From Ectocarpus siliculosus (taxonomy: Eukaryota; Sar; Phaeophyceae; Ectocarpales; Ectocarpaceae): a stretch of 64,000 bases of DNA. Both the position numbers and the translations under genes were made by a program. Shown piece by piece: positions 1 to 64,000 of the stretch (its first letter is position 1; each line of letters starts with the position of its first letter). Under the pieces are notes generated by a model that made no database searches, was not told the DNA's origin, and saw nothing but the letters and a program-made list of their open reading frames with translations. The stretch is taken from contig FN649745.1 in the NCBI GenBank assembly GCA_000310025.1, positions 1,086,884-1,150,883 of the forward strand, written 5' to 3'.

Positions 1-7
1 GTGAAGA

Positions 8-33
8 CAACAACAACAACAACAACAACAACA
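8..33. repeat. (CAA)n microsatellite
   Basis: Uninterrupted CAA/ACA trinucleotide run at the left edge of the window, directly before repeat family B. Confidence 0.9.
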
Positions 34-430
34 TAATGGTGGTCGAGTAGATCATTTTGTGCGGGGTCGAGAACCCTCACTCCGCGCAAGGGGGATGATC
101 GCACCACGTTGTGTTAAAAATTAAAATGGTCAATCACCCTCGAGGCAGCTACACAATGCTTATAACTGTCTCTGGAAGTGGAAGCACCAGAAAATAAAAT
201 AAGTCATACGCAACTGTCATCCGTACGCAAGGAAGTAAGCACAAGATGCCGAACACCCTTAGCAGGATGCAGCGCACCCTCCATGTTACTCGCCGAATAC
301 CTCACGGTGCTTCGCGCTTGGTGACGTGAGAGCCTGGTCCGGTGAGAACCCGGCGTGCTCCGTCCCGGCTTTGTAGGGGTGCGAGGTCAATGGTCTAACG
401 AGTACGGCATGCACGACTATGAGTACACCC
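33..430. repeat. Dispersed repeat family B, copy 1
   Basis: About 400 bp that match 50455-50840 in the same orientation with high identity, from AATGGTGGTCGAGTAGATCA to GGCATGCACGACTATGAGTA. No coding potential is recognised. Copy 1 is followed by a poly-C run and then by repeat family A. At 49-51 kb the order is A then B, so the two families form one larger element seen here in permuted order. Confidence 0.85.
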
Positions 431-449
431 CCCCCCCGCCGCCATTTTG

Positions 450-1277
450 TTTTTTCGCGGTACGCGGTACAATTTTGTGCGGGCATTCTTGCTTTCCTCC
501 ACGTCAATTGCGTGTGTTTACATGTGCTCGTGTTTGCCGAACGTGCACGTAGGACCTTGATAGAAGAGTAGTTTGATATGTTTGACAACATATTTTGCAC
601 GTCCGGCACCGGAAGAGTAGATTGCTACTTCGTGTAATAGCTGTGGTGGGCTGGGGACTCTTGTAGTTGGTTTTGGATTTTGAAGTATAGTGCTTGGGAC
701 ACCTCCCCAAGCCGCAGAGCTTAGAACTTCTCAAAGTTGCTGCGACAAGTCCACCACGATTTTTGACCTTGGGCGAATATTGCGAAATAATACCAACAAA
801 TCACAAATCAGAACCAAATATCACATCATCATTCCAAGCTTACTCAAGCCGGGAAAATACCGGAGACGGGCTGGCGATGGGCCTATGGTGGTGGCATCAC
901 CTTCGCCACGTGCAACACCCGTGCACAATTGCAGTTTGCCATGCGTAGTACGTTTTTTCCCCCAAGCCCGTCCACCTCCCTCAACAAGACTAAACAGCCG
1001 CTTCTTCGAGCGCTTTCGCCTTGAGCACCTTCACCCTCCCTCCCTCCCCCTCTCCCCCTCCTCCCCACCTCCCCCTCCTCCTCCTCCTCCTTCGTATCCT
1101 AACCCTAACCCTCCTCCAACCTCTGCTACGATGACGTCGGTTGCGGTACAGGCAAGCTCACCCAGGGGCTACGTGGATTGTACTACCCCCGAGCGTGAAA
1201 TGTGCTCCCTTTAAATAGGATTTATCTGTATGGGCTCGATTTATTTAGGAAATTGTACGGCGTTGGGGGACGGGGGA
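450..1277. repeat. Dispersed repeat family A, copy 1
   Basis: Matches 49163-49935 in the same orientation over about 800 bp with many small differences. Shared landmarks include TTGCGACAAGTCC-type tracts, CACCTCCCTCAACAAGACTA and a GGGGCTACGTGG segment near the right end. It holds C-rich, pyrimidine-biased stretches and a short CCTAACCCTAACCCT motif. No gene is seen. It is probably part of a non-autonomous mobile element. Confidence 0.8.
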
Positions 1278-1283
1278 GTACTC

Positions 1284-1775
1284 TTATATTTTGCATGCCT
1301 TAGTGGTTAAACCATTTGCCACGCGTCCTCGAGAGGACTGAGCACTGTTCCCACAGGACCGATCACCGATGGCCAATCGTTTCTTCCTATTTGCCAAAGG
1401 TGGCTCAAAAATATCTTCCCTATGTAATCTATCTATCATATCGATGTCACTTCCCGCCTTTTCAGCCCACTTCCTATGCCCTAGCACAGCTACCGTCTTC
1501 TCCTGCCTATTCCATGCCACAAACATCTCCCTGCATCTTCCCCCTACTTTTCCGAGCTCAGTCATTTTCACTTCTCTCCCCTTGTTTTACGACGAGCATT
1601 CCGCCATTACATGAACAAGGTCTTCGCACTCCGAGCCGCAATCACATTTGAACTTTTCGTCTTCATCGTCTCCTTCCTAGATCTTCGTATAAGTTCTCGA
1701 AGGCCAAATGTCCCCGGTTCTGAATTTGAACTAAAGCTTTGTCCCTGCATCCATTTGTCCATGATGTACAGTAGG
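1284..1775 (-). pseudogene. Decayed 3' end of a non-LTR (LINE) retrotransposon
   Basis: On the minus strand, 1650-1770 encodes a peptide with GHLAFENLYEDLG. After a one-base shift, 1587-1650 encodes KCDCGSECEDLVHVMAEC, ending in a stop. This is the C-x-C-G, acidic, H, C zinc-finger pattern found after the reverse transcriptase of many LINE ORF2 proteins (GH...L...C.CG..E...H....C). A further open stretch to 1284 would be the C-terminal tail. The frameshift and stop show it is dead. The family assignment rests on the motif alone. Confidence 0.5.
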
Positions 1776-1912
1776 TACTCCTTAAACCGTTGGCGCAAGC
1801 AACGCCCCCCCCCCAGAAGAGGTCCAAAACAAATGTGTGGGGTTAGGTGTCCGAATTTGCTTTTTGTCGCACCTTGGTTCACGTCAGTCATATACCCTAT
1901 CGTTATTCGTGT

Positions 1913-1977
1913 CCATGGGTACCCATGGGTACCCATGGGCATGCCCATGGGTACCCACACCCCATGGGTACCCACGG
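1913..1977. repeat. Palindromic GGGTACCCATGG minisatellite
   Basis: Tandem units of CCATGGGTACC (contains NcoI- and KpnI-like palindromes), so each unit can pair with its neighbours on the same strand. A second, longer array of the same motif lies at 2556-2752. Confidence 0.85.
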
Positions 1978-2555
1978 CCCCGCACGGTCCACGGGGGGCC
2001 ATTATGGCTTTCACCACCACGGGGATCACAACGGATACCAAGATTAAGCGTACTCTATAACATCGATTAGGCGGGGTCGACGAAGGCACGGCCGCAGCGA
2101 GCTGGTACACCCAAGGTTCCGTGGGAGGCTCACAGCACAGCAGTTAGTGAGTCCAGCATTATTCCAGCTCGGCGCAAGAATGTAACGAAAGAGAGGAAGG
2201 TATCTAAAGCCGAATAAAAACAACTGAACTGGCTTAGTGTGGGCGTGGAGGAAAGCGCGTCAGTGTGCCCTCACCCAGATCCACGGCGCTAGGCTCACCC
2301 AGATCCACGGCGCGACGCTGAGGGCGTTGTCGCATCTCCCGTGTTTCGTACAGTGCACGCGCACGCCGAGGCCTTGGGCAGGTCTCTTCATCATACTTAC
2401 TTGTTGCAGATTTAAACGCGACGGTGGGTTTTGTTGTTTTCAAAGCTCCAAGACGTTTTGTCTTTCCTTAGTCGGGACGAATAGGTCCCGTGGTGATCAT
2501 CATGATTACCCGTCGGCACCCGTAGGGTGCTACACCACCGATACCAATGGATCGC

Positions 2556-2752
2556 TACCCACGGTTAACACCACGGGTGCCTGTGGCTACCCACGGTGAC
2601 GACCATGGGTTTGCGTTAGGCATCAGTTTGGGTGCCCATGGGTCACCATGTGTGTGGCCATGGGTCACCATGGGTACCCACGGGCAATACCCATGGGTAC
2701 CCACGGGCATTCCCTGTGGGAACCCATGGGCATTGCCCGTGGGTACCCACGG
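2556..2752. repeat. Second GGGTACCCATGG-type palindromic array
   Basis: Repeats of ACCCATGGGTACCCACGGG and its variants with GGGTACCCACGGGCAATACC-type spacers. It is self-complementary at every unit, like the array at 1913-1977, from which it is about 580 bp distant. Confidence 0.8.
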
Positions 2753-2759
2753 GGTAATT

Positions 2760-4080
2760 TCACTTGGTTATGGCGCGAATGTATCAAACATCTGCACCGA
2801 GAAAGAGAAATAAACGGAAAACCACGACGCAATGATTAGGGCCGCGGGGCGGGAAAGCTTCGGGTATGGTTTGAAACCCTTTTGTCACCTGAACGGGCAC
2901 GCACGAATGCGTGTTTACTACCTCGGGGAGAGATAAAGTAAGGAACAGAACGTGCGGGTTCGCTTCGGCGACGATTTGAAACCCGGTATGTCGTGACCAT
3001 CTCGCGTCCACGTGCTTGAAACCCTCTTACGCTTCTTGGGGCGGGGTCGCTTCTGCCACGACTTGAATCCCTTACCCCTTGCTGTATATGCCCCATTTTC
3101 GGAACTATTTGGCTCGGTCCTGAAGAACCACGAAGGAAATACTAACATACGCTTGACGCCACAAAAAACGATGTTGTAAAAATATATATGAAGCCAAACA
3201 CAGCACCATAGAAAATCCGCGCTCGACACCTTCCCCACGAACTCCGCATCGGGCATCGTAAAATATCGTCGTTACACGGTGTACGACGCAACAAGGAAAA
3301 AAGATTTCGTCGGAACCAAGATATTGACAAGAAGTCGGAACCACGATGTTGACATACGCACGGCACATATCGTCCCGAGAACAGACAACACCCCCGTCAG
3401 GAAGGAAACCCATACCGGGAAACGTTGGCAATTTACAATGTCAACCGTGCAATGGGACAAAAAAAACAACGACAACGACGGCAACCCATTCTAGTAAACC
3501 CACTGTACTAAGAAACGTCGCCGATCAAAGTGACATGACGCAGTTAGATAAGAGGAAGCAACCTAAACGGCTCGAATGTACGTAAAGCAGCCCCATTAGG
3601 CAGCGCGAATGGTGTAACCATAACCAAGTGCATCCTTCAGCCCATCACCCCAGGACGTCTGTGCGGGTGGAATTCCACTCTGCTAGGTAGAGAGCACCAG
3701 GGAACTCGGATCGGTAGGAATGTTGGCCCGCTCTCGACACACCGTAGGAGGACGAAAAAGATGGCAGCGGGAGCTGTGCGGTTCCTGACGTCTTCAACCT
3801 GCCGTTCCGGATGTATGTGTTGTACGTGCTTCACTAACGGTCAAAGGTCGGGCGCTGGGACAACAGATTTTTGGTGAGCAGGAGCTCGTTCTTGAAGCAG
3901 ATGTTGTTGTCCAAGACGAAACGGTTCAGCACCTTTGGCATGCGCATGAGGACATGTCGAAACCCTGGTCAACAAGAGAGGCATGCGTTTCAGAACAAGT
4001 GAGGGTAGTTAACGTAGTTGGAGGTACTCAGCCTTAACGGATGAAACAACACGGATTACGAGTGAGACAGCGAGGAAAAG
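2760..4080. other. Intergenic, no gene seen
   Basis: Only short overlapping ORFs on both strands. A phrase TTTGAAACCCT-like recurs a few times near 2850-3070. No domain, repeat array or RNA is recognised. Confidence 0.5.
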
Positions 4081-4108
4081 ACATCAACGGGGGGCTGTAA
4101 TGACGGTG

Positions 4109-4384
4109 TTAACCAGAAACTGCTATTGGTTCGACGCAGGGTGTATCTGACGCACCGCTTAGCCACCCGTTGTTGGACTCGGCGATGGAGGAGTTCCAGT
4201 AGAACTCGGGTGGGTCTTGCTGCAAGTTCCACAGAAGAGGGTTGTTGTAGTCGTTTGGGTTGTTGAGGATAGACAACGCAAGCTCCGTATGGCCCCGATA
4301 ATGGAACGTGCCGGCGTCCACAGTAACGATATGCGCACAACACGGGTATTGGGTACGGCAGGGGTATGTGTTCGACGACGGCAC
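4109..4384 (-). pseudogene. KDZ-type transposase fragment, C-terminal exon
   Basis: Encodes VDAGTFHYRGHTE, NPNDYNNPLLW and EFYWNSSIAESNNGWLSG. This order of an H-x-GH region followed by an N-x-S-x-AE-x-x-N-x-W element matches the end of the catalytic core of Kyakuja-Dileera-Zisupton (KDZ) transposases. It joins the exon at 4480-4842 through an intron whose donor, CT|GTAAGTAAG, is very strong. No full gene is present. Confidence 0.5.
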
Positions 4385-4479
4385 TTCATTCCAAGTGGGA
4401 GTTTGGACACACTGTACACGTCACCCCCAACGCCCCGCAAACTACAACTTAGAACGCCCAACCTGCTGCTGTGGGTAAC

Positions 4480-4842
4480 TTACTTACAGGGAGCACGCCC
4501 TTCTTTAGGCCGAGGTGTACGTAGTCTCTCGTTGAATTGCCCCGGGTGCTTTGGAAACACAGGCCCACGTGTCACGTACCGGTCGACGATCAGCATCGTT
4601 CCAACCCAGGACAGATCCCCTCGGCCGCTCAGGTAGCGGTCCAGAACGCAGGCCTTGTCGTAAAAGAGGATGGTCGGGCGTCGATCCTCATCGGGAAAAA
4701 TATGTTTCAGGGCCGCGTCCACATCGGCACATCCTTCCGCCTCCAAGAGGGGCACTATCCCGCAGATGATCCCGCAAGACCAGCTCGCGGAAAGACTCCC
4801 CCAGCTGCTCTTCCTTCCTAGAATTGCACGGAGCATCCTCAT
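4480..4842 (-). pseudogene. KDZ-type transposase fragment, central exon
   Basis: Encodes CGIICGIVPLLEAEGC, then TILFYDKACVLDRYL and LIVDRYVTRGPV. KDZ transposases carry a YD-x-AC-x-L-x-x-YL segment and a following VDR-x-H segment in the RNase H-fold core. Here the expected H after VDR is changed. The coding frame stops to the right of 4842, and the next recognisable piece is 1.3 kb upstream on the same strand, so the gene is broken or heavily split. Confidence 0.55.
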
Positions 4843-6164
4843 GTCCTCAGGCTATGTTGTCGGCACACACACGCACGCAGTGACAAGGGAGCTAGGGGTT
4901 TGTGATGGTGCCGATCAATGTGGCTTAAATCCGGCTGCTCCCATGCGCGCCAGATTCGTTATGATACATTCGATACCGCCACGTTCAAAATAGGTTAAAC
5001 CCGAAGCCTGCGGTGTCAGGTGGGCTTCAATCGCAGGCCCTCCTACAGTGTATTCTTGGAGTACATGATGATGTACACCCTCAACTGATGTTGGTGTGTG
5101 GACCTTCTGTCTCAATTCCATGCGGTGTGACAAAAAACGTTCTCGTCGTCTGCCGGGCGCGTTCCGTCCTCGCCTGAGAACCCATGTCGGAGGGTTAATC
5201 CCGGCCGGAACGCGCCTATTGTCCTGTAGCTGTGGTGGGGTTAGGAGTAGAGTGTAGGGTAAAATAGCTTGCACTGTTGAAGGAAATACGTAGAGGTGGA
5301 TATTTCTCGCCCGTGAAGCAGATTGGCAGTCGATGCAAAAGCCACGGCGCTTGTGCGAGAGTTTTTAGATTGGAACGTGCACACATCACGTACGGGAGTA
5401 CCTCTAACTTTTGGTGTTGCTGAAGCAAAACCGGCACCCCTATCGGAGCGGTTTTCCAAAAAAAAACTACCAAAAATAACGAACTCAAGGGGAAAGGAGT
5501 AACAGTTATTGGGGTTCTGTAAAACGGGCCAGATGAAGGAGGAGGACCCCAAGCAGCCCTGTACCTTCGAAGAAGTCCAGAGCCTCCCCTTTAAGAACTC
5601 TTCTTTTGACTCACGACGAAACACATACTTGAGAGGTAGTTGAGAAGCCCTCCCGAACCCTCTGGTGATGTAAAGACGATATCATGTCGGTAACCAATCA
5701 CAGAGTATGCCACCGCTGCGATGGTTGTTTATGCCGAAACCCCACATCAAAAACACTTCGTCGTAAATTGCTGCTTCGTCCTAAAGGGGGGTGGGCGTAG
5801 CATGCGTTGATTCTACGACACCTCCTGGTCCAAGAAGCGCGCTCGCTGTGCAGCAGTCCACGTAACCTCCCGGTTCCTTCTGTTGAACTCGTCCTCGTGT
5901 GCCTTGTGTGCTGTGCACGTTAGCCTGCTGTCCTCGCGATTGTTTCCGAAGGGCGGTTGTGCGACCCAGAACGCGCATTTGTGCCCGTGCGACGACAAAG
6001 GAGTGTGTGTACGGGGACGTTCAAGTAACACTTAGCGCCCCCATCCACGGCGCCTCGAAAGGCAGGTCCATGCAAAACACACGGCGGCGCCAACTAACGG
6101 CGAGAACGTCGAAATGCGCCTAACAAAGCCCCGGCAATACGCATCATTTTAAGAATAATATCAT

Positions 6165-6587
6165 CTACCCGCCGCTGTGCAACGTTCTTGGCAGTGTTTG
6201 GAGCGGACGAACCCAAACCGCCACGAGCGGAAGGTATGGATAGCGGCGACGAAGTATGAGACTGTTTTGCGACACCAGAATAAAACGAGCCAAGAGTAAG
6301 GCATTCTCCGCTGAAAAAAAACAGTTGCAGACCTTGAAGTATCGCGTGGACGTATTGCCGTCTATCGCGGCCGCCTGCGTCCAGAAGTCCTGTCCCTCTA
6401 TGGGAGTGTATTTCCGGCACTGATCACAAGCGTGATCTACCCACGGGGAGTCCCTCCAGTACCTGTCGTTGAGCTCCTCCTCGACACGACGTAGCCCCGC
6501 CCAATTACTGCATCCTGACTGCTCACCTCTCTCATCAAACACATCGACAGCCTTGGGATCCCTTGGCTTGAGTGCCTGGCCCGGCAA
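6165..6587 (-). pseudogene. KDZ-type transposase fragment, N-terminal exon
   Basis: Encodes WVDHACDQCRKYTPIEGQ followed by AAAIDGNTSTRYFKVCN. A C-x-x-C cluster followed by a DG segment is typical of the region before and at the first catalytic Asp of KDZ transposases. It has the same strand and order as the pieces at 4480-4842 and 4109-4384, consistent with one decayed element spanning about 4.1-6.6 kb. The stretch between 4842 and 6165 has only weak minus-strand peptides. Confidence 0.4.
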
Positions 6588-6849
6588 TGCGTACCACTTG
6601 TGTGGACCTTACACGCAATCATAACGGAGAAAGTTTGAGTAACGGCAAGCAAGACGAAGAACTTGAGTCAGCTGCCAGCACGATAGCTGAAGGCGACTCG
6701 CCATCGGTTGTCGGTTCTGTGTGAATAACCCTCCGTGCTGTCGAGGACGCGCGGTCGTTCGTGTAACCGCTAAGGCTTGTCAAACATCTCCCACCCCCGG
6801 TAGGTGTTCTACCCCTTGCGTAATGACAGAGGAAAGACAAGAAGAAATA

Positions 6850-7495
6850 AGCGATTGACTACTGCCAAATAAAAGGCTCGCACGCATGTCCCCTGCTCGG
6901 CGCTCCTTTATCCTTCCTACGAGAAGTTACTGTTAACCTGTACGCGGTCGGATTGGGGATTGGGTACTAAATTTTGTTCGCCGTCGATGGAAACTGTATT
7001 CCAATGCGGGGAGAGGTCTGCTGTGTTGTCACAACAGAATACAACATGTTGCAGTAAGGGGACAACGCAACTTTCTTACCGACATCATTTGCGGCCTTAA
7101 GCACGGCGTATATCTCCCAGCACTGCAGGAGCTCCGAACCCAGGAGGCGCAACTCCCGGCCGCCGCCGACGTCCGCGGCGGCCGTGTTGGAGTGCAGTTC
7201 AGCGTAGGAGTTGAAGCCCGCCCTGTCAGATATGCAACGTAGCAGCGATGTGTGCCACAGTAACCCACAGAGGGATGCTGGATCCTCTCCTCAGGAGTAC
7301 CCTAGGCGACGAAATTTACCAGGGGCCGACATACGATAGAGAATTGGTAGAGTGGCTAAGCCACATACTAGTTTTAAAAATGAAAATTACACACTACATT
7401 ATAAATACCCATATTAGATACCCAAAGTGCTTCATCTATGTTAGCTCTAAAAGGAAATAAAGCAAAAGCACACGCAACGGAAGAAAGTACAAAAC
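6850..7495. other. Intergenic, no gene seen
   Basis: No coding signal, repeat or RNA gene is recognised. The right end becomes AT-rich just before the copia fragment. Confidence 0.5.
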
Positions 7496-7499
7496 TTAA

Positions 7500-8366
7500 A
7501 TTAGAATTGAGTGTGAATGGTTTGACGGGTGTGCCATCGAGAGAGATGTAGAGGCTGGGACCCTTAGAATCTCCCAAACCGCGTACATTGACAGCATGGT
7601 GAAACGCTTTGATGTGCAATCGACCTCCCACATCCCCGCTACCCCCGGTGCCGACCTAGGACCGAAGCGAGATGATGAGAAGGGAGGGGAGTGGCCGGTG
7701 AGGGAGGCCATCGGCAGCATGATGTGGGTGTCGACGTTCTCGCGTCCAGACGTATCGTTCGCCGTGCATGCGGTAGCGCGCCACGCCCACGCGCCGGCGA
7801 AGAGGCACTGGGACGCGATACAGAAGATCCTCGGCTACCTAAAGCAGACGAGGGGCCTCGGGATCACCTACCAACGGGGATCGGGGTTAGGGCTGGCCGT
7901 GTACGTAGACGCTAGCTACGCCGACACGAAGGATAGGCGTTCGGTGTCAGGGTTGGCAGCAACGGTTGGAGGCACCGTTGTCAGCCATGGTAGCAAGACA
8001 CAGAGCATCGTGTCTTTGTCTTCGACGGAAGCCGAGTACATTGCTGCCGGGGAGGGCGTCAAGGAAGCGTTGTTTGTGCGTGCCGTGCTTTCGTTTGTTG
8101 CCCCAGAGACCAGTGGTAGCAGCATCCAGGCCCTTGAGGACAACCGGGGGGCCATAGCGTTGGTGCAGAACCCCCTCAGCTCAGGCCGCACGAAACACAT
8201 CTACGTGAGGTTTCATTTTATCCGCGGATTGTTTAGGTCGGGGGATATTTCGGTCAATTTCGTTCCGACAACGGAGCAACACGCGGACCTCCTAACCAAG
8301 GCCCTTAGTAGGGCCAGTCTGCAGTACCACCGGCGCAAGTTGATGAATTTGCCGGAGAAGCTGTAG
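7500..8366 (+). pseudogene. Ty1/copia reverse transcriptase C-terminus plus RNase H, 5'-truncated
   Basis: An open frame, with no start codon of its own, begins just after an in-frame stop near 7497 and ends at a natural stop at 8366. It starts with the RT thumb region (DVEAGTLRISQTAYIDSMV) and continues into the RNase H domain: YVDASYADTKDRRSVSG (first Asp), SIVSLSSTEAEYIAAGE (Glu), ALEDNRGAI (second Asp), RTKHIYVRFHFIR and HADLLTKALS. The upstream gag, protease, integrase and most of RT are missing. The sequence differs clearly from the copia element at 15-20 kb, so it is another family. A purine-rich stretch follows at about 8440, but no LTR boundary can be fixed. Confidence 0.85.
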
Positions 8367-9330
8367 CTGTTTTTTTAGCACTTGCATTGGATTTTCTAAT
8401 AAGTGCGGCCGTTGTGATCCGCTGTGATAGCGACGTTTTTTTTTGTGGTGGTAGGGATTCTTTCGAGGGGTTTTGCCCGGACGCCGGGTTTCCCCTCCTC
8501 ATATTACCATGTTGGTATTTCTGATGTATCCAGGGGCGTTCTTGCCCCATTGATGGTTAGTCACTTGCGCGAAGAACCAGGGAGGGTGTTCTAGAGTCTG
8601 CGAACATTGGTGTTGGATACACGTGCTGTATGATTTGGTGTCACGCAGATTGGTAAGATTGCCGTTTGGTAGGGGGCACCGTGATGAGTCACGGGGCCCC
8701 TCCTTGCTGTTGGAGCGTTGGAGCTGCTCTGTGTGGAGCACTCCCTCTTTCGTCCGTGTGAAGGACGGTCGCCTACCTCTCGTGAAGTTAATACATCACC
8801 AAAACAGTCTCATTCGATAAATAAGTGGCGTAGGCCGCAAACAGGTTGTCTAAAAAAATAAATAGGTGGACTACAGAATATTGAGTCGCCTCTGTTGTAC
8901 AATACCGTGGACAACAGACTGCTGTGCCCACTAGACAAACGGAAGGTGACCAAGATATTACACCTCTGGATTGCGAACATTCTAGGAAAAGTTCTTTTGT
9001 CTTTCCACGACGAACGAGGATATAGTATCAATAGATCAAAACGATACCTTTTTGGAAAGCCTCATGACACCATTCTGACACCTCCACTCCGCTGTGAACT
9101 ACTGTACGTCGTCATCGATCGTTGTTACATATGGGCCGGGGGGGGGGGGGGGTGATATGTATCTTTTGTCATATACGACACTGGCCACCATGTTGGCACC
9201 GTTGCACTTTTGCGGTGAAGATTGGGCCAGGTGATGTGACATCGTCTCTCGCCTACGGTATGCACAGAAAGCTACACTACTGTACATCCATATGGATTTT
9301 TCGGGTTGTTGCAATATTTCAATCTGCAAT
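8367..9330. other. Downstream flank of the copia fragment, possible LTR remnant
   Basis: Contains GTGGTGGTAGGGA-type purine tract about 80 bp after the RNase H stop, where a polypurine tract would be expected, and a G15 run at 9138-9152. No paired LTR is seen in the window, so the LTR reading is only a suggestion. Confidence 0.3.
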
Positions 9331-9334
9331 GCCA

Positions 9335-10570
9335 TTGCTCCACCGGTGGAGTAACCTCTTATTTGCTCCACCAGGCAGATCTCCACCCACAGAGCTCCAA
9401 TCGACCTCCAAACCAATTGCATCGTGTAGGTGTGGACTACTGCAATCTGAAATGCTACTTGAAGCTAATCCGACCTGTGGCTGCAGCGGTATGCTGAAAA
9501 AGGGGGTTCCGCAGTATATCAGGAAGGAGTAATCGTCTCGAACCTCCGTCCACACGGCTCCAATTGGCCTCAAACCAATTGCGTCGTGTCCGCAGAGGGC
9601 CCATTCCGTTCTTCCAAGCTATCGGACACTCCAATCCGATCTGTTCCCGCAGAGATATGGTCAACAGAGGGGGCTCCGCAGCATCTAGGGGGGCAAATGT
9701 CAATGTCAATTGTCCCGCTATACTTCCCGTCACATAGCTGAACCGCGCCTAACTCTGACCGCACGGTGTTGGCACTGCTCACAGCTACCATTCAAGCCAT
9801 CGGACACCCCAATCAGACCAGTGGGTGCAGAGAAACACCCACGCACGGAGGCTCAGTGGCTGAACGGCCGGTGGCGCAGACAGGCTTATCTGCTCCACCA
9901 GGCCAAACTCTATCTTCCGGGCGCTGTTTGCCCTACCAAGGCTTGAATTGTGTCGGCAACGGCTCACAGCGGTCAATCAAGCCATCGGACACCTCGATCG
10001 GACCAGTTGGTGCAGAGAAACGCCCACCCATGGGGGCTGTGTTGCTCAAGGGCCGGTGAGGCAGATAACCATTAATTCAAACTCTATCTCCAGGGCGATG
10101 TTTGTCTTACGAAGACTTTCATTGTGTTGGCACGGCTCACAGCTATCATACGAGCAACTCGGGCACCCCGACAGGGAGTACAGCGTATCTGCTCAGGGAA
10201 TACAGCGTATCTGATTAGGAAACACAGTGTATCTCACGAGGATATACAGTGTATCTGAATAGGGAATACAACCTACAGTGTCTGATTTGGGAATACAGTG
10301 AATATGCCGAGTGAATACAACGTATCTGCTCCACCGGCCCTTGAGCCGCTGAGTCCCGGTGGGTGGCCGTTTCTCTGCACCCACTGGTCGGACAAGCTTG
10401 CCCGGTGGCTTTTATGATAGCTGTGGGCCGTGCCAATATAATGAAAGTTATCGAGAGACAAACAGCGCCCGCTAGATAGAGTTTGGCCTGGTGGAGCAGA
10501 TAAGCTCAACCGGCCCTTCAGCCGCTGAGCCTCCGTGGGTGGGCGTTTCTTTGCACCCACCGGTCCTGCG
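9335..10570. repeat. About 185-bp repeat family, direct then inverted
   Basis: Units carry GACCAGTGGGTGCAGAGAAA, a GGCTCAGYGGCT segment, and GCTCCACCAGGCCAAACTCT. Two units run direct at about 9800-10140 (period about 184 bp), with more divergent ones from 9335. The same sequence returns inverted at about 10330-10565. The inverted pair encloses a short block of the 22-bp satellite. Confidence 0.7.
10150..10325. repeat. 22-bp satellite, inverted block 1
   Basis: Units of GGGAATACAGTGTATCTGA, the reverse complement of the main array that starts at 10575. The units are embedded within the roughly 185-bp repeat family. Confidence 0.8.
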
Positions 10571-10574
10571 CAGA

Positions 10575-12655
10575 TACTCCGTATTCCCTCGTCCAATTCA
10601 CTGTATTCCCTCATCAGATTCACTGTATTCCCTGATCAGATACATTGAATTCCCTTGTGAGATACACTGCGTTCCCTGATCGGACACGCTGTATGCCCTG
10701 ACCAGATACACTGTATTCCCTCGCCCAATTCACTGTGTTTCCTCGTCCAGTTCACTGTATCCCCTCGCCAGTTTCACTGTGTTCCCTGATCAGATACGTT
10801 GTATTCCGTTATCAGATACCCTGTATTCCCTGAGCAGATCACAGTATTCCCTCGTCAGATTCACTGTATTCCCTATTCCTCCCTCACCAGATACTCTGTA
10901 TTCCCTCGTTTAACTCACTGTATTCCCTCATCAGATACACTGTTTCCCCCTCGCCCTACACACTGTATTCTCTCGTCAGACACACTGTATTCCCTGAGCA
11001 GATCAAAGGATTCCCTCGTCCAATTCACTGTATTTCCTCATCAGATACACTGCATCCCCTCGCCCAATTCACTGTGTTCCCTCGTCAGATTCACTGTATC
11101 CCCTCGTCAGTTTCACTCTGTTCCCTGATCAGATACGTTGTATTCTCTTATCAGATGCATACCCTGTATTCCCTCGTTTGATCAACTGAATTACCTGAGC
11201 AGGTCACAGTATTCCCTCGTCCAATTCACTGTAATCCCTCGTCAGATACATGATCAGATACATTGTGTTCCCTGAGCAGATGCACTGTATTCCCTCGTCC
11301 AATTCACTGTATTCCCTCATCAGATTCACTGTATTCCCTGATCAGATACATTGAATTCCCTTGTGAGATACACTGCGTTCCCTGATCGGACACGCTGTAT
11401 GCCCTGACCAGATACACTGTATTCCCTCGCCCAATTCACTGTGTTTCCTCGTCCAGTTCATTGTATCCCCTCGCCCAATTCACTGTGTTCCCTGATCAGA
11501 TACGTTGTATTCCGTTATCAGATACCCTGTATTCCCTGACCAGATCACAGTATTCCCTCGTCAGATTCACTGTATTCCCTATTCCTCCCTCACCAGATAC
11601 TCTGTATTCCCTCACCAGATACTCTGTATTCCCTCGCCCAATTCACTGTATTCCCTCGTTTAACTCACTGTATTCCCTCATCAGATACACTGTTCCCCCC
11701 TCGCCCTACTCACTGTATTCTCTCGTCAGACACACTGTATTCCCTGAGCAGATCACAGGATTCCCTCGTCCAATTCACTGTATTTCCTCGTCAGATACAC
11801 TGCATCCCCTCGCCCAATTCACTGTGTTCCCTCGTCAGATTCACTGTATCCCCTCGTCAGTTTCACTCTGTTCCCTGATCAGATATGTTGTATTCTCTTA
11901 TCAGATGCATACCCTGTATTCCCTCGTTTGATCAACTGAATTACCTGAGCAGGTCACAGTATTCCCTCGTCCAATTCACTGTAATCCCTCGTCAGATACA
12001 TGATCAGATACATTGTGTTCCCTGAGCAGATGCACTGTATTCCCTCGTCCAATTCACTGTATTCCCTCATCAGATTCACTGTATTCCCAGATCAGATTTA
12101 CTGTATTCCCTCACCAGATTCCCTGTATTTCCTGAGCATATACATTGTATTCCCTGATGCGATACCCTGGATCCCCTGAGCAGATACGCTGGATTCCCTG
12201 GTCCAATCCACTGTATTCCTTCATCAGATTCACTGTACTTCCTCGTCCAATTCACTGTATTCCGTCACCCAATTCACTGTATCCTTTCGTCAGATTCACT
12301 TTGTTCCCTGATCAGATACCCTGAATTTCGTCATCAGATACTCTGTATCCCTTCGTCAGATCAACTAAATTCCCTGAGCAGATGCACTGTACTCCCTCAT
12401 CTGATGCACTGTATTCCCTGAGCAGATACACTGTATTCCCTGAGCAGATACACTGTATTCCCTCGTCCAATTCATTGTAATCCTTGGTGAGATTCACTGT
12501 ATCCCATGACCAGATTCACTGTATGCCCTGAGCAGATACCCTATTGCCTATTTCACTGTATTCCCTCGTCAGATTCACTTTATCCCCTTGTCAGATACAC
12601 TGCATTCCCTGATCAAGTACGCTGCATTCCCTAGTCCAATTCGCTGTATTCCACG
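10575..12655. repeat. 22-bp satellite, main array with higher-order repeat
   Basis: About 90 tandem units with the consensus TTCACTGTATTCCCTCGTC plus 3 bases, alternating TCAGATACACTG and CCAATTCACTG variants. A higher-order copy is visible: 10581-11286 is repeated as 11287-12036. The second copy is 44 bp longer, exactly two units, and the two copies share their unusual variants such as CGGACACGCTGTATGCCC. A third copy begins at 12037 and diverges. All long ORFs here arise from the repeat and are not genes. Confidence 0.9.
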
Positions 12656-13035
12656 GAGTACAGCGTATCTGATGAGGGAATAGAGTGTCTGTGATGATGA
12701 GAGAATACAGTGAAACGTGCAAAGGATACGTACGGTGTATCTGATACGGGAATATAGTGATCCTGACCAGGGAATACATTGTATTTGATGAGGGAATACA
12801 GTTAAACGAACGAGGGAATAGGTGTATCTGATGAGGGAAGACAGTGAATCTGATGAGCGAATACAGTGAAAAGGACAAGGAATACGGTGTATCTGATACG
12901 AGAATACAGTGATCCTGACCAGGGAAAACAGTGTGTTTGATGAGGGAATACGGTGAAACGAACGAGGGAATACGGTGTAGAGGGAATACCGTGAATCTGC
13001 TCAGGGAAACTAGTGTTTAGAGTATGTACGTATCT
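12655..13035. repeat. 22-bp satellite, inverted block 2
   Basis: From about 12655 the same 22-bp unit appears in reverse complement (TGATGAGGGAATACAGTG). The orientation switch is abrupt, after TTCGCTGTATTCCACGG. Confidence 0.85.
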
Positions 13036-13263
13036 GATCAACACATACAGTATACAATCGTCCCCGCTTTAAAGACGCTCGTCTAAAGTCAACTCCCCGC
13101 GATAAAGACGGAAAAAAATCTGAACCAGGGTGCCCCGCAGAGGGGGGGGGTGTTATTTTTACAGCGCGCCCCCCCCAAAATTCATGGTGCAGCACACCAG
13201 CACACCCGTGTAGACAGCACAGAAAGCTGTCTGCTGCTGCTGGCGCTACTACTTCGTGTGGGT

Positions 13264-13662
13264 ATGGAGAGATTCTTCTCGTCTGCTGGCGGCTCGTCCA
13301 CCGCCGGCTTGACAGTATGTGGTGGACCAACGTGCGCGATGAAGTCTCAACTTGTGTCAGGGGTTCATCTATGCCCTTGCGGGCGATCCATGCATGCGTT
13401 TTGTGGTCGGGGCATCGGAGCGGAGGACTACGGGCAGCACAGAGAGTGTACCGATTGCCAGAAGAGAACAGCTGAAGACAATGAGGTTCAAGTCCGTGAG
13501 GCAGTGAAGATGTGGCTTCGTGGAGAGGATGACCCAGAGGTGTTGGAGGAAGAGATAGAAATGGAGCTGCATGGTGTAGAGGAGGACCTTGACAACATAA
13601 ACCTCGATGATGTGTCGACAGCGAAGAGGAAGACGGCGACGGTAGGCCAGGGTCGTGCATGA
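13264..13662 (+). CDS. Small C4HC3 zinc-binding protein, unrecognised
   Basis: 132 residues from the Met at 13264, chosen because the frame upstream is low-complexity. The potential zinc ligands run VCGGPTC, then HLCPCGRSMHAFCG, then CTDC. That gives C-x4-C, C-x-C-x4-H-x2-C and C-x2-C, the C4HC3 order of PHD/RING-like cross-brace fingers although the spacings are not standard. The second half is acidic (EDDPEVLEEEIEMELHGVEE). The stop overlaps the start of the next ORF as ATGA. Its position beside satellites suggests a transposon-derived protein. Function is unknown. Confidence 0.4.
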   Translation: MERFFSSAGGSSTAGLTVCGGPTCAMKSQLVSGVHLCPCGRSMHAFCGRGIGAEDYGQHRECTDCQKRTAEDNEVQVREAVKMWLRGEDDPEVLEEEIEMELHGVEEDLDNINLDDVSTAKRKTATVGQGRA

Positions 13663-13862
13663 CAACGTCGCTTACAGAGGCCGACGTCCGCTCTCGTCTC
13701 GAGGACTGCCGCTCCTTTTTGAACGCGAAGGGGAAGGACGGAGAGTACAGCAAAACACTATACCTTCTTTCGAGGACTGTACATTCGTTTACCGATGAAA
13801 CTCAAGTCAAGCGAAGAGCGAAGGGGGGGGGTGAGGTGCAGGCCACTCTTGGCGACATGTAG
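13659..13862 (+). CDS. Small ORF overlapping the zinc-finger ORF, possible frameshifted continuation
   Basis: 67 residues (starting MTTSLTEADVRSRLEDCRSF), charged and with no recognised domain. Its ATG overlaps the TGA of the preceding ORF in an ATGA arrangement. In a eukaryote the likelier reading is that the two ORFs were one protein now split by a -1 frameshift, or that a short intron is missed. Genuine bicistronic use cannot be excluded. Confidence 0.3.
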   Translation: MTTSLTEADVRSRLEDCRSFLNAKGKDGEYSKTLYLLSRTVHSFTDETQVKRRAKGGGEVQATLGDM

Positions 13863-13869
13863 AGGGGGT

Positions 13870-14594
13870 AGTTTTTTTTGGGGGGGCGCGTAAAGCGATG
13901 CAATCTGTTTCTTCTTTCAAGTTGTCTTGTTTTCGTTTCTGGTGCTGTCTGTCTTACCCGATAATTTCTGGTTTATGTTCTTCGTCGTTTTGTCCCTGCC
14001 GGGTAGGTAGCGTGTGGCATAGCACGTGTTCCGTGCTTGAGTTGGAACAGCGGACTTGTTCGTTCGGTGTGTCAAAGCTGTCGGCAAGATTTTCAACCTG
14101 GGGACAACGATACCATAACAATAACAATGCATAGAGACCACGCTGTCGTAGCAAAACGTTGCCATGCAACACTACCCACCTCTCAGCAGTGTGTTGCGGG
14201 AGGTGGTGTGTGACTGCTAGTGGTGCAGCAACTTCAAAGTCGGTTATGTAGTCTCCTTACAATTTATGTTTTCTCTGAGAACGCTTCATTTCGCTTCTTT
14301 CGGCTTCTGTGAGCGCTCTATTCCGGTCTTCTCGGGCTCTCACAGAGCAGCATTTCTTCTGGAAATTTGGCACTTTGGTGGACTTTCCACTTTTATCTTC
14401 CGCTTTTATATCTCTCGCCTGTTGCTGTCACCCCACTCTGTACCATCACACCACGCATTCCACTCGAAGTACGGCCCTCTCTGTGTGTGCCTCCCTCTCC
14501 TCCGTTCCTCAGTCTCTCTATGTCTCTGACGGTCTGTCTGTCCACATTCTCTTTTCATTTTCGCCTTCTCTCTTGACCGCTCTCGCGTCGGAAT
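13870..14594. other. Intergenic flank of the copia element, no gene seen
   Basis: Pyrimidine-rich on the plus strand. Open frames are short and lack recognised motifs. The copia 3' LTR remnant begins at 14595. Confidence 0.5.
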
Positions 14595-14681
14595 TACATG
14601 ACATAGCGACATTGACAATATTTGAACTAGTCGAACTGACTACCTAATGCTGAAGCTACGGTAGTGCCAAATATTCCAACA
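14595..14681 (-). repeat. Truncated 3' LTR of the copia element
   Basis: 87 bp matching the first 87 bp of the 5' LTR (21545-21631) with about two differences. On the minus strand it begins TGTTGGAATATTTGGCAC, directly after the polypurine tract. Identity ends abruptly at TGTCATGTA, where unrelated sequence follows. Confidence 0.9.
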
Positions 14682-15000
14682 TGCCCCCTCAATGAAGCAA
14701 TGTCCATAATCTATGAACAGCTTGCTGAACATATAAGATGCTGAGATACGGCGAACTACAACAACGTGCAGAAGAACGAATGCATGGCACTTGGAGTGAG
14801 AAAGTTTTCCATGGATGCGTATCTGTGGCAAGAGAAAATGTCAACCCCACCATACTGAGTACGTGATTGATGTTACCTACAAGATCCTACCTTTTCCATA
14901 GGTATACGTCCAACTTTGTTGTGATGAACACACGTACATGCCCCCTCGAATGACATTCACTTAATACGGGCTACAGATGTATATATGCCCCCTCGAATGG
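14682..15000 (-). promoter_or_regulatory. Polypurine tract and two upstream PPT-like copies
   Basis: Minus-strand CATTGAGGGGGCA abuts the 3' LTR (14682-14694). Near-identical CATTCGAGGGGGCA occurs twice more, at about 14939-14953 and 14987-15000, 48 bp apart. The tract next to the LTR is the expected plus-strand primer. The others could be spare primers or duplicated sequence. Confidence 0.6.
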
Positions 15001-15390
15001 TATTCACTCGATATGAATTACGATATCATCGCAACAACGCATTCGTCTATGGTACCGGTTATCGTCCTCCAACCTGATCTCGCATTCCGTCCTGTCCCCA
15101 TGGCTTGCGATCGATGTGAACCTGTACGTCCGATAGTTATCCATGGGTGATGCCTCGAAAAATCCCACTTGCCCCAAGTAGTGACAAGTGCAGCACATGA
15201 CGTGGTTGCTCCCCATTGTGCCATGAATAGGCTGTATAGATGAACCTTGACAATCTTGTTGCCAGTTCATGCGCTGTGTAGCGATGAACGTTCTCGAGCT
15301 GTTGCCTCTATGGTGCCGTGGTGCCCGTAGAGAGAAGTGTTGTGCGCCAGATCTCGTTCTGGATGGATTTCCTGGCTGCTTCAGAGATCC
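15001..15390. other. 3' untranslated region of the copia element
   Basis: Between the pol stop and the PPT repeats. No ORF with recognisable motifs on the element's coding strand. Confidence 0.6.
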
Positions 15391-17130
15391 TCACTCCTTG
15401 GTTGAATAAGCCAGAATCTGGTCGACGAGCTTTCGGTGGATGGCCTTCGTAGTGCTTTTCGTGAAGAGGTCGGCAGGTAGATCTCCCGACGGGACGTGGT
15501 ATACGCTCAAGCGTCCGCTTTCGATGAGCTCCGTTGTGAACCACTTCCGCAGCTGAAGGTGCTTCGTCCTGGCGCTGTAGGAGTTGTTACTCACTAGCGA
15601 TAGAGCGCCCGTCCAATCATTTCCGATCCGAATGTTGCTGAACTGATTGAGGAATCCGAGTTCCGACAACATGTCTTGAATGTGGCAGCATTCTCGTGCT
15701 GCATAGGAGATTGAAACCATCTCCGCCTCCGTTGTGCTGAGTGCAGTCAGCGATTGAAGTGATGAGGCCCATGAAATGGGCGCGCCGCACAGAAGAAAAA
15801 GGTATCCACTTGTTGACCTCCTCTTCTCAAGGTCTTGAGCAAAGCTTGCGTCTGCCCAAGCTTGGATATTGAAATCCCCGCTCTTGAACACGATGTCCAA
15901 CTCTGGCCGTTGTTTGAGGTACCGGAGTACATGCTTAGCCCTGGACATGTGGGCCTTGCTGGGTTTGCTGGTAGCCCGTGTCAATTCAAGCATGGCGTAT
16001 GATATGTCCCAGCGGCTGGTCCGGCTCAAATACAAAAGGCTTCCGATTAAGCTTTGGTACGTCTTGATGCCGTCCTCGTCGAGTAGAGTCTCCGCTGGCT
16101 GGTCCAGCGATAGCTCTCCTCCGACGCTTGGCGTGCTAACTGGGTTGCAGTCTTGCATCCCAAATCGTTCCAGTAGTGAAGTGGTGTAGTCCGTTTGGCT
16201 GATCCGGAGGGTCGTTTTTACTCGATCGCGTGTGATCTTCATCCCCAGGATGAGGGACACCTCTCCGAGATCGGTCATGGTAAAGCGGTCCATAAGCTGC
16301 TTCTTCTTCTTGACGAGTAGCTTCTTGTCCGGCGATGTCAGGAGAATGTCATCATCATAAATTGTTAATAGACAGTATCCTCCCCCAATTTCTGTGATGT
16401 ACATGCACGGGTCCGTCTTTGTAGCCCTGAATCCCATCGCCAGAAGAGCCTTGTCCAATGTGAGATGCCAAACGCGGCTTGCTGTCCGCAGTCCATAAAC
16501 AGCTTGCTGTAACTTCATGATGAAGGGTTTTCCTTGAGCGTCAAGCTTCTCGTATCCAGGAGCTTGTCGCACGTATGTCGGTGAGTCGATAGGGCTTTGA
16601 AGGAACGCCGTCTTGACGTCCAGCATCAAAATATCCCAGTCAAAATGGCAGGCGATGGCCATTAGTATCCGTTGACTCTCGATGCGGCAAACCGGTGCAA
16701 AGGTTGCCCCGCAATCGATTCCAGGTCGCTGAGCATATCCTTGACAGACAATTCTTGCCTTGAAAGTGTAGTCGCTCTTGACCTTGAACACCCACCGCGA
16801 TCCGATGACCTTGTTTCCGACCGGAACCGCCGATCTTGGGATGAGGTCGTAGACGTTGTTCTCGTGAAGGCTCGCCATTTCCTTGTCCATTGCCTTGGAC
16901 CATTGTGCGCTGTGTGTTGACGCCTTGGCTTCCTTGAACGTGTTGGGCAGCGTAATGCTGGCAGGATCCGGGTTGGATTGGGTGATTGTTTCCGTGACGT
17001 ATGCATACTCCACGAGTGAACTACGTTCCGGCTCGTGAGCATAGTCTTCTTTCTCGAACGTGGCCGACGTAGCCAGTCGTTTCAATTCGAGTCTCGTTTT
17101 TCCGTCTAAATAGCCCCGCAGTGTCCACAC
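15391..17130 (-). pseudogene. copia polyprotein, reverse transcriptase and RNase H part
   Basis: 579-codon frame in a different phase from the upstream integrase frame, so a single frameshift near 17100-17130 separates them. RT landmarks in order: RIVCQGYAQRPGIDCGATFAPV, DILMLDVKTAFLQ, KLQQAVYGLRTASRVW and IYDDDILLTS. The catalytic box reads YDDD where copia elements usually have YVDD. RNase H follows: AWADASFAQDLEKRRSTSGY, TALSTTEAEMVSISYAAREC, RTKHLQLRKWF and DLFTKSTTKAIHRKLV. Length and motif order are otherwise complete, which points to fairly recent inactivation. Confidence 0.92.
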
Positions 17131-17989
17131 TCGGGGGGTCTTGGGCTGGTCCCTTGGACCGTAATGTCCTGCTCAAAGATGTGACAGTTCCCTGCGACCG
17201 TAGTGATGTTGCCCTGTCTGGCGATGTATCAGGAAGCAATGAAGAACTTGAGGGGTCCTGTCCCTGCGTCGAGTCCTCCCCGTGGTCAAATGACGTTCGG
17301 CTACTCGGTGTTCCCACAGAATCCGGTGTTGACGGCGGATCAAACGTGACCCCTGAACCGGTTGTCGTGAGTGGACGTGGTGAACCCTCCGAACAGTTGC
17401 TCTTTTCCAACTCTTGGTCCTCCTCGTTGTTGGGTTCCTCCCTGGTTGTGCCGAGGAGGGGTAAATGCGCAAGAATGTCCCAACGATACGCTTCATAAGC
17501 GCCGTTGTCATCTGCATCTTCGTCTTCGTCTTGATTGGACAGGATCTTGTCTTGTCCAGCTTCCGGTATTGCCGTTGGCGGCGTCTCAATGAACGTGACA
17601 TTCCGGCTTTCCGTAATCCGGCGGTTGTGTGGATTGTAGACTCGATAGGACTTGCTGTCCTTGCTGTACCCCAGCATGATGCCTTCCCAAGCCCTCTTTT
17701 CTAGCTTGTTGCCGTGTCTCTCGTTGTGCACGAAGGCCCTTGCTCCAATACCCCTCAAACCCGAAAGATCTGGTTCCTTCCCGAATAGCTTGGAGTATGG
17801 CGAGCTTCCGCCAAGTGCACGATGAGGAGAGCGATTAATAAGGAAGACCGACGTTTCGCATATTTCTCCCCACAGGAACTTCGGAAGTCCAGTGTCGATG
17901 AGGATGCACCTTGTCATGTTCATTATCGTCCTTCCGTCACGTTCCGATACACCATTCTGCTGAGGAGTATTTGTCGATGCAAACTCCAT
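17021..17989 (-). pseudogene. copia polyprotein, second half of integrase and linker
   Basis: In the same frame as the gag-protease-integrase part and separated from it only by the TAA at 18020-18022. It starts with FASTNTPQQNGVSERDGRT, which supplies the third catalytic acidic residue (Glu in SER), and continues with LPKFLWGEICETSVFLINRSPH and the C-terminal integrase domain (GYSKDSKSYRVYNPHNRRI). A Ser/Thr/Pro-rich linker leads to the frameshift before RT. Confidence 0.9.
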
Positions 17990-18019
17990 CTTTATTCCGG
18001 TTCCACTGCAGTAGGTCCT

Positions 18020-20332
18020 TTAGTACTCAGCCACGTACTCTCCGCCTTTGTCGCAGCGTAGACGCTGCACCCTTAGCCCCAGGGGGATGACGTAATCCTG
18101 AATGAAATAAGTCAGGGTGTCGATAGCTTGATCCTTGGAAGATATCGGGTAAACCGCTTTCCATCTGGTGTGGTGATCCGTGAACTTGCTGAAATAGTTG
18201 GACCCGTCCTTTGCTTGAGGCTTGAACGGTCCGGCCAAATCCGTGTAGACCAACTCGAACGGAGAGGTTGTCGTGACCGTAGACTCCTTTGGATGCTTGA
18301 GCTGAGCACTTTTCCCAAGCATGCAAACCTTGCAAGGGGAAAGATCTCCTTGGAACAAAACACCCGAGTCAGGCTTCGAGCGCAGCGTCTTCATGCTGTT
18401 CTCGTTCAGGTGTCCGAGACGACGGTGCCAGTTGTCCGTGTCCTCGTTGGTAGTCGGGAATGCCGACTGTGCCTGAGCTGATGAAACCTTGGAGAGAATC
18501 TTCAAATCCACCTTGAAGATCGACCCATCTCGCCTCAGAGGAAAGTGAACGTTTTCCCTTTCCAGTCTAGGAAAATCCGATATGATGGTTTCTATTCTCT
18601 TCGTCTGGGCAGCTCCGGATGAGAACAAGTTCCGTCCGATCCCCGGCACTATCGTGATGGGTAGACGCGCCACATGCGTCTTGCCGTGGCTGTCGGTGAT
18701 GCCACACCGTATGTAGCCTGTAGCTGTTCCACGCAGCTTGTGCAGGCCTGCCGTGGTTATGACGCGGGATGGGACCAGTCTACGATAATCTGTCATCATC
18801 GCCTTGATCCCTGGAACCAGTTTGTCGTCGATGTAGTGAGCGGATGCTCCGCTGTGCACCATCATCGGCAAGCGGGCAGTGTTGTGGTCCGATGTGGAGA
18901 GGCCTTCTTCCTCTTCCGTGACTGTGAACGAGAATCCCATGGCTTTTGGGATGTCATCGCTGTCTTGATCCGATGTCGTAGAATCCTTCTCCTCAGTAGC
19001 TTGACGAGACAAGCTGATGTGCTTGAACACCCTAGCGATGTCTTTCGTTGAGACGCTGTCGCTTGATGACTCATCTTCTTCAGCAGCTGCGTTGGCGAAG
19101 TTGCTCTTGCCCTGCCTGTGCTGTTTCCTAGAAGACTTCGTTCCGGCCTTCCTAGCCGCTGATGCTTTGCATTCCGAGGTGTCGTGGGTGGGTGTTTTGT
19201 GGAAAGAACACCATTTCTTCTTTCCGGTCGTGTCGCCCTTCTGACGGGGTGTGGATGTGTCGCCACCGAGGTTGTCGGTCGATCTTCCCGTCTTCGTGCA
19301 GTCTTTCTGGTAGTGTCCAAGCTCACCACACGAGTAGCATCTGACCTTAGACGTGTCACGTCGAGCTGGACCAGCTGCCATAGCTGATCCCCTCCCTATG
19401 CGCCCGGATGTTGCATATCCGTTCATGTGCATGTTCTGAATAGTGAATTTTAGCTGCTCCAGAGTAAAATCTGGATTGCTCATGACGTGGAACTTGATGG
19501 ACTCGTACTCTCTGGGCATCCCCCTCATGATGGTGTCCATTTTTCTGTGCCGCGAAACATGCTCTCCTACCAGCTCGAGCTGCTCGGCGAGCTGGTCAAT
19601 GTTCCTGAAGAAGGTGTCCGGATCGGATCCTTCTTCCATTCGGAAGTTGGCAAGTCTTGTCATGAGTTGTTGCCTCCTGTGAGTTGACTTGTTCTGATGC
19701 TTGTTCTCCAGCGCAAGCCAGGCTGCTTGCCCGTCTGCCTTCCTTCCTTTCTTCGACTCGTACGTGCGCATAAAACACTTTGCGTCTCCGCTGGTGGTCA
19801 GAAATAAGACATTGTATAGTAGAGCGTTGATCTGCTCCCATTCATCAATCTCACGTTGATTCTGAGGTGGCCCAGGTTGTTCCGAATCTCGCGCTTTAAG
19901 ATCCGGCGATCCTGTCCCGGGACTGTCACGATCCGCAGTCCTTCCTGGTATCACAACAGCAGTCGCCGCACTGCTGGCTGATGATTTTTCTTGAGTTCCT
20001 ACAGCCTTGTTGCTGTCCCCGTCAGCGACTTCCTCGCTGGGCACCGGGGCTTCCATGGTGCCTGATGCATGGGCTCGCCGCGCATAGATCTCCTTCGGTT
20101 TTGAGGAGTCGCCATTCAATATCTCGAACATGTCCCGCCGAGATAATTCCAGAACGGTCTTGATGTCGACCTTCCAATCTTCATACTTGTTTGGATTCTC
20201 GTCGAACTTCGGGATGCCTCTGACGATCGACGTGAGCTTGCCGGTGGACTCTGCCATGATGTTACACCAGCTGCTGCGCTTGAGGGCTTGTACTTGCTTG
20301 TTGGATCCTGGAGCTCCGCCAGTCCAATCCAA
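18020..20332 (-). pseudogene. copia gag, protease and first half of integrase
   Basis: 770 codons ending at a premature TAA within the integrase core. The gag domain covers about residues 26-320; a likely start is the Met in MAESTGKLTS at about residue 26, because the first residues read through an untypical leader. A zinc knuckle CYSCGELGHYQKDC lies near residue 330. The protease should have DSGAS, but here it reads VHSGASAHY, with His at codon 493, which removes the catalytic Asp. Integrase follows with the HHCC finger (WHRRLGHLNENSM ... CKVCMLGK) and two catalytic Asp (LVYTDLAGP, RCDKGGEY). Confidence 0.92.
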
Positions 20333-20450
20333 TTTCTCGTGTTCTTGATTTCCGTCGTAGATCTCGCAGATCCAGAAAGTATTCCTCGCTTCCAGATCTG
20401 GTCACGAGTCCCGAATCTTCGTTTCCTCGAACTTGACCTCGAACGATGTG

Positions 20451-20480
20451 CCAGAGCGCTAACCGAGGCTCATAACCTCT
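20451..20480 (-). promoter_or_regulatory. Primer binding site complementary to a tRNA-Met (CAU) half-molecule
   Basis: Immediately inside the 5' LTR the element reads GAGGTTATGAGCCTCGG and continues. The complementary plus strand reads as the D-stem-to-anticodon part of a tRNA with loop CTCATAA. This matches copia-type priming by the 5' half of a Met tRNA rather than by its 3' CCA end. The exact tRNA species is not determined. Confidence 0.6.
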
Positions 20481-21631
20481 TGGGGATGTAGGCTTATGGG
20501 TGTTGACGACCCGTATCGGCTCTCGAAGAGGTGTTGTTGTTTGTCGTCAAAGGGTAGTCCTAATTTGCTCTTGAGTTGGTGCGTGCTCTCTCCGCAGTGT
20601 GTCGCGCAAGTAGAACGTGCGTATGCAGCAATGACCACTGATGTACGTAAGCAGAGCACCCGATTGTGCAATATAGTCACAGGTCAAAGGCAAAAACTCA
20701 AGTACTGCGTGTAAGCCTGTACGTGTCCTGTACGGCTGCAGCGCGGCGTGCCAACTCACTTGTTGTGCCGCTGGACCCTTTAGTACGAGAGGCTTGGCTC
20801 TGAGTACGCAGGAAGGTCCGAAGGAGAAGAAGATGGTGTGGTGGAAATGTAATTACTTGATCAGTGGAGACCAGAAAGAATGTAGAGAAACAGAGGGGTA
20901 GTCAAGGGGTAGTGAACCCCGGAGAAGTACAGAGGTTGAGAAACCCCAAAGAAGCAGAGGGTTGGAGAACCCCCAGAGAAGCAGAGTGAGAGGATGGAGC
21001 GAGTACGTACGCGCTCATCCTCGAAATCATGGGATCACACCTATCTATCCGACAACGTCGACCAATCACACGTGTTCAGAATACGGTACTGGTAAGCTAC
21101 GATACGTTTCTGGAAAGATGACTTCAACACCATGCTCTCGAACTTGTGCCACGTATGCACATCAAGTATTATTGTACTTGCACGCACAAGTGATTACTTG
21201 CACTGACATACAGTACGACAAACCGCAGAATACAGCTTCAACAATTGAACTAATGTACTTTCCAAATTCGACTGCTGAGCGCAGACAAATATTCATTCAT
21301 TCAAGCACGCAAGTCTGAGTTACTTGCGGTGGTACATATCCTTTCATACACACAAGTCAGAGGCACTTGCGACAACTACCCGATGCATATATATTTCCGA
21401 GCACGCAAAGTCTGAGCTACTTGCACTATGACATATTTATTTCTGGAAATCTAGGCTATGCAGATTATTTCTGGATATGAAACACAGAACATCAACCATG
21501 TCTCCATATTCCGAGTATGACAGACCAGACGGAATTTTACCTACTACATGACATAGTGACATTGACAATATTTGAACTAGTCAAACTGACTACCTAATGC
21601 TGAAGCTACGGTAGTGCCAAATATTCCAACA
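20481..21631 (-). repeat. 5' LTR of the copia element
   Basis: About 1151 bp, beginning TGTTGG and ending CCCCA directly before the primer binding site. Long for a copia LTR. Its first 87 bp pair with the truncated 3' LTR. The U3 part contains four palindromic CAAGT...ACTTG boxes. Confidence 0.8.
21187..21424. promoter_or_regulatory. Four CAAGT(N4-7)ACTTG palindromic boxes in LTR U3
   Basis: Copies at 21187-21200, 21310-21326, 21353-21369 and 21405-21423, three of them with the fuller form CAAGTCTGAGNTACTTG. Spaced inverted boxes in U3 look like enhancer or repressor binding sites. No binding protein can be named. Confidence 0.4.
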
Positions 21632-21667
21632 TTTGGAGCTATTGGCTAGCTGGGGGATCGGGTTGGT

Positions 21668-22160
21668 ATGCAGCACCCGCCCGTTCCTGCGTCTCTTCCG
21701 CAGCATCAACTCAACGAGGTGCAGCGGGAGTACGGAGCCGGCGGTGGACTCGGAGTACAACAGCAGCATGGTCAACAGCAGTCATGCGGAGGTGTTCCCG
21801 TACAGCAGTCGTTCCAGCAGCAGTGGAGGCACGGCGGGTTTGGCAGAGGGTCTGCGTTTCACCAGCAGCAGCCAGGCGTGGTGTACGGCAGCGATCGTGG
21901 TGGATTTCAGCAGCCGCAGCAGCAGCGATCGCCACAGCCGCAGCGGAACGGAGGGTTTGCCACATTTTCTTTGTTGCATCAGCAGCAGTGTGGCGGTGAG
22001 TTTGCCGGTGAGAACGAGGGATATTCTCCTCGCGGGTCGTTTGGCGCCACGCAGCAAGAGTGTCGGTATGTCATGAGTGCACACCACCAGTCGCCGAGTC
22101 AGCAGCCAGCAGCGTCACCTGTGCCTTCTTCAACAGTGACAGCAACTGCGGTGGTGGGGA
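21668..22160 (+). CDS. Gln/Gly-rich ORF, partial, adjacent to the copia LTR
   Basis: An open frame from the ATG at 21668 encodes a Q/G/H-rich, prion-like low-complexity peptide (QQQHGQQQSC, SFQQQWRHGGFGRGS, GYSPRGSFGATQQEC). Unlike the GCN repeats to its right, this part is irregular enough to look coding. It starts only 37 bp from the copia LTR and has an in-frame stop just upstream, so the element may have separated it from its 5' exons or promoter. After about 22160 it runs into trinucleotide repeats where the frame cannot be judged. Confidence 0.35.
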
Positions 22161-23860
22161 CAGAAGCAGCGACGTCCCGGTGGCCGCGTTGGCGCCGGTC
22201 ATCGAATCGTCCGCAGCGGCAGCGGCGACAACAGCGGCGGCGGGGGCTGCAGCAGCAGCGGCGTTCCGGTGGCCGCGTTGGCGCCGGACATCGAGGCGGC
22301 CGCAGCGACAGCGGCGACAACAGCGTCGGTGATGACAGCGTCAGCGGCGTCCCCGGTGTCCGCGGTGGCGCCGGGTATCGAGACGGCCAAGGCGGTGGTA
22401 GCCGTAACGGGGACGGTGGGGGCGGTAGCCGCAGCGGCGTCCCCGGTGGCCGCGATGGCGCCGGGCAGTCACGATGCGTGCGCCGGCAGCGGCGGCCTGA
22501 CCTGCAGCAGCGGCGGAGACGACGGCATCTGCGGTTTCGAGAGGGGCGCGTTGTACCCTTTTGACCCTGGAGGATTTTCTACGCAGGAGGTGCGTGTGGA
22601 TGGAGAGGAGAAGCATGGTGGAGAGACGGATGACCGGGGCAGCGGCGGCCGCAGCAGCAGCAGCAGCAGCAGCAGCAGCGGCCGCAGCGGCGGCGGTAGC
22701 GACATCGGTGACGGGGGGAACGGCAGCGGCAGAAACAGCAGCGACGTCCCCGGTCGCCGCGTTGGCGTCGGGTGTCCAGACGGCCGCACGGGCGGCGACG
22801 AGGGGTTGGATGAAATCTGGAGTGGAGCCCCGACGCACCCTTTCGACCCCGGGAAGGCTGAAGGGGACGTGAGCAGCAGCGGCCGCAGCGGCGGCGGTAG
22901 CGACATCGGTGACGGGGGGAACGGCAGCGGCAGAAGCAGCAGCGGCGTCCCCGGTCGCCGCGTTGGCGTTGGGTGTCCAGACGTCCGCGGCGGCGGCGGC
23001 GTCGACATCGGTGACGGGGGGAACGGCAGTGGTGACAGCAGCAGCGGCATCCCCGGTCGCCGCGTTGGCGTCGGGTGTCCAGACGGCCGCAAGGGCGACG
23101 ACGATGGGTTGGATGAAATCTGGAGTGGAGCCCCGACGCACCCTTTCGACCCCAGGAAGGCTGAGGGGGACGTGAGCAGCAGCAGCAGCAGCGGCGGCTG
23201 TAGCAAGAGCGGCGAGGACAGTGGCGGCGATGGGGGCGGGGACGAGGGGTTGCATGAAACCTGGAGTAGAGCCCCGACGCACTCTTTTCATCCCGGGAAG
23301 ACTGAGGAGGACGTGGCAGCAGCAGCAGCAGCAGCAGCAGCGAGGAAAGCGGTGGTGATGGGAACGGGGGTGAGGGGTTAGATGAAACCTGGAGTGGAGC
23401 CCCGACGCACCCCTTCGACCCCGGTAAGACATCTTGCCGTGGCGCGAGGGGACGGGGGGCGGTCCCAGGGGTGGCGTACCCCTTCGATAGGGGCAGGAAC
23501 GGGAGTGGCAGCGGCAGCGGCGGCAACGGCGGCAGCCGCGACGGGAGTGTTGGCTTCGGCCAGAGCTCCGGCGGCGACACCGGCGGCAGCAGGAGCAGCG
23601 ACGGGAGTGGTGGCTTCGGCCAGAGCTCCGACGGCAGCAGAAGACGGCAGCGGCGGCTTTGGCCAGAGCGCCGTCGGCGGCAGCGGCGACAACGGCGGCG
23701 GTGGTAGAGGCGGCAGCAGCGACGTCACCGGCAGCCGTGTTGGCCCTGGAACTCATGACGGTCGTGGCGGCGCGCGAACGGCAACGGCGGCGATGGCAGC
23801 GGCGGCCGTAGCGGTGGCGTCCTCGAGTCGACCGGGAACGGGGAGGACACGGTGATAGCG
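22160..23860. repeat. GC-rich trinucleotide/minisatellite region open in several frames
   Basis: GCA/GCG/GGC repeats with four imperfect copies of a block containing TTGGATGAAATCTGGAGTGG and CCCCGACGCACCCTTTCGAC at about 22804, 23107, 23250 and 23380. Most frames lack stops on both strands, giving ORFs up to 538 codons on the minus strand. The shared block reads in frame as WSGAPTHPFDPGK on the plus strand, but indels move the Ala-rich repeat between frames. I treat the coding claim as unproven. Confidence 0.6.
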
Positions 23861-23869
23861 ACGACCGCA

Positions 23870-25560
23870 CCTTGTTACAGCCAAGTGGGAGAACATGTGA
23901 AACGTTTACGACTTTGTTCGGTTTTGTGAGCAGGCATGGACGTTTTAGCTTCGCCATTTAGCTTCGTGTTTATTTTTTTCCGTTCTGTTTTTCCCTTGCA
24001 AGCGCACCGTGCACTTTGATGCAGAAAACACGTGTGTGCCACGGCGTGTGCGTAATTTGTTTTTCGTACTTGGTTTCATGATAACTAGGGTTAAGGATTG
24101 GCCCCCCGCCCCCAATGGGGCTGTGGGCCAACGTCCAGGACCGATGGTGGTGAGTGTCCGCGAGGACGGAAAGAAGAAGAAGAAGGGGAGAGGATTTGTA
24201 AGGGCGGGAAGAAGGGACGGTGTTGGGAGAGGCAAGGAAGTGATGAAGAATTTCGGCACTCGACGAGCGCGCGGTCCCGTCGGGGGTGAAAGGAACATGT
24301 CAGTCCGTAGTCTTGTCTATCGGAATCGAAAAGCCGAAAAATCGAGGTATACATTATGTACACAACGACGGAGAAGGCCGACGAGGAAGGTACGAAGAGA
24401 GGAAATTGCACCCCACGTTCGAACTCGGGGTGAAAACCCCCGCAAGGATGGAGTGCGAAGGGAACAAAAAAAAAACGGAGACGTCGACGTTTGTTTGCGT
24501 CGTGGAGCGATCCTTCTGTATATCGCAGGTACTCACCAACGCAAGACGGGGAGGTAAAATACCCATCGTGAAAGTCAAAGCGCAGGTCATAGCTGCATAT
24601 GACTCATGCGCGGAGAAGTTACCACACGGAGACTTACCACCAAGAAGTTTGAAGGCCGGCTGAGAAGGTTTGAAGACACAAACACTTACGCGGCGACGAT
24701 GGCAAGCGCAACGTCAAAACTTCACAAGAAGAAAAGTGCATACAAAAAAAGAAAAGGCCGGATGGAGACCTATGGCTCTCTCTCTCAGAATGAAGGGATT
24801 CCCACAATTTCCAACAGGTAGTCCACAAGTATCGAGGAGGACGTCGGAACGGTTTTTAATGTGGAGACAACAGCAACAACAAAAACGATGCAGGTCGACC
24901 CGTCCTGCGTCGTTCAGTGTAAAATGATAAATGCAAAAGATGTACTGCGTAAAGATCCAGCGGTCTTTTTCGGCAGTGGCAAAGAAATATGCGACCACAT
25001 GCCGCGAAAAAAAAAAAAGTTGAGCGGGATACTCTATTCCCCACCCAGCGCCGAAATACGTCGTGCCCGTCTATATAGCTTTGTTGGGGATCATTGGGCC
25101 AGTGGGAAAGAGAGGCCAGCCATGACGGACATGATGACAGAAGTCGCAGCTGACACTCACCGCCAGCGTTCGACTTACCCTTCTCCTTCGATGTCTTCCT
25201 CCGCCCCTCCTGTCCTGTTCCGCCCACGGACATATCCGAAATGTCGCTATCCTCCAACAGAGAAACTGCTGTTTTTGCAGAGTGCGCAACGGATGGAAGG
25301 AATGTACGCTGCAGGTGTAAACATGTGTAAACAAACATGTACAGCCAGGAACTCAACGAAGGGACGCATTCAGTATCAAGCTACATACACCCCATGTGCG
25401 GTACCCACTCGGACACGAGTTGATCCTTCTACTGCTGCTCTAGCGAACGGCGACGGCCCTTAACATGTGTGCACGCGTCACGCTCCCGTCTGCTGTACAT
25501 AGTCTAGACTACAAGTAAGTGTGGATTCCCCTTGACCTCGCGGCAACCGTTCGATCTAGG
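23870..25560. other. Intergenic, no confident gene
   Basis: Short ORFs only. On the minus strand, 25160-25250 reads as the end of an Arg/Lys/Glu-rich exon with the donor-like GGGTAAGTCGAACGCTGGCG. A related sequence recurs at 25590-25690, so both belong to one repeat family. Confidence 0.4.
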
Positions 25561-25660
25561 GTCAAGAGAGGATAGCAACGTGGTCGACACAGACAGACAT
25601 GACTGAAGACAGACGCAGCTGACCCTCACAGCTGACACCCACTGCCAGCGTCCTGCTTAC

Positions 25661-25960
25661 CCTTATCCGAAGCGACCTCCTTCCTCCTGCCAGCACCTCC
25701 TCCGTCCAGGGAGAACTCATGTTCGCTGCTTCCACTCCCCGATTCCTCAGCATCACGGTCCAAGCTGTCGTCCAGAGATAGAGGGTGAACGCTGAGCCTG
25801 AACAAGTCGAGGTGCGCGATGGAACCCCGCCCCTGCTTCCCGGCCCTCCATCCCCGGACGCCTCCCTGTGACCCATTTCACGGTCTAGCCGGGTGGGTGT
25901 GCGATCGCGGCCTGAGCGCCTCGGCGTGTTGGAGTCGCTCTCGTCGGAGTTGAATGCCAT
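25661..25960 (-). CDS. Candidate first exon of an unrecognised gene
   Basis: From the ATG at 25960 the frame reads MAFNSDESDSNTPRRSGRDR, with a Ser/Arg/Asp-rich start, and stays open to a consensus donor AAGG|GTAAGC at 25660. No domain is recognised and no second exon is found. The downstream intron start matches one at 25150-25250, which suggests a repeated gene or mobile element family. Confidence 0.25.
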
Positions 25961-25992
25961 GCTCGTGCGAGGATGTGTAGACGTGCAGACAG

Positions 25993-26063
25993 ACCGGTTG
26001 TGCGCCGCGGACAACCGGTCTACTGGTGTGAGGCACACCGGTTGTACTTCGTGGACAACCGGT
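25993..26063. repeat. Twin hairpins with identical stems
   Basis: Two perfect inverted repeats, ACCGGTTGT-(9 nt)-ACAACCGGT, at 25993-26019 and 26037-26063. The stems are identical, the loops differ (GCGCCGCGG and ACTTCGTGG), and the spacing is 44 bp. Confidence 0.8.
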
Positions 26064-26182
26064 GTGTACTGGTAGGTTCGGCTGTAGCTGGCACCTCGCG
26101 CTCGTGCCGAGCAGAGCTGTGCGTGCCTGACCCGTGGTGCCCGGATGGATGGGTGTGTACGGCCAGCAGGTATGTTGCTGTT

Positions 26183-26350
26183 CGCCTGGAGCGATTTTAG
26201 AGTCGACAAAAGAATCGCGCCTAGCGGAAAAAGAATCGCTTCTGCTGTTTTTAAAAAAAACGCGCCAAATCGACGCGGCGAAACCTCCAGAGACGATTTC
26301 TCCTCCAGGAGCGATTTTAGAGTCCATTTCTCCCCTATGTGGAAACCCTA
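26183..26350. repeat. Copies of the GGAGCGATTTTAG motif
   Basis: Two GGAGCGATTTTAGAGTC copies about 120 bp apart, with AGAATCGC variants between, ending in TGTGGAAACCCTAG. Similar to the putative transposon end at 33820-33892, hence possibly another element terminus. Confidence 0.45.
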
Positions 26351-26485
26351 GAATATCTCTCTGGATCCCTTGTCTGATGTGTATCTGAAGGCGCCCGGAG
26401 AGACGGAACGACTGCTGTTAAAGTGAAGCAAGAAAACCTCTACATCCCTACTGCTGTAGACTACATACACTAATGTTGTTTTGGT

Positions 26486-26632
26486 TTTTCCCTCGCATGA
26501 TTCTGCACATGCCGCTGACCATGACACCTCGCAAGAAGGCGACTCAGACCCGTCAGGAGGAGGCGCCACGCGGCAGGACGTCGCTCCTGCGAGGAAGGTC
26601 GCTCCTGTGAAGAAGCTCAAGAATAAGCCCGG
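26486..26632 (+). CDS. Candidate exon, unrecognised gene
   Basis: Frame reading HDTSQEGDSDPSGGGATRQD and then a basic tail PARKVAPVKKLKNKP, ending at donor CCCG|GTACGTG. The acceptor is not clear. The acidic-then-basic composition is like the low-complexity leaders of transposon or chromatin proteins. It might form one plus-strand gene with 27593-27780 and 28589-28733. Confidence 0.25.
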
Positions 26633-26681
26633 TACGTGACATATTTCTTTGTTCCACTTATTAAAGAGCAGCACTGTATAA

Positions 26682-26911
26682 TCGCTCTCATTTTCAGGCT
26701 CGCCGATAGGGGGTGCTGCCTGTTTTGCTCTCTGCTTGTTTTGTTAATTCTACAACACGAAAATATGTGTGGAGAGGGTCGAATAGGTGAGCATGCTCGC
26801 TCTCATTTTCAGGCTCGCCGATAGGGGGTGCTGCCTGTTTTGCTCTCTGCTTGTTTTTTTAATTCTACAACACGAAAATATATGTGGAGAGGGTCGAATA
26901 GGTGAGCATGC
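26682..26911. repeat. 115-bp tandem duplication containing an exon-like unit
   Basis: Two copies with a 115-bp period (26682 and 26797), differing at a few bases. Each copy starts with a good acceptor context (CTCATTTTCAG|GC) and ends with a donor-like AATAG|GTGAGCA. Confidence 0.75.
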
Positions 26912-27592
26912 CAAGGCGAATAAAGTTGAGAGAGAAGAGCAGCCAGGGGATGTAAAAATGTTTCCCAAGTGTCCGTCCGTCCGATCCCGTTCATGTGCAT
27001 CATCCCTACAGAGAAAACAGGGGTATACCAACACGCTCCCTCACGCCACCCATTCGGGATGGAAGTACTGCTGTTGTACCCCTCTCTACTTTTGTGTGTG
27101 AAAGGATCTACTATTGATGCGAACAGCTGTGCCTTCCCTGCTAGCAGTCTGGTCCCCCATTACTTGTTTTTTCTTTGCCTTACATACACAAAAGAGTTGA
27201 GCTACGGGCAGGCGATGTTGCTTTGAGCTTCCTAAGGCCCACCCCTCAAGCCGTGCGTCACCGGCGCCCCCAAGAAATCATAACCAGTCCCTCAAAAGGC
27301 ACGATCCTACGGGAGGTACTGTTGTCTAAAACACCTGTTCCACCTCCCATGCTAGTATTACTCGCAGTAAAAAAAAAAAAGAGAACGACCATAGTAGTGT
27401 TGCTGCTTGGGAGTACAAACTTCCGCAATATTTCGACGTCGTCACTCCCCTTGCCACCGAGCTCTTGATTCGTTTGTGCCGGAGCTAATCTGTTGTGCCT
27501 GCTGTCCACAGGTACCAAGAATGGACACTCTTGTAACATTTCGACCCCCCCCCCCCCCCCCATTTTGTGACCCTACGTGTCGAAGCCGCTGT

Positions 27593-27780
27593 CGAGGCCG
27601 GGTGAGAGGGAAGCGTTCTGCATGGCCGTGCAGAAAATCATTCCGGAGACAGCAGGCAACACGGAGAAGCGGGACTGTCTGTGGGACAAAGTAGCTGAAG
27701 AGTTATTCACACCCCAGACCTGACAGACCGTGGGATCCGGCAAGAAGAAGTCCGTCATCGTGGACTACTTGGCCGACCGT
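27593..27780 (+). pseudogene. Exon-like fragment with in-frame stop, possible DNA-binding domain
   Basis: Reads EAFCMAVQKIIPETAG, then NTEKRDCLWDKVAEELFTPQ, a stop, and GSGKKKSVIVDYLADR to donor CGT|GTGAGT. The W-x-x-VA-x-E pattern resembles Myb/SANT-like helices found in transposon proteins, but the match is weak. One TGA interrupts the frame. Confidence 0.3.
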
Positions 27781-28588
27781 GTGAGTGTATGTGCATATCG
27801 TACTCATATCTCGGTGTTTTGGAACAGAGTGGTAGCATGCAAGGCGCGAGGATTGTTGGGTCGAGCGGCAGACTACGATAAGTGGATGCTCGGACTTTGG
27901 GTGTAGGTGCATTTGCTACAACCGTTTCCAATCCAAACACTGCCCTGGCCGAGACCGTGCTGACCTCGTCTAGAAGGGTACTTCGTGCATACGCAAGGTT
28001 CTGTTTACTTTTCGAACACAACGCTTCGCCTACAAGGAGGTCTAACTCAGCCGCACCGCCCCGTGGTCGTAGTACGACCGGGGCATGCGGGAACAAGGAA
28101 CGGTGCCAGCAAGGTACTCTGTAGACCTGTTCCACGTGGAAACAGGGTTGACAATTGAAAATATCTAGGCGCTCCTGACTCTCTCCCCTCGTGCCCTCGT
28201 TGCTTGTCGCCGGCACGGATATCGCTATCATTTCCCATCTCCGCTTCTTGTAAAAATCCCATGGAATACGGGCTACCCGCTGTAGGCTGTTGTATGATAG
28301 ATTTTGCTGGTTCCATGACACCTGTTGGAGACTTCATTTGGGCATTGAAATCCTTACACTGATAGTCATTTATGTCTTCATTTATGTCTTCGGTTGTCGC
28401 AAGAGCGACCGCCAAATGTCTGTCACGGTATAAATTTCCGTGCGACATGATGGCGGATCGGTGTAGCGACAACTACTTTTCTTACAAAGCCCTCCCTCCC
28501 GCGTCCCCCGAACCTTCCACGCCCGCCACCCCCTTCAACGGCGTGAGCATTGTTCGTGTTTGACACTCGCTTGCCAGCCCCCCCACAG

Positions 28589-28733
28589 GAGCGATTTCGG
28601 CCGAAAGACTCTGAAAGAGGCCTGGAGACGTATGAAAACGAAGCACAAGGACGAGGAGAAGAACGACGCGAAGAAAACAGGGGAGGGGGCGATGGACGAT
28701 GACCATAGAGATGACTTGGAGGATAACTCTGAT
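28589..28733 (+). CDS. Well-bounded candidate exon, Lys/Glu/Asp-rich
   Basis: Bounded by a pyrimidine-rich acceptor (CCCCCCCACAG) and a perfect donor (GAT|GTAAGT). Open in one frame: SDFGRKTLKEAWRRMKTKHK, then KNDAKKTGEGAMDDDHRDDL. The length of 145 bp implies it starts at phase 2 and ends at phase 0. It might follow 27593-27780 through an undetected intermediate exon. Function is unknown. Confidence 0.35.
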
Positions 28734-28739
28734 GTAAGT

Positions 28740-30780
28740 CCTCTTGGCGTCGCGTCTTTGCGATAACTAAATTTAGTCTATTCGGTTCGGGTTTCAACAG
28801 GCCGGCCACCATAGACGGATCGAGCTATACCGTAGGTAGTGCGTACCCTGCATGTATGCTGCCTGCCACTTTGTTTATCTCGGTAATGGTACAGGTTCTT
28901 ATGTCGACCATTCTCCTCTTTTGGCCTTTGACGAAGCTGCCGTATCTCTGCAAATAATTTCTGCGGTCGTCGGCGCGCGGTCGCTGCCTCATTTGCTGGC
29001 ATGCTTGCTTTTTTTTTTTCGGTGGAATGTCTACTCGCGTTTCACCTTGCTAAATGACAATATCTCCAGGCCTCTGGTAGGAAATTCTATAGTTGTTATT
29101 GGTATCTGGGAGTTAGATGGGATGTTGCGGCTGGGCGGCAGTTACCAGGGGATACATGTCAACTGGCGGTTTTATATTCTGTGTGCGGTTTGTCCCACAA
29201 GTAGTTTACGCCTGTATTTCTCTTGGTATTTGATATGCGTAGACGTTGGTTTGACGTGTGGCGTGCAGGGTGGCGAGGTTGGGGAGGGGCGTGCTGTTTC
29301 TGCGTCCCTCCAATGCAACCATCCCCGACAAGGCAATCATTGCGGGTTACAAATTGTTGTTCCCACGTTGGCGGATTCGTACGATGGCGTGTGCTTATTC
29401 GCGGCAGACGTATCTGAACTTCAGTTTGTGACATATTTTGGTGTTAAATTATTGTCGTGTTTGGAGTCTTATTTGATGGAGTTGGAATGCCGACTTGGCA
29501 TGCTGGACGTTGCAGAATCAAGCCTGATTGTTGCACTGCTGTGGGAATTAAGGGGGGGGGGGGGGGGGGGGGGGGCGACACCAGCTCCCCGCCGCAGTAC
29601 AACAAGCAGTATTTCTGAAATCGGGTTGGGTAGTTCATGTATGGATTTTCCGCGTTCTCCTTGCGGAGTTTATCTATATTTGGATGTTGAATGGGAATTT
29701 GGTATTTCATGTTCGGATCACTCTCGGCGTTTTCTCTGCGGAGTTGATCTGGAATTAAATGTTGAATGGAATCTTCGTTGCGTTTATTACATGAGATTTT
29801 CAAGCAGGGGGCTGGTGGATGGATTAGCTGAGATGGAGGAATCGAAGCTGCAGCAGTATCGACGAAAGTTGTACTACATTGACGCTTGTTTCCAAACACG
29901 TTTGGATGTATTTCGTCGGTTTGTGTGCGGGCTTAGGCCTTGTATTTATGTATGTGTGTTGGAGGAAAGGTTTTGCATGTTTCGATAAGTCATGGATGAA
30001 GCCTTTGAGCTTTCGAAGGCCATTTGAACTGGTCATTGAGTTGAACATGATTCATTTCTATCTGAGGAATTTGTTCTGAGTATTTGGAGCACGTATTCCC
30101 GGAGTTGCCCGTCCCCTTTCTGACGCAACTCGGATGGATGCAAAATTGGTCTTGCTTGGTATTTCTCCCAGGTAAACAAACATGCTAAACAACATGTACT
30201 TGTTCAAGTTTCCTTGAGGGTATCCATGAAGTCCACCGTTTGGGCTGATACAAGCAAGCTAGGATTTTGCCACACTCTTTGAAGACTGTTACGCTATCGT
30301 AGCGCACAAGATCCCCGTAGCACCACTTCGAACAGCAAGCATCGCTGCACTGCGCGGTTCGGTGTTTCGGTTTTTCTTCGGACGCACTGATTGAGGTGTT
30401 GTTCGGAACGTTGACGTGACAGCTCCCCTGACATTGTAGTCCGGGCGAATGCTAAAGAGAATCAGTTGAAGATTTTTCCGGGGTTTTCCATCAACGCTCT
30501 TAGCGCTTGTTTCTTAGTCAAGCCTGCAAAAAACAACGACAAAACCGCGACAACAACCATGGCAGCCTTCCGCCGGCACGACAACGTTGCAACGCAAAAC
30601 CCTCACAACATCAATGTGCACAGCTGTACGTTGACACACAAGAGATTCTACCGCACCAATTGCAAACATCCATCCATGCGTCTAATCCCCCACCCACACA
30701 CGCACTTTCAGGACCGTTATAGCTCGTTCTTCCACGAAATACTTTCGATGACACAAGGTGCCGTGATCACAGCAACGCCC
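28740..30780. other. T/G-rich intergenic region with a G24 tract
   Basis: The plus strand is strongly T+G biased, which keeps a 378-codon frame open from 28852 to 29988 without protein-like features. It contains a G24 run at 29552-29575 and two imperfect copies, about 85 bp apart, of a segment with TGCGGAGTT and ATGTTGAATGG near 29655 and 29740. A short minus-strand frame at 28047-28472 is also open but unrecognised. Confidence 0.5.
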
Positions 30781-30785
30781 TAACC

Positions 30786-31499
30786 CTACCCTTCTCCACT
30801 GAGGTACCTTCCAAGCGACGGCGGCCCTACTCCAAAGTATTTTGATGTCGAGTTACCATAGAAGCAAGAGTGACAGTTCGTCAAAATGCCAGCGACGGAG
30901 TACTGCTTCCCCAGCCCACACGAGCTCAACGCGACCTGCTGCTTCTTGGCGTAATCAACATAAGGCCATAACGCCACGACCTTACCGACACCCCACTCAA
31001 CTGTCACTCTGCAAGCGCTCATATCAGTGTTGGAAGCCTGCATCTCGGGCGTGAGCACACCCTTGAACGGGGCCATCAACCACGGCGATATCTGGTAGGC
31101 TGGGTCTCCGTAAATATAGTACGGAGTGCCTGCGTCATCGTTGAACCACTGCTGCATAGACTGCAGCAGGGCACTCTCGCCCAGCAGAACGACGTCATGG
31201 CGACGCCCTAGCATGGGCCCCCACAGCTGCCGTAAAATACCATCAGGAGTGTCTACTGCTTGATACTTCAAGGCATGCTTACGTTTCCAGCCGTTGTACC
31301 AGAGCCTCTGCATGCGCCACAGGCGAGCAATCGCACGGACAGTTCCGTCTATAAATCCCCAACAGCGGTCTAGGGGGGAACCCTTGTCTTGAATGGCTTC
31401 ACAGAACATATCAATCTTAGGCAGGATCGCTTCGTGTTGCAACTGGTCAACTAGATGCCCCCAACGATCGTAAATGCACTCGATAGTAGAGGGAATCCA
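30786..31499 (-). pseudogene. Transposase exon 2, catalytic part
   Basis: Continues the frame from the target site (IPSTIECIYDRWGHLVDQL) into the DDE domain: RCWGFIDGTVRAIARLWR, GPMLGRRHDVVLL, GDPAYQISPWLMAPFKG and VEWGVGKVVALWPYVD. All three catalytic acidic residues are visible. Confidence 0.8.
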
Positions 31500-32402
31500 C
31501 GTGTAGTTGAAATGACGTGAAAGATTGACATTTCAGGAAGTTTTGACGTGAAGAGGTTGCGCCGCTTTTTTGGGGGCAAACTCTGACGGCGAAATTTTTG
31601 TGAGGAAGCGTCAAAATTAAATTTCACCCAAACTTAAACCGACGCGAAAAGATTGACGCTTCAAACATCGCCAGACTGTGGCTCACACACGCTTGCTCTG
31701 CTGCGGTCTGCTGTGCGCGGTCAGCAGCGAACACATTGGCCATGCCTATACTGATTGCTCCAAGCGGTCCTGCACCCACGCGTCTCGGCAGTTCTCACGG
31801 CGGCCAAGTGGCCAGACGCGCGTGTTCGGCGCGCGCGTTCGGTAGATGCACCGTCGCGATTGCGCACGGGCTTTCAGCAGCAAAAAGGGGCATAGGCAGG
31901 GGAGTGATTGGGGGAGTCTCGCCCTCGAAGGGAGCACATGGAGAGGAGGGAGGGAGGGTACACGGACTTTGCCAGTCAGTAGGTGCATTTCGCCCGCCCC
32001 CTCACGGGGTTCGGTGCTCTGCTGCCGCAGTGACATCGGTATATACACAGCAGTGCAGCGAGCAGCTGCCTTACTCATCAGCAACGAACGGCAGTTTGAC
32101 GCCTGGGAAGTCGCAGTTTGACGCCTGGGAAAAGTCGCCGCGGCAAAGGAGGGAAGGTCGGCGGGATGAGGCGAAGGGGTACACCTAGTCTCCTGGGAGC
32201 CTGGGGGTGTGAGTCTTCGCTTCGGAATGTCGACCCTGGGTGGCAGCCCGAACCAACCTTGAACTCTACCTCCACCATTTTTTTTTTTTCACCTCTCACG
32301 TGTCAACGGGCACACGCGGTGCGAATTTTTTCCCGTCAAAACCCTCAACCGTCACTTTATGTTGGCGTCAATCCTCAAAGGTCAAAATTCCGCGTCAATC
32401 CA
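31494..32402. mobile_element. About 0.9-kb non-autonomous insertion in the transposase gene, 6-bp TSD
   Basis: Flanked by direct AATCCA copies at 31494-31499 and 32397-32402. The insert (31500-32396) has imperfect, AT-rich terminal inverted repeats that share TGAC and GATTGAC blocks (left ATGACGTGAAAGATTGAC, right reverse complement ATTTTGACCTTTGAGG). It contains a 22-24 bp duplication of GCAGTTTGACGCCTGGGAA near 32090-32135 and no transposase. Superfamily is not assigned. Confidence 0.65.
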
Positions 32403-32562
32403 TAGTGGATACCCTATAGTAGCGTTGAAGATCTCGCAAATTAAAGGTTCTGCCAAGCCCCAGAACAGTCTATCGCCGAGTAATGTCGTCGGGCATGCCA
32501 AGCGCCACAGAGTTAAACCCAGTGCGAGCCGCGCGGGAACTTTGGATGCCCCGTAACCCCCT
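32397..32562 (-). pseudogene. Transposase exon 2, upstream part
   Basis: Reads GGYGASKVPARLALGLTLWR and then FWGLAEPLICEIFNATIGYP, the LRRLayP-like and I-F-N elements before the catalytic domain. It ends at the AATCCA target site shared with 31494-31499. Confidence 0.7.
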
Positions 32563-32607
32563 CTGCAACGAAACAGTAGCGCCCGGGGGAAGGAATACGC
32601 ATATCGA

Positions 32608-32767
<160 letters not shown>

Positions 32768-33322
32768 ACAATGAGGAAGGATTGAGAGTCTGGGGGCGTT
32801 TTCGGCGGGCCTTTGTCTAGGCCAGTGTTTCGGCTGGCGTCAGTAATCCCGTGGGGTAAGGACAACACATCTCTCGCGGTTGGCAGTCCACAGCTGTTGT
32901 GTTGCGTTTATTTCTAGGTACTACTGCTGGAGCAGATTGTCATAATACGAGGCTGATTAGCAACTAGAAGTAGACTACGGTAGGTATTTGTCCACCGACG
33001 AACGAGCTCATGTTTCAAAGTACATGAACAAAAACAATACAGCTTTTCAAATGGCGTGTACACCAGACCAGCGGATCGACTCCGGCCGCGCTCTAACCCA
33101 TGATGTTCCAACGCACTACAATGCTCATTGCGATCCCGGCACCTACGGCGATACCCGATGCCGCAACCCCGGTACCTATCGCAATGCTGCAGCAGTATGC
33201 TGTGTGTGGTCTCACCTAGCACTGCTGGGTGCTGTAGACTACTGCTGTATGTACATGTTGTGCTGAAACGTAGTCTATCTATGAGACAGATGGCCTTTCG
33301 GACGGGACTCTATCAGACTCAC

Positions 33323-33771
33323 CTGTGTATTTCGAAGTATTCCGGCAGCTCCAGCGCATCCAACAGCCTGAGAAAGTGAGGCTTCTTGAATCTGAAGAGC
33401 TCCTTGAAGTCAAACCCTCCAAGGACCTCGAAGAAATCGAAGTGGGGACATACACCAGGGAGGGTCGTGGGTGCTACGAGCTGGTCGTACAGCGCCATCT
33501 CTTGAAGGGCATATAGGCGCCCATGACCAGGAACAGGTCTTCTTCGCCCATCATGGCCAACATCACCGCCATTCATTGTCATCCATTGGATGCACTTTTG
33601 GTACCGCTCATGGCGGACCTGTGCACGTGCGAGGCGCGCCATCGCAAATGGTGGAGGGCTGGCTCCTACCTCGACCGAGCGGCCGAGTGGATGGGGGGCC
33701 GGAGGGTTTCCACAGCGAAGCATGTCGCAGATTCCATAAATCGGGGTCTTGTTGACCCCAAACCGGAACAA
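33323..33771 (-). pseudogene. Transposase exon 1
   Basis: Starts at the Met at 33771 or at the inner MARLARAQVRHERYQKCIQW. It carries the region that precedes the helix-turn-helix-like segment of HARBI1 proteins (FFEVLGGFDFKELFRFKKPH). It is separated from exon 2 by a 760-bp intron holding the GA microsatellite. Confidence 0.75.
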
Positions 33772-33819
33772 GCGGCGCGATTAACCATCCATCCGCGTGA
33801 ACCGACGCGTCGTTAGGAG

Positions 33820-33892
33820 CGCCTTTTAGGAGCGACTTTAGGAGCGATTTTAGGAGCGATTTTAGGAGCGATTTCTAGTGGAAACCCTCCAT
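33820..33892. repeat. 13-bp tandem repeats TTTTAGGAGCGA, possible transposon end
   Basis: Five tandem copies of GGAGCGATTTTA followed by TTTCTAGTGGAAACCCT. It lies 50 bp beyond the start of the transposase gene, so it may be the subterminal repeat of that element. Related copies ending in GGAAACCCT occur at 26183-26350. Confidence 0.55.
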
Positions 33893-33924
33893 TATAGTAA
33901 ATAGAACACCGCCTTCTCTGTTGT

Positions 33925-34575
33925 TGCAGGCAGGTTTGCTTCCACAACCCGGGAGTCCAACCCACTCTTGTATTTCGGCCTACAAGACTCCAATCGACAC
34001 AAGCACCGGTAGGAGAGTGCGTGGGAGATGCCGTGACAGCACAACTCCACTCTCCTACGACATCTATGTACAGTAGTACTGCTGTCGTTGTATGTAGCAC
34101 CATGTGGAACATCTCCGAGGGGTCCTCCTGCGCGGTAACGACAACATGGCGAGAGCTATACGTGTACCTGTCGTCGACACATGTGGCAGCCGCGCGACAC
34201 ACGAACGGATGTTTGCATCGCACTGTACTATGCTTCGCCGTGGCAGGAAGTATCCCATCCCGTTAGGTCGTTGCGGTACTTGTAGCACGCGGACGTCGTT
34301 CGGCGTCTATAGTCCATACTGCTGTAGCAAAAACACAGCAGCAGTGATCGAGCTAGATATGCATGAAATTTTTTGCTCTGGTTCACTTTTGCCTCCACAA
34401 CCCGAGAATCCCACTGCTGTATCTCGACCTACAAGACTCCTATCAACAAACCAGCACTGGCAGAAGTGCGTGGAAGATGCTGTGACAGCACAACTAAGTC
34501 GACGCTCGTACGACTTCCATGTAAAGTCGGCGTCTGGTCCATACTGCTGTAGAAATTCAAAAATCGAGCCATCTT
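33925..34575. repeat. About 450-bp tandem duplication
   Basis: The segment around TACAAGACTCC at 33981 recurs at 34430, with shared flanks including GATGCCGTGACAGCACAACT-like sequence. The copies are about 80 percent alike by eye. No gene is seen in either. Confidence 0.7.
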
Positions 34576-34599
34576 TTATTTTTATTTTGTTTTCATGCT

Positions 34600-36390
34600 A
34601 ATAACAAGAAATGTATCACGTCACGACGACCATCCTGTAAGTATATATATAACATGATAAATGTTCGCTGCGACAAGATAAGCATTGCCACAACCTGTGG
34701 AATAGGAAGCAGCAGGTGGGTTTTTATTTATTTTCTTCCTTGCTTCTTCGTATGTTTTCAGTCGCGTTTTACCTTGCTTGCAGCTGAATGCTTCATACTA
34801 TTTCCGTCTTCTTTGGAGGGAGTACGTTCAGTCGCGTTTTGCACTTAGGGTGATTCGATACTCATGTTTTTTTATTTCAAGTCCTGAGTTCAGTGGTCGC
34901 TCTTTGCGGTGTGTTTTTGGCCGCGCGCAAGGAATGGGATGATAGCGCGTTGTTTGACGTACGTACGTGAAGGCATGCCGCTCAGGGAGCAGGGTGGCTT
35001 TTGGAGTTCCAGTTTTCATACGGTACGCATTTTTTCCGGAGTTTGATGCCATGTGTGTAACGTGTTTTCATGTTGTTGGTTTGTATCGCATGTTTTGCTG
35101 CTTTTGCATCGAAAATCATGTTGGGGGACGTCACGTATGATTCTAGAGGGCATGAGCAGTTTTCGAAATGGTTCGTTTTCTCGTCTTGTCTATTGGTGGT
35201 TTAGGTGAACGGCAAAACAGGGGGGACTGTTAGCTCGGGGTGAATTGGCGGAGCTGACAGCAGGGGGGGGGGCTGTTTGCGTGGATGCTTGCTTATATTT
35301 TCTATCGTTTCTTGGACAACAGCGACGGTACCGATTAGCGGGTGCGCGCTGTTTAGGATTTGGTCCTTGGACAATATATTGGAGGAAGGATTTGACATGT
35401 TTTGACGATTATTAATGGTTGGGGCTGTTCTTTCCGAATTCTCGTTTTGATTGGTCAAGAAGTTGAGTTTTTGTTGTGTTTGAGGATTTGGTGCTAACTC
35501 TTTTGAAGTTGTTTTTTCCAGAAATATCCGTTTTCGTTCCGACGCCTTTCTGCTGTAGCACAAATAATTGTCGGGTACCTTTCTGAGGATGATTCTTTTG
35601 TGTCAACGGTTTGAGATTATTTCCAGAGACGAACGCGTTGGATTAATGAATAATAAACTGATGGAGACGCTTTGTGTTGGATGCGTAGCCAGTTTTGTTG
35701 AATAAGTTTTCTCAAGGGGTGTTTTTCTGTGTTGGCTGATTGCGCGTGAAGGGTTGCAAGATCGTACATCGCATCAAGTAGGGGGGCTGTTTGTGGTACT
35801 TGGATATGAGTCCGATCTGTGCATCCTCTGTGGGGGATACATACGCGTATGGGAAGTAAGTATGGGTGTGAGGGTATGCATGCGGTTGTGGTCCATGTGC
35901 GGGCCCCCCGGGAGCACACGGCGGTGTGCTCCTGGCACTTGCCTGAGGGGCTTGCGTGTTGGATACCAGCTTGTCTGAGGGGCTTGCGTGACGGATATAT
36001 ATAATGCATGGTCCTTTTTCATATGCTGTTCCTGGCATAACAAAGTCCCCAGTCTCAACACCACAGACCGCAAAGGGCGGCAGTGCACTAACAGGCAGCA
36101 TTGATGTCGCCGATTGGAAGCATATTTAGGCCTTGTTGATGCCCGATCGCCGCGAGTGGGAACGGTTCTTCTGTCGCTTGCAGAAATCGCCGAGGCTATG
36201 AACGCCATGCACTGCTCGATGGTCGACATAAACGGAGAAATGACTTGTAAGTATCAAGTCGTTTCTGTCTTTCCCTCTTACCGCAGGCGCCATGGGCTCC
36301 GCGCCGCTGCAACAAATGAGAATATTGAAAACGGTAATAAAATTTACGGCATAATGTTTACTACACCTAACAAAATACTTCAAAACTACT
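34600..36390. other. Intergenic, no gene seen
   Basis: T/G-rich on the plus strand to about 35700, resembling the composition at 29-30 kb. Direct GGCTTGCGTG repeats occur near 35945-35990. No coding or RNA signal is recognised. Confidence 0.5.
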
Positions 36391-36399
36391 TCGTCTGTG

Positions 36400-36830
36400 T
36401 TCCTACGGCTCTCAACTGTCGTCCAACCCTCGTTCGTCGGTGGTTGCCGAGATATAGCCCAAAGTGGTGTCACAGCACCACCTCGACGGTGTCCCAAATA
36501 TGCATATTTACGACAACGCGCGAAACTCTCCGAAAACACCTCCAATAGGCACGAAACCCATGGCGGTGTGTTCCCACGCTCACCAGCTGCTGCTATTTGG
36601 CCGAAACCAATATGTGGTTCCCGAGATGCGCCCAAGAATGTGGCCGCAGCACCACGGTGTGCAAAATTAGGCATATCTACGACACCGCGCGAAACGTTCC
36701 GAGAACACATCCTATGGGCACAAAACCAACTTTCTTTGCTGTGTTCCCACGCCCACCAGCTGTCGCGCGAGTCGTTCTTCCGCCGAAACCAACATGGGGT
36801 TCCCGAGATACATGTGGCTGCCCCTATACA
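36400..36830. repeat. About 185-bp tandem repeat, direct copy
   Basis: About 2.3 units containing ACGACACCGCGCGAAACGTT, CCCACGCCCACCAGCTGTCG, GGCCGAAACCAACATGGGGT and TTCCCGAGATACGCCCAAGA. The same family lies inverted at 40795-41215. Confidence 0.8.
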
Positions 36831-36839
36831 TGTATTGTA

Positions 36840-37980
36840 GACCTACATGTTGCCTTTCGCTCATTGGCAACGGCCGAACACGTTCAGGTAGATGTTCTTG
36901 CTCCTGCTACTTCGACGTTTGTTTGCAGCGTTATGTGTCGCACCCCACACGCGTACCTGCCTGGTCGGGCGGTGCAGGTTCCCTTACAAAAGGTTCGCAG
37001 TCTGAAACGGGGAGAAACGTTTTGCTATGCGGTCAAGTTGTGAAGCATTTATTGCGGTCACATGTTGAAGACGTCACCACAGAGATGCGTAGTCGGCGAC
37101 CGAACATCGCATATCGAAGACAGTACCGGACGTCAGACGAACAATCACGTTGAAAATATTCGTATCCCTAAGTGATACGCCCTTGTTGTCCTTGTAGCAA
37201 TTGCAGTGCTTGATATCACTCACACCCCGGTTGGGGGGAAAGAGCAGGGCCACGCGCACGACAGCTGACGAGTGCCACGCGCACGACAGCTGACTTGGGG
37301 GCTCCGCGCAATCATTCTCTGGTCGTACTACTGTACCCAACGCGTATATGCAGGGCATCTGAAACAGTCATCTCGTCTACCAGATCCGACTACATACGCA
37401 CTCGAACGAACAGAAAATTGGAGCAATCGACGAACACACCCTTCCACACGAACGCGCCAAAAGCAAAATATAGGATATCCGATGTAACCGCATCATGCCT
37501 TATTCATAGGCGCAAAATATTGACGCTGACACATACCACCTCCCCCGCTGTAGGAACGACGCCAGGGTCAACTACGTATTCGGCTTCGTTCTTCTTCTCG
37601 TCCGCCGATGTCCACCTTCGGCCGAATCCTCCATCCTTGTCGATCTCCGGGATTTGTCCTTCCGCCCCCGCGGATTGGCGGGTGTCGCAGTACAGCCGAT
37701 GTGCTATCGCTCCTCTTCTCGCTTGACATCAAGACGTCTTCCTCGCGAGTCGAAACGTTTCGCCCTCCCTTTGTTCGGGGCCGGCACTGGATTCACGGCC
37801 GTCTGCCCACCGAGCAGGTTCTGGACGTACGCCCCGACTTTGGGTCTTTGGATCCAGGGCTTGGTCAGGCGAAACTGAACGCAAGATTTCGTCCACGTTC
37901 TCCTTGCTCTTGGCTATCATCGTGGCGAAGACTCCGCGATGATTGAATGCCTTGCGGCGTTATGCCGCACGTTCTGCACG
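36840..37980. other. Intergenic, no gene seen
   Basis: Contains a short direct repeat of CACGCGCACGACAGCTGAC at about 37251 and 37275. The minus strand from 37970 to 37730 is partly open but has no recognised domain. Confidence 0.45.
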
Positions 37981-37989
37981 TTCTGTGGG

Positions 37990-38190
37990 GTGCACGCCAT
38001 CGTTGTCGTAGTCGTCTTCGAATGTAAGACCCGTCGTCGCCGTTACTCCTATTCTTGCCCGAGTAAGCATCACTGCCGTTATCCTCCTGGTCATCGCCGA
38101 TACTCCTACCCTTGCCCAAGTAGGCATCACTGTCAGGATCCTCCTGGTGGTCGCTGCTACTCCTATGTTCTTGTCCGAATAGTCGTGTCT
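37990..38190. repeat. 57-bp coding-like tandem repeat
   Basis: About three units of GCCGTTACTCCTATTCTTGC / GTAAGCATCACTGCCGTTAT with a 57-bp period. On the minus strand each unit reads DDQEDNGSDAYSGKNRSNG, a 19-residue acidic repeat, so it could be a fragment of a repeat protein. Confidence 0.5.
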
Positions 38191-38399
38191 GTTGACATCC
38201 TCCCCCTTGATGCTACCATCCCCGCTTCCCTCCCTCGCCACGCTCTTCTTGGGCAGACTGCCGTCGATCCCACCCTCGTTGGTGACAATATGCCGTGCGC
38301 TCCCCCGAACTCTTGCCCCTACCCACTCTTTTCCTGCCAGTTTGTGGTTGTTGGCGTACCGGTATCCTCTGGCATGCGCTACGTTGGCGTCGACGACGC

Positions 38400-40250
38400 C
38401 AGCAGGAATCGTCTGCATGTAACCTCTTGAATCCATCACCACATTGTACGAGGTGGGTTCAAGATTTTCATCGTCGTGGACCTTGACAAAGGAGCCAAGA
38501 TTTCGGTGTCCGTGAAACCGAGTCCCGATTCCGACATGCGTATCTCCCTGGTTTGATCGAATCAAAGGCGTAATACCGCAGGGCATCGTTGCCAAATATA
38601 TGCTTCGTTGTCAGCTTTAAGGAGGGTAACTCGTCAAGGTAACCCATATGCATCTGAAACAATACTCTACGTTTTTTACAGTAGCACGACACGGTTGTCG
38701 ACTTGTGCAAACATTATCTGGCATCCGAAACACATTGGTACGTACCATTGTTGAAGAAATAGGGGTGCATTGAAGCACGGTCTTCAAGAAGGTCACTCAT
38801 TCATTCTTCCCCATGACATTCATAGACAGGCTTTCGGTGTCCCAAGTTGCGGTGTGAAACTGGGTCCCGACTCCTTCGAAACATGACGATTCACTGTCGT
38901 AACGCTACGTGAGAATTTCACTTCTCCATTCTTGTCCATGACATTCACATCGAGGGCTATATGTGCCAGAAGTTTCGGTATGAAATCGAGTCCCGAGTCC
39001 GACCCGCATGTCTCCCTCGTTTGATTGCCCTCGTTTGATTGAATCAGGGTCATAACATCACAAGGCGTCATTGCAGAAAGTTGTTTCACGGTCAGCTTCG
39101 GGGAGGATCACTCGTCGAGAGAACCCAAGTTTGCATCTGATGCAAGACTGTGTGTTTTCGGTAGAACGACAAGGTGGTCGCATCAGGAGTGAAAGCTATT
39201 CAAAGTCTGTGATACGTATCCCAATACACGTAGAACCATGTCGTTGAAGAAGTAGATCGTCACGGAAACAAGGTCTTCACGAAGGTCACTCACATATGCT
39301 TGCCTATGACATTCATAGACAGGATTTCGGTGTCCCGAGTTGCGGTGTAAAACCGGGTCCCGACTCCTCCAAACATGCTGTTTCACTGTCGTAACCCTAC
39401 GTGAGAATTTCACTCCTTCGTTCTTGTCCATGACATTCATATCGAGGGCTGTATGTGCCAGAAGTTCCGGTGTGAAATTGAGTCCCGCATCCGAGACGCA
39501 TATGTCCCTCGTTTGATCGAATCAGGGTCATAACATCACAAGGCGTCATTGCGCAAAATATGTTCCACGGTCAGCTTCGATGAGGGTCACTCGTTGAGAG
39601 AACCCAATCATGCATCTTATACAAGACTGTGTGTTTCCGGTAGAACGACACGGTGGTCGCATCAGGAGTGAAAGTTCTTCAAAGTCTGTGATATCCCAAT
39701 ACACGTAGAACCATGTCGTTGAAGAAGTAGGGCGTCACGGAAACACGGTCTTCACGAAGTTCACTCATTTCTTCTTGCCGATGACATTCGTAGGCAAGGA
39801 TATCGGTCTCCCAAGTTGTGGTTTCAAACTGAGTCCCGACTTCTTCGACATATTCTATGCATAGGCAAGGCGGTCAGTGACCCAAGTGGCGGGGTTCAAC
39901 TGAGCCTTGACTTCACTGTCAATTCCCCACGTGGGAATTTCACTCCTTCCTTCCTGTCCATGACATTCGTATTGAGATCTGGCTGTGCCCGAAGTCCCGG
40001 TGTCACACGTGCACCTCTCTCGGTTGATCGAATCAGAGGCATAACATCGCGGTGGGTCCTCGCGCAAAACATGTTTGACTGTAATCTTCGAGGAGGCTTC
40101 CTCGTTGAAGGATGAATGTGCATCTGAAGCCAAACTCTTCATTTTCTGTATATAAAGTAGCACGACACTCACGGGATATGAAAATACTGCGAACCCAAGA
40201 AGATAATCCAAGGTAAAATGGTACGATGTGGGTGAAATGTTTGGGCTATG
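38400..40250. repeat. About 480-bp tandem repeat, four copies
   Basis: The marker CATAACATCACAAGGCGTCA and variants occur near 38575, 39053, 39533 and 40043, spacings of about 480, 480 and 510 bp. Minus-strand peptides around MDKNEGVKFSR and TTVKQHV recur in each unit, but all copies carry stops or shifts. Unknown family. Confidence 0.7.
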
Positions 40251-40790
40251 ACATGTAAACAGACCTGATCAATTTATCTCCTTCCGTCCATGAAATTCGC
40301 AGCAGATTCCAGGTATTCGAGGAAATACCCTACACCAACTCTGACAGGCGAGGCAAAAAACATCTGTCAACCCACCTTGTGCTCACGCCCAATCGCCTTT
40401 CCCCCAAACGTATGCACCGTCCGAAGCAGTTTCCGATCCGCACGCTCTTGCTGAAGTTGTTCCGCTTCGGCGTTTCCGTCGATTATGCCCTCCGGCGCAC
40501 TCAGCGAAGGATGTTTGGCTTTCCACCCCCAACCCTCCTTCCACGCTTTGCTCAAGGAAACCGAGGGTTTCGCGCTTCCTCCAACCCCTGCGGTCCGTAT
40601 GCCCACCTCCCACAGATAATCCACCCCTGTCCGCCTCTTTTGAACGTGTGTCCCCGGCCGTCTGCATTCCATCTTCCTCGGCCCTCTTCCAAACCCCCAA
40701 CGTCTATTATTTTTGCTCCCATTTCTTCTCCATTCTCCCTTTGTTTCTCCCCTCCACTTGCGCCCTCGTTCTCGGCCGTCGTAACCCTAA
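40250..40790. other. Intergenic, no gene seen
   Basis: C/T-rich plus strand with overlapping short ORFs. No domain is recognised. Confidence 0.45.
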
Positions 40791-40794
40791 ATCT

Positions 40795-41215
40795 TGAGAA
40801 GGCAGCAGGTTGATCTACATGTATCTCGGGAACCCCCTGTTGGTTTTGGCCGAATAACGGCTTGCGCGATAGCTGGTGGGCGTGGAAACTTCGTGAAGGT
40901 GGTTTTGTGCCCATTAGATGTGTTCTCGGAACGTTTCGCGCGGTATCGTAAATATGGCATAATGTCGACATCGGCGAGGTGGTGCTGCGGCCGTATTCTT
41001 GGGCGTATCTCGGGAACCCCAAGTTGGTTTCGGCCAAACAACGGCTTGCACGACAGCTGGTGAGCGTGGGAACACAGCGCAATAGGTTTCGTGCCTATTG
41101 GAGGTGTTTTCGGAAAGTTTCGCGCGGTGTTGTAAATATGCTTATTTGCGACACCGCCGAGGTGGTGGCGTAACATCACTCTGTGCCATATCTCGGCAGC
41201 CACCGGTCACTATGG
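40795..41215. repeat. About 185-bp tandem repeat, inverted copy
   Basis: Reverse complement of the family at 36400-36830, again about 2.3 units (for example GGTTTCGGCCAAACAACGG and GTTTCGCGCGGTGTTGTAAA). The two blocks form a divergent pair about 4 kb apart that encloses the 480-bp repeat array. Confidence 0.8.
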
Positions 41216-41219
41216 AACG

Positions 41220-43297
41220 AACGAGGGCTTGGGTGACAGTTAAGACCCGTAGGAAAACAGAGAGTGTAGCTTCGACGCATTTTGTGCGGTGTCGTAATTT
41301 TTTTTATGTTTTTTTTGTTCGTTGTCCGTTTCGCTTCAAGAACCACAAAACGACGTAACAAAAAAAGTACAATAAAAGATCAGTTCGGGACCCCTTGAAC
41401 TTTTTTTTTGCGGCATTGCCGACAGAATTGTTTTTGTGCATCGGCAATCGATTCCGCTAGGCCGATTACGGGAGTTCGAGCCACTCAGAAATTTTCTCAT
41501 AAACCGAAACTCAGCTGCTCAGAATAATAATAGAAAATGACATTGTGGTTGAATCCTCCGGAATACGTCACTTTGCCACGCCTGTTTCTAAAAAAATAGT
41601 AGCTAGCGAACTGGGCCATTCGGATTAAGATTCATGATCCCCACCCTAAACGTACCCAGCACTGAGACTTACATCCCTTAGAGCCGGCTTTTGAGATTTT
41701 GAGGGGAGGGGATGCTAGCCTTCCATCCCCCCGATTTTTTTGGCGTTTTGGGATAGCTATAACTCAGTGCCATCAATGAATTTGGAGTCTCTGACGACGG
41801 ATTCGCACTTCTCCACCCGAGGTTTCCCTATCCCAATTGTTTTTTGTTCAATCAGAGGGGGGCCATCCCCGCTTTCTGGCGTTTTGACAGTTTTCCCTGG
41901 AGGAGAGAACAAACCTAGACAGAAACGAGTTTCCCCTCCAAACCTCTACGGCCGGTCGGATAGAGCATTACGAACACACAAAGAAGAGAATCAGACCTTG
42001 CCCAGGGGTGGTACCCCCCAAAAAAGTTCCATGACGATCATCTGCGGATGGCGCCTGCACTGGACGCTTTCCCCGAATGTCTTGTTACACGTTGGTAAGT
42101 CACTTCTTAACAACCGACTTCCATTACATCGCACGGGAGAACACGAACGAATCGGGCAACCGTATGCCATCGTCCGGTAATATTCAATTTAAACGGGCCA
42201 AGAAAACTCGTTTTTCACAACACCTACGGCAAGCTCAAACTCTAAACTAGTTTTTGGCGAGACGAGGTAATAACGGCTACAGTAGGACTGAGGAGGAGGC
42301 ATGTAGGGTGGGTGGATGGGAAATTGTCTAACCCTCAGCCCACTATTACTTGTAGTCTTTGTCGGAAAATCTGTTGCCCGAACAAGTACGAACAAGTACT
42401 CTACTTGACACAGTTGTCCCTTCCTCGTCCCTTTTTTTTCACTGTACCGTTAAGAAACAAAATGTTCTCGTCCTTCAGTGCATAGGTCATATTTTGCCCG
42501 TTAAGCAGGTGCATTTCTCCACTCATTGAAAAGCCTTCGACACATCCCTTCGGCTAGGGTACAGTATTGTATCGAACGGGTTTCGTTCTACTGTTCGACA
42601 TTACGTCCGCCGCCCATGCTGCCTACCTCTCGGTGATGTTAAGGACTCGTCTCGATGTCCAACACTAGCCTGATGAGCCTCTTCTATCAAAACCACTGGC
42701 TCCATGCTGCCTGCTTGGAGTCCGTTTGCCTTGAACTTATGTAGGAACTCTACAAGGCGCCCACCTTATTCGCTATTGAGCGCAGCAGAGCACAACAACA
42801 TGCTGCTCGCGTGTCCAACCATAGTTCATCATGTATTGGTACAGGAGCCGAAGGGTTCGACAACAACTACACGTTCCTCAGCCAAGTCAAAATCAACATA
42901 TTGACATTCGGACCCAAGTGGCTTCACCTACAATACAACAGCTTGGAACAGTTTACTGGCTGCGCACGTTGTCGTCAACTTGCCTCGCTATTGCGAGACA
43001 CGTCGTGCACCCTTTCCACGAAGGACAGTCACCACATGCATGAAAACATTCCATCGACGGTCCATCCATACTGTACGAACAATAGGTGCAAGATTGGATC
43101 AGCACCGCAGCCAGTCACCGTGGACGTGAGCAAGATATGCGACGTCCCTATACACTTGATGCAATTCCCCTTTCAGAGCTGTTCCCCTGTAATGCTCTTC
43201 GCGTTTGCAGTGACCGCTACCACCGCAGGCAGCTTCTTCCACCCTCGTCTTCACACCTGCCACACGGAACAAACAATTTCAGTATGTGCCATCAGGC
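41220..43297. other. Intergenic region downstream of the TPR gene
   Basis: No convincing ORF, RNA or repeat array. It would hold the 3' untranslated region and polyadenylation signal of the TPR gene just below 43298, but none is obvious. Confidence 0.5.
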
Positions 43298-43483
43298 CTA
43301 AGCGCAATCAATGCGCTGTGCATGGGGTATGCCTACAAGACGGTCCAGTCGAGCACGAACCTTTTTTCGAACAAGTTCCAGGTCGTTCCGAACACCAACC
43401 GTGTCCAGGTGGTTTTCCCCAAGGTTCTTCGTATGGATTAAGAGGGCTCTTTCCAGGAGTGGACTGGCCTCCGTGTACTTCTC
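43298..43483 (-). CDS. Terminal TPR exon with stop codon
   Basis: 61 codons plus stop. Acceptor GTCCACAG|GAG. Reads [20 protein letters not shown], then [18 protein letters not shown] and a basic tail ending in RIDCA. The longer, non-modular end fits a C-terminal cap. It is the only stop-bearing TPR exon seen, supporting a single gene. Confidence 0.75.
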   Translation of the reverse strand, partial: EKYTEASPLLERALLIHTKNLGENHLDTVGVRNDLELVRKKVRARLDRLVGIPHAQRIDCA

Positions 43484-46400
43484 CTGTGGACGGTTGAGAT
43501 GCAGGATCGAGCACATTAACCCAGTGCGCAAACCGCATGAATATTCGCGAAGATTTTGTGAAAAACCCGATAGATCCGTGCAAGGGTGTGTTTAGTAAAG
43601 TATTTTACTCATCCGTTGAGTATTTCCTTGAGCAAGTATTTCAAAAATACTCAACAAATACTTTGAGTAAGTGTTTCAAAAATACTCACCAATACTCAGG
43701 AGATTGATTCAGTGTAAGTATTTCAGAACTACTCACGCGTACTCAGGCATTGCAGTAAGTACGTCATAATGTACAACTTCTCGATGTAGGTCTTGCCCCG
43801 TGGGGTTCGGAGGGGCATGCAATAGTTTTCCACAGAGAAGAGAGGAGTCCTCGCGTGCCCCTTCCTGCCGGAAACCGTCTGGTGCTTTTAAGTTCTTGAC
43901 AGCGGACACCGTTTCCGCCGTCACAGAGTACACTTCGGAGTTCACCGTGCTGTAAGCAACAGCCGGTTCTCTGACGCGCACCGTTCGATCTGGATCACCT
44001 CAGCATCTGCTGCTGCTGCTGCTGCTGATGCTGCTTACGCAGCCTCCAAGGGTGCTGCATTGGCGGGTGCCTCTGCATTTGCAGCAGCTGCGTCACATAG
44101 GAACTTCGCCGCTACCTCTACCTGATGAGTATTGAGTATCGCTTTAGTGGCGAGCCGCGAGTAATCGTGTGCATCAGCAGAGTGTGTGGCGGTGGTGCAC
44201 CCAGGGCCCGCAGAGAATGCCCCGTACTACTGACGTCATCATTAGTTACATTTTAGTCTAGGGTGGAATTCACCGGTACGCGTAGAGTACTGCTTAACCA
44301 TAGTCGAAGACTGAGTAAGTACTTCAGGGATATCATTACTGAGGAGGATGAGTAATATATTTCAAAAATACTCATGTGTACTCAACAGTTTGAGTAAGTA
44401 TTTCGAAAACACTCATCAACACTCGGCAGGTTGAGTAAGTATTTTAAAATTACTCGTGCGTACTCAGATACTTGAGTATTTTACTCATTCGTTGAGTATT
44501 TCCTTGAGTAAGTATTTCAAAAATACTCATCTGTACTCGGATTTTTGAGTAAGTATTTCAAAAATACTCATCCGTACTCGGATGTTTTAGTAAGGATTTC
44601 AAAAATACTCATCGATACTCAGGAGATTGAGTAAGTATTTCAAAACTACTCATGCGTACTCAGCTACTCGAGTATATTTACTGAACCTTGAGTCAATCCT
44701 TGAGTAAGTACTTCAAAATACTCATCCGTATACTCAAGCGTTTTAGTAACTATTTCAAAACTACTCAGCCGTTTTCACAAACCGAGTTTGAGTATACTTG
44801 CTCAAAATACTCTGAGCAGGGCGTTTAGTAATACTTTACTTAACACACCCTTGGATCCATGCACCAGGTACGTAGTACACACAGGCCGTGGGTTGCGGCC
44901 GCATGCGGAAGCTCAGAGCACAGAAACCTTTTGTCTATCGTTTGACACCGTGTTCTAACATTGACTCATCCTTGGCAATCTACCTGGGATACAGTCGTGC
45001 ACAACGGGGTAGAGTTACAGTTCAGTCAAGGTGGGATCAATAACTGCAGGCCCGGCACATTTTCTCGTATGGCTCTCGCGTAGGGTATGCGCCTGGTCGT
45101 AGTGACTCGACCTCAGCACATTCGCCGTGCATTCCAAGCAGTGGGCTATAATGAGGGAGCGACCAATACGACTCACCGCAATGTAAGGACTTCATGAGAT
45201 TGCCTGAAAAAATCGAATGGCTCTTGCTCAACAACCCCACCCGGGTTTTGAGGGGTGTTGGCGCATTGGGGTGTTCAGAACCCATGATAATTTCGAACAT
45301 CGCTTGTAGGCACCGCGCATAGAGTGGCTCAGGTTCAGTTTTACTTGCCCAGGTATGCAGTCCTTCAAAGCATGTCAGATTTGGATGAATAGCAAAATAG
45401 GGTTTCCATGAGAGGTCCTGGAAAATGTAAATGGCACCCACCTGCTTGATCAGCAACACCGCCCGGTTGTTCAGCCACGCGGCAAGATTTGGGTGCTCTA
45501 GACCAAGCGCTTTCTCTCCAATAGCGATAGCTCTCACGTACAATGGTTCTGCTTCGCCGAGCTTGCCCTGCAACGTGAATGGACAACGGGATGGGCGTTT
45601 GTGCAAGGTGTGAATAGCTCAACGCCGAGAAAATATTGCTCGACAACCCCACTCGGGTGCTGAGCTGCGTTGCGAGAAAATGGTTGTCGGGGCCAAACGT
45701 CTTCTCCCCAATCGCACTAAATAGCTCGCAGATAGGGAGGGCACGCCTCTTGGAATTTGCCTTGTGTTGCAAGAAAATGATGATGTCAACGATGGGTCCA
45801 ACAAGAACGAAAAACGATCACCATCACAATGGACCCTACGATTTTCCGGAAAATTCCTATGACTCTCACCTGATTCCGTAACAACGTCGCCCGGTTGTTC
45901 AAAACTATGGCAATGTTTGGGTGCTCCCGCCCCAACGAGTTCTCCCAGATGTCCTGCGTCCTCTTGTACAGCGGTTCCGCCTCGTCGTACTTGCCCTGTC
46001 AATGAATCAGAGCGTTAGTATAACGGAGTGGTCAATAATAAACGCAAATTCTTCACCGGCCAAATGTGGATCCTACACTTTCTCACATTTGGATTTTCCG
46101 GGCGCACGGCTTCATGAGATATCCTGGAAACTTCGAATGGCTTTCACCTGCTTTTAAAACATCCCCAGCCGGTTATTAAGCGTCTGGACCACATTGGGAT
46201 GCTCCAGACCTAAAACCTTGTCTCGTATGCATTGTGACCGCGCATAGAGTGACTTGGCGTCAGCATATATGCCTTGCATCCCACCCAGCAGTGAGAGTCT
46301 ATGAGTGAGCGGTCCACCATGAACTAAGACGATTCACCCCTAAACATGGCTTTCAAGAGAACTCCTGGAACGTTCGAATGACTTTCACCTGCTTGTACAA

Positions 46401-49400
46401 CAACGCCGCCAGGTTGTTCAGCCACGCGGCAAGATTTGGGTGCTCTGGACCCAGTGTTTTCTCTCCAACTGCGATAGCTCTCACGTACAATGGTTCCGCC
46501 TCGCCGAAGTTGCCCTACAAACGTGAGCGGACAACAGGATGAGCGTGTGTTGAAGGTTTGAATGGCTCAACGCGGAGAAATATTGCTCAACAGCCCCACC
46601 CGGTTTCGAGATTCGTCGCGAGAAATGGGTGTCCCTACGATGTTCCAGGAAATTCCCATGGGACCTCACCTGATTCCACAACATCGTCGCCCGGTTGTTC
46701 AAAATTATGGCAATATTTGGATGCTCCCGCCCCAACGATTTTTCCAGGATCTCCTGTGTCCTCTTGTACAGCACTTCCGCCTCTTCGTATTTCCCCTGTC
46801 AATGTATCAGAGAGTTGGTGTAACGGACTGGAACGTTATCACTGATAGCCAGCCAGCGGATGAGCAGAGGCTTGGCCTCCTCATACTTGCCCTTGAACGT
46901 GACGGTGATGGAAAGAACGAAAATCATTTGGTAACACTGTGAATACGCAGAAATCGTACACATCAACCCCGCCCGGTAGTTGAGCCGTGCGGAAAGAGTT
47001 GGGTGGTCAGGCGTCACAGTTTGTTCTCCAATCTCAATAGCTTGAGGATACAGAGGATGCACCTCGGCATACTTGCTCTGGGAGGTGAACGAAAAGCGTC
47101 ATGCCAGTGTGGCCAAGGCGAGAACATCTCAATACCCCCGGCCAGTGATGAAGCGACTGGGCCACGTCGGTGTGCTCCTGACACAGCGTCTTCTCTCATA
47201 CTGACTGTGGCCGTTCATAAAAAGTGGCTCGGCATCGTGGTACATACCCTGTGCAATGCAACATGGGTTCGGTCAGCCAGCGGTTCACTAAGATCCGACG
47301 TGCATCACCACGAATTTGAACCCTACTGTACCAACTTTCCACGAAACATCCTTGGACTCTCACCTGAGCTCTCAACATCTCCGCCCGGTTGTTGAGCGAC
47401 TGGGCCACATCGGGGTGCTCCGGACCCACGGCTTTCTCTCGAATGGCCTGTGACCGCTCATAAAGTAGCACGGCCTCAGCATGCTTGCCCTGGCATACGG
47501 TCATACCTATCTGTCAGAGTTGTATTAATACATGTAGTTCTTTCCACGTCCTCTGTCATATTGACTGCGACCGTTCACAATGTGGCCCGGCGTCGTCGTG
47601 CTTAAAAACCTGTAGGTATAAGGGAGTGGTCCACCGTACCGCGAACTCTTCACCGACCAAATGTGGACCCCAGAAAAATTGACATACGGCATCGGTTTTC
47701 CGCATGCAGGGTTTTCTCTTCTACAAGCAGGCTGTGATTGCTCACCGAGTAGTTTCATCATGAAGTAGCGACTGACGAGTCACCAACAAGCGTGAACTCT
47801 CGGAACATTGCCGGAAAAACTCGGAAATATTCATGGCCCTCACCTGCGCTCGCAACAGCCCCGCCCAGCTGTTGATGCTTGTAGCGACGTCCGGGTGGTC
47901 AGGACCGCAAACTCTCTCACGGATAGCCAGCGACCGAACGTACAGAGGCTCGGCCTCCTCATATTTGCCCTGGAATGTGACGGGAGAAGAAATAGCTATT
48001 TGATGGCGCTGTACGTGCTCGGCAATCACAGCCCCCGCCCGGTTGTTGCGCCGTGTCGCAGGGGCCGGGTGGTCAGGGCCTTACATGTTCTCTCCAATTT
48101 CGATATCTTGAAGATACAGAGGATGCGCCTGGGCATACATGCCCTGGGAGGGGAACGAAACGCTTCATGACATTATGGTGAAGGCAAGAAATCTCATTGT
48201 GGAAGTACACACGCTCAACAACCGCGCCCAGTTGTTGAGCGACTGCGCCATATCGGGGTGCTCCGGACCAAGCACCTTCTCTCGCATGGGATGTGCCCGC
48301 TCATAAGTTGGCTCGGCCTCAGCGTAGTTGCCCAGGCACAAAGTCGCACACAACCCGTCAAAGTTGTATTCATAGTTCAATGAACGCTTCTCTCATATAT
48401 TGACCATAGCCGTTTGTAAAGTGGCTCGGTCTTGTCGTACAATTATCAGATAGTTGATGTAAGGGAGTTGGGGTTTGAGAAAATTAATCACCGACCGAAT
48501 GTGGACCCACATCTGGGTCCGGATGCAGGGTGTTGTCTCCAATAAGCAACATGTGACTGCTCATTGAGAAGCTTCGCTATAATCTAACGATTCACCAACA
48601 AGCGTGCCAAATTACTGGCAAAGTCGAAAATTATGATGGCCCTCACCTGACTATCCAACAACGACGCCAGGCTATCGAGGGCAGTAGCGACGGACGGGTG
48701 GTGAGGACCTAGGGCCTTCTCGCAGATAGCCAGCGACCGAACGTACAGAGGCTCGGATTCCTCATATTTGCCCTGGAATGTGACGGGAACAGAAAGAGGA
48801 CGCTGATTGCAAATAAACTCCAGCCAACAACCCCGACCGGTTCGTGAGTCGTGTGCAAGGTCTGGGTTGTCCACGCACCGCAATCGACGGTGCCGCACCC
48901 CCCCCCCCCCACAATTTCGGCCAAAAACTGTCAAAATGTTGTCGTATGCCCCGGGGTGGTTGTTTTTTCTAAAACGAACAAACCCCCCATTTTCAACGCA
49001 CGCCCGGGGTTAAGTGTACTTTTCAGCCTTTTGGCTAAGATCCCTCCAGTATATTTTCTTTCGGACGAATTTCATGAATATTTCGACCATGACAACCAAG
49101 GGTGCACAAAAAAAAGTCTTCCTGCACACCTACCCGACACCCTCCCCCCCCCCCGGGAGAAGGACGATTTTGTTTTTCGTGGTACATTTTTGTCGAGGCT
49201 TTGTTGGCTTTCTCGCTCTCCATTGCGTGTGCTTGCGTGTGGTGTTCACGGCACGCAGAAGTGCACAAGGACCTTGTTACCAGTTTTTAGTTTTTTTTAT
49301 AGGTTTGAGATAATTAATCAATTAATGGTGTGTACATTCGGCGCTGGGAGATTGCTACTTTGTATAAATAGCTGTGATGGGCTATACTAAAATAGTTGTA

Positions 49401-52400
49401 GTTGGTTTTCACGTCTTGGGAGTACAGTGCTTGGGGACACCCCCTCAAGCTAGAAGGAACTTAGAATTCTCAATGCTTCTGCGACAAGTCCGCGACATTT
49501 GACCTTAGGCGAATATGGCGCAATAACACACGACACACAAGAACCAAAGGACACACAAAATATCATGCGTCAAAACGTCAGCAATCAATACAAGCATACT
49601 CAAGCCGGCAACATACCGAAGAGGGGCTGCCGATGAGCCTACGGCGATGGCGTCACCTTCACCACGCGCGTTCATACTTATTCACTCCCCCAGGCCCCTC
49701 CACCTCCCTCAACAAGACTAAACCGCTGTTACTTCGAGCGCTTTCGCCCCGAGCACCTTCGCCCTCCGTTCTCGTCCTCCTCACCCCCACCCCACCCTCC
49801 ACCTTCTCAAGCTCGCCCTCAGGGGCTACGTGGGCTGTTACTACCCCCGTTCATGGAATGTGCCCCCTTAATATATAGGACTTAGCATGGGAATTATTAT
49901 ATAGGAATTTGCATGGCGTCGGGGGGGGGGGACCGGCCTTCCTACCCCCCACNNNNNNNNNNNNNNNNNNNNNNNNNNNNNNNNNNNNNNNNNNNNNNNN
50001 NNNNNNNNNNNNNNNNNNNNNNNNNNNNNNNNNNNNNNNNNNNNNNNNNNNNCCGCCCCCCCCCCGGAGAGGTCTGAAAAACGTTTCGTTGGGCAGGTGT
50101 CGGAAAATGTTTTTCGTGCACCCTTGTGACAACGCGCCAGAGTTGACGCCACAAGAGTACCACCAGTATATGGTATCTCACCGTGGTTGGGACGATACCA
50201 GTCATCCGCGGAACGCTTGCTCGAAATGTTTGTCCATTGCAGGAACATAGAGTGTATACATGTATGGCAGTTGTGCTGTCCCCCCCCACCCCGGGGTACA
50301 CGGAAAAAGACCCCTTGCCCCCCCCATCAGTGTTTGCCATCGGGATTGGGTTTTCGTAGCTTGGCAACGACGTTATAAAACGAGCAAATTCACTTTGTGA
50401 GCTCGGCAACCAGAATACCGTTTTTTTTTTTACCTCTGTTTTTTTCCGGTAACCATAATGGTGGTCGAGTAGATCATGTTGTGAGGGGTCGAGAACCCTC
50501 ACTCCGCGCAAGGGGGATGATAGCACCACGTTGTGTTAAATGGTCAAGCATCCTCGAGGCAGTTACACAGTGCTCATAGCTGTCTATGGCAGTGAAAGCA
50601 CCAGAAAATATATTAAGTAATACGCAGCTGTCATCCGTACGCAAGAAAGTAAGCACAAGATGCCGAACACCCTTAGCAGGATGCAGCGCACCCTTCATGC
50701 GACTCGCCGAATACCTCACGGCGCTTCGCGCTTGGTGATGTGAGAGCCTGGTCCGGTGAGAACCCGGCGTGCTCCGTCCCGGCTTTGTAGGGATGCGAGG
50801 TAAAGGGTCTAACGACTACGGCATGCACGACTATGAGTACCCCCCCCTTGTTAAAATTTCGCCCCGGGGGAACACAATTTCAGACGCAAAGTTAATCTCC
50901 TCCCCGGGGGTACGGCACCGTCGATTTAGGTATTCTCCCAATCTCAATAGCTTGAGGGTACAGAAGTTCCGCCTCGGCATACTTGTCCTGGAAGGTGAAA
51001 GAAAAACATTCTGCCAGTACGGTCAAGGCGAGAAGAACTCATTGCGGATGCGCACACGTTCAACAACCCCGACTGAGGGACTGGGCCACATCGGGCTGCT
51101 CTTGCTGTAGCGCCTTCTCTCATTCTGACTGTGGCCGTTCATGGTGGTTCGGCATTGTCGTAGAACCGTTATTGGGCTCTCACCTGAGCTTGCAACAACC
51201 CCGCCCGGTTGATAAGCGACCGGGCCACATCGGCGTGCTCCGGACCCAGGGCCTTCTCTCGAATGGCCAGTGATCGTTCAAAAAGTGGCTCGGCCTCCTC
51301 ATACTTGCCCTGGTATGTGATCGGAGAGGAAAGAGCGAAATTCACTTGGTGACGCTGTGTGTGCCAAGAAACCATAGCCAACAACCCTTCCGGATTGGTG
51401 AGCCCGTGTGGCAAAAGCTGGGTGGTCAGGGCCCAACTATGGTTTCTCCAACCTCAATAGATCCTTGGTACAGAGGACCCGCCTCGGGATATGTGCCCTG
51501 GAAGGGGAACGAACAGCGTCACACCAGTGTGGTCAACGAGAGCAAAGCATGCTGCGGACGGACACACGCAACCCCGCCATGTTGTTGAGCGACTGCGCCA
51601 CGTCGGCGTGCTCCTGACCTAGCGCGTGCTCTCATATTTACTGCGACCTTCACAACATGCCTCGGCCTTGTCGTGCTTGCTCTGTTCATGAATTAGAGAG
51701 CTTATGTCAGGTCGTGGTCCACCGAAAATGGAATTTCTCCACCGACCAAATATGGACCCTAGAATGCTCACATGCAGGTTCGTCGGAGGCAGTAGCCTGG
51801 GACTGGACATAAGTGTAGCTTCGCCACCAACAAACGAGATCCTACCAAAATTGTTGGAAAATTCGAAAAATCTGATGTCGCTCACCTGACTCTGTAATAG
51901 TCCAGCCCGGTTGTTGAGGCCTGTAGCGACGGCCGGGTGGTCAGGACCGTAAACCTTCTCACGGATAGCCAGCGACCGGACGTACAGAGGCGCTGCCTCC
52001 TCATACTTGCCCTGGAATGTGACGGGAAAGGAAAGAGCGAGACTCATTTGGTGAAGCTGTATGCGCTCAGGAACTAGCCAATAACCCCGCCGGGTTGGTG
52101 AGCCATGTGGCAATAGCGGGGTGTTCAAGGCCCAACGGTGGCGTCTCCAATCTCAATAGCTCGAACATATGGAGTGTCCGCTTCAACATACTTGCCCTAG
52201 AAGAGAAAAAAAATGCGTTTTGGCAGTGTGGTCAAGGAGTGAACTTATCAATGCGGACGGGCACACGCCCATCACCTTGACGCGGTTATTGAGCGACCAG
52301 GCCACATCGAGGTGCTCTTGCGCTATTTACCTCATTTTCGCGTATTGACTCTGATAGTTCAGGACGTGGCTCGGCCTCGTCCTACCAATCCTGTGAGTGG

Positions 52401-55400
52401 TCACCAGAGAGTTGTTGTAATGGTGTGGTGCACCAAAAAAACATTTCTTCACCGACCAAATGTGGACCCCAGAAATGCTCACATCTAGGATCTCCGGGTC
52501 CAGGGCCTTCTATCCTAACTCACCATGTGCACTACTCATAGACATGAAGTAACGATTCACCAACAAGTGTGGACCCTACGATTGGTTCTACAGGGTAAAA
52601 CATTTCTGATGGCTCTCACCTGACACTTCAACAGCCCCGCCCAGTTGTTGAGGCCTACAGCGACGTCCGGATGGTCGGGACCTACACCTTTCTCACGGAT
52701 AGACAGCGACCGAACGCACAGATCCGTAGCCTCCTTGTACATGCCCTGGAATATGACCGGAAAGGAAAGAGCGAGACACGTTTCACATTTGATTGTGACC
52801 GTTTAAAACGTGGCTCGGCCTCGTCATGCTTGCGCATATAATGATCACCAGAGAGTTGGAATAATGGGATGGTCCACCACAAACGAAAATTCTTCAACGA
52901 CCACTTGTGGACCCTAGAATCACTCACATCTGGATTGTCCGGGCGCAGGGCCTTCTCTGCCATACGCAACCTGTGGTTGCTCATAGAGAACATTTGGTAT
53001 CAAAAAGCGATTCGCCAAAAAGTGTAGACCCTATGTAAAACAAATGCTGGAATATTCGAAAATTATGTTGACTCTCGCCTGCCTCTTCAATACCCCTGCC
53101 CAGTTGTTGAGGCCAATAGCGACGGCCGGGTGGTCAGGACCGTACAACTTCTCATACGTAGCCAGCGACCGAACGCACAGAGCCTTGGCCTCGTCGTACT
53201 TGGCCTGGAATGTGACGGCAAAGGGAAGAGCTAGATTGGTGTGGTGATGCCATATGTTCTCAGGAATCCGAGCCCACAACTCCGCTGGGTTGGTGAGGCG
53301 TGTGGCGAGAGCTGGGTGGCCAGTGCCCAACGATGGTTTCTTCAATCCCGACAGCTTGAAGGTACAGAGGATCCGCCTCGGTATACATTCCCTTGTTTCC
53401 AGAAAGTCTCCACCGAGACCACACGAAACCCTGTGTATAGCGAAATACTCCCCAACGTGCTTTGCAACCGAAAGACGAGGAGAGGTACAAGCACGCTCTC
53501 CGAGGAAGCACTGCTGTGAATGCATGTGGTTAATTGGGTCTGGATCGGCTCGTGCGCTGAAGGAGGGGCACGTGAAAGGAGCGGTTTGATGCGGCACGCC
53601 CAAATCATGAAGGGCGAGCAGCACGGTACAGCACAGGTGTGACAGATTGGTACCACCAGTAACGAAAATGGTGCAAGTACATACGGATATAACCGCATCG
53701 ACACCCAACTTCAACTAACACGCGAGATTCAATATTTTTGCGACGTACACAGCATCATGGTGCATTTTGTGTGCCTGTCTACGCTAGTGTGGGGCGACAG
53801 ACAGGAGGGAGACGATAACGACAGGCGGTTGATGGGAGCACAATAGTCGGCCCGAGAGAGTCAGGTCGCTCACCGCAGGGTGATCGCCGTGATGGTTTGC
53901 TACTGCGAGCTACCAGTTCAAGCTTGCGCTCAAAATATGGTGAGTTACGCGTACACACGTGGGAGACACTCTCAGCAACAAACAATATCTCGAAAATGGT
54001 CCTTACGATCAAGTATACTGTGTCGCACACAGGATATTGGCAGCATGCCGATTATGTTGCTCATCCGCAACGGGTTGCAAAACGTTTTAGGATCAAATGG
54101 TATTTCGACGAACGCCATCACTCACGATTTCAGTATTCCCCTAAGCAACAGCATGGGGAAAATGCTTTGACCCTATTTTCATGAACCAAGTATCACACAC
54201 GGTAACGAATGTCGCAGTCTCCAGGCCGAGATCCCCAGGGCCATACGCCACCAAGCTTGTGTGGTGGTCGAACTGAATTGCTTTTGCCTTACCTTTTCGC
54301 TCAGAATATGGGCGAGTCTTGCCCTGACTGCGTTTGCGCTGACCAACGCCCGTCTCGAGTCCTTGCTATCGTCATCCTCAAACTCCCGTGCTTTGTGCTC
54401 GGCATCCCTAAGTTTCTGGAAGGTGAGTGTTGTAAGGACCACAAGCGGCAAGCATGTGTCATAAGACTGCACACAGAGTGAATAATTATGTTTGGTTCGT
54501 TGAGGCTCGTCGGGTTCTTCGAGTCGAAATACGTCAGCTGCGTGGGCTGTTGGGCTTGGGAAACGTCACAACTGGCAGTTGGCAGCCAGCTGTGGGCTGG
54601 TCCTGCTGCCTGCTCTATTTTCATCCTGTATCACCCTGTGTGTGCTCTACTGAGCCCACTCCACAGGGATCACTTGCATGTTATGGATATACTACTCAAG
54701 AGGTGCTCCAACGCAGAAAAATTGTGCAAACACAAGGAAAGACCTCTTAACTATATCTCTCACAGCTACCTCTCGGAAGCTCGTCTCCGCCAGATCGTAC
54801 TGCCCAGCATCGAGCTGTAGGTCCTGTAGAAGGTACCCGGTTCCACGCCAGTTCTCCCCAGCCAGGCGCATCATCTCCTTCGTAACCTCGGGGGACAGAT
54901 TCTTGATCAGGTGTTCACCGTCTATTTCGGTAGTTACGTTCAGCTCCCTCGCCCACTCGTATACGGCGTGCTGGCCGCCTTTCAATGCGAAGAACTCGCG
55001 GAGGTGCAGCTGAATCTCACACAAGTGCTCCTTCACGACGGGGTTCAGCTTCACATCCCGATACCCGCTAGGCATCCAGTCGGAGTTGAAGCCGTTTTTT
55101 ACACGCAGAACATTTTGCTAAATGAGCCGGTTCACAAGGGGAGCAGAAAACAGGTTGTCATGAATTGTATTTTGTTGACTGTTGTCAAGGATCATCCCCT
55201 ACTGGTCTTGGGGAAGTTCACTCCTTGGGTACAACTTGTTGATAATAATAGCCCGGGTGTAGCACCCCCGCCTCCCTGAAGCCCTTTTCCTTTCGTTCCC
55301 GGGGAGGGGAGTATACGGTATGTATGGGTGGGGTGGAGGATGATAGGACTTGGTAGATCAAGCAAGAAGGAAGTAAACAAGCCATTTCCCGTGTTTGGCT

Positions 55401-58400
55401 TAAAAAGCGTTCGCACGATGAACAGACACGGGTCCGCCGGCCGTGACTATGGTATCCATGAGCGCCAGGATTTGAGCAGGATCGCAAAGAAAGGTCACTT
55501 TGTGACGGGCATAGACGGGGATCCGCAACCAATCGAAATTTGTCCGGTTGACAAAGAAACATACACAAAAAATGACCGAGGGCAGTCCGGATGGGTTAGC
55601 CGGCGGCGTGAATTCAATATATGGTGGAATGTCTTTGTTGATCGCCCCACATCATGCCTGCAGCACGTCGAATACCGCAAACAAACGGCGAACCGCTAAA
55701 GAAACCAAAACCCAGAAATACAGGCGGAAAAGGCAGTCGCCCAGAAGACGAAAGCAGCACGAAAACGTAGGGGCCTGGGCTAGATACCTAAAGACAGGAT
55801 TGGGTCTGCGTAACTATTGAAACGCCGTGGAGACGAGCGCGATTACACGTCTTGTCGCCAGAGGCCGTGCTGGACGCAAAGAAGCGGCTCGCTCGTTGTT
55901 CGGGTTAACGTCTCATTTTGTCGGCGCGGCAGTGCTTTGTCAGGACTTGACGCGAAAAGGAAAAGGAGAGCCGCGAAGGCGACAAGCCGGGTGTACATGA
56001 TGCCTGCAATCTTGAGTGTGTGTGGAAGCAGGAAGTCAACACGTCAACGCGTCTGAGCTGTACGGTCACCATGGTTGGCAGTGCTGCGTATGCAATCCGT
56101 GAACACAGCAGTACTACAGAAATCATGGTTGGCAGTCGTCATCACACTACAGTTTACAGTTGCTGGCTGCAATCATCTGTAATTGGAACATTGGAAAGGA
56201 CCGGTATATCCAGGCACGTGCGTGCGGTCCACAGTCTGGAAGGAGACCAAAACATGTGCAACCTTGTGCAATCTTTAACGGCGCAGCGCTTAACGGCGCA
56301 ATTGCCCTGCATGTATGTGGAGTGTCTACTGCAGGAAGTCGTCCTGGGTACATTTGTGTTCCGGCGCGTGTGTGTTATGATATGTTGTGCGTCCAGTATT
56401 GCCGACCGTGTGTACGGCAGTGATATGTATGATGCCTGGACGTTTTCCCGTAAATTCCGACTTGGGTGTGGTCCAACAGCTGCAGTTGTCTGGAAGGATA
56501 CCAAGAAGGTGCACAAGTTAACTTGTTCAACTTTTTGTACTCACTGCTTGGTGCACATTCCCGAGGGGGTTGGAGTGGTTGCGAGACCAGCTGCCTTGTG
56601 AGCACTGCCTTGTCACACGCATTGTGAGCACTGCCCACGAATTGGTCTCGGGAGCTGTATCCAACGCATTCGATTGCGGAAAAACGGCATGTATGTCTTA
56701 GAAAACGGCGCAGCGAAACGGGTTGCCCTGCATGTATGTGTCGTCGTGTGGGGTGCGGCGTATTTGATGACCTGTGGGGGTATAAAAGATAAGAGAGAGT
56801 GTGCGTATCGGTTGTTCGCACGGGGGAGATCTACGATTAAGACATATAACACCGGACGTCTTCTCAAAAACTGACACAGCTGTCGCACCAAACTTGCAGG
56901 AGGGGCGGATGGGGCCAGGAGGGACACCTTTTCCAAACCACAGAAACAATTGTCAATGAAATCTCGAGAAGCATCGACCGAAGAAAAGAAAATTGCTTTT
57001 AGAGAAGGAACCGGAGAATGACCACTCTAAAACCAGGTGAAAACAGGAGGGCGGGGTCGGATTTTCGGGGACCGATTTATTGGGACGGAAAAGTGGGGTC
57101 AATTTCGAATATCGGTGTGAGAATTTCGGCAACAGACACCGAATCCCTATCGGGCTTCAGAATATGGAGATTGGGTATTGCTCTCATCCATGGGAGGTGA
57201 GAAACAATGTTGCGTAAGTGGCTTTGAGGATAACACCATTCATTTTTTTCGATATGGTCTCAGGACGCTTCGAGGTAGAGCCTCCCATGACAGGTTTCCA
57301 TTCAAAAAAGTGGGGGTGATTGGTCTAATCATGTTTTTGAGCTGCTGACGAGCGCACACAAGACACCTCACGGCGAGCTTGTGTCGCACAGGCGCCCAAA
57401 TTGTTGAGCATACCAACACTCGCAAGGAGCTCGAGCACACCGAGGAGTCTAACCTCGTCTACCCACGCTTAACCTCCGGGCTGGTTCATCAGCATTCCGT
57501 GTGCCCGCTACACCACCAGGGGTTGCTTTTGATGTCACTGAGGATGTGCAGCCCTACCGAGGCCACGTTGGCAACATCGATTTCAATGCGTGTCTGGGAA
57601 ATACCCCGCAGCAATCAGTATTCTATTTCATGGCCTATGCGCTCAGCATCATCGCGTATAGCGGCTCCAATAAATAGTGGTGGCGGCTTCGTTGGGAGCA
57701 ACTACAGCAATAAATGTTGGAGGTACGCATGGGGCACTAAACTCAGCTGCGCTAGGGGCGCATTGGGTCGATCTCCAACCATGCATCTATGCATTGGTTC
57801 AGCGGAAGTCTCGGGTGCCATCCTTCGTTACTTTATTTCTCGGAATGTGAGACCCTTTCCCGCAGGTATCTTTGGAGGTTGGGAATCGATTGACAACGCC
57901 TGCTGCGATACTTCTCATCAACGTGGAGAACGAGCAGTCGCTCTTGGAGGATCGGAGTTGTTTGGTGCCGCTAGTCATATGGGGGGATCGGGAAAAAGAA
58001 AGGTCCGGTCTCGCCAATAGCTGGGAGTACGATTGCTGGGGAAAACCTCACCACGACCAAATAAAACAACATTATGGTTAACAACGTTAGGATTGCAGAG
58101 CAAAACAAACCTGAAGGAAAAAAAAAACAACGATCCTACTTGTGCGTAAAACGAAGCAAGCACAACAAGACCCTTGTGATTTTCCAAAGTTGCCTCGAGC
58201 ATCGATTTCGCAACAAACAGCACATGAACGAGTACGGCATGATTCCACAATTGCGGGTTGACGGGAAATCTGCAGTCCTACTCGCCTTGGGCAATGCCAT
58301 GATGATAGCCAAGTACGCCTCTTCCAGGGCCTCCGGTGTGGCGCAGATCACAGTCACCCTAGCCATGTCAGCAACCTTTCGGACGCCCCCATCACAGAAC

Positions 58401-58897
58401 CTGCTGGCCTTCCGTCGCGTACTTTCCCGAGACTTGACGTCCACGCATTGAACCTCGTACTTGCTCGAGTCGCGTGCAACCTTCGCAACCAGCTCGTCCA
58501 AACGCGGCTTTGCAAGCTCAGCCTCTGCAAGATAGAAATGTAGCTGTCGTTCAAGTTTCTCGTCCTCGCCGTAGTCCTGTACATCCAAGATCTTGGGCTG
58601 GAAGAGCCCCTTCGCCCGAACCGGGGCGATGCTGCGAAGGCAATGAAGTCCTCCTGTCTTGTTGAGCTCGTAGTACAAATCGTCGTACTCTGCTTCAAAC
58701 TGCTTTACCGTCTGTACTTGAAGGTACTTGAGAATATTCACTTTGGCATCTAGACTAATAGGTGATGTTTCACGTTCACGTGAGGTCTTCAGCTCGGCCT
58801 CCAGACGGAGGAGCTCGTTGATGTCGACGGCCATCTGCGGCACAGCACAAGCAATGGAACCCACACGGGGTTGGGCGGCGTAAGCCGCCACGCTCAT
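43298..58897 (-). CDS. RelA/SpoT-like domain - TPR repeat protein, one repeat per exon
   Basis: Gene-level model. Exons in order: 58897-58286, 55117-54770, 54415-54293, then TPR exons at 53204, 52745, 52011, 51309, 48772, 47969, 47489, 46795, 46514, 45995 and 45567 (upper ends), and the terminal exon 43483-43298. All introns are phase 0, so exons can be added, lost or reordered without frame damage. Full joining gives about 884 residues: a nucleotidyltransferase-like domain (residues about 100-320), a linker, eleven 42-residue kinesin-light-chain-type TPRs and a C-terminal TPR cap. TPRs bind proteins or peptides. The role of the RelA/SpoT-like fold here is unknown. The true start may lie in an upstream exon, because an acceptor-like AG follows a stop near 58925. 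It may instead be a pseudogene or more than one gene. Confidence 0.65.
43582..44852. mobile_element. hAT-like foldback/MITE element in the last intron of the TPR gene
   Basis: 1271 bp with terminal inverted repeats beginning AAGGGTGTGTT and AGTAAAGTATT-like sequence. An 8-bp flanking match with one difference (ATCCGTGC at 43574-43581, ATCCATGC at 44855-44862) suggests hAT. Most of the interior is an array of GAGTAAGTATTTCAAAAAT and TACTCATCCGTACTC units, themselves inverted repeats. No transposase is present. A (CTG)n tract lies at about 44005-44035. Confidence 0.65.
45222..45347 (-). pseudogene. Dead TPR exon, both splice sites lost
   Basis: [20 protein letters not shown] ... [19 protein letters not shown]. 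The acceptor reads CCTG and the GT of the donor is deleted (CAAGAGCCATT against CAGGTGAGAGCC elsewhere). Confidence 0.6.
45442..45567 (-). CDS. TPR exon 11
   Basis: 42 codons, [20 protein letters not shown] ... [20 protein letters not shown]. Acceptor GTTGCAG, donor CAG|GTGGGTG. The following intron to the terminal exon is about 2 kb and holds the hAT-like element. Confidence 0.8.
45636..45765 (-). pseudogene. Dead TPR exon, frameshifted
   Basis: [14 protein letters not shown], stop, then [20 protein letters not shown] in another frame. Neither splice site is intact. Confidence 0.55.
45870..45995 (-). CDS. TPR exon 10
   Basis: 42 codons, [20 protein letters not shown] ... [18 protein letters not shown]. 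Acceptor TTGACAG, donor CAG|GTGAGAG. Near-identical in design to TPR exon 8. Confidence 0.8.
46148..46273 (-). pseudogene. Dead TPR exon with in-frame stop near its end
   Basis: [20 protein letters not shown] ... [23 protein letters not shown], with donor GTGAAAG intact. The acceptor is AA instead of AG. 126 bp long. Confidence 0.65.
46389..46514 (-). CDS. TPR exon 9
   Basis: 42 codons, [20 protein letters not shown] ... [18 protein letters not shown]. Acceptor TTTGTAG, donor CAG|GTGAAAG. Paralogue of TPR exon 11. Confidence 0.8.
46575..46640 (-). pseudogene. TPR exon remnant, 3' half
   Basis: [17 protein letters not shown]-like peptide in two frames; equals the second half of the dead exon at 45636-45765, as expected from the block duplication. 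Confidence 0.5.
46670..46795 (-). CDS. TPR exon 8
   Basis: 42 codons, [20 protein letters not shown] ... [18 protein letters not shown]. Acceptor TTGACAG|GGG, donor CAG|GTGAGG. Paralogue of TPR exon 10 through the block duplication. Confidence 0.8.
46830..46891 (-). pseudogene. Half TPR exon fused into an intron
   Basis: [18 protein letters not shown] after acceptor TTCAAG, then directly the intron that precedes TPR exon 8. The second half is gone, so a recombination breakpoint lies inside the exon. Confidence 0.6.
46952..47077 (-). pseudogene. TPR exon with open frame but no donor, AIEIG lineage
   Basis: [20 protein letters not shown] ... [18 protein letters not shown], open over 42 codons with acceptor CTCCCAG, but the donor region reads ATGTGTACG. 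It preserves the in-frame sequence that the other lineage members have lost. Confidence 0.6.
47124..47248 (-). pseudogene. Dead TPR exon, YERSQ lineage
   Basis: [18 protein letters not shown], then a frame change and [18 protein letters not shown]. The acceptor TTGCACAG is good; no donor. Confidence 0.55.
47364..47489 (-). CDS. TPR exon 7
   Basis: 42 codons, [20 protein letters not shown] ... [20 protein letters not shown]. Acceptor TATGCCAG, donor CAG|GTGAGAG. The only live member of the HAEA..YERSQ lineage; the others are decayed. Confidence 0.8.
47545..47610 (-). pseudogene. TPR exon remnant, YERSQ lineage
   Basis: [16 protein letters not shown], then a stop. Acceptor CCTACAG is present; the 3' half is missing. 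Confidence 0.45.
47844..47969 (-). CDS. TPR exon 6
   Basis: 42 codons, [20 protein letters not shown] ... [20 protein letters not shown]. Acceptor CATTCCAG, donor CAG|GTGAGGG. Its intron ends resemble those of TPR exons 3 and 5, marking them as one lineage. Confidence 0.8.
48018..48143 (-). pseudogene. Dead TPR exon, AIEIG lineage, in-frame stop
   Basis: [20 protein letters not shown], then TAA, then [18 protein letters not shown] in the same frame. The acceptor CTCCCAG is intact. Confidence 0.65.
48207..48332 (-). pseudogene. Recently dead TPR exon, splice sites lost, frame open
   Basis: 42 open codons, [20 protein letters not shown] ... [18 protein letters not shown]. The acceptor AG is changed (CCTG|GGC) and the CAG|GTGAG donor is replaced by AGCGTGTGT. 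Probably silenced by splice-site loss before frame decay. Confidence 0.6.
48395..48440 (-). pseudogene. TPR exon remnant, YERSQ lineage
   Basis: Short stretch reading [17 protein letters not shown], without acceptor or second half. Confidence 0.4.
48647..48772 (-). CDS. TPR exon 5
   Basis: 42 codons, [20 protein letters not shown] ... [18 protein letters not shown]. Acceptor CATTCCAG, donor CAG|GTGAGGG. First live exon after the 2-kb insertion at 48882-50926. Confidence 0.8.
48826..48881 (-). pseudogene. Dead TPR exon, 3' part, split by the 2-kb insertion
   Basis: [12 protein letters not shown] and, after a frameshift, LTNRSGLLA, the second half of the AIEIG-lineage exon on the other side of the insertion. 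No donor. Confidence 0.55.
49013..49060 (+). ncRNA. U2 snRNA 5'-end-like fragment
   Basis: CTTTTCAGCCTTTTGGCTAAGATC closely follows the 5' end of U2 snRNA (stem-loop I, then the GGCUAAGAUC stretch), followed by AGTATATTTTCTT, which resembles the next U2 bases. The branch-site pairing box GUAGUA is altered and the rest of U2 is absent, so it is a fragment or pseudogene, not a working U2. Confidence 0.45.
49163..49935. repeat. Dispersed repeat family A, copy 2
   Basis: Matches 450-1277 in the same orientation. Lies inside the TIR element at 48882-50926, just left of the assembly gap. Confidence 0.8.
49953..50052. other. Assembly gap (100 N)
   Basis: A run of exactly 100 N, probably a scaffold gap of unknown true size, between C-rich sequences. 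Confidence 0.95.
50455..50840. repeat. Dispersed repeat family B, copy 2
   Basis: Matches 33-430 in the same orientation with a few percent difference. It ends about 85 bp before the right terminal inverted repeat of the TIR element. Confidence 0.85.
50927..50987 (-). pseudogene. Dead TPR exon, 5' part, split by the 2-kb insertion
   Basis: [18 protein letters not shown] after acceptor CTTCCAG. The exon is cut by the TIR element at 48882-50926; its second part is at 48826-48881. Confidence 0.6.
51050..51150 (-). pseudogene. Dead TPR exon, YERSQ lineage
   Basis: FYDNAEPP, a stop, then [15 protein letters not shown] in another frame. Shorter than 126 bp by several deletions. Confidence 0.5.
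51184..51309 (-). CDS. TPR exon 4
   Basis: 42 codons, [20 protein letters not shown] ... [18 protein letters not shown]. Acceptor CATACCAG, donor CAG|GTGAGAG. It looks like a mosaic: the first half follows the VRSLAIRE type and the second half the EH-DVAxSL type, as expected after recombination within exons. Confidence 0.8.
51371..51497 (-). pseudogene. Dead TPR exon, AIEIG lineage
   Basis: [20 protein letters not shown], then the shared extra G (GTTGGGCCCTGA). [10 protein letters not shown] and LTNPEGLLA follow in the other frames. The acceptor CTTCCAG is good; there is no donor. Confidence 0.65.
51563..51681 (-). pseudogene. Dead TPR exon, YERSQ lineage
   Basis: [19 protein letters not shown], then a stop. 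[19 protein letters not shown] follows in another frame. The donor is absent. Confidence 0.55.
51886..52011 (-). CDS. TPR exon 3
   Basis: 42 codons, [20 protein letters not shown] ... [20 protein letters not shown]. Acceptor CATTCCAG, donor CAG|GTGAGCG. Close to the array consensus. Confidence 0.8.
52071..52196 (-). pseudogene. Dead TPR exon, AIEIG lineage
   Basis: [20 protein letters not shown], then the extra G in GTTGGGCCTTGA causes a stop. The remainder ([19 protein letters not shown]) is in the +1 frame. The acceptor TCTTCTAG is intact; the donor is lost. Confidence 0.65.
52270..52390 (-). pseudogene. Dead TPR exon, YERSQ lineage
   Basis: [13 protein letters not shown]-like start and [13 protein letters not shown]-like end in different frames. 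Both splice sites are degraded. Confidence 0.5.
52620..52745 (-). CDS. TPR exon 2
   Basis: 42 codons, [15 protein letters not shown] ... [20 protein letters not shown] ... KCQ. Acceptor ATTCCAG, donor CAG|GTGAGAG. It shares the CVRSL variant with TPR exon 1, its nearest neighbour, which suggests local duplication. Confidence 0.75.
52786..52985 (-). pseudogene. Dead TPR exon remnants, YERSQ lineage
   Basis: Fragments [16 protein letters not shown] (52786-52842) and [11 protein letters not shown] (about 52925-52960) are parts of the TPR consensus, separated by non-homologous sequence. No intact splice sites. Confidence 0.5.
53079..53204 (-). CDS. TPR exon 1 (GC donor)
   Basis: 42 codons, [14 protein letters not shown] ... 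[13 protein letters not shown] ... VLKRQ. Acceptor ATTCCAG|GCC is good; the donor is CAG|GCGAGAG, so it is live only if GC-AG splicing is used. It opens with Ala instead of the usual Gly. Confidence 0.55.
53266..53391 (-). pseudogene. Dead TPR exon, AIEIG lineage
   Basis: Reads [20 protein letters not shown], then VGHW after an extra base at GTTGGGC. The second half ([16 protein letters not shown]) is in the +1 frame. Acceptor AACAAG is present; the donor is lost. Confidence 0.65.
53392..54292 (-). other. Intron between the linker exon and the TPR array
   Basis: No intact exon is seen. Scattered short ORFs only. Confidence 0.45.
54293..54415 (-). CDS. Linker exon, 41 codons
   Basis: Phase 0 at both ends, acceptor ACCTTCCAG|AAA and donor AAG|GTAAGG. 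Encodes a charged helix ([20 protein letters not shown], then [15 protein letters not shown]). It lies between the RelA/SpoT-like exons and the TPR array and is almost the length of a TPR exon, but it lacks the TPR consensus. Confidence 0.6.
54770..55117 (-). CDS. Exon encoding the second half of the RelA/SpoT-like domain
   Basis: 116 codons, phase 0 at both ends, acceptor CATTTAG|CAA and donor GAG|GTAGCT. Reads [43 protein letters not shown] and [13 protein letters not shown]-x-D-x-x-L followed by EIQ is the second signature of the RelA/SpoT fold. E238 in CEIQ would be the catalytic Glu, while the His of the bacterial GYQSIH-type motif is replaced by Lys (K227). The end ([19 protein letters not shown]) already looks like a TPR helix pair. 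Confidence 0.75.
55118..58285 (-). other. Large intron inside the RelA/SpoT-like domain
   Basis: 3.2 kb between the two halves of the domain. Minus-strand peptides near 57370-57640 (for example [15 protein letters not shown]) faintly resemble ARM/HEAT-type helices but have stops. No confident exon or mobile element is seen. Confidence 0.4.
58286..58897 (-). CDS. Exon encoding the first half of the RelA/SpoT-like domain
   Basis: 204 codons from the Met at 58897. The frame extends a little upstream through [17 protein letters not shown], a hydrophobic stretch that would be a signal-peptide-like start if an upstream exon supplies the Met. Helical region [15 protein letters not shown], then [13 protein letters not shown] (R-x-x-K, as in the substrate-binding start of RelA/SpoT) and [20 protein letters not shown], where D177 and R180 align with the D-x-x-x-R strand that holds the catalytic Asp. 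It ends AAG|GCGAGT, a GC donor, which is the only phase-0 option that joins the next exon. Confidence 0.65.
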
Positions 58898-60042
58898 CAG
58901 TGCAATGCCCAGAAAAGTGTCAAACCGCGGCTCACGTTATTATGCATGCGCGTAACTGTAGGAAAGACTCCCTCCAATGAGAGTGATGTGTGTGTCGAAG
59001 GGAGAGAGAACTTTTCCTTACGTGGGAGTGAAGACGGTGTTTGGGATACGTGAGGAAAGTCGGTCTTCCTGCGGCGCTGGGAGGGAACGAATGCCCGTAT
59101 TCGACGATGTATGACGGTGCCCCTTGGTCCAGGATGAAGAAGTCAGAAAGGTGGTAAAAACATTCGCTCTGCGGACGTTGACCAACACAACTGAGATGAT
59201 GGCCTCTCGCGTGGAGAACCAAGACGCAGAAAAGCACCGGAAATGGTTTGGTCCAGTGGCGAGCGAAAACAGAACTTTCGCTCGCCAAGAAGACGGAGAA
59301 AGAAACTGATAGTTCGTACTCGCATGGAACAAGCCAAGATGTACAAAGCACAAACTGGAAATGCTCCACTCGCGAAAGGAGACAAAAACCCCTGACATGC
59401 CGTAGCCATGGCCCATCAGTATATGACAGAAAATCTAATGTAGCTGAGATGGTAACATTGATCCGTTGCACGCACACAAAATGAAATCAGTCCATATGAT
59501 GCGCGCGTGCGACTGTACGCTTGGTCGATACGAAGAGCCACCGGGACACAACTGTGGTCCACGGTGTGAAAGACATAGAGAGAGAGCACGAGACCTCAAG
59601 GTGACTGATTCCACGCGGACTAACCCGAAGATGTTATTGCCGGTGGTATCGAGCTGCGCACGATGGTTGCACACGGGCCGTGTGCAACCACGGCCCGTGT
59701 GATTTGAGTACGTGAGTGAGATCCCGCTTCCTTGTATGCTGCGTGTAAGTTCCTCTGCGTGTTTTGTGCTCGTGTTTCTGAATCTTGCGTACAAGTGCAG
59801 ACAGCACGGAGCAACGAGCGGAGCGGAGCAAGAGAATGGCAAAAGAAAGCAAACGGCAGACGGCAGACGGCAGACGGCAGAGGAGCGACTGGCTGGCTTT
59901 GCGGATACTGCCGTTAGGCGTTCTGTGTGAAACCAGCACCCGACATACAAACGGATAACACCGGACCGTGATTGTTCATACGTGTGTTGGATTACCTGTT
60001 GAGATTGTTTTGGAGATGCAATGGTAGGTCTATTACCGCACA
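58898..60042. other. Region upstream of the RelA/SpoT-TPR gene
   Basis: Would contain the promoter and any upstream exon. No TATA-type signal or coding exon can be fixed. A triple ACGGCAGACGGCAGACGGCAG repeat lies near 59858-59880. Confidence 0.4.
59665..59701. repeat. Two overlapping palindromes (mutually exclusive hairpins)
   Basis: Hairpin 1 is 59665-59689 (arms GGTTGCACACGG/CCGTGTGCAACC around one base). Hairpin 2 is 59670-59701 (arms CACACGGGCCGTG/CACGGCCCGTGTG, loop TGCAAC). They share sequence, so only one can form at a time. Confidence 0.8.
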
Positions 60043-60988
60043 TACTTCCTCTGTCTCATAAGTCTGGGTTTTTTTTTTTTTTTTGTCTTCACTTGAAATC
60101 AGCGCTCACAGCACTAGGGCCGTTTACTCCAACCCGTGGTCACACAGAAGAGCCCCTCTCTACCCTCCCCTCCTGCGGTACTTTGCCTTCGATTTTTAAT
60201 GCGAGAAGAGCTCAGCACTCTATTGCCTCTGTGTACACACGAATATCGCTACCCACTAGGCCAGGAGCGGAAGCGAGAGAAAAACTCACTTTGCAAGAAA
60301 AGCTCGCTTGCTCCGGGGTTCTAACCCCTGACCTGACCTCTAGAAGGTTTCGAGGATACCAACTATAATAGACCACCGGGGCGACCATGTTGGGAGAGAA
60401 CGTTAACGGTCTCGGATGTCTTCGGCGATAATTTTTTCGAAATCTTGAGCGTTTTTTGGGTTGAACCACATTTATTTATTTTTCCCTGCATGGGCCAGCG
60501 GCAAATAAAAAAAGTAGTCAGGCCGAAAATGGCTGTATTTGACCCCTTTCCAGAGGGGGCGGGGGTGGGGCACGATGGAAAATAAAGCTAGAAACCCCCA
60601 AATTTATCTCCAACCCTCAACCTAGCCCCTCACTCCATGTCGCTTCCCCCTACACTAAAACCAGTACAATATTGACCCCACACTAAAACCAAGACACTTG
60701 TAGAATGTAAAATACAACTGTGACCCCACGGGATTGATAAACACAAATTCCGATGGAAATTCTCAAAAAATTCCCATTAATATTCCCAAAACAAATTCTC
60801 AGAAAAGGGCCAAAATGGGCATATTTTGACTTCATTTTAGTATAAACAACTAAATTTTAGTTTTTTTGCATCAGCTTCGTTTGCGCTTCATCTTTCCAAC
60901 AAACCCAACCATAGGATGATCGGAGTAGTGTGCATACGCGAACAATTAAAAGTCCGTAAGTTCCCAGACTTATGAGACAGAGGAAGTA
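60043..60988. mobile_element. mariner/Stowaway-like MITE with TA target duplication
   Basis: A perfect 24-bp terminal inverted repeat (60045-60068 and 60963-60986), starting CTTCCTCTGTCTCATAAG, is flanked by TA on both sides. The interior is AT-rich in its right half and has no transposase. TA duplication and CTYCCTC-type ends are typical of Tc1/mariner-related MITEs. Confidence 0.85.
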
Positions 60989-63100
60989 CACTAGTGTTCA
61001 GCAGGTCTCACGTGTACGGTGAACATTGGAGTCAGAAGGGGGGCAACTATTTGGACGGTTTCAGTTTCTGTTGCCACTAAAAACAAGTGTGTCTCAAAAC
61101 CATCTTGGGCAAACGCTTTCGCCGCGACTCAGTTGGGTTGAGACTAGGCCGCCTGCTCCGAAACCAAGTCATGTTGCTGAGTATGCGCTCTCTCGCAATA
61201 CATACGATTTTCAGGTGGGACGACCGTAGCTGCCGTAAGCGTGCACCCCTTCGTGCAGATCTGCTTCCAACATCGTCCAGCGGATATTGAGAAAACAGCG
61301 CCTGTTGGTAGGCCTCTTGGCAACCAAATTAAAAACTCTTCTCTTCGACTTCGCACCCTCGCCATTAACAAACCGGAGCCCAGAACACAGCCGAACTCAA
61401 CACGCACAAATCTCGATCAAAGCGTGCCCGCGGCAGGACTTCATGGGTTAAAAAGGACCCTTTTGGGGGGGGGTCTCTCGCAGGAAAGACTAACGTTTCG
61501 AGCAGGCGGGGGAAGCCAAGGCTCTGCAATGATAAAACAAAATGTGTAGGGGGACGCATCTGGCGAGCTGCAGCGTTGCGTGTCTTTTTCCCTCGGTTTC
61601 GGATCATCCAGGGATCTCCCTGAATAAAACTCCACCGAGCTCTTGACTCCTATGCATGGAGGATGGGCAAAGTAGCGAGCTACCGGAAAAGAGTGAGACA
61701 AGGTCTACTGCTGTAGCCTACGGCACTTTGTGGGTCGTGGGGTGTGTGTCGCGTTTGCACAAAAGCTCTGCCGTCACTACAAATACGTCTGTTCTTGACT
61801 CGAATGTTTAGAGGACGGGCAGAGCACTTCCGAGAATTACTGCGAGATTTGCGTGGCAAGATCTGGTCGTGTATCTACAGAATCGCCTGTCGCTGTGTGC
61901 GGGTGGTACATTTGTGTGTCGTGGTTGTACACAACACAGCAGCAGTATGCTTGGCTTGTACCCTCTTCCTCAGCTGATCATGCGATCATGCCAGGTCCTC
62001 TCATGCGGCGGCACAACAAACGCCAATGCAAGGACTGCTGTCTACCGTGGGTGACGTAAGATACCAAACCCCCTGGATCGATTTTTAAAGCTCGACTTTT
62101 CCACAGCAGAAAGAGAAGCCGTGCCAAAATGGAGGCATTGGAACCATCTCGTCGAGATCTTTCCGAAAACGCATGGTTTTAGTTTGGCATTCTCTTCTTC
62201 GTCGAGTAGTCAAGCTTTGACAATCGTTGTGGTGTTCTCGTACCCTCGTGGTTGGGAGCAGAGTTGGTCTGGGGTGTTCAACACTCTCCGGCATGGATGT
62301 ATGGATGTTGGATAGATACCTTCGGAAGACGATCAGGGTGGGCGTGTGTTGGCTACACGCTCTTGTCTGCTGCCTGCTGTGTGCGTGGTGGCTATGTATT
62401 TCTTCTCAAGCCGTGCAAGTCGGGGCTACTTCCTTCTCAAGAAAGCCCGTCTCACCCTCCAATATCCCCCACGATCCCCTCTAGAATGCGGACCTGAACG
62501 GCTCGATGAGCTGGCAAGGTGATAGCGTACGGCGAACAGTGTGCCAATGCCCGTCCTTCCGTTACTGGTCTTTAGCACTTCGAACCGTGGTCCCGTAAGC
62601 TTGTGTAAGGGTGGTTCCGGCGTACCGGTTATGTACCGGAGGGCGATGTTGGCAGCTCGATGTTGGAAGGGGTGCGGAGGAATAGAGAGTTCGTGGTGTG
62701 ATGAGAATGGGTTTCAGTCTAGTTCGCGAGGCGTTATTGGTTGAGATAAGAAACGGTCGACACGTTTCTGAGTGTCTGGACGAATGGACCGATCGACCAA
62801 GTAGTGTAGTTGCTGCTACAGCAGTGCTGATGTGGATGACCTAGTGCTGAGACAAGCATAGACCTAGAGTCGCGAGAGTTAGCCTGTAACATGAGAGAGT
62901 GCATATCATTGTGAAGTGCAACCAATCAGATCGTTGTTGTGTAGTAGAGGTATCACGGACCACGGACTGACGTGTGTCTGTTCGTGACGATTGTTGAAGT
63001 TGGACCGTCCGGAAGCTTGGCTCCGTTAAGCCTCGCACATGATCACTCTCACTGCTTTGCCCTCAGTTCCGAACGTCTAGAGCTGATTGCAAGAGTGCCT
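60989..63100. other. Intergenic, no gene seen
   Basis: Short overlapping ORFs on both strands without recognised domains. The right part might include a retrotransposon leader or LTR, but no boundary is visible in this window. Confidence 0.45.
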
Positions 63101-63147
63101 AGTCAGTAATAAGACACGAACCCAACGACAACCGAACACAAAGACGC

Positions 63148-64000
63148 TTGAACACAAGTGCCTGCACTGACAAGCTCGAGCCTGTTAGCAGAGAAGAGGC
63201 AGAACCCAGTTCTCCCCACAGTGGCGTCGTCGGCTTCAAGCTTTGTATAGCTTGCTTGTGCGTCGAGCGTTCACAGTTGCCGTCGACCGCAGTCTACCGG
63301 TCGCACGCGTTCTACGGATCGCCGCTGTCGTCACGACGTGCCGCCAGCGTACCGTCCGCAGACGAACGAAACGGGGCTGAGGCCGCAGGGAAAACGCAAA
63401 CCCCCGGCGCGGGGAGCGTTCGCACGATCGCCCGAGAGGGATCGTCGCGTGAGGTCGAGGTGCAGAACGTGCGCTCGAGCGGTTCGGAGCGTCGCGCGGC
63501 CGCGATAGCCGGCGGTTCCGGCCAGACCATGGACCCTGAGGCCGGTGGCCCAGCGGGGAGTCCTCGCCCGGTGCGAGGTCGGCCCCGGTGGGAGGGCGCA
63601 CTCCGTCGCCTAGGGGCAAGGGACTCAAAGGGGGGTCATTGTCGCGAGCGCGGGGTCCGGTGACCCGCTCGCAAACCCATGCTCGTCGTAAGTCGGCGCG
63701 CGCGCCTGTAACGCTCGCGTCCTATGTGCCTGTCCGCGCGGTGACCTCGCCGCCCGCGCGTGCGTCTGTGCGCCCGACCCGTCGTTCGTCTCGTGTGACC
63801 GCGTCGCGGTCGTACCTATCCGTCTGTCAGGTTCCGACGGCGAGGTGGAGCCGGTGGCCACTGCGGTCGTCGACCGGCCGCTGCCGGTGGATGTGGGCTC
63901 GTCGGGCTAGGTGAGCTCGTCGGCGGAATCCGCGGTTCGGGGTCGGCGTCGGAGGCCGACGAGGTGGCCGACGAGGTGGTGTTGGCGGTGGCCATGGCAG
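63148..64000 (+). CDS. GC-rich ORF start, possibly gag of a retrotransposon, runs off the window
   Basis: GC content rises sharply. A frame from 63148 reaches the Met at 63530 (MDPEAGGPAGSPRPVRG). An overlapping frame continues RTPSPRGKGLKGGSLSRARG and VTRSQTHARRKSARAP. The Pro/Arg/Ser-rich, basic composition is seen at the start of some retrotransposon gag proteins. One or more frameshifts would be needed to join the frames. No diagnostic domain lies within the window. Confidence 0.25.

Follow-up and report, generated by a model that had tools for sequence, protein, structure and literature searches.

On the minus strand of a 64-kb stretch of the Ectocarpus siliculosus genome (the window; positions are counted from its first letter), we identified a predicted gene in which a divergent, remote RelA/SpoT-superfamily domain, recognized by profile comparison, is followed by an array of TPR modules, each carried by a single 126-bp exon (Table 1). 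By sequence, the gene appears to be one of roughly fifteen such genes in this genome, and we see about an even chance that it belongs to a brown-algal multigene receptor–effector family in which a variable TPR array would control a RelA/SpoT-type nucleotidyltransferase.

The gene model, read from the sequence, comprises 15 exons and 884 codons with zero internal stops, and its stop and ATG are the end points (43298 and 58897) that an earlier, sequence-only reading of the region had given. The ATG at 58897 is uncertain, as the top database match (P0001, 87% identical) begins at a Met equivalent to 58834. Every predicted exon is a multiple of 3 in length and all junctions are in phase 0, those of the head and terminal exons included; head exon 3 is further matched at 93% by P0046, a predicted protein of another Ectocarpus species. 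All eleven TPR exons are stop-free, end at a TPR boundary and have AG acceptors, with GT donors in ten and a GC donor in one, matching the eleven one-TPR-per-exon, phase 0-0 modules first described, which we recovered with their predicted splice sites between 53204 and 45442. Open AG-126-GT segments are common in the window (93 on the minus strand and 74 on the plus strand), but eleven that match a TPR profile, on one strand and within one 8-kb stretch, are not due to chance; all TPR-profile matches listed for the window lie on the minus strand, from 53391 to 43358. Ten of the exons scored 77–88 bits across the full 42 profile positions, partly by construction because the profile was built from those same ten, and the exon at 48772 gave a partial match. 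Independently named domains agreed, with Pfam TPR_10 and TPR_12 matching all six TPR-bearing pieces scanned, five of them above at least one curated cut-off. The number of TPR exons is a lower bound because a 100-N assembly gap lies inside the array. New relative to the sequence-only reading are this gap, head exon 3, the terminal exon with its degenerate TPR, and twelve decayed TPR copies.

Table 1 Predicted exons and associated features of the head–TPR gene (window coordinates)
Feature	Position	Strand	Description
Head exon 1	58286..58897	minus	612 nt; N-terminal part and first half of RelA/SpoT-like domain; donor CCCAAG|GCGAGT (GC)
Head exon 2	54770..55117	minus	348 nt; second half of RelA/SpoT-like domain
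Head exon 3	54293..54415	minus	123 nt; linker helix ahead of TPR array; AG acceptor, GT donor, phase 0
TPR exon 1	53079..53204	minus	126 nt, phase 0-0, GC donor
TPR exon 2	52620..52745	minus	126 nt, phase 0-0
TPR exon 3	51886..52011	minus	126 nt, phase 0-0
TPR exon 4	51184..51309	minus	126 nt, phase 0-0
TPR exon 5	48647..48772	minus	126 nt, phase 0-0; partial profile match only
TPR exon 6	47844..47969	minus	126 nt, phase 0-0
TPR exon 7	47364..47489	minus	126 nt, phase 0-0
TPR exon 8	46670..46795	minus	126 nt, phase 0-0
TPR exon 9	46389..46514	minus	126 nt, phase 0-0
TPR exon 10	45870..45995	minus	126 nt, phase 0-0
TPR exon 11	45442..45567	minus	126 nt, phase 0-0
Terminal exon	43298..43483	minus	186 nt including stop; degenerate TPR and C-terminal tail
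Twelve decayed TPR copies	45220..53391	minus	Profile matches with stops, frameshifts or missing splice sites
Assembly gap, 100 N	49953..50052		Inside TPR array

Searched alone against Pfam, the window head returned only sub-threshold noise (GDSL lipase and YgfZ), and family profiles were therefore used. A profile of six heads retrieved Tas1 first (E = 8e-4) and YwaC second (E = 0.012) among five PDB rows, the remaining three being unrelated at E values of 0.33 and worse. Pfam RelA_SpoT matched three of the six heads (best E = 8e-4) and two of ten proteins scanned (P0056, 2.7e-4; P0049, 0.0046), and NCBIfam YjbM matched P0049 (0.0011) among seven proteins scanned, with all of these Pfam and NCBIfam matches falling under curated cut-offs. 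An alignment of 52 heads (P0052–P0054 left out) was then compared by hhalign with 47 RelA/SpoT domain rows, taken from a 40-genome PF04607 sample because relatives of E. coli RelA were too close for a useful profile, giving a probability of 90%. In the form used for controls, the probability was 86% and the score 43.9; none of 200 column shuffles scored above 25.6, and the reversed alignment reached 14.5. The RelA/SpoT-like head that the sequence-only reading had placed ahead of the array is thus upheld as a remote sequence relationship; of the Pfam and HHpred searches it had proposed as a check, Pfam was negative for the window copy and profile–profile comparison was positive (200/200 shuffles beaten). 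A PADLOC scan of seven proteins gave nothing convincing for the head (a weak PDC-S33 match, E = 0.019, at residues 105–203 of P0041, and TPR-type matches in P0049), and a PF04607 search of the whole genome (189.5 Mb, 492 contigs) found two other genes and none of the RelA-like TPR heads. A chance resemblance to RelA in a lone gene was also considered and is ruled out by the 16 other loci described below and by the shuffle controls.

In RelA/SpoT enzymes, metal-binding Asp and Glu residues and the Gly-Tyr and EIQ motifs have catalytic roles. Counterparts of all of these are present in the head (D177, Y223, E238 and Q240), and CEIQ is among the motifs that align between heads and RelA/SpoT. Across the 52-row head alignment, in which one or two rows are gapped per column, K155 is conserved in 50/50 ungapped rows, D177 in 48/50 (the exceptions being one E and one N), and Y223, E238, Q240 and H254 in 51/51 each; with distant relatives brought in, 15 columns stay invariant among 20 aligned proteins. 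The canonical RSH signatures G-R-x-K-S and Y-x-S-x-H were not found in the head, which has VDVKS and GYRDVK: relative to RelA, the G-R before K-S is lost and GYRDVK stands in place of GYxSLH. Between the window copy and its paralogues, dN/dS was 0.13–0.29 for exon 2 (14 comparisons) and 0.36–0.61 for exon 1 (5 comparisons), indicating at the sequence level that the head is kept under purifying selection.

The altered G-R and YxSxH positions would also suit a scaffold or regulatory protein, whose head, catalytically dead, would act as a binding module and whose kinesin-light-chain (KLC)-type TPRs would serve ordinary cargo binding or complex assembly rather than immunity. One family member is named 'kinesin light chain-like' in the database, and proteins combining a head with TPR domains also come from environmental and transcriptome data beyond the named brown algae, both in keeping with such a role. 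We nevertheless regard it as rather doubtful, given that a dead domain need not keep D177, Y223, E238, Q240 and H254 as consistently as these heads do, that the family is multicopy (14 other loci with both head exons), and that the TPR cassette is common to NB-ARC genes.

Copies of the head were found elsewhere in the genome. Head exon 2 had 15 other matches (50–83% identity) and head exon 1 matched 15 other loci, several with internal stops (two in C24; one each in C33, C29, C18 and a piece on C458). Together these define sixteen other loci with the head or part of it, of which 14 have both exons, the C24 locus has exon 1 only and the C15 locus an exon 2 fragment. Ten kilobases were examined at 15 of the 16 (all but C15, and at C33 from near exon 2 on only), and each of the 15 had between 4 and 13 intact 126-bp exons on the same strand, with one TPR apiece, making the head-plus-array design a recurrent one. 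This recurrence bears on whether the head and the TPR array are instead two adjoining genes, as the 3.2-kb intron between head exons 1 and 2 might suggest. We consider that very unlikely: order and strand are kept at 15/15 loci examined, phases match between head and TPR exons, TPR-type Pfam domains lie in the same protein as the head in 46 of 54 database relatives (these proteins being predictions), and P0146, listed as an MMETSP transcript product, has both head-like and TPR parts.

The 27 NB-ARC matches in the genome all fall on contigs other than that of the window, in agreement with the initial description of a head other than NB-ARC, and no NACHT match was obtained in Pfam scans of window pieces or ten relatives; an NLR/STAND switch of either kind between effector and repeats was thus not found in the window gene. 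The exons themselves are shared across this divide. Three NB-ARC genes examined (of the 27 matches, 10 kb each) all had the same exon grammar, with 6, 9 and 13 intact exons, and one repeat per exon, symmetric phase and fixed length held for the 11 exons of the window gene and for 181 across 19 loci. Of 651 candidate TPR-exon matches, 150 were scored, such that the following counts are minima: at least 80 lay within 20 kb downstream of NB-ARC on the same strand, at least 51 likewise of a RelA-like head (131/150 in all), and 19 near neither head type. Clusters with neither head in the 20 kb upstream, as read on their own strand, were seen at C5:226-228k, C10:3224-3226k, C43:58-60k, C16:825k and C12:258k, and possibly represent further head types or headless reservoirs. 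Of 153 intact exons in genes with a RelA-like head, 34 had their nearest neighbour within their own gene, 82 in a different gene of this type and 37 in one of the three sampled NB-ARC genes; common descent accounts for these cross-family neighbours as well as exchange does.

TPR substitutions cluster at a few positions, which are also variable in NB-ARC-TPR exons. Overall pN/pS was 0.50 across 32 independent pairs of exons taken from genes with a RelA-like head. At six test positions picked from NB-ARC genes, pN/pS in these pairs was 0.98 (bootstrap 95% interval 0.73–1.25) versus 0.42 elsewhere, a result equalled by 0.08% of random six-position sets; with 43 looser pairs, the values were 0.81 (0.67–1.00) versus 0.39, and 0.58% of random sets. 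Positional evolution of the TPRs is, at the level of these substitutions, relaxed or mildly diversifying at shared positions, short of proven positive selection. The diversification role first suggested for the array is hinted at by the positional variability; pN/pS at the variable positions is about 1 or below and not clearly above.

The array also retains twelve decayed TPR copies, with extended starts at 53391, 52386, 52196, 51682, 51497, 48332, 48143, 47246, 47077, 46891, 46273 and 45348. Self-comparison of the 54.7–43.2-kb segment yielded 44 alignments, a few of which are due to tandem repetition of a 41-bp unit around 44 kb; the longest (915 bp, 69% identity) runs across exons and introns. 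The tandem repeat occupies 44349-44772, with related copies at about 43599-43769, and lies within the last intron of the gene. Among nine decayed B-type exons compared, five, from three genes, have a single +1 insertion in common (window copies 53391, 52196 and 51497; L036 4840; L035 4639), which is missing from five intact exons in the same alignment. The shared insertion and the multi-exon homologous blocks together imply that dead exons were copied as passengers in larger blocks, and we conclude from these sequence comparisons that growth of the array has, at least in part, involved the copying of multi-exon blocks, introns and dead exons included. The duplicated blocks are old (67–86% identity). 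The earlier proposal that exons can be shuffled freely is not supported in that form: phase permits it, but the array shows old block duplications, and for this array the intron-spanning blocks of up to 915 bp and the shared insertion rule out growth by free shuffling of single exons alone. P0046 (97% identical over exon 2) is collinear with the window array, mapping in order to exon 2, exon 3, the 48.3–46.7-kb stretch, 45.6 kb and the end exon, as a partial prediction with some segments in another frame and its middle alignment gapped across introns. Separately, an NB-ARC gene (L052; G000 C27:3070500-3080499) has an array in which a block of two exons, about 740 bp long, occurs six times in succession, which by sequence is a clear case of recent two-exon block amplification.

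Decay on this scale raises the alternative that the window copy is an unexpressed, decaying member that does nothing, within a family that is itself real. Beyond the twelve decayed TPR copies, the gene has two GC donors (after 58286 and after 53079), where GC donors occur in 6 of 181 intact TPR exons, and several relatives have stops inside the head exon 1 match (C24, C33, C29, C18 and the C458 piece). Set against these features, the 15-exon frame is open throughout, the amino-acid sequence of head exon 2 is preserved, and L035 and L036 likewise have decayed copies beside intact ones, leaving a defunct copy unlikely in our judgement.

Other features of the 64-kb window lie outside the gene. 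Long open frames at 15391-20401 (minus) and 7500-8366 (plus) have, by eye, the look of Ty1/copia-type gag-pol (zinc knuckle, integrase and reverse transcriptase/RNase H), and a 248-aa frame at 30786-31532 (minus) that of a PIF/Harbinger-type DDE nuclease. A satellite of about 2.4 kb occupies 10571-12979, with a 22-bp base and higher-order units of 44 and 66 bp, and the 22001-24000 segment is of low complexity (68% GC), with 89- and 102-bp tandem repeats, and reads open in several frames.

Beyond this genome, a search of 5.8 billion proteins returned 54 relatives at E ≤ 1e-3. All relatives with an organism name are brown algae (Ectocarpus species, Hapterophycus, Pylaiella, Laminaria and Sphacelaria); four have EukProt ids only, and P0048 and P0052–P0054 are without a name. 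A second, profile search, in which 8000 candidates of similar length were scored, recovered 108 proteins at E ≤ 10, the most distant being P0139–P0144. With P0140 as query, five others were found, including P0146, which has TPR domains, and a diatom MAG protein, P0148, for which TPR domains are not listed. On these sequence matches, the RelA-like head with TPRs seems to be present outside the brown algae. A literature search of limited coverage found neither a RelA/SpoT-TPR family in brown algae, which may be in print elsewhere, nor a link between such a family and infection.

The order of an enzyme-like head followed by a variable repeat array, the multicopy state and the cassette held in common with NB-ARC-TPR genes together lead us to the receptor–effector reading, and it is from this architecture that we infer a role in immunity. 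The receptor–effectors would probably be intracellular. By sequence, their KLC-type TPRs lie in frame with, and on the same strand as, the head, and their arrays gain repeats at least partly by exon-block duplication and lose them by exon decay; skipping a dead exon would carry no cost to the reading frame. Through its few fast-changing positions, the array could bind a variable ligand, either a molecule from a pathogen or a host protein that it guards, binding might release or localize the head, and the head could then transfer pyrophosphate to a nucleotide or tRNA, resulting in an alarm or a translation stop. Tentatively, and as a possibility that we hold to be improbable as a whole, this would amount to a CapRel-like brown-algal immunity based on a multigene family. 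Its diversifying TPR array, drawn from the exon stock that also supplied the NB-ARC-TPR receptors, would detect infection and itself activate a RelA/SpoT-type enzyme to produce an alarmone or disable tRNA.

If that proposal is correct, these proteins would be eukaryotic single-protein sensor–effectors that operate without an NB-ARC switch. More broadly, the RelA/SpoT-like domain adds a third head type to the candidate receptors with one repeat per exon that are known from brown algae, which evolved multicellularity independently and whose immunity is poorly understood, and the data suggest a single TPR exon stock serving two unrelated signalling heads. A stramenopile candidate receptor with a domain resembling alarmone synthetases also parallels bacterial CapRel and the fungal NLRs that have a RelA_SpoT effector domain. 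Decayed exons, for their part, offer a readable record of array growth, making the exon-shuffling hypothesis directly testable.

Among known systems, the window gene is closest in exon structure to the brown-algal NB-ARC-TPR genes (known here from the available text of PMC11378527 and PMC5772912), with which it shares one TPR per 126-bp phase 0-0 exon (3/3 loci) and the same variable positions, but from which it differs in having a RelA/SpoT-like head in place of NB-ARC. Brown-algal LRR-ROCO genes, as described in the accessible portions of PMC11378527, also have a repeat-per-exon array proposed to vary recognition, built of 72-bp, phase 2 LRR exons with a ROC-COR GTPase, in contrast to the 126-bp, phase 0 TPR exons here. 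In its head, the gene recalls the toxSAS, with Tas1 (PDB 6ox6) being the closest solved relative by profile. These enzymes, CapRel included, are characterized by tRNA pyrophosphorylation or (pp)pApp synthesis. In the text available from PMC9712102 and PMC11559606, CapRel has an N-terminal toxic enzyme and a C-terminal sensor, and toxSAS, including CapRel and Tas1, are bacterial and, unlike the window gene, without a TPR array.

Plastid enzymes and kinesin light chains offer further points of reference. Algal plastid RSH proteins (RSH1 and RSH4) likewise have a RelA/SpoT domain and sometimes TPRs, green-algal RSH4 carrying them at its C terminus (accessible text of PMC6881373), whereas the two PF04607 matches of this genome score far above the cut-off, one of them lying in an open frame that has an HD-like part, and the head–TPR family is divergent and multicopy. 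Kinesin light chain combines KLC-type TPRs and, at its N terminus, a heptad coiled coil through which it binds kinesin heavy chain; the window gene has TPR_10 and TPR_12 matches and one relative bears the database name, but the N-terminal part of the window gene is RelA/SpoT-like. Finally, some fungal NLRs have an N-terminal RelA_SpoT effector domain, and thus, like the window gene, a RelA/SpoT-type domain at the N terminus of a repeat receptor; they carry NACHT with WD40 or unassigned repeats, as far as the available text of PMC4986451 describes them, where the window gene has TPRs and no switch domain was found. By analogy, the logic proposed for the brown-algal family would resemble that of bacterial CapRel and the fungal RelA_SpoT NLRs, minus the NB-ARC/NACHT switch.
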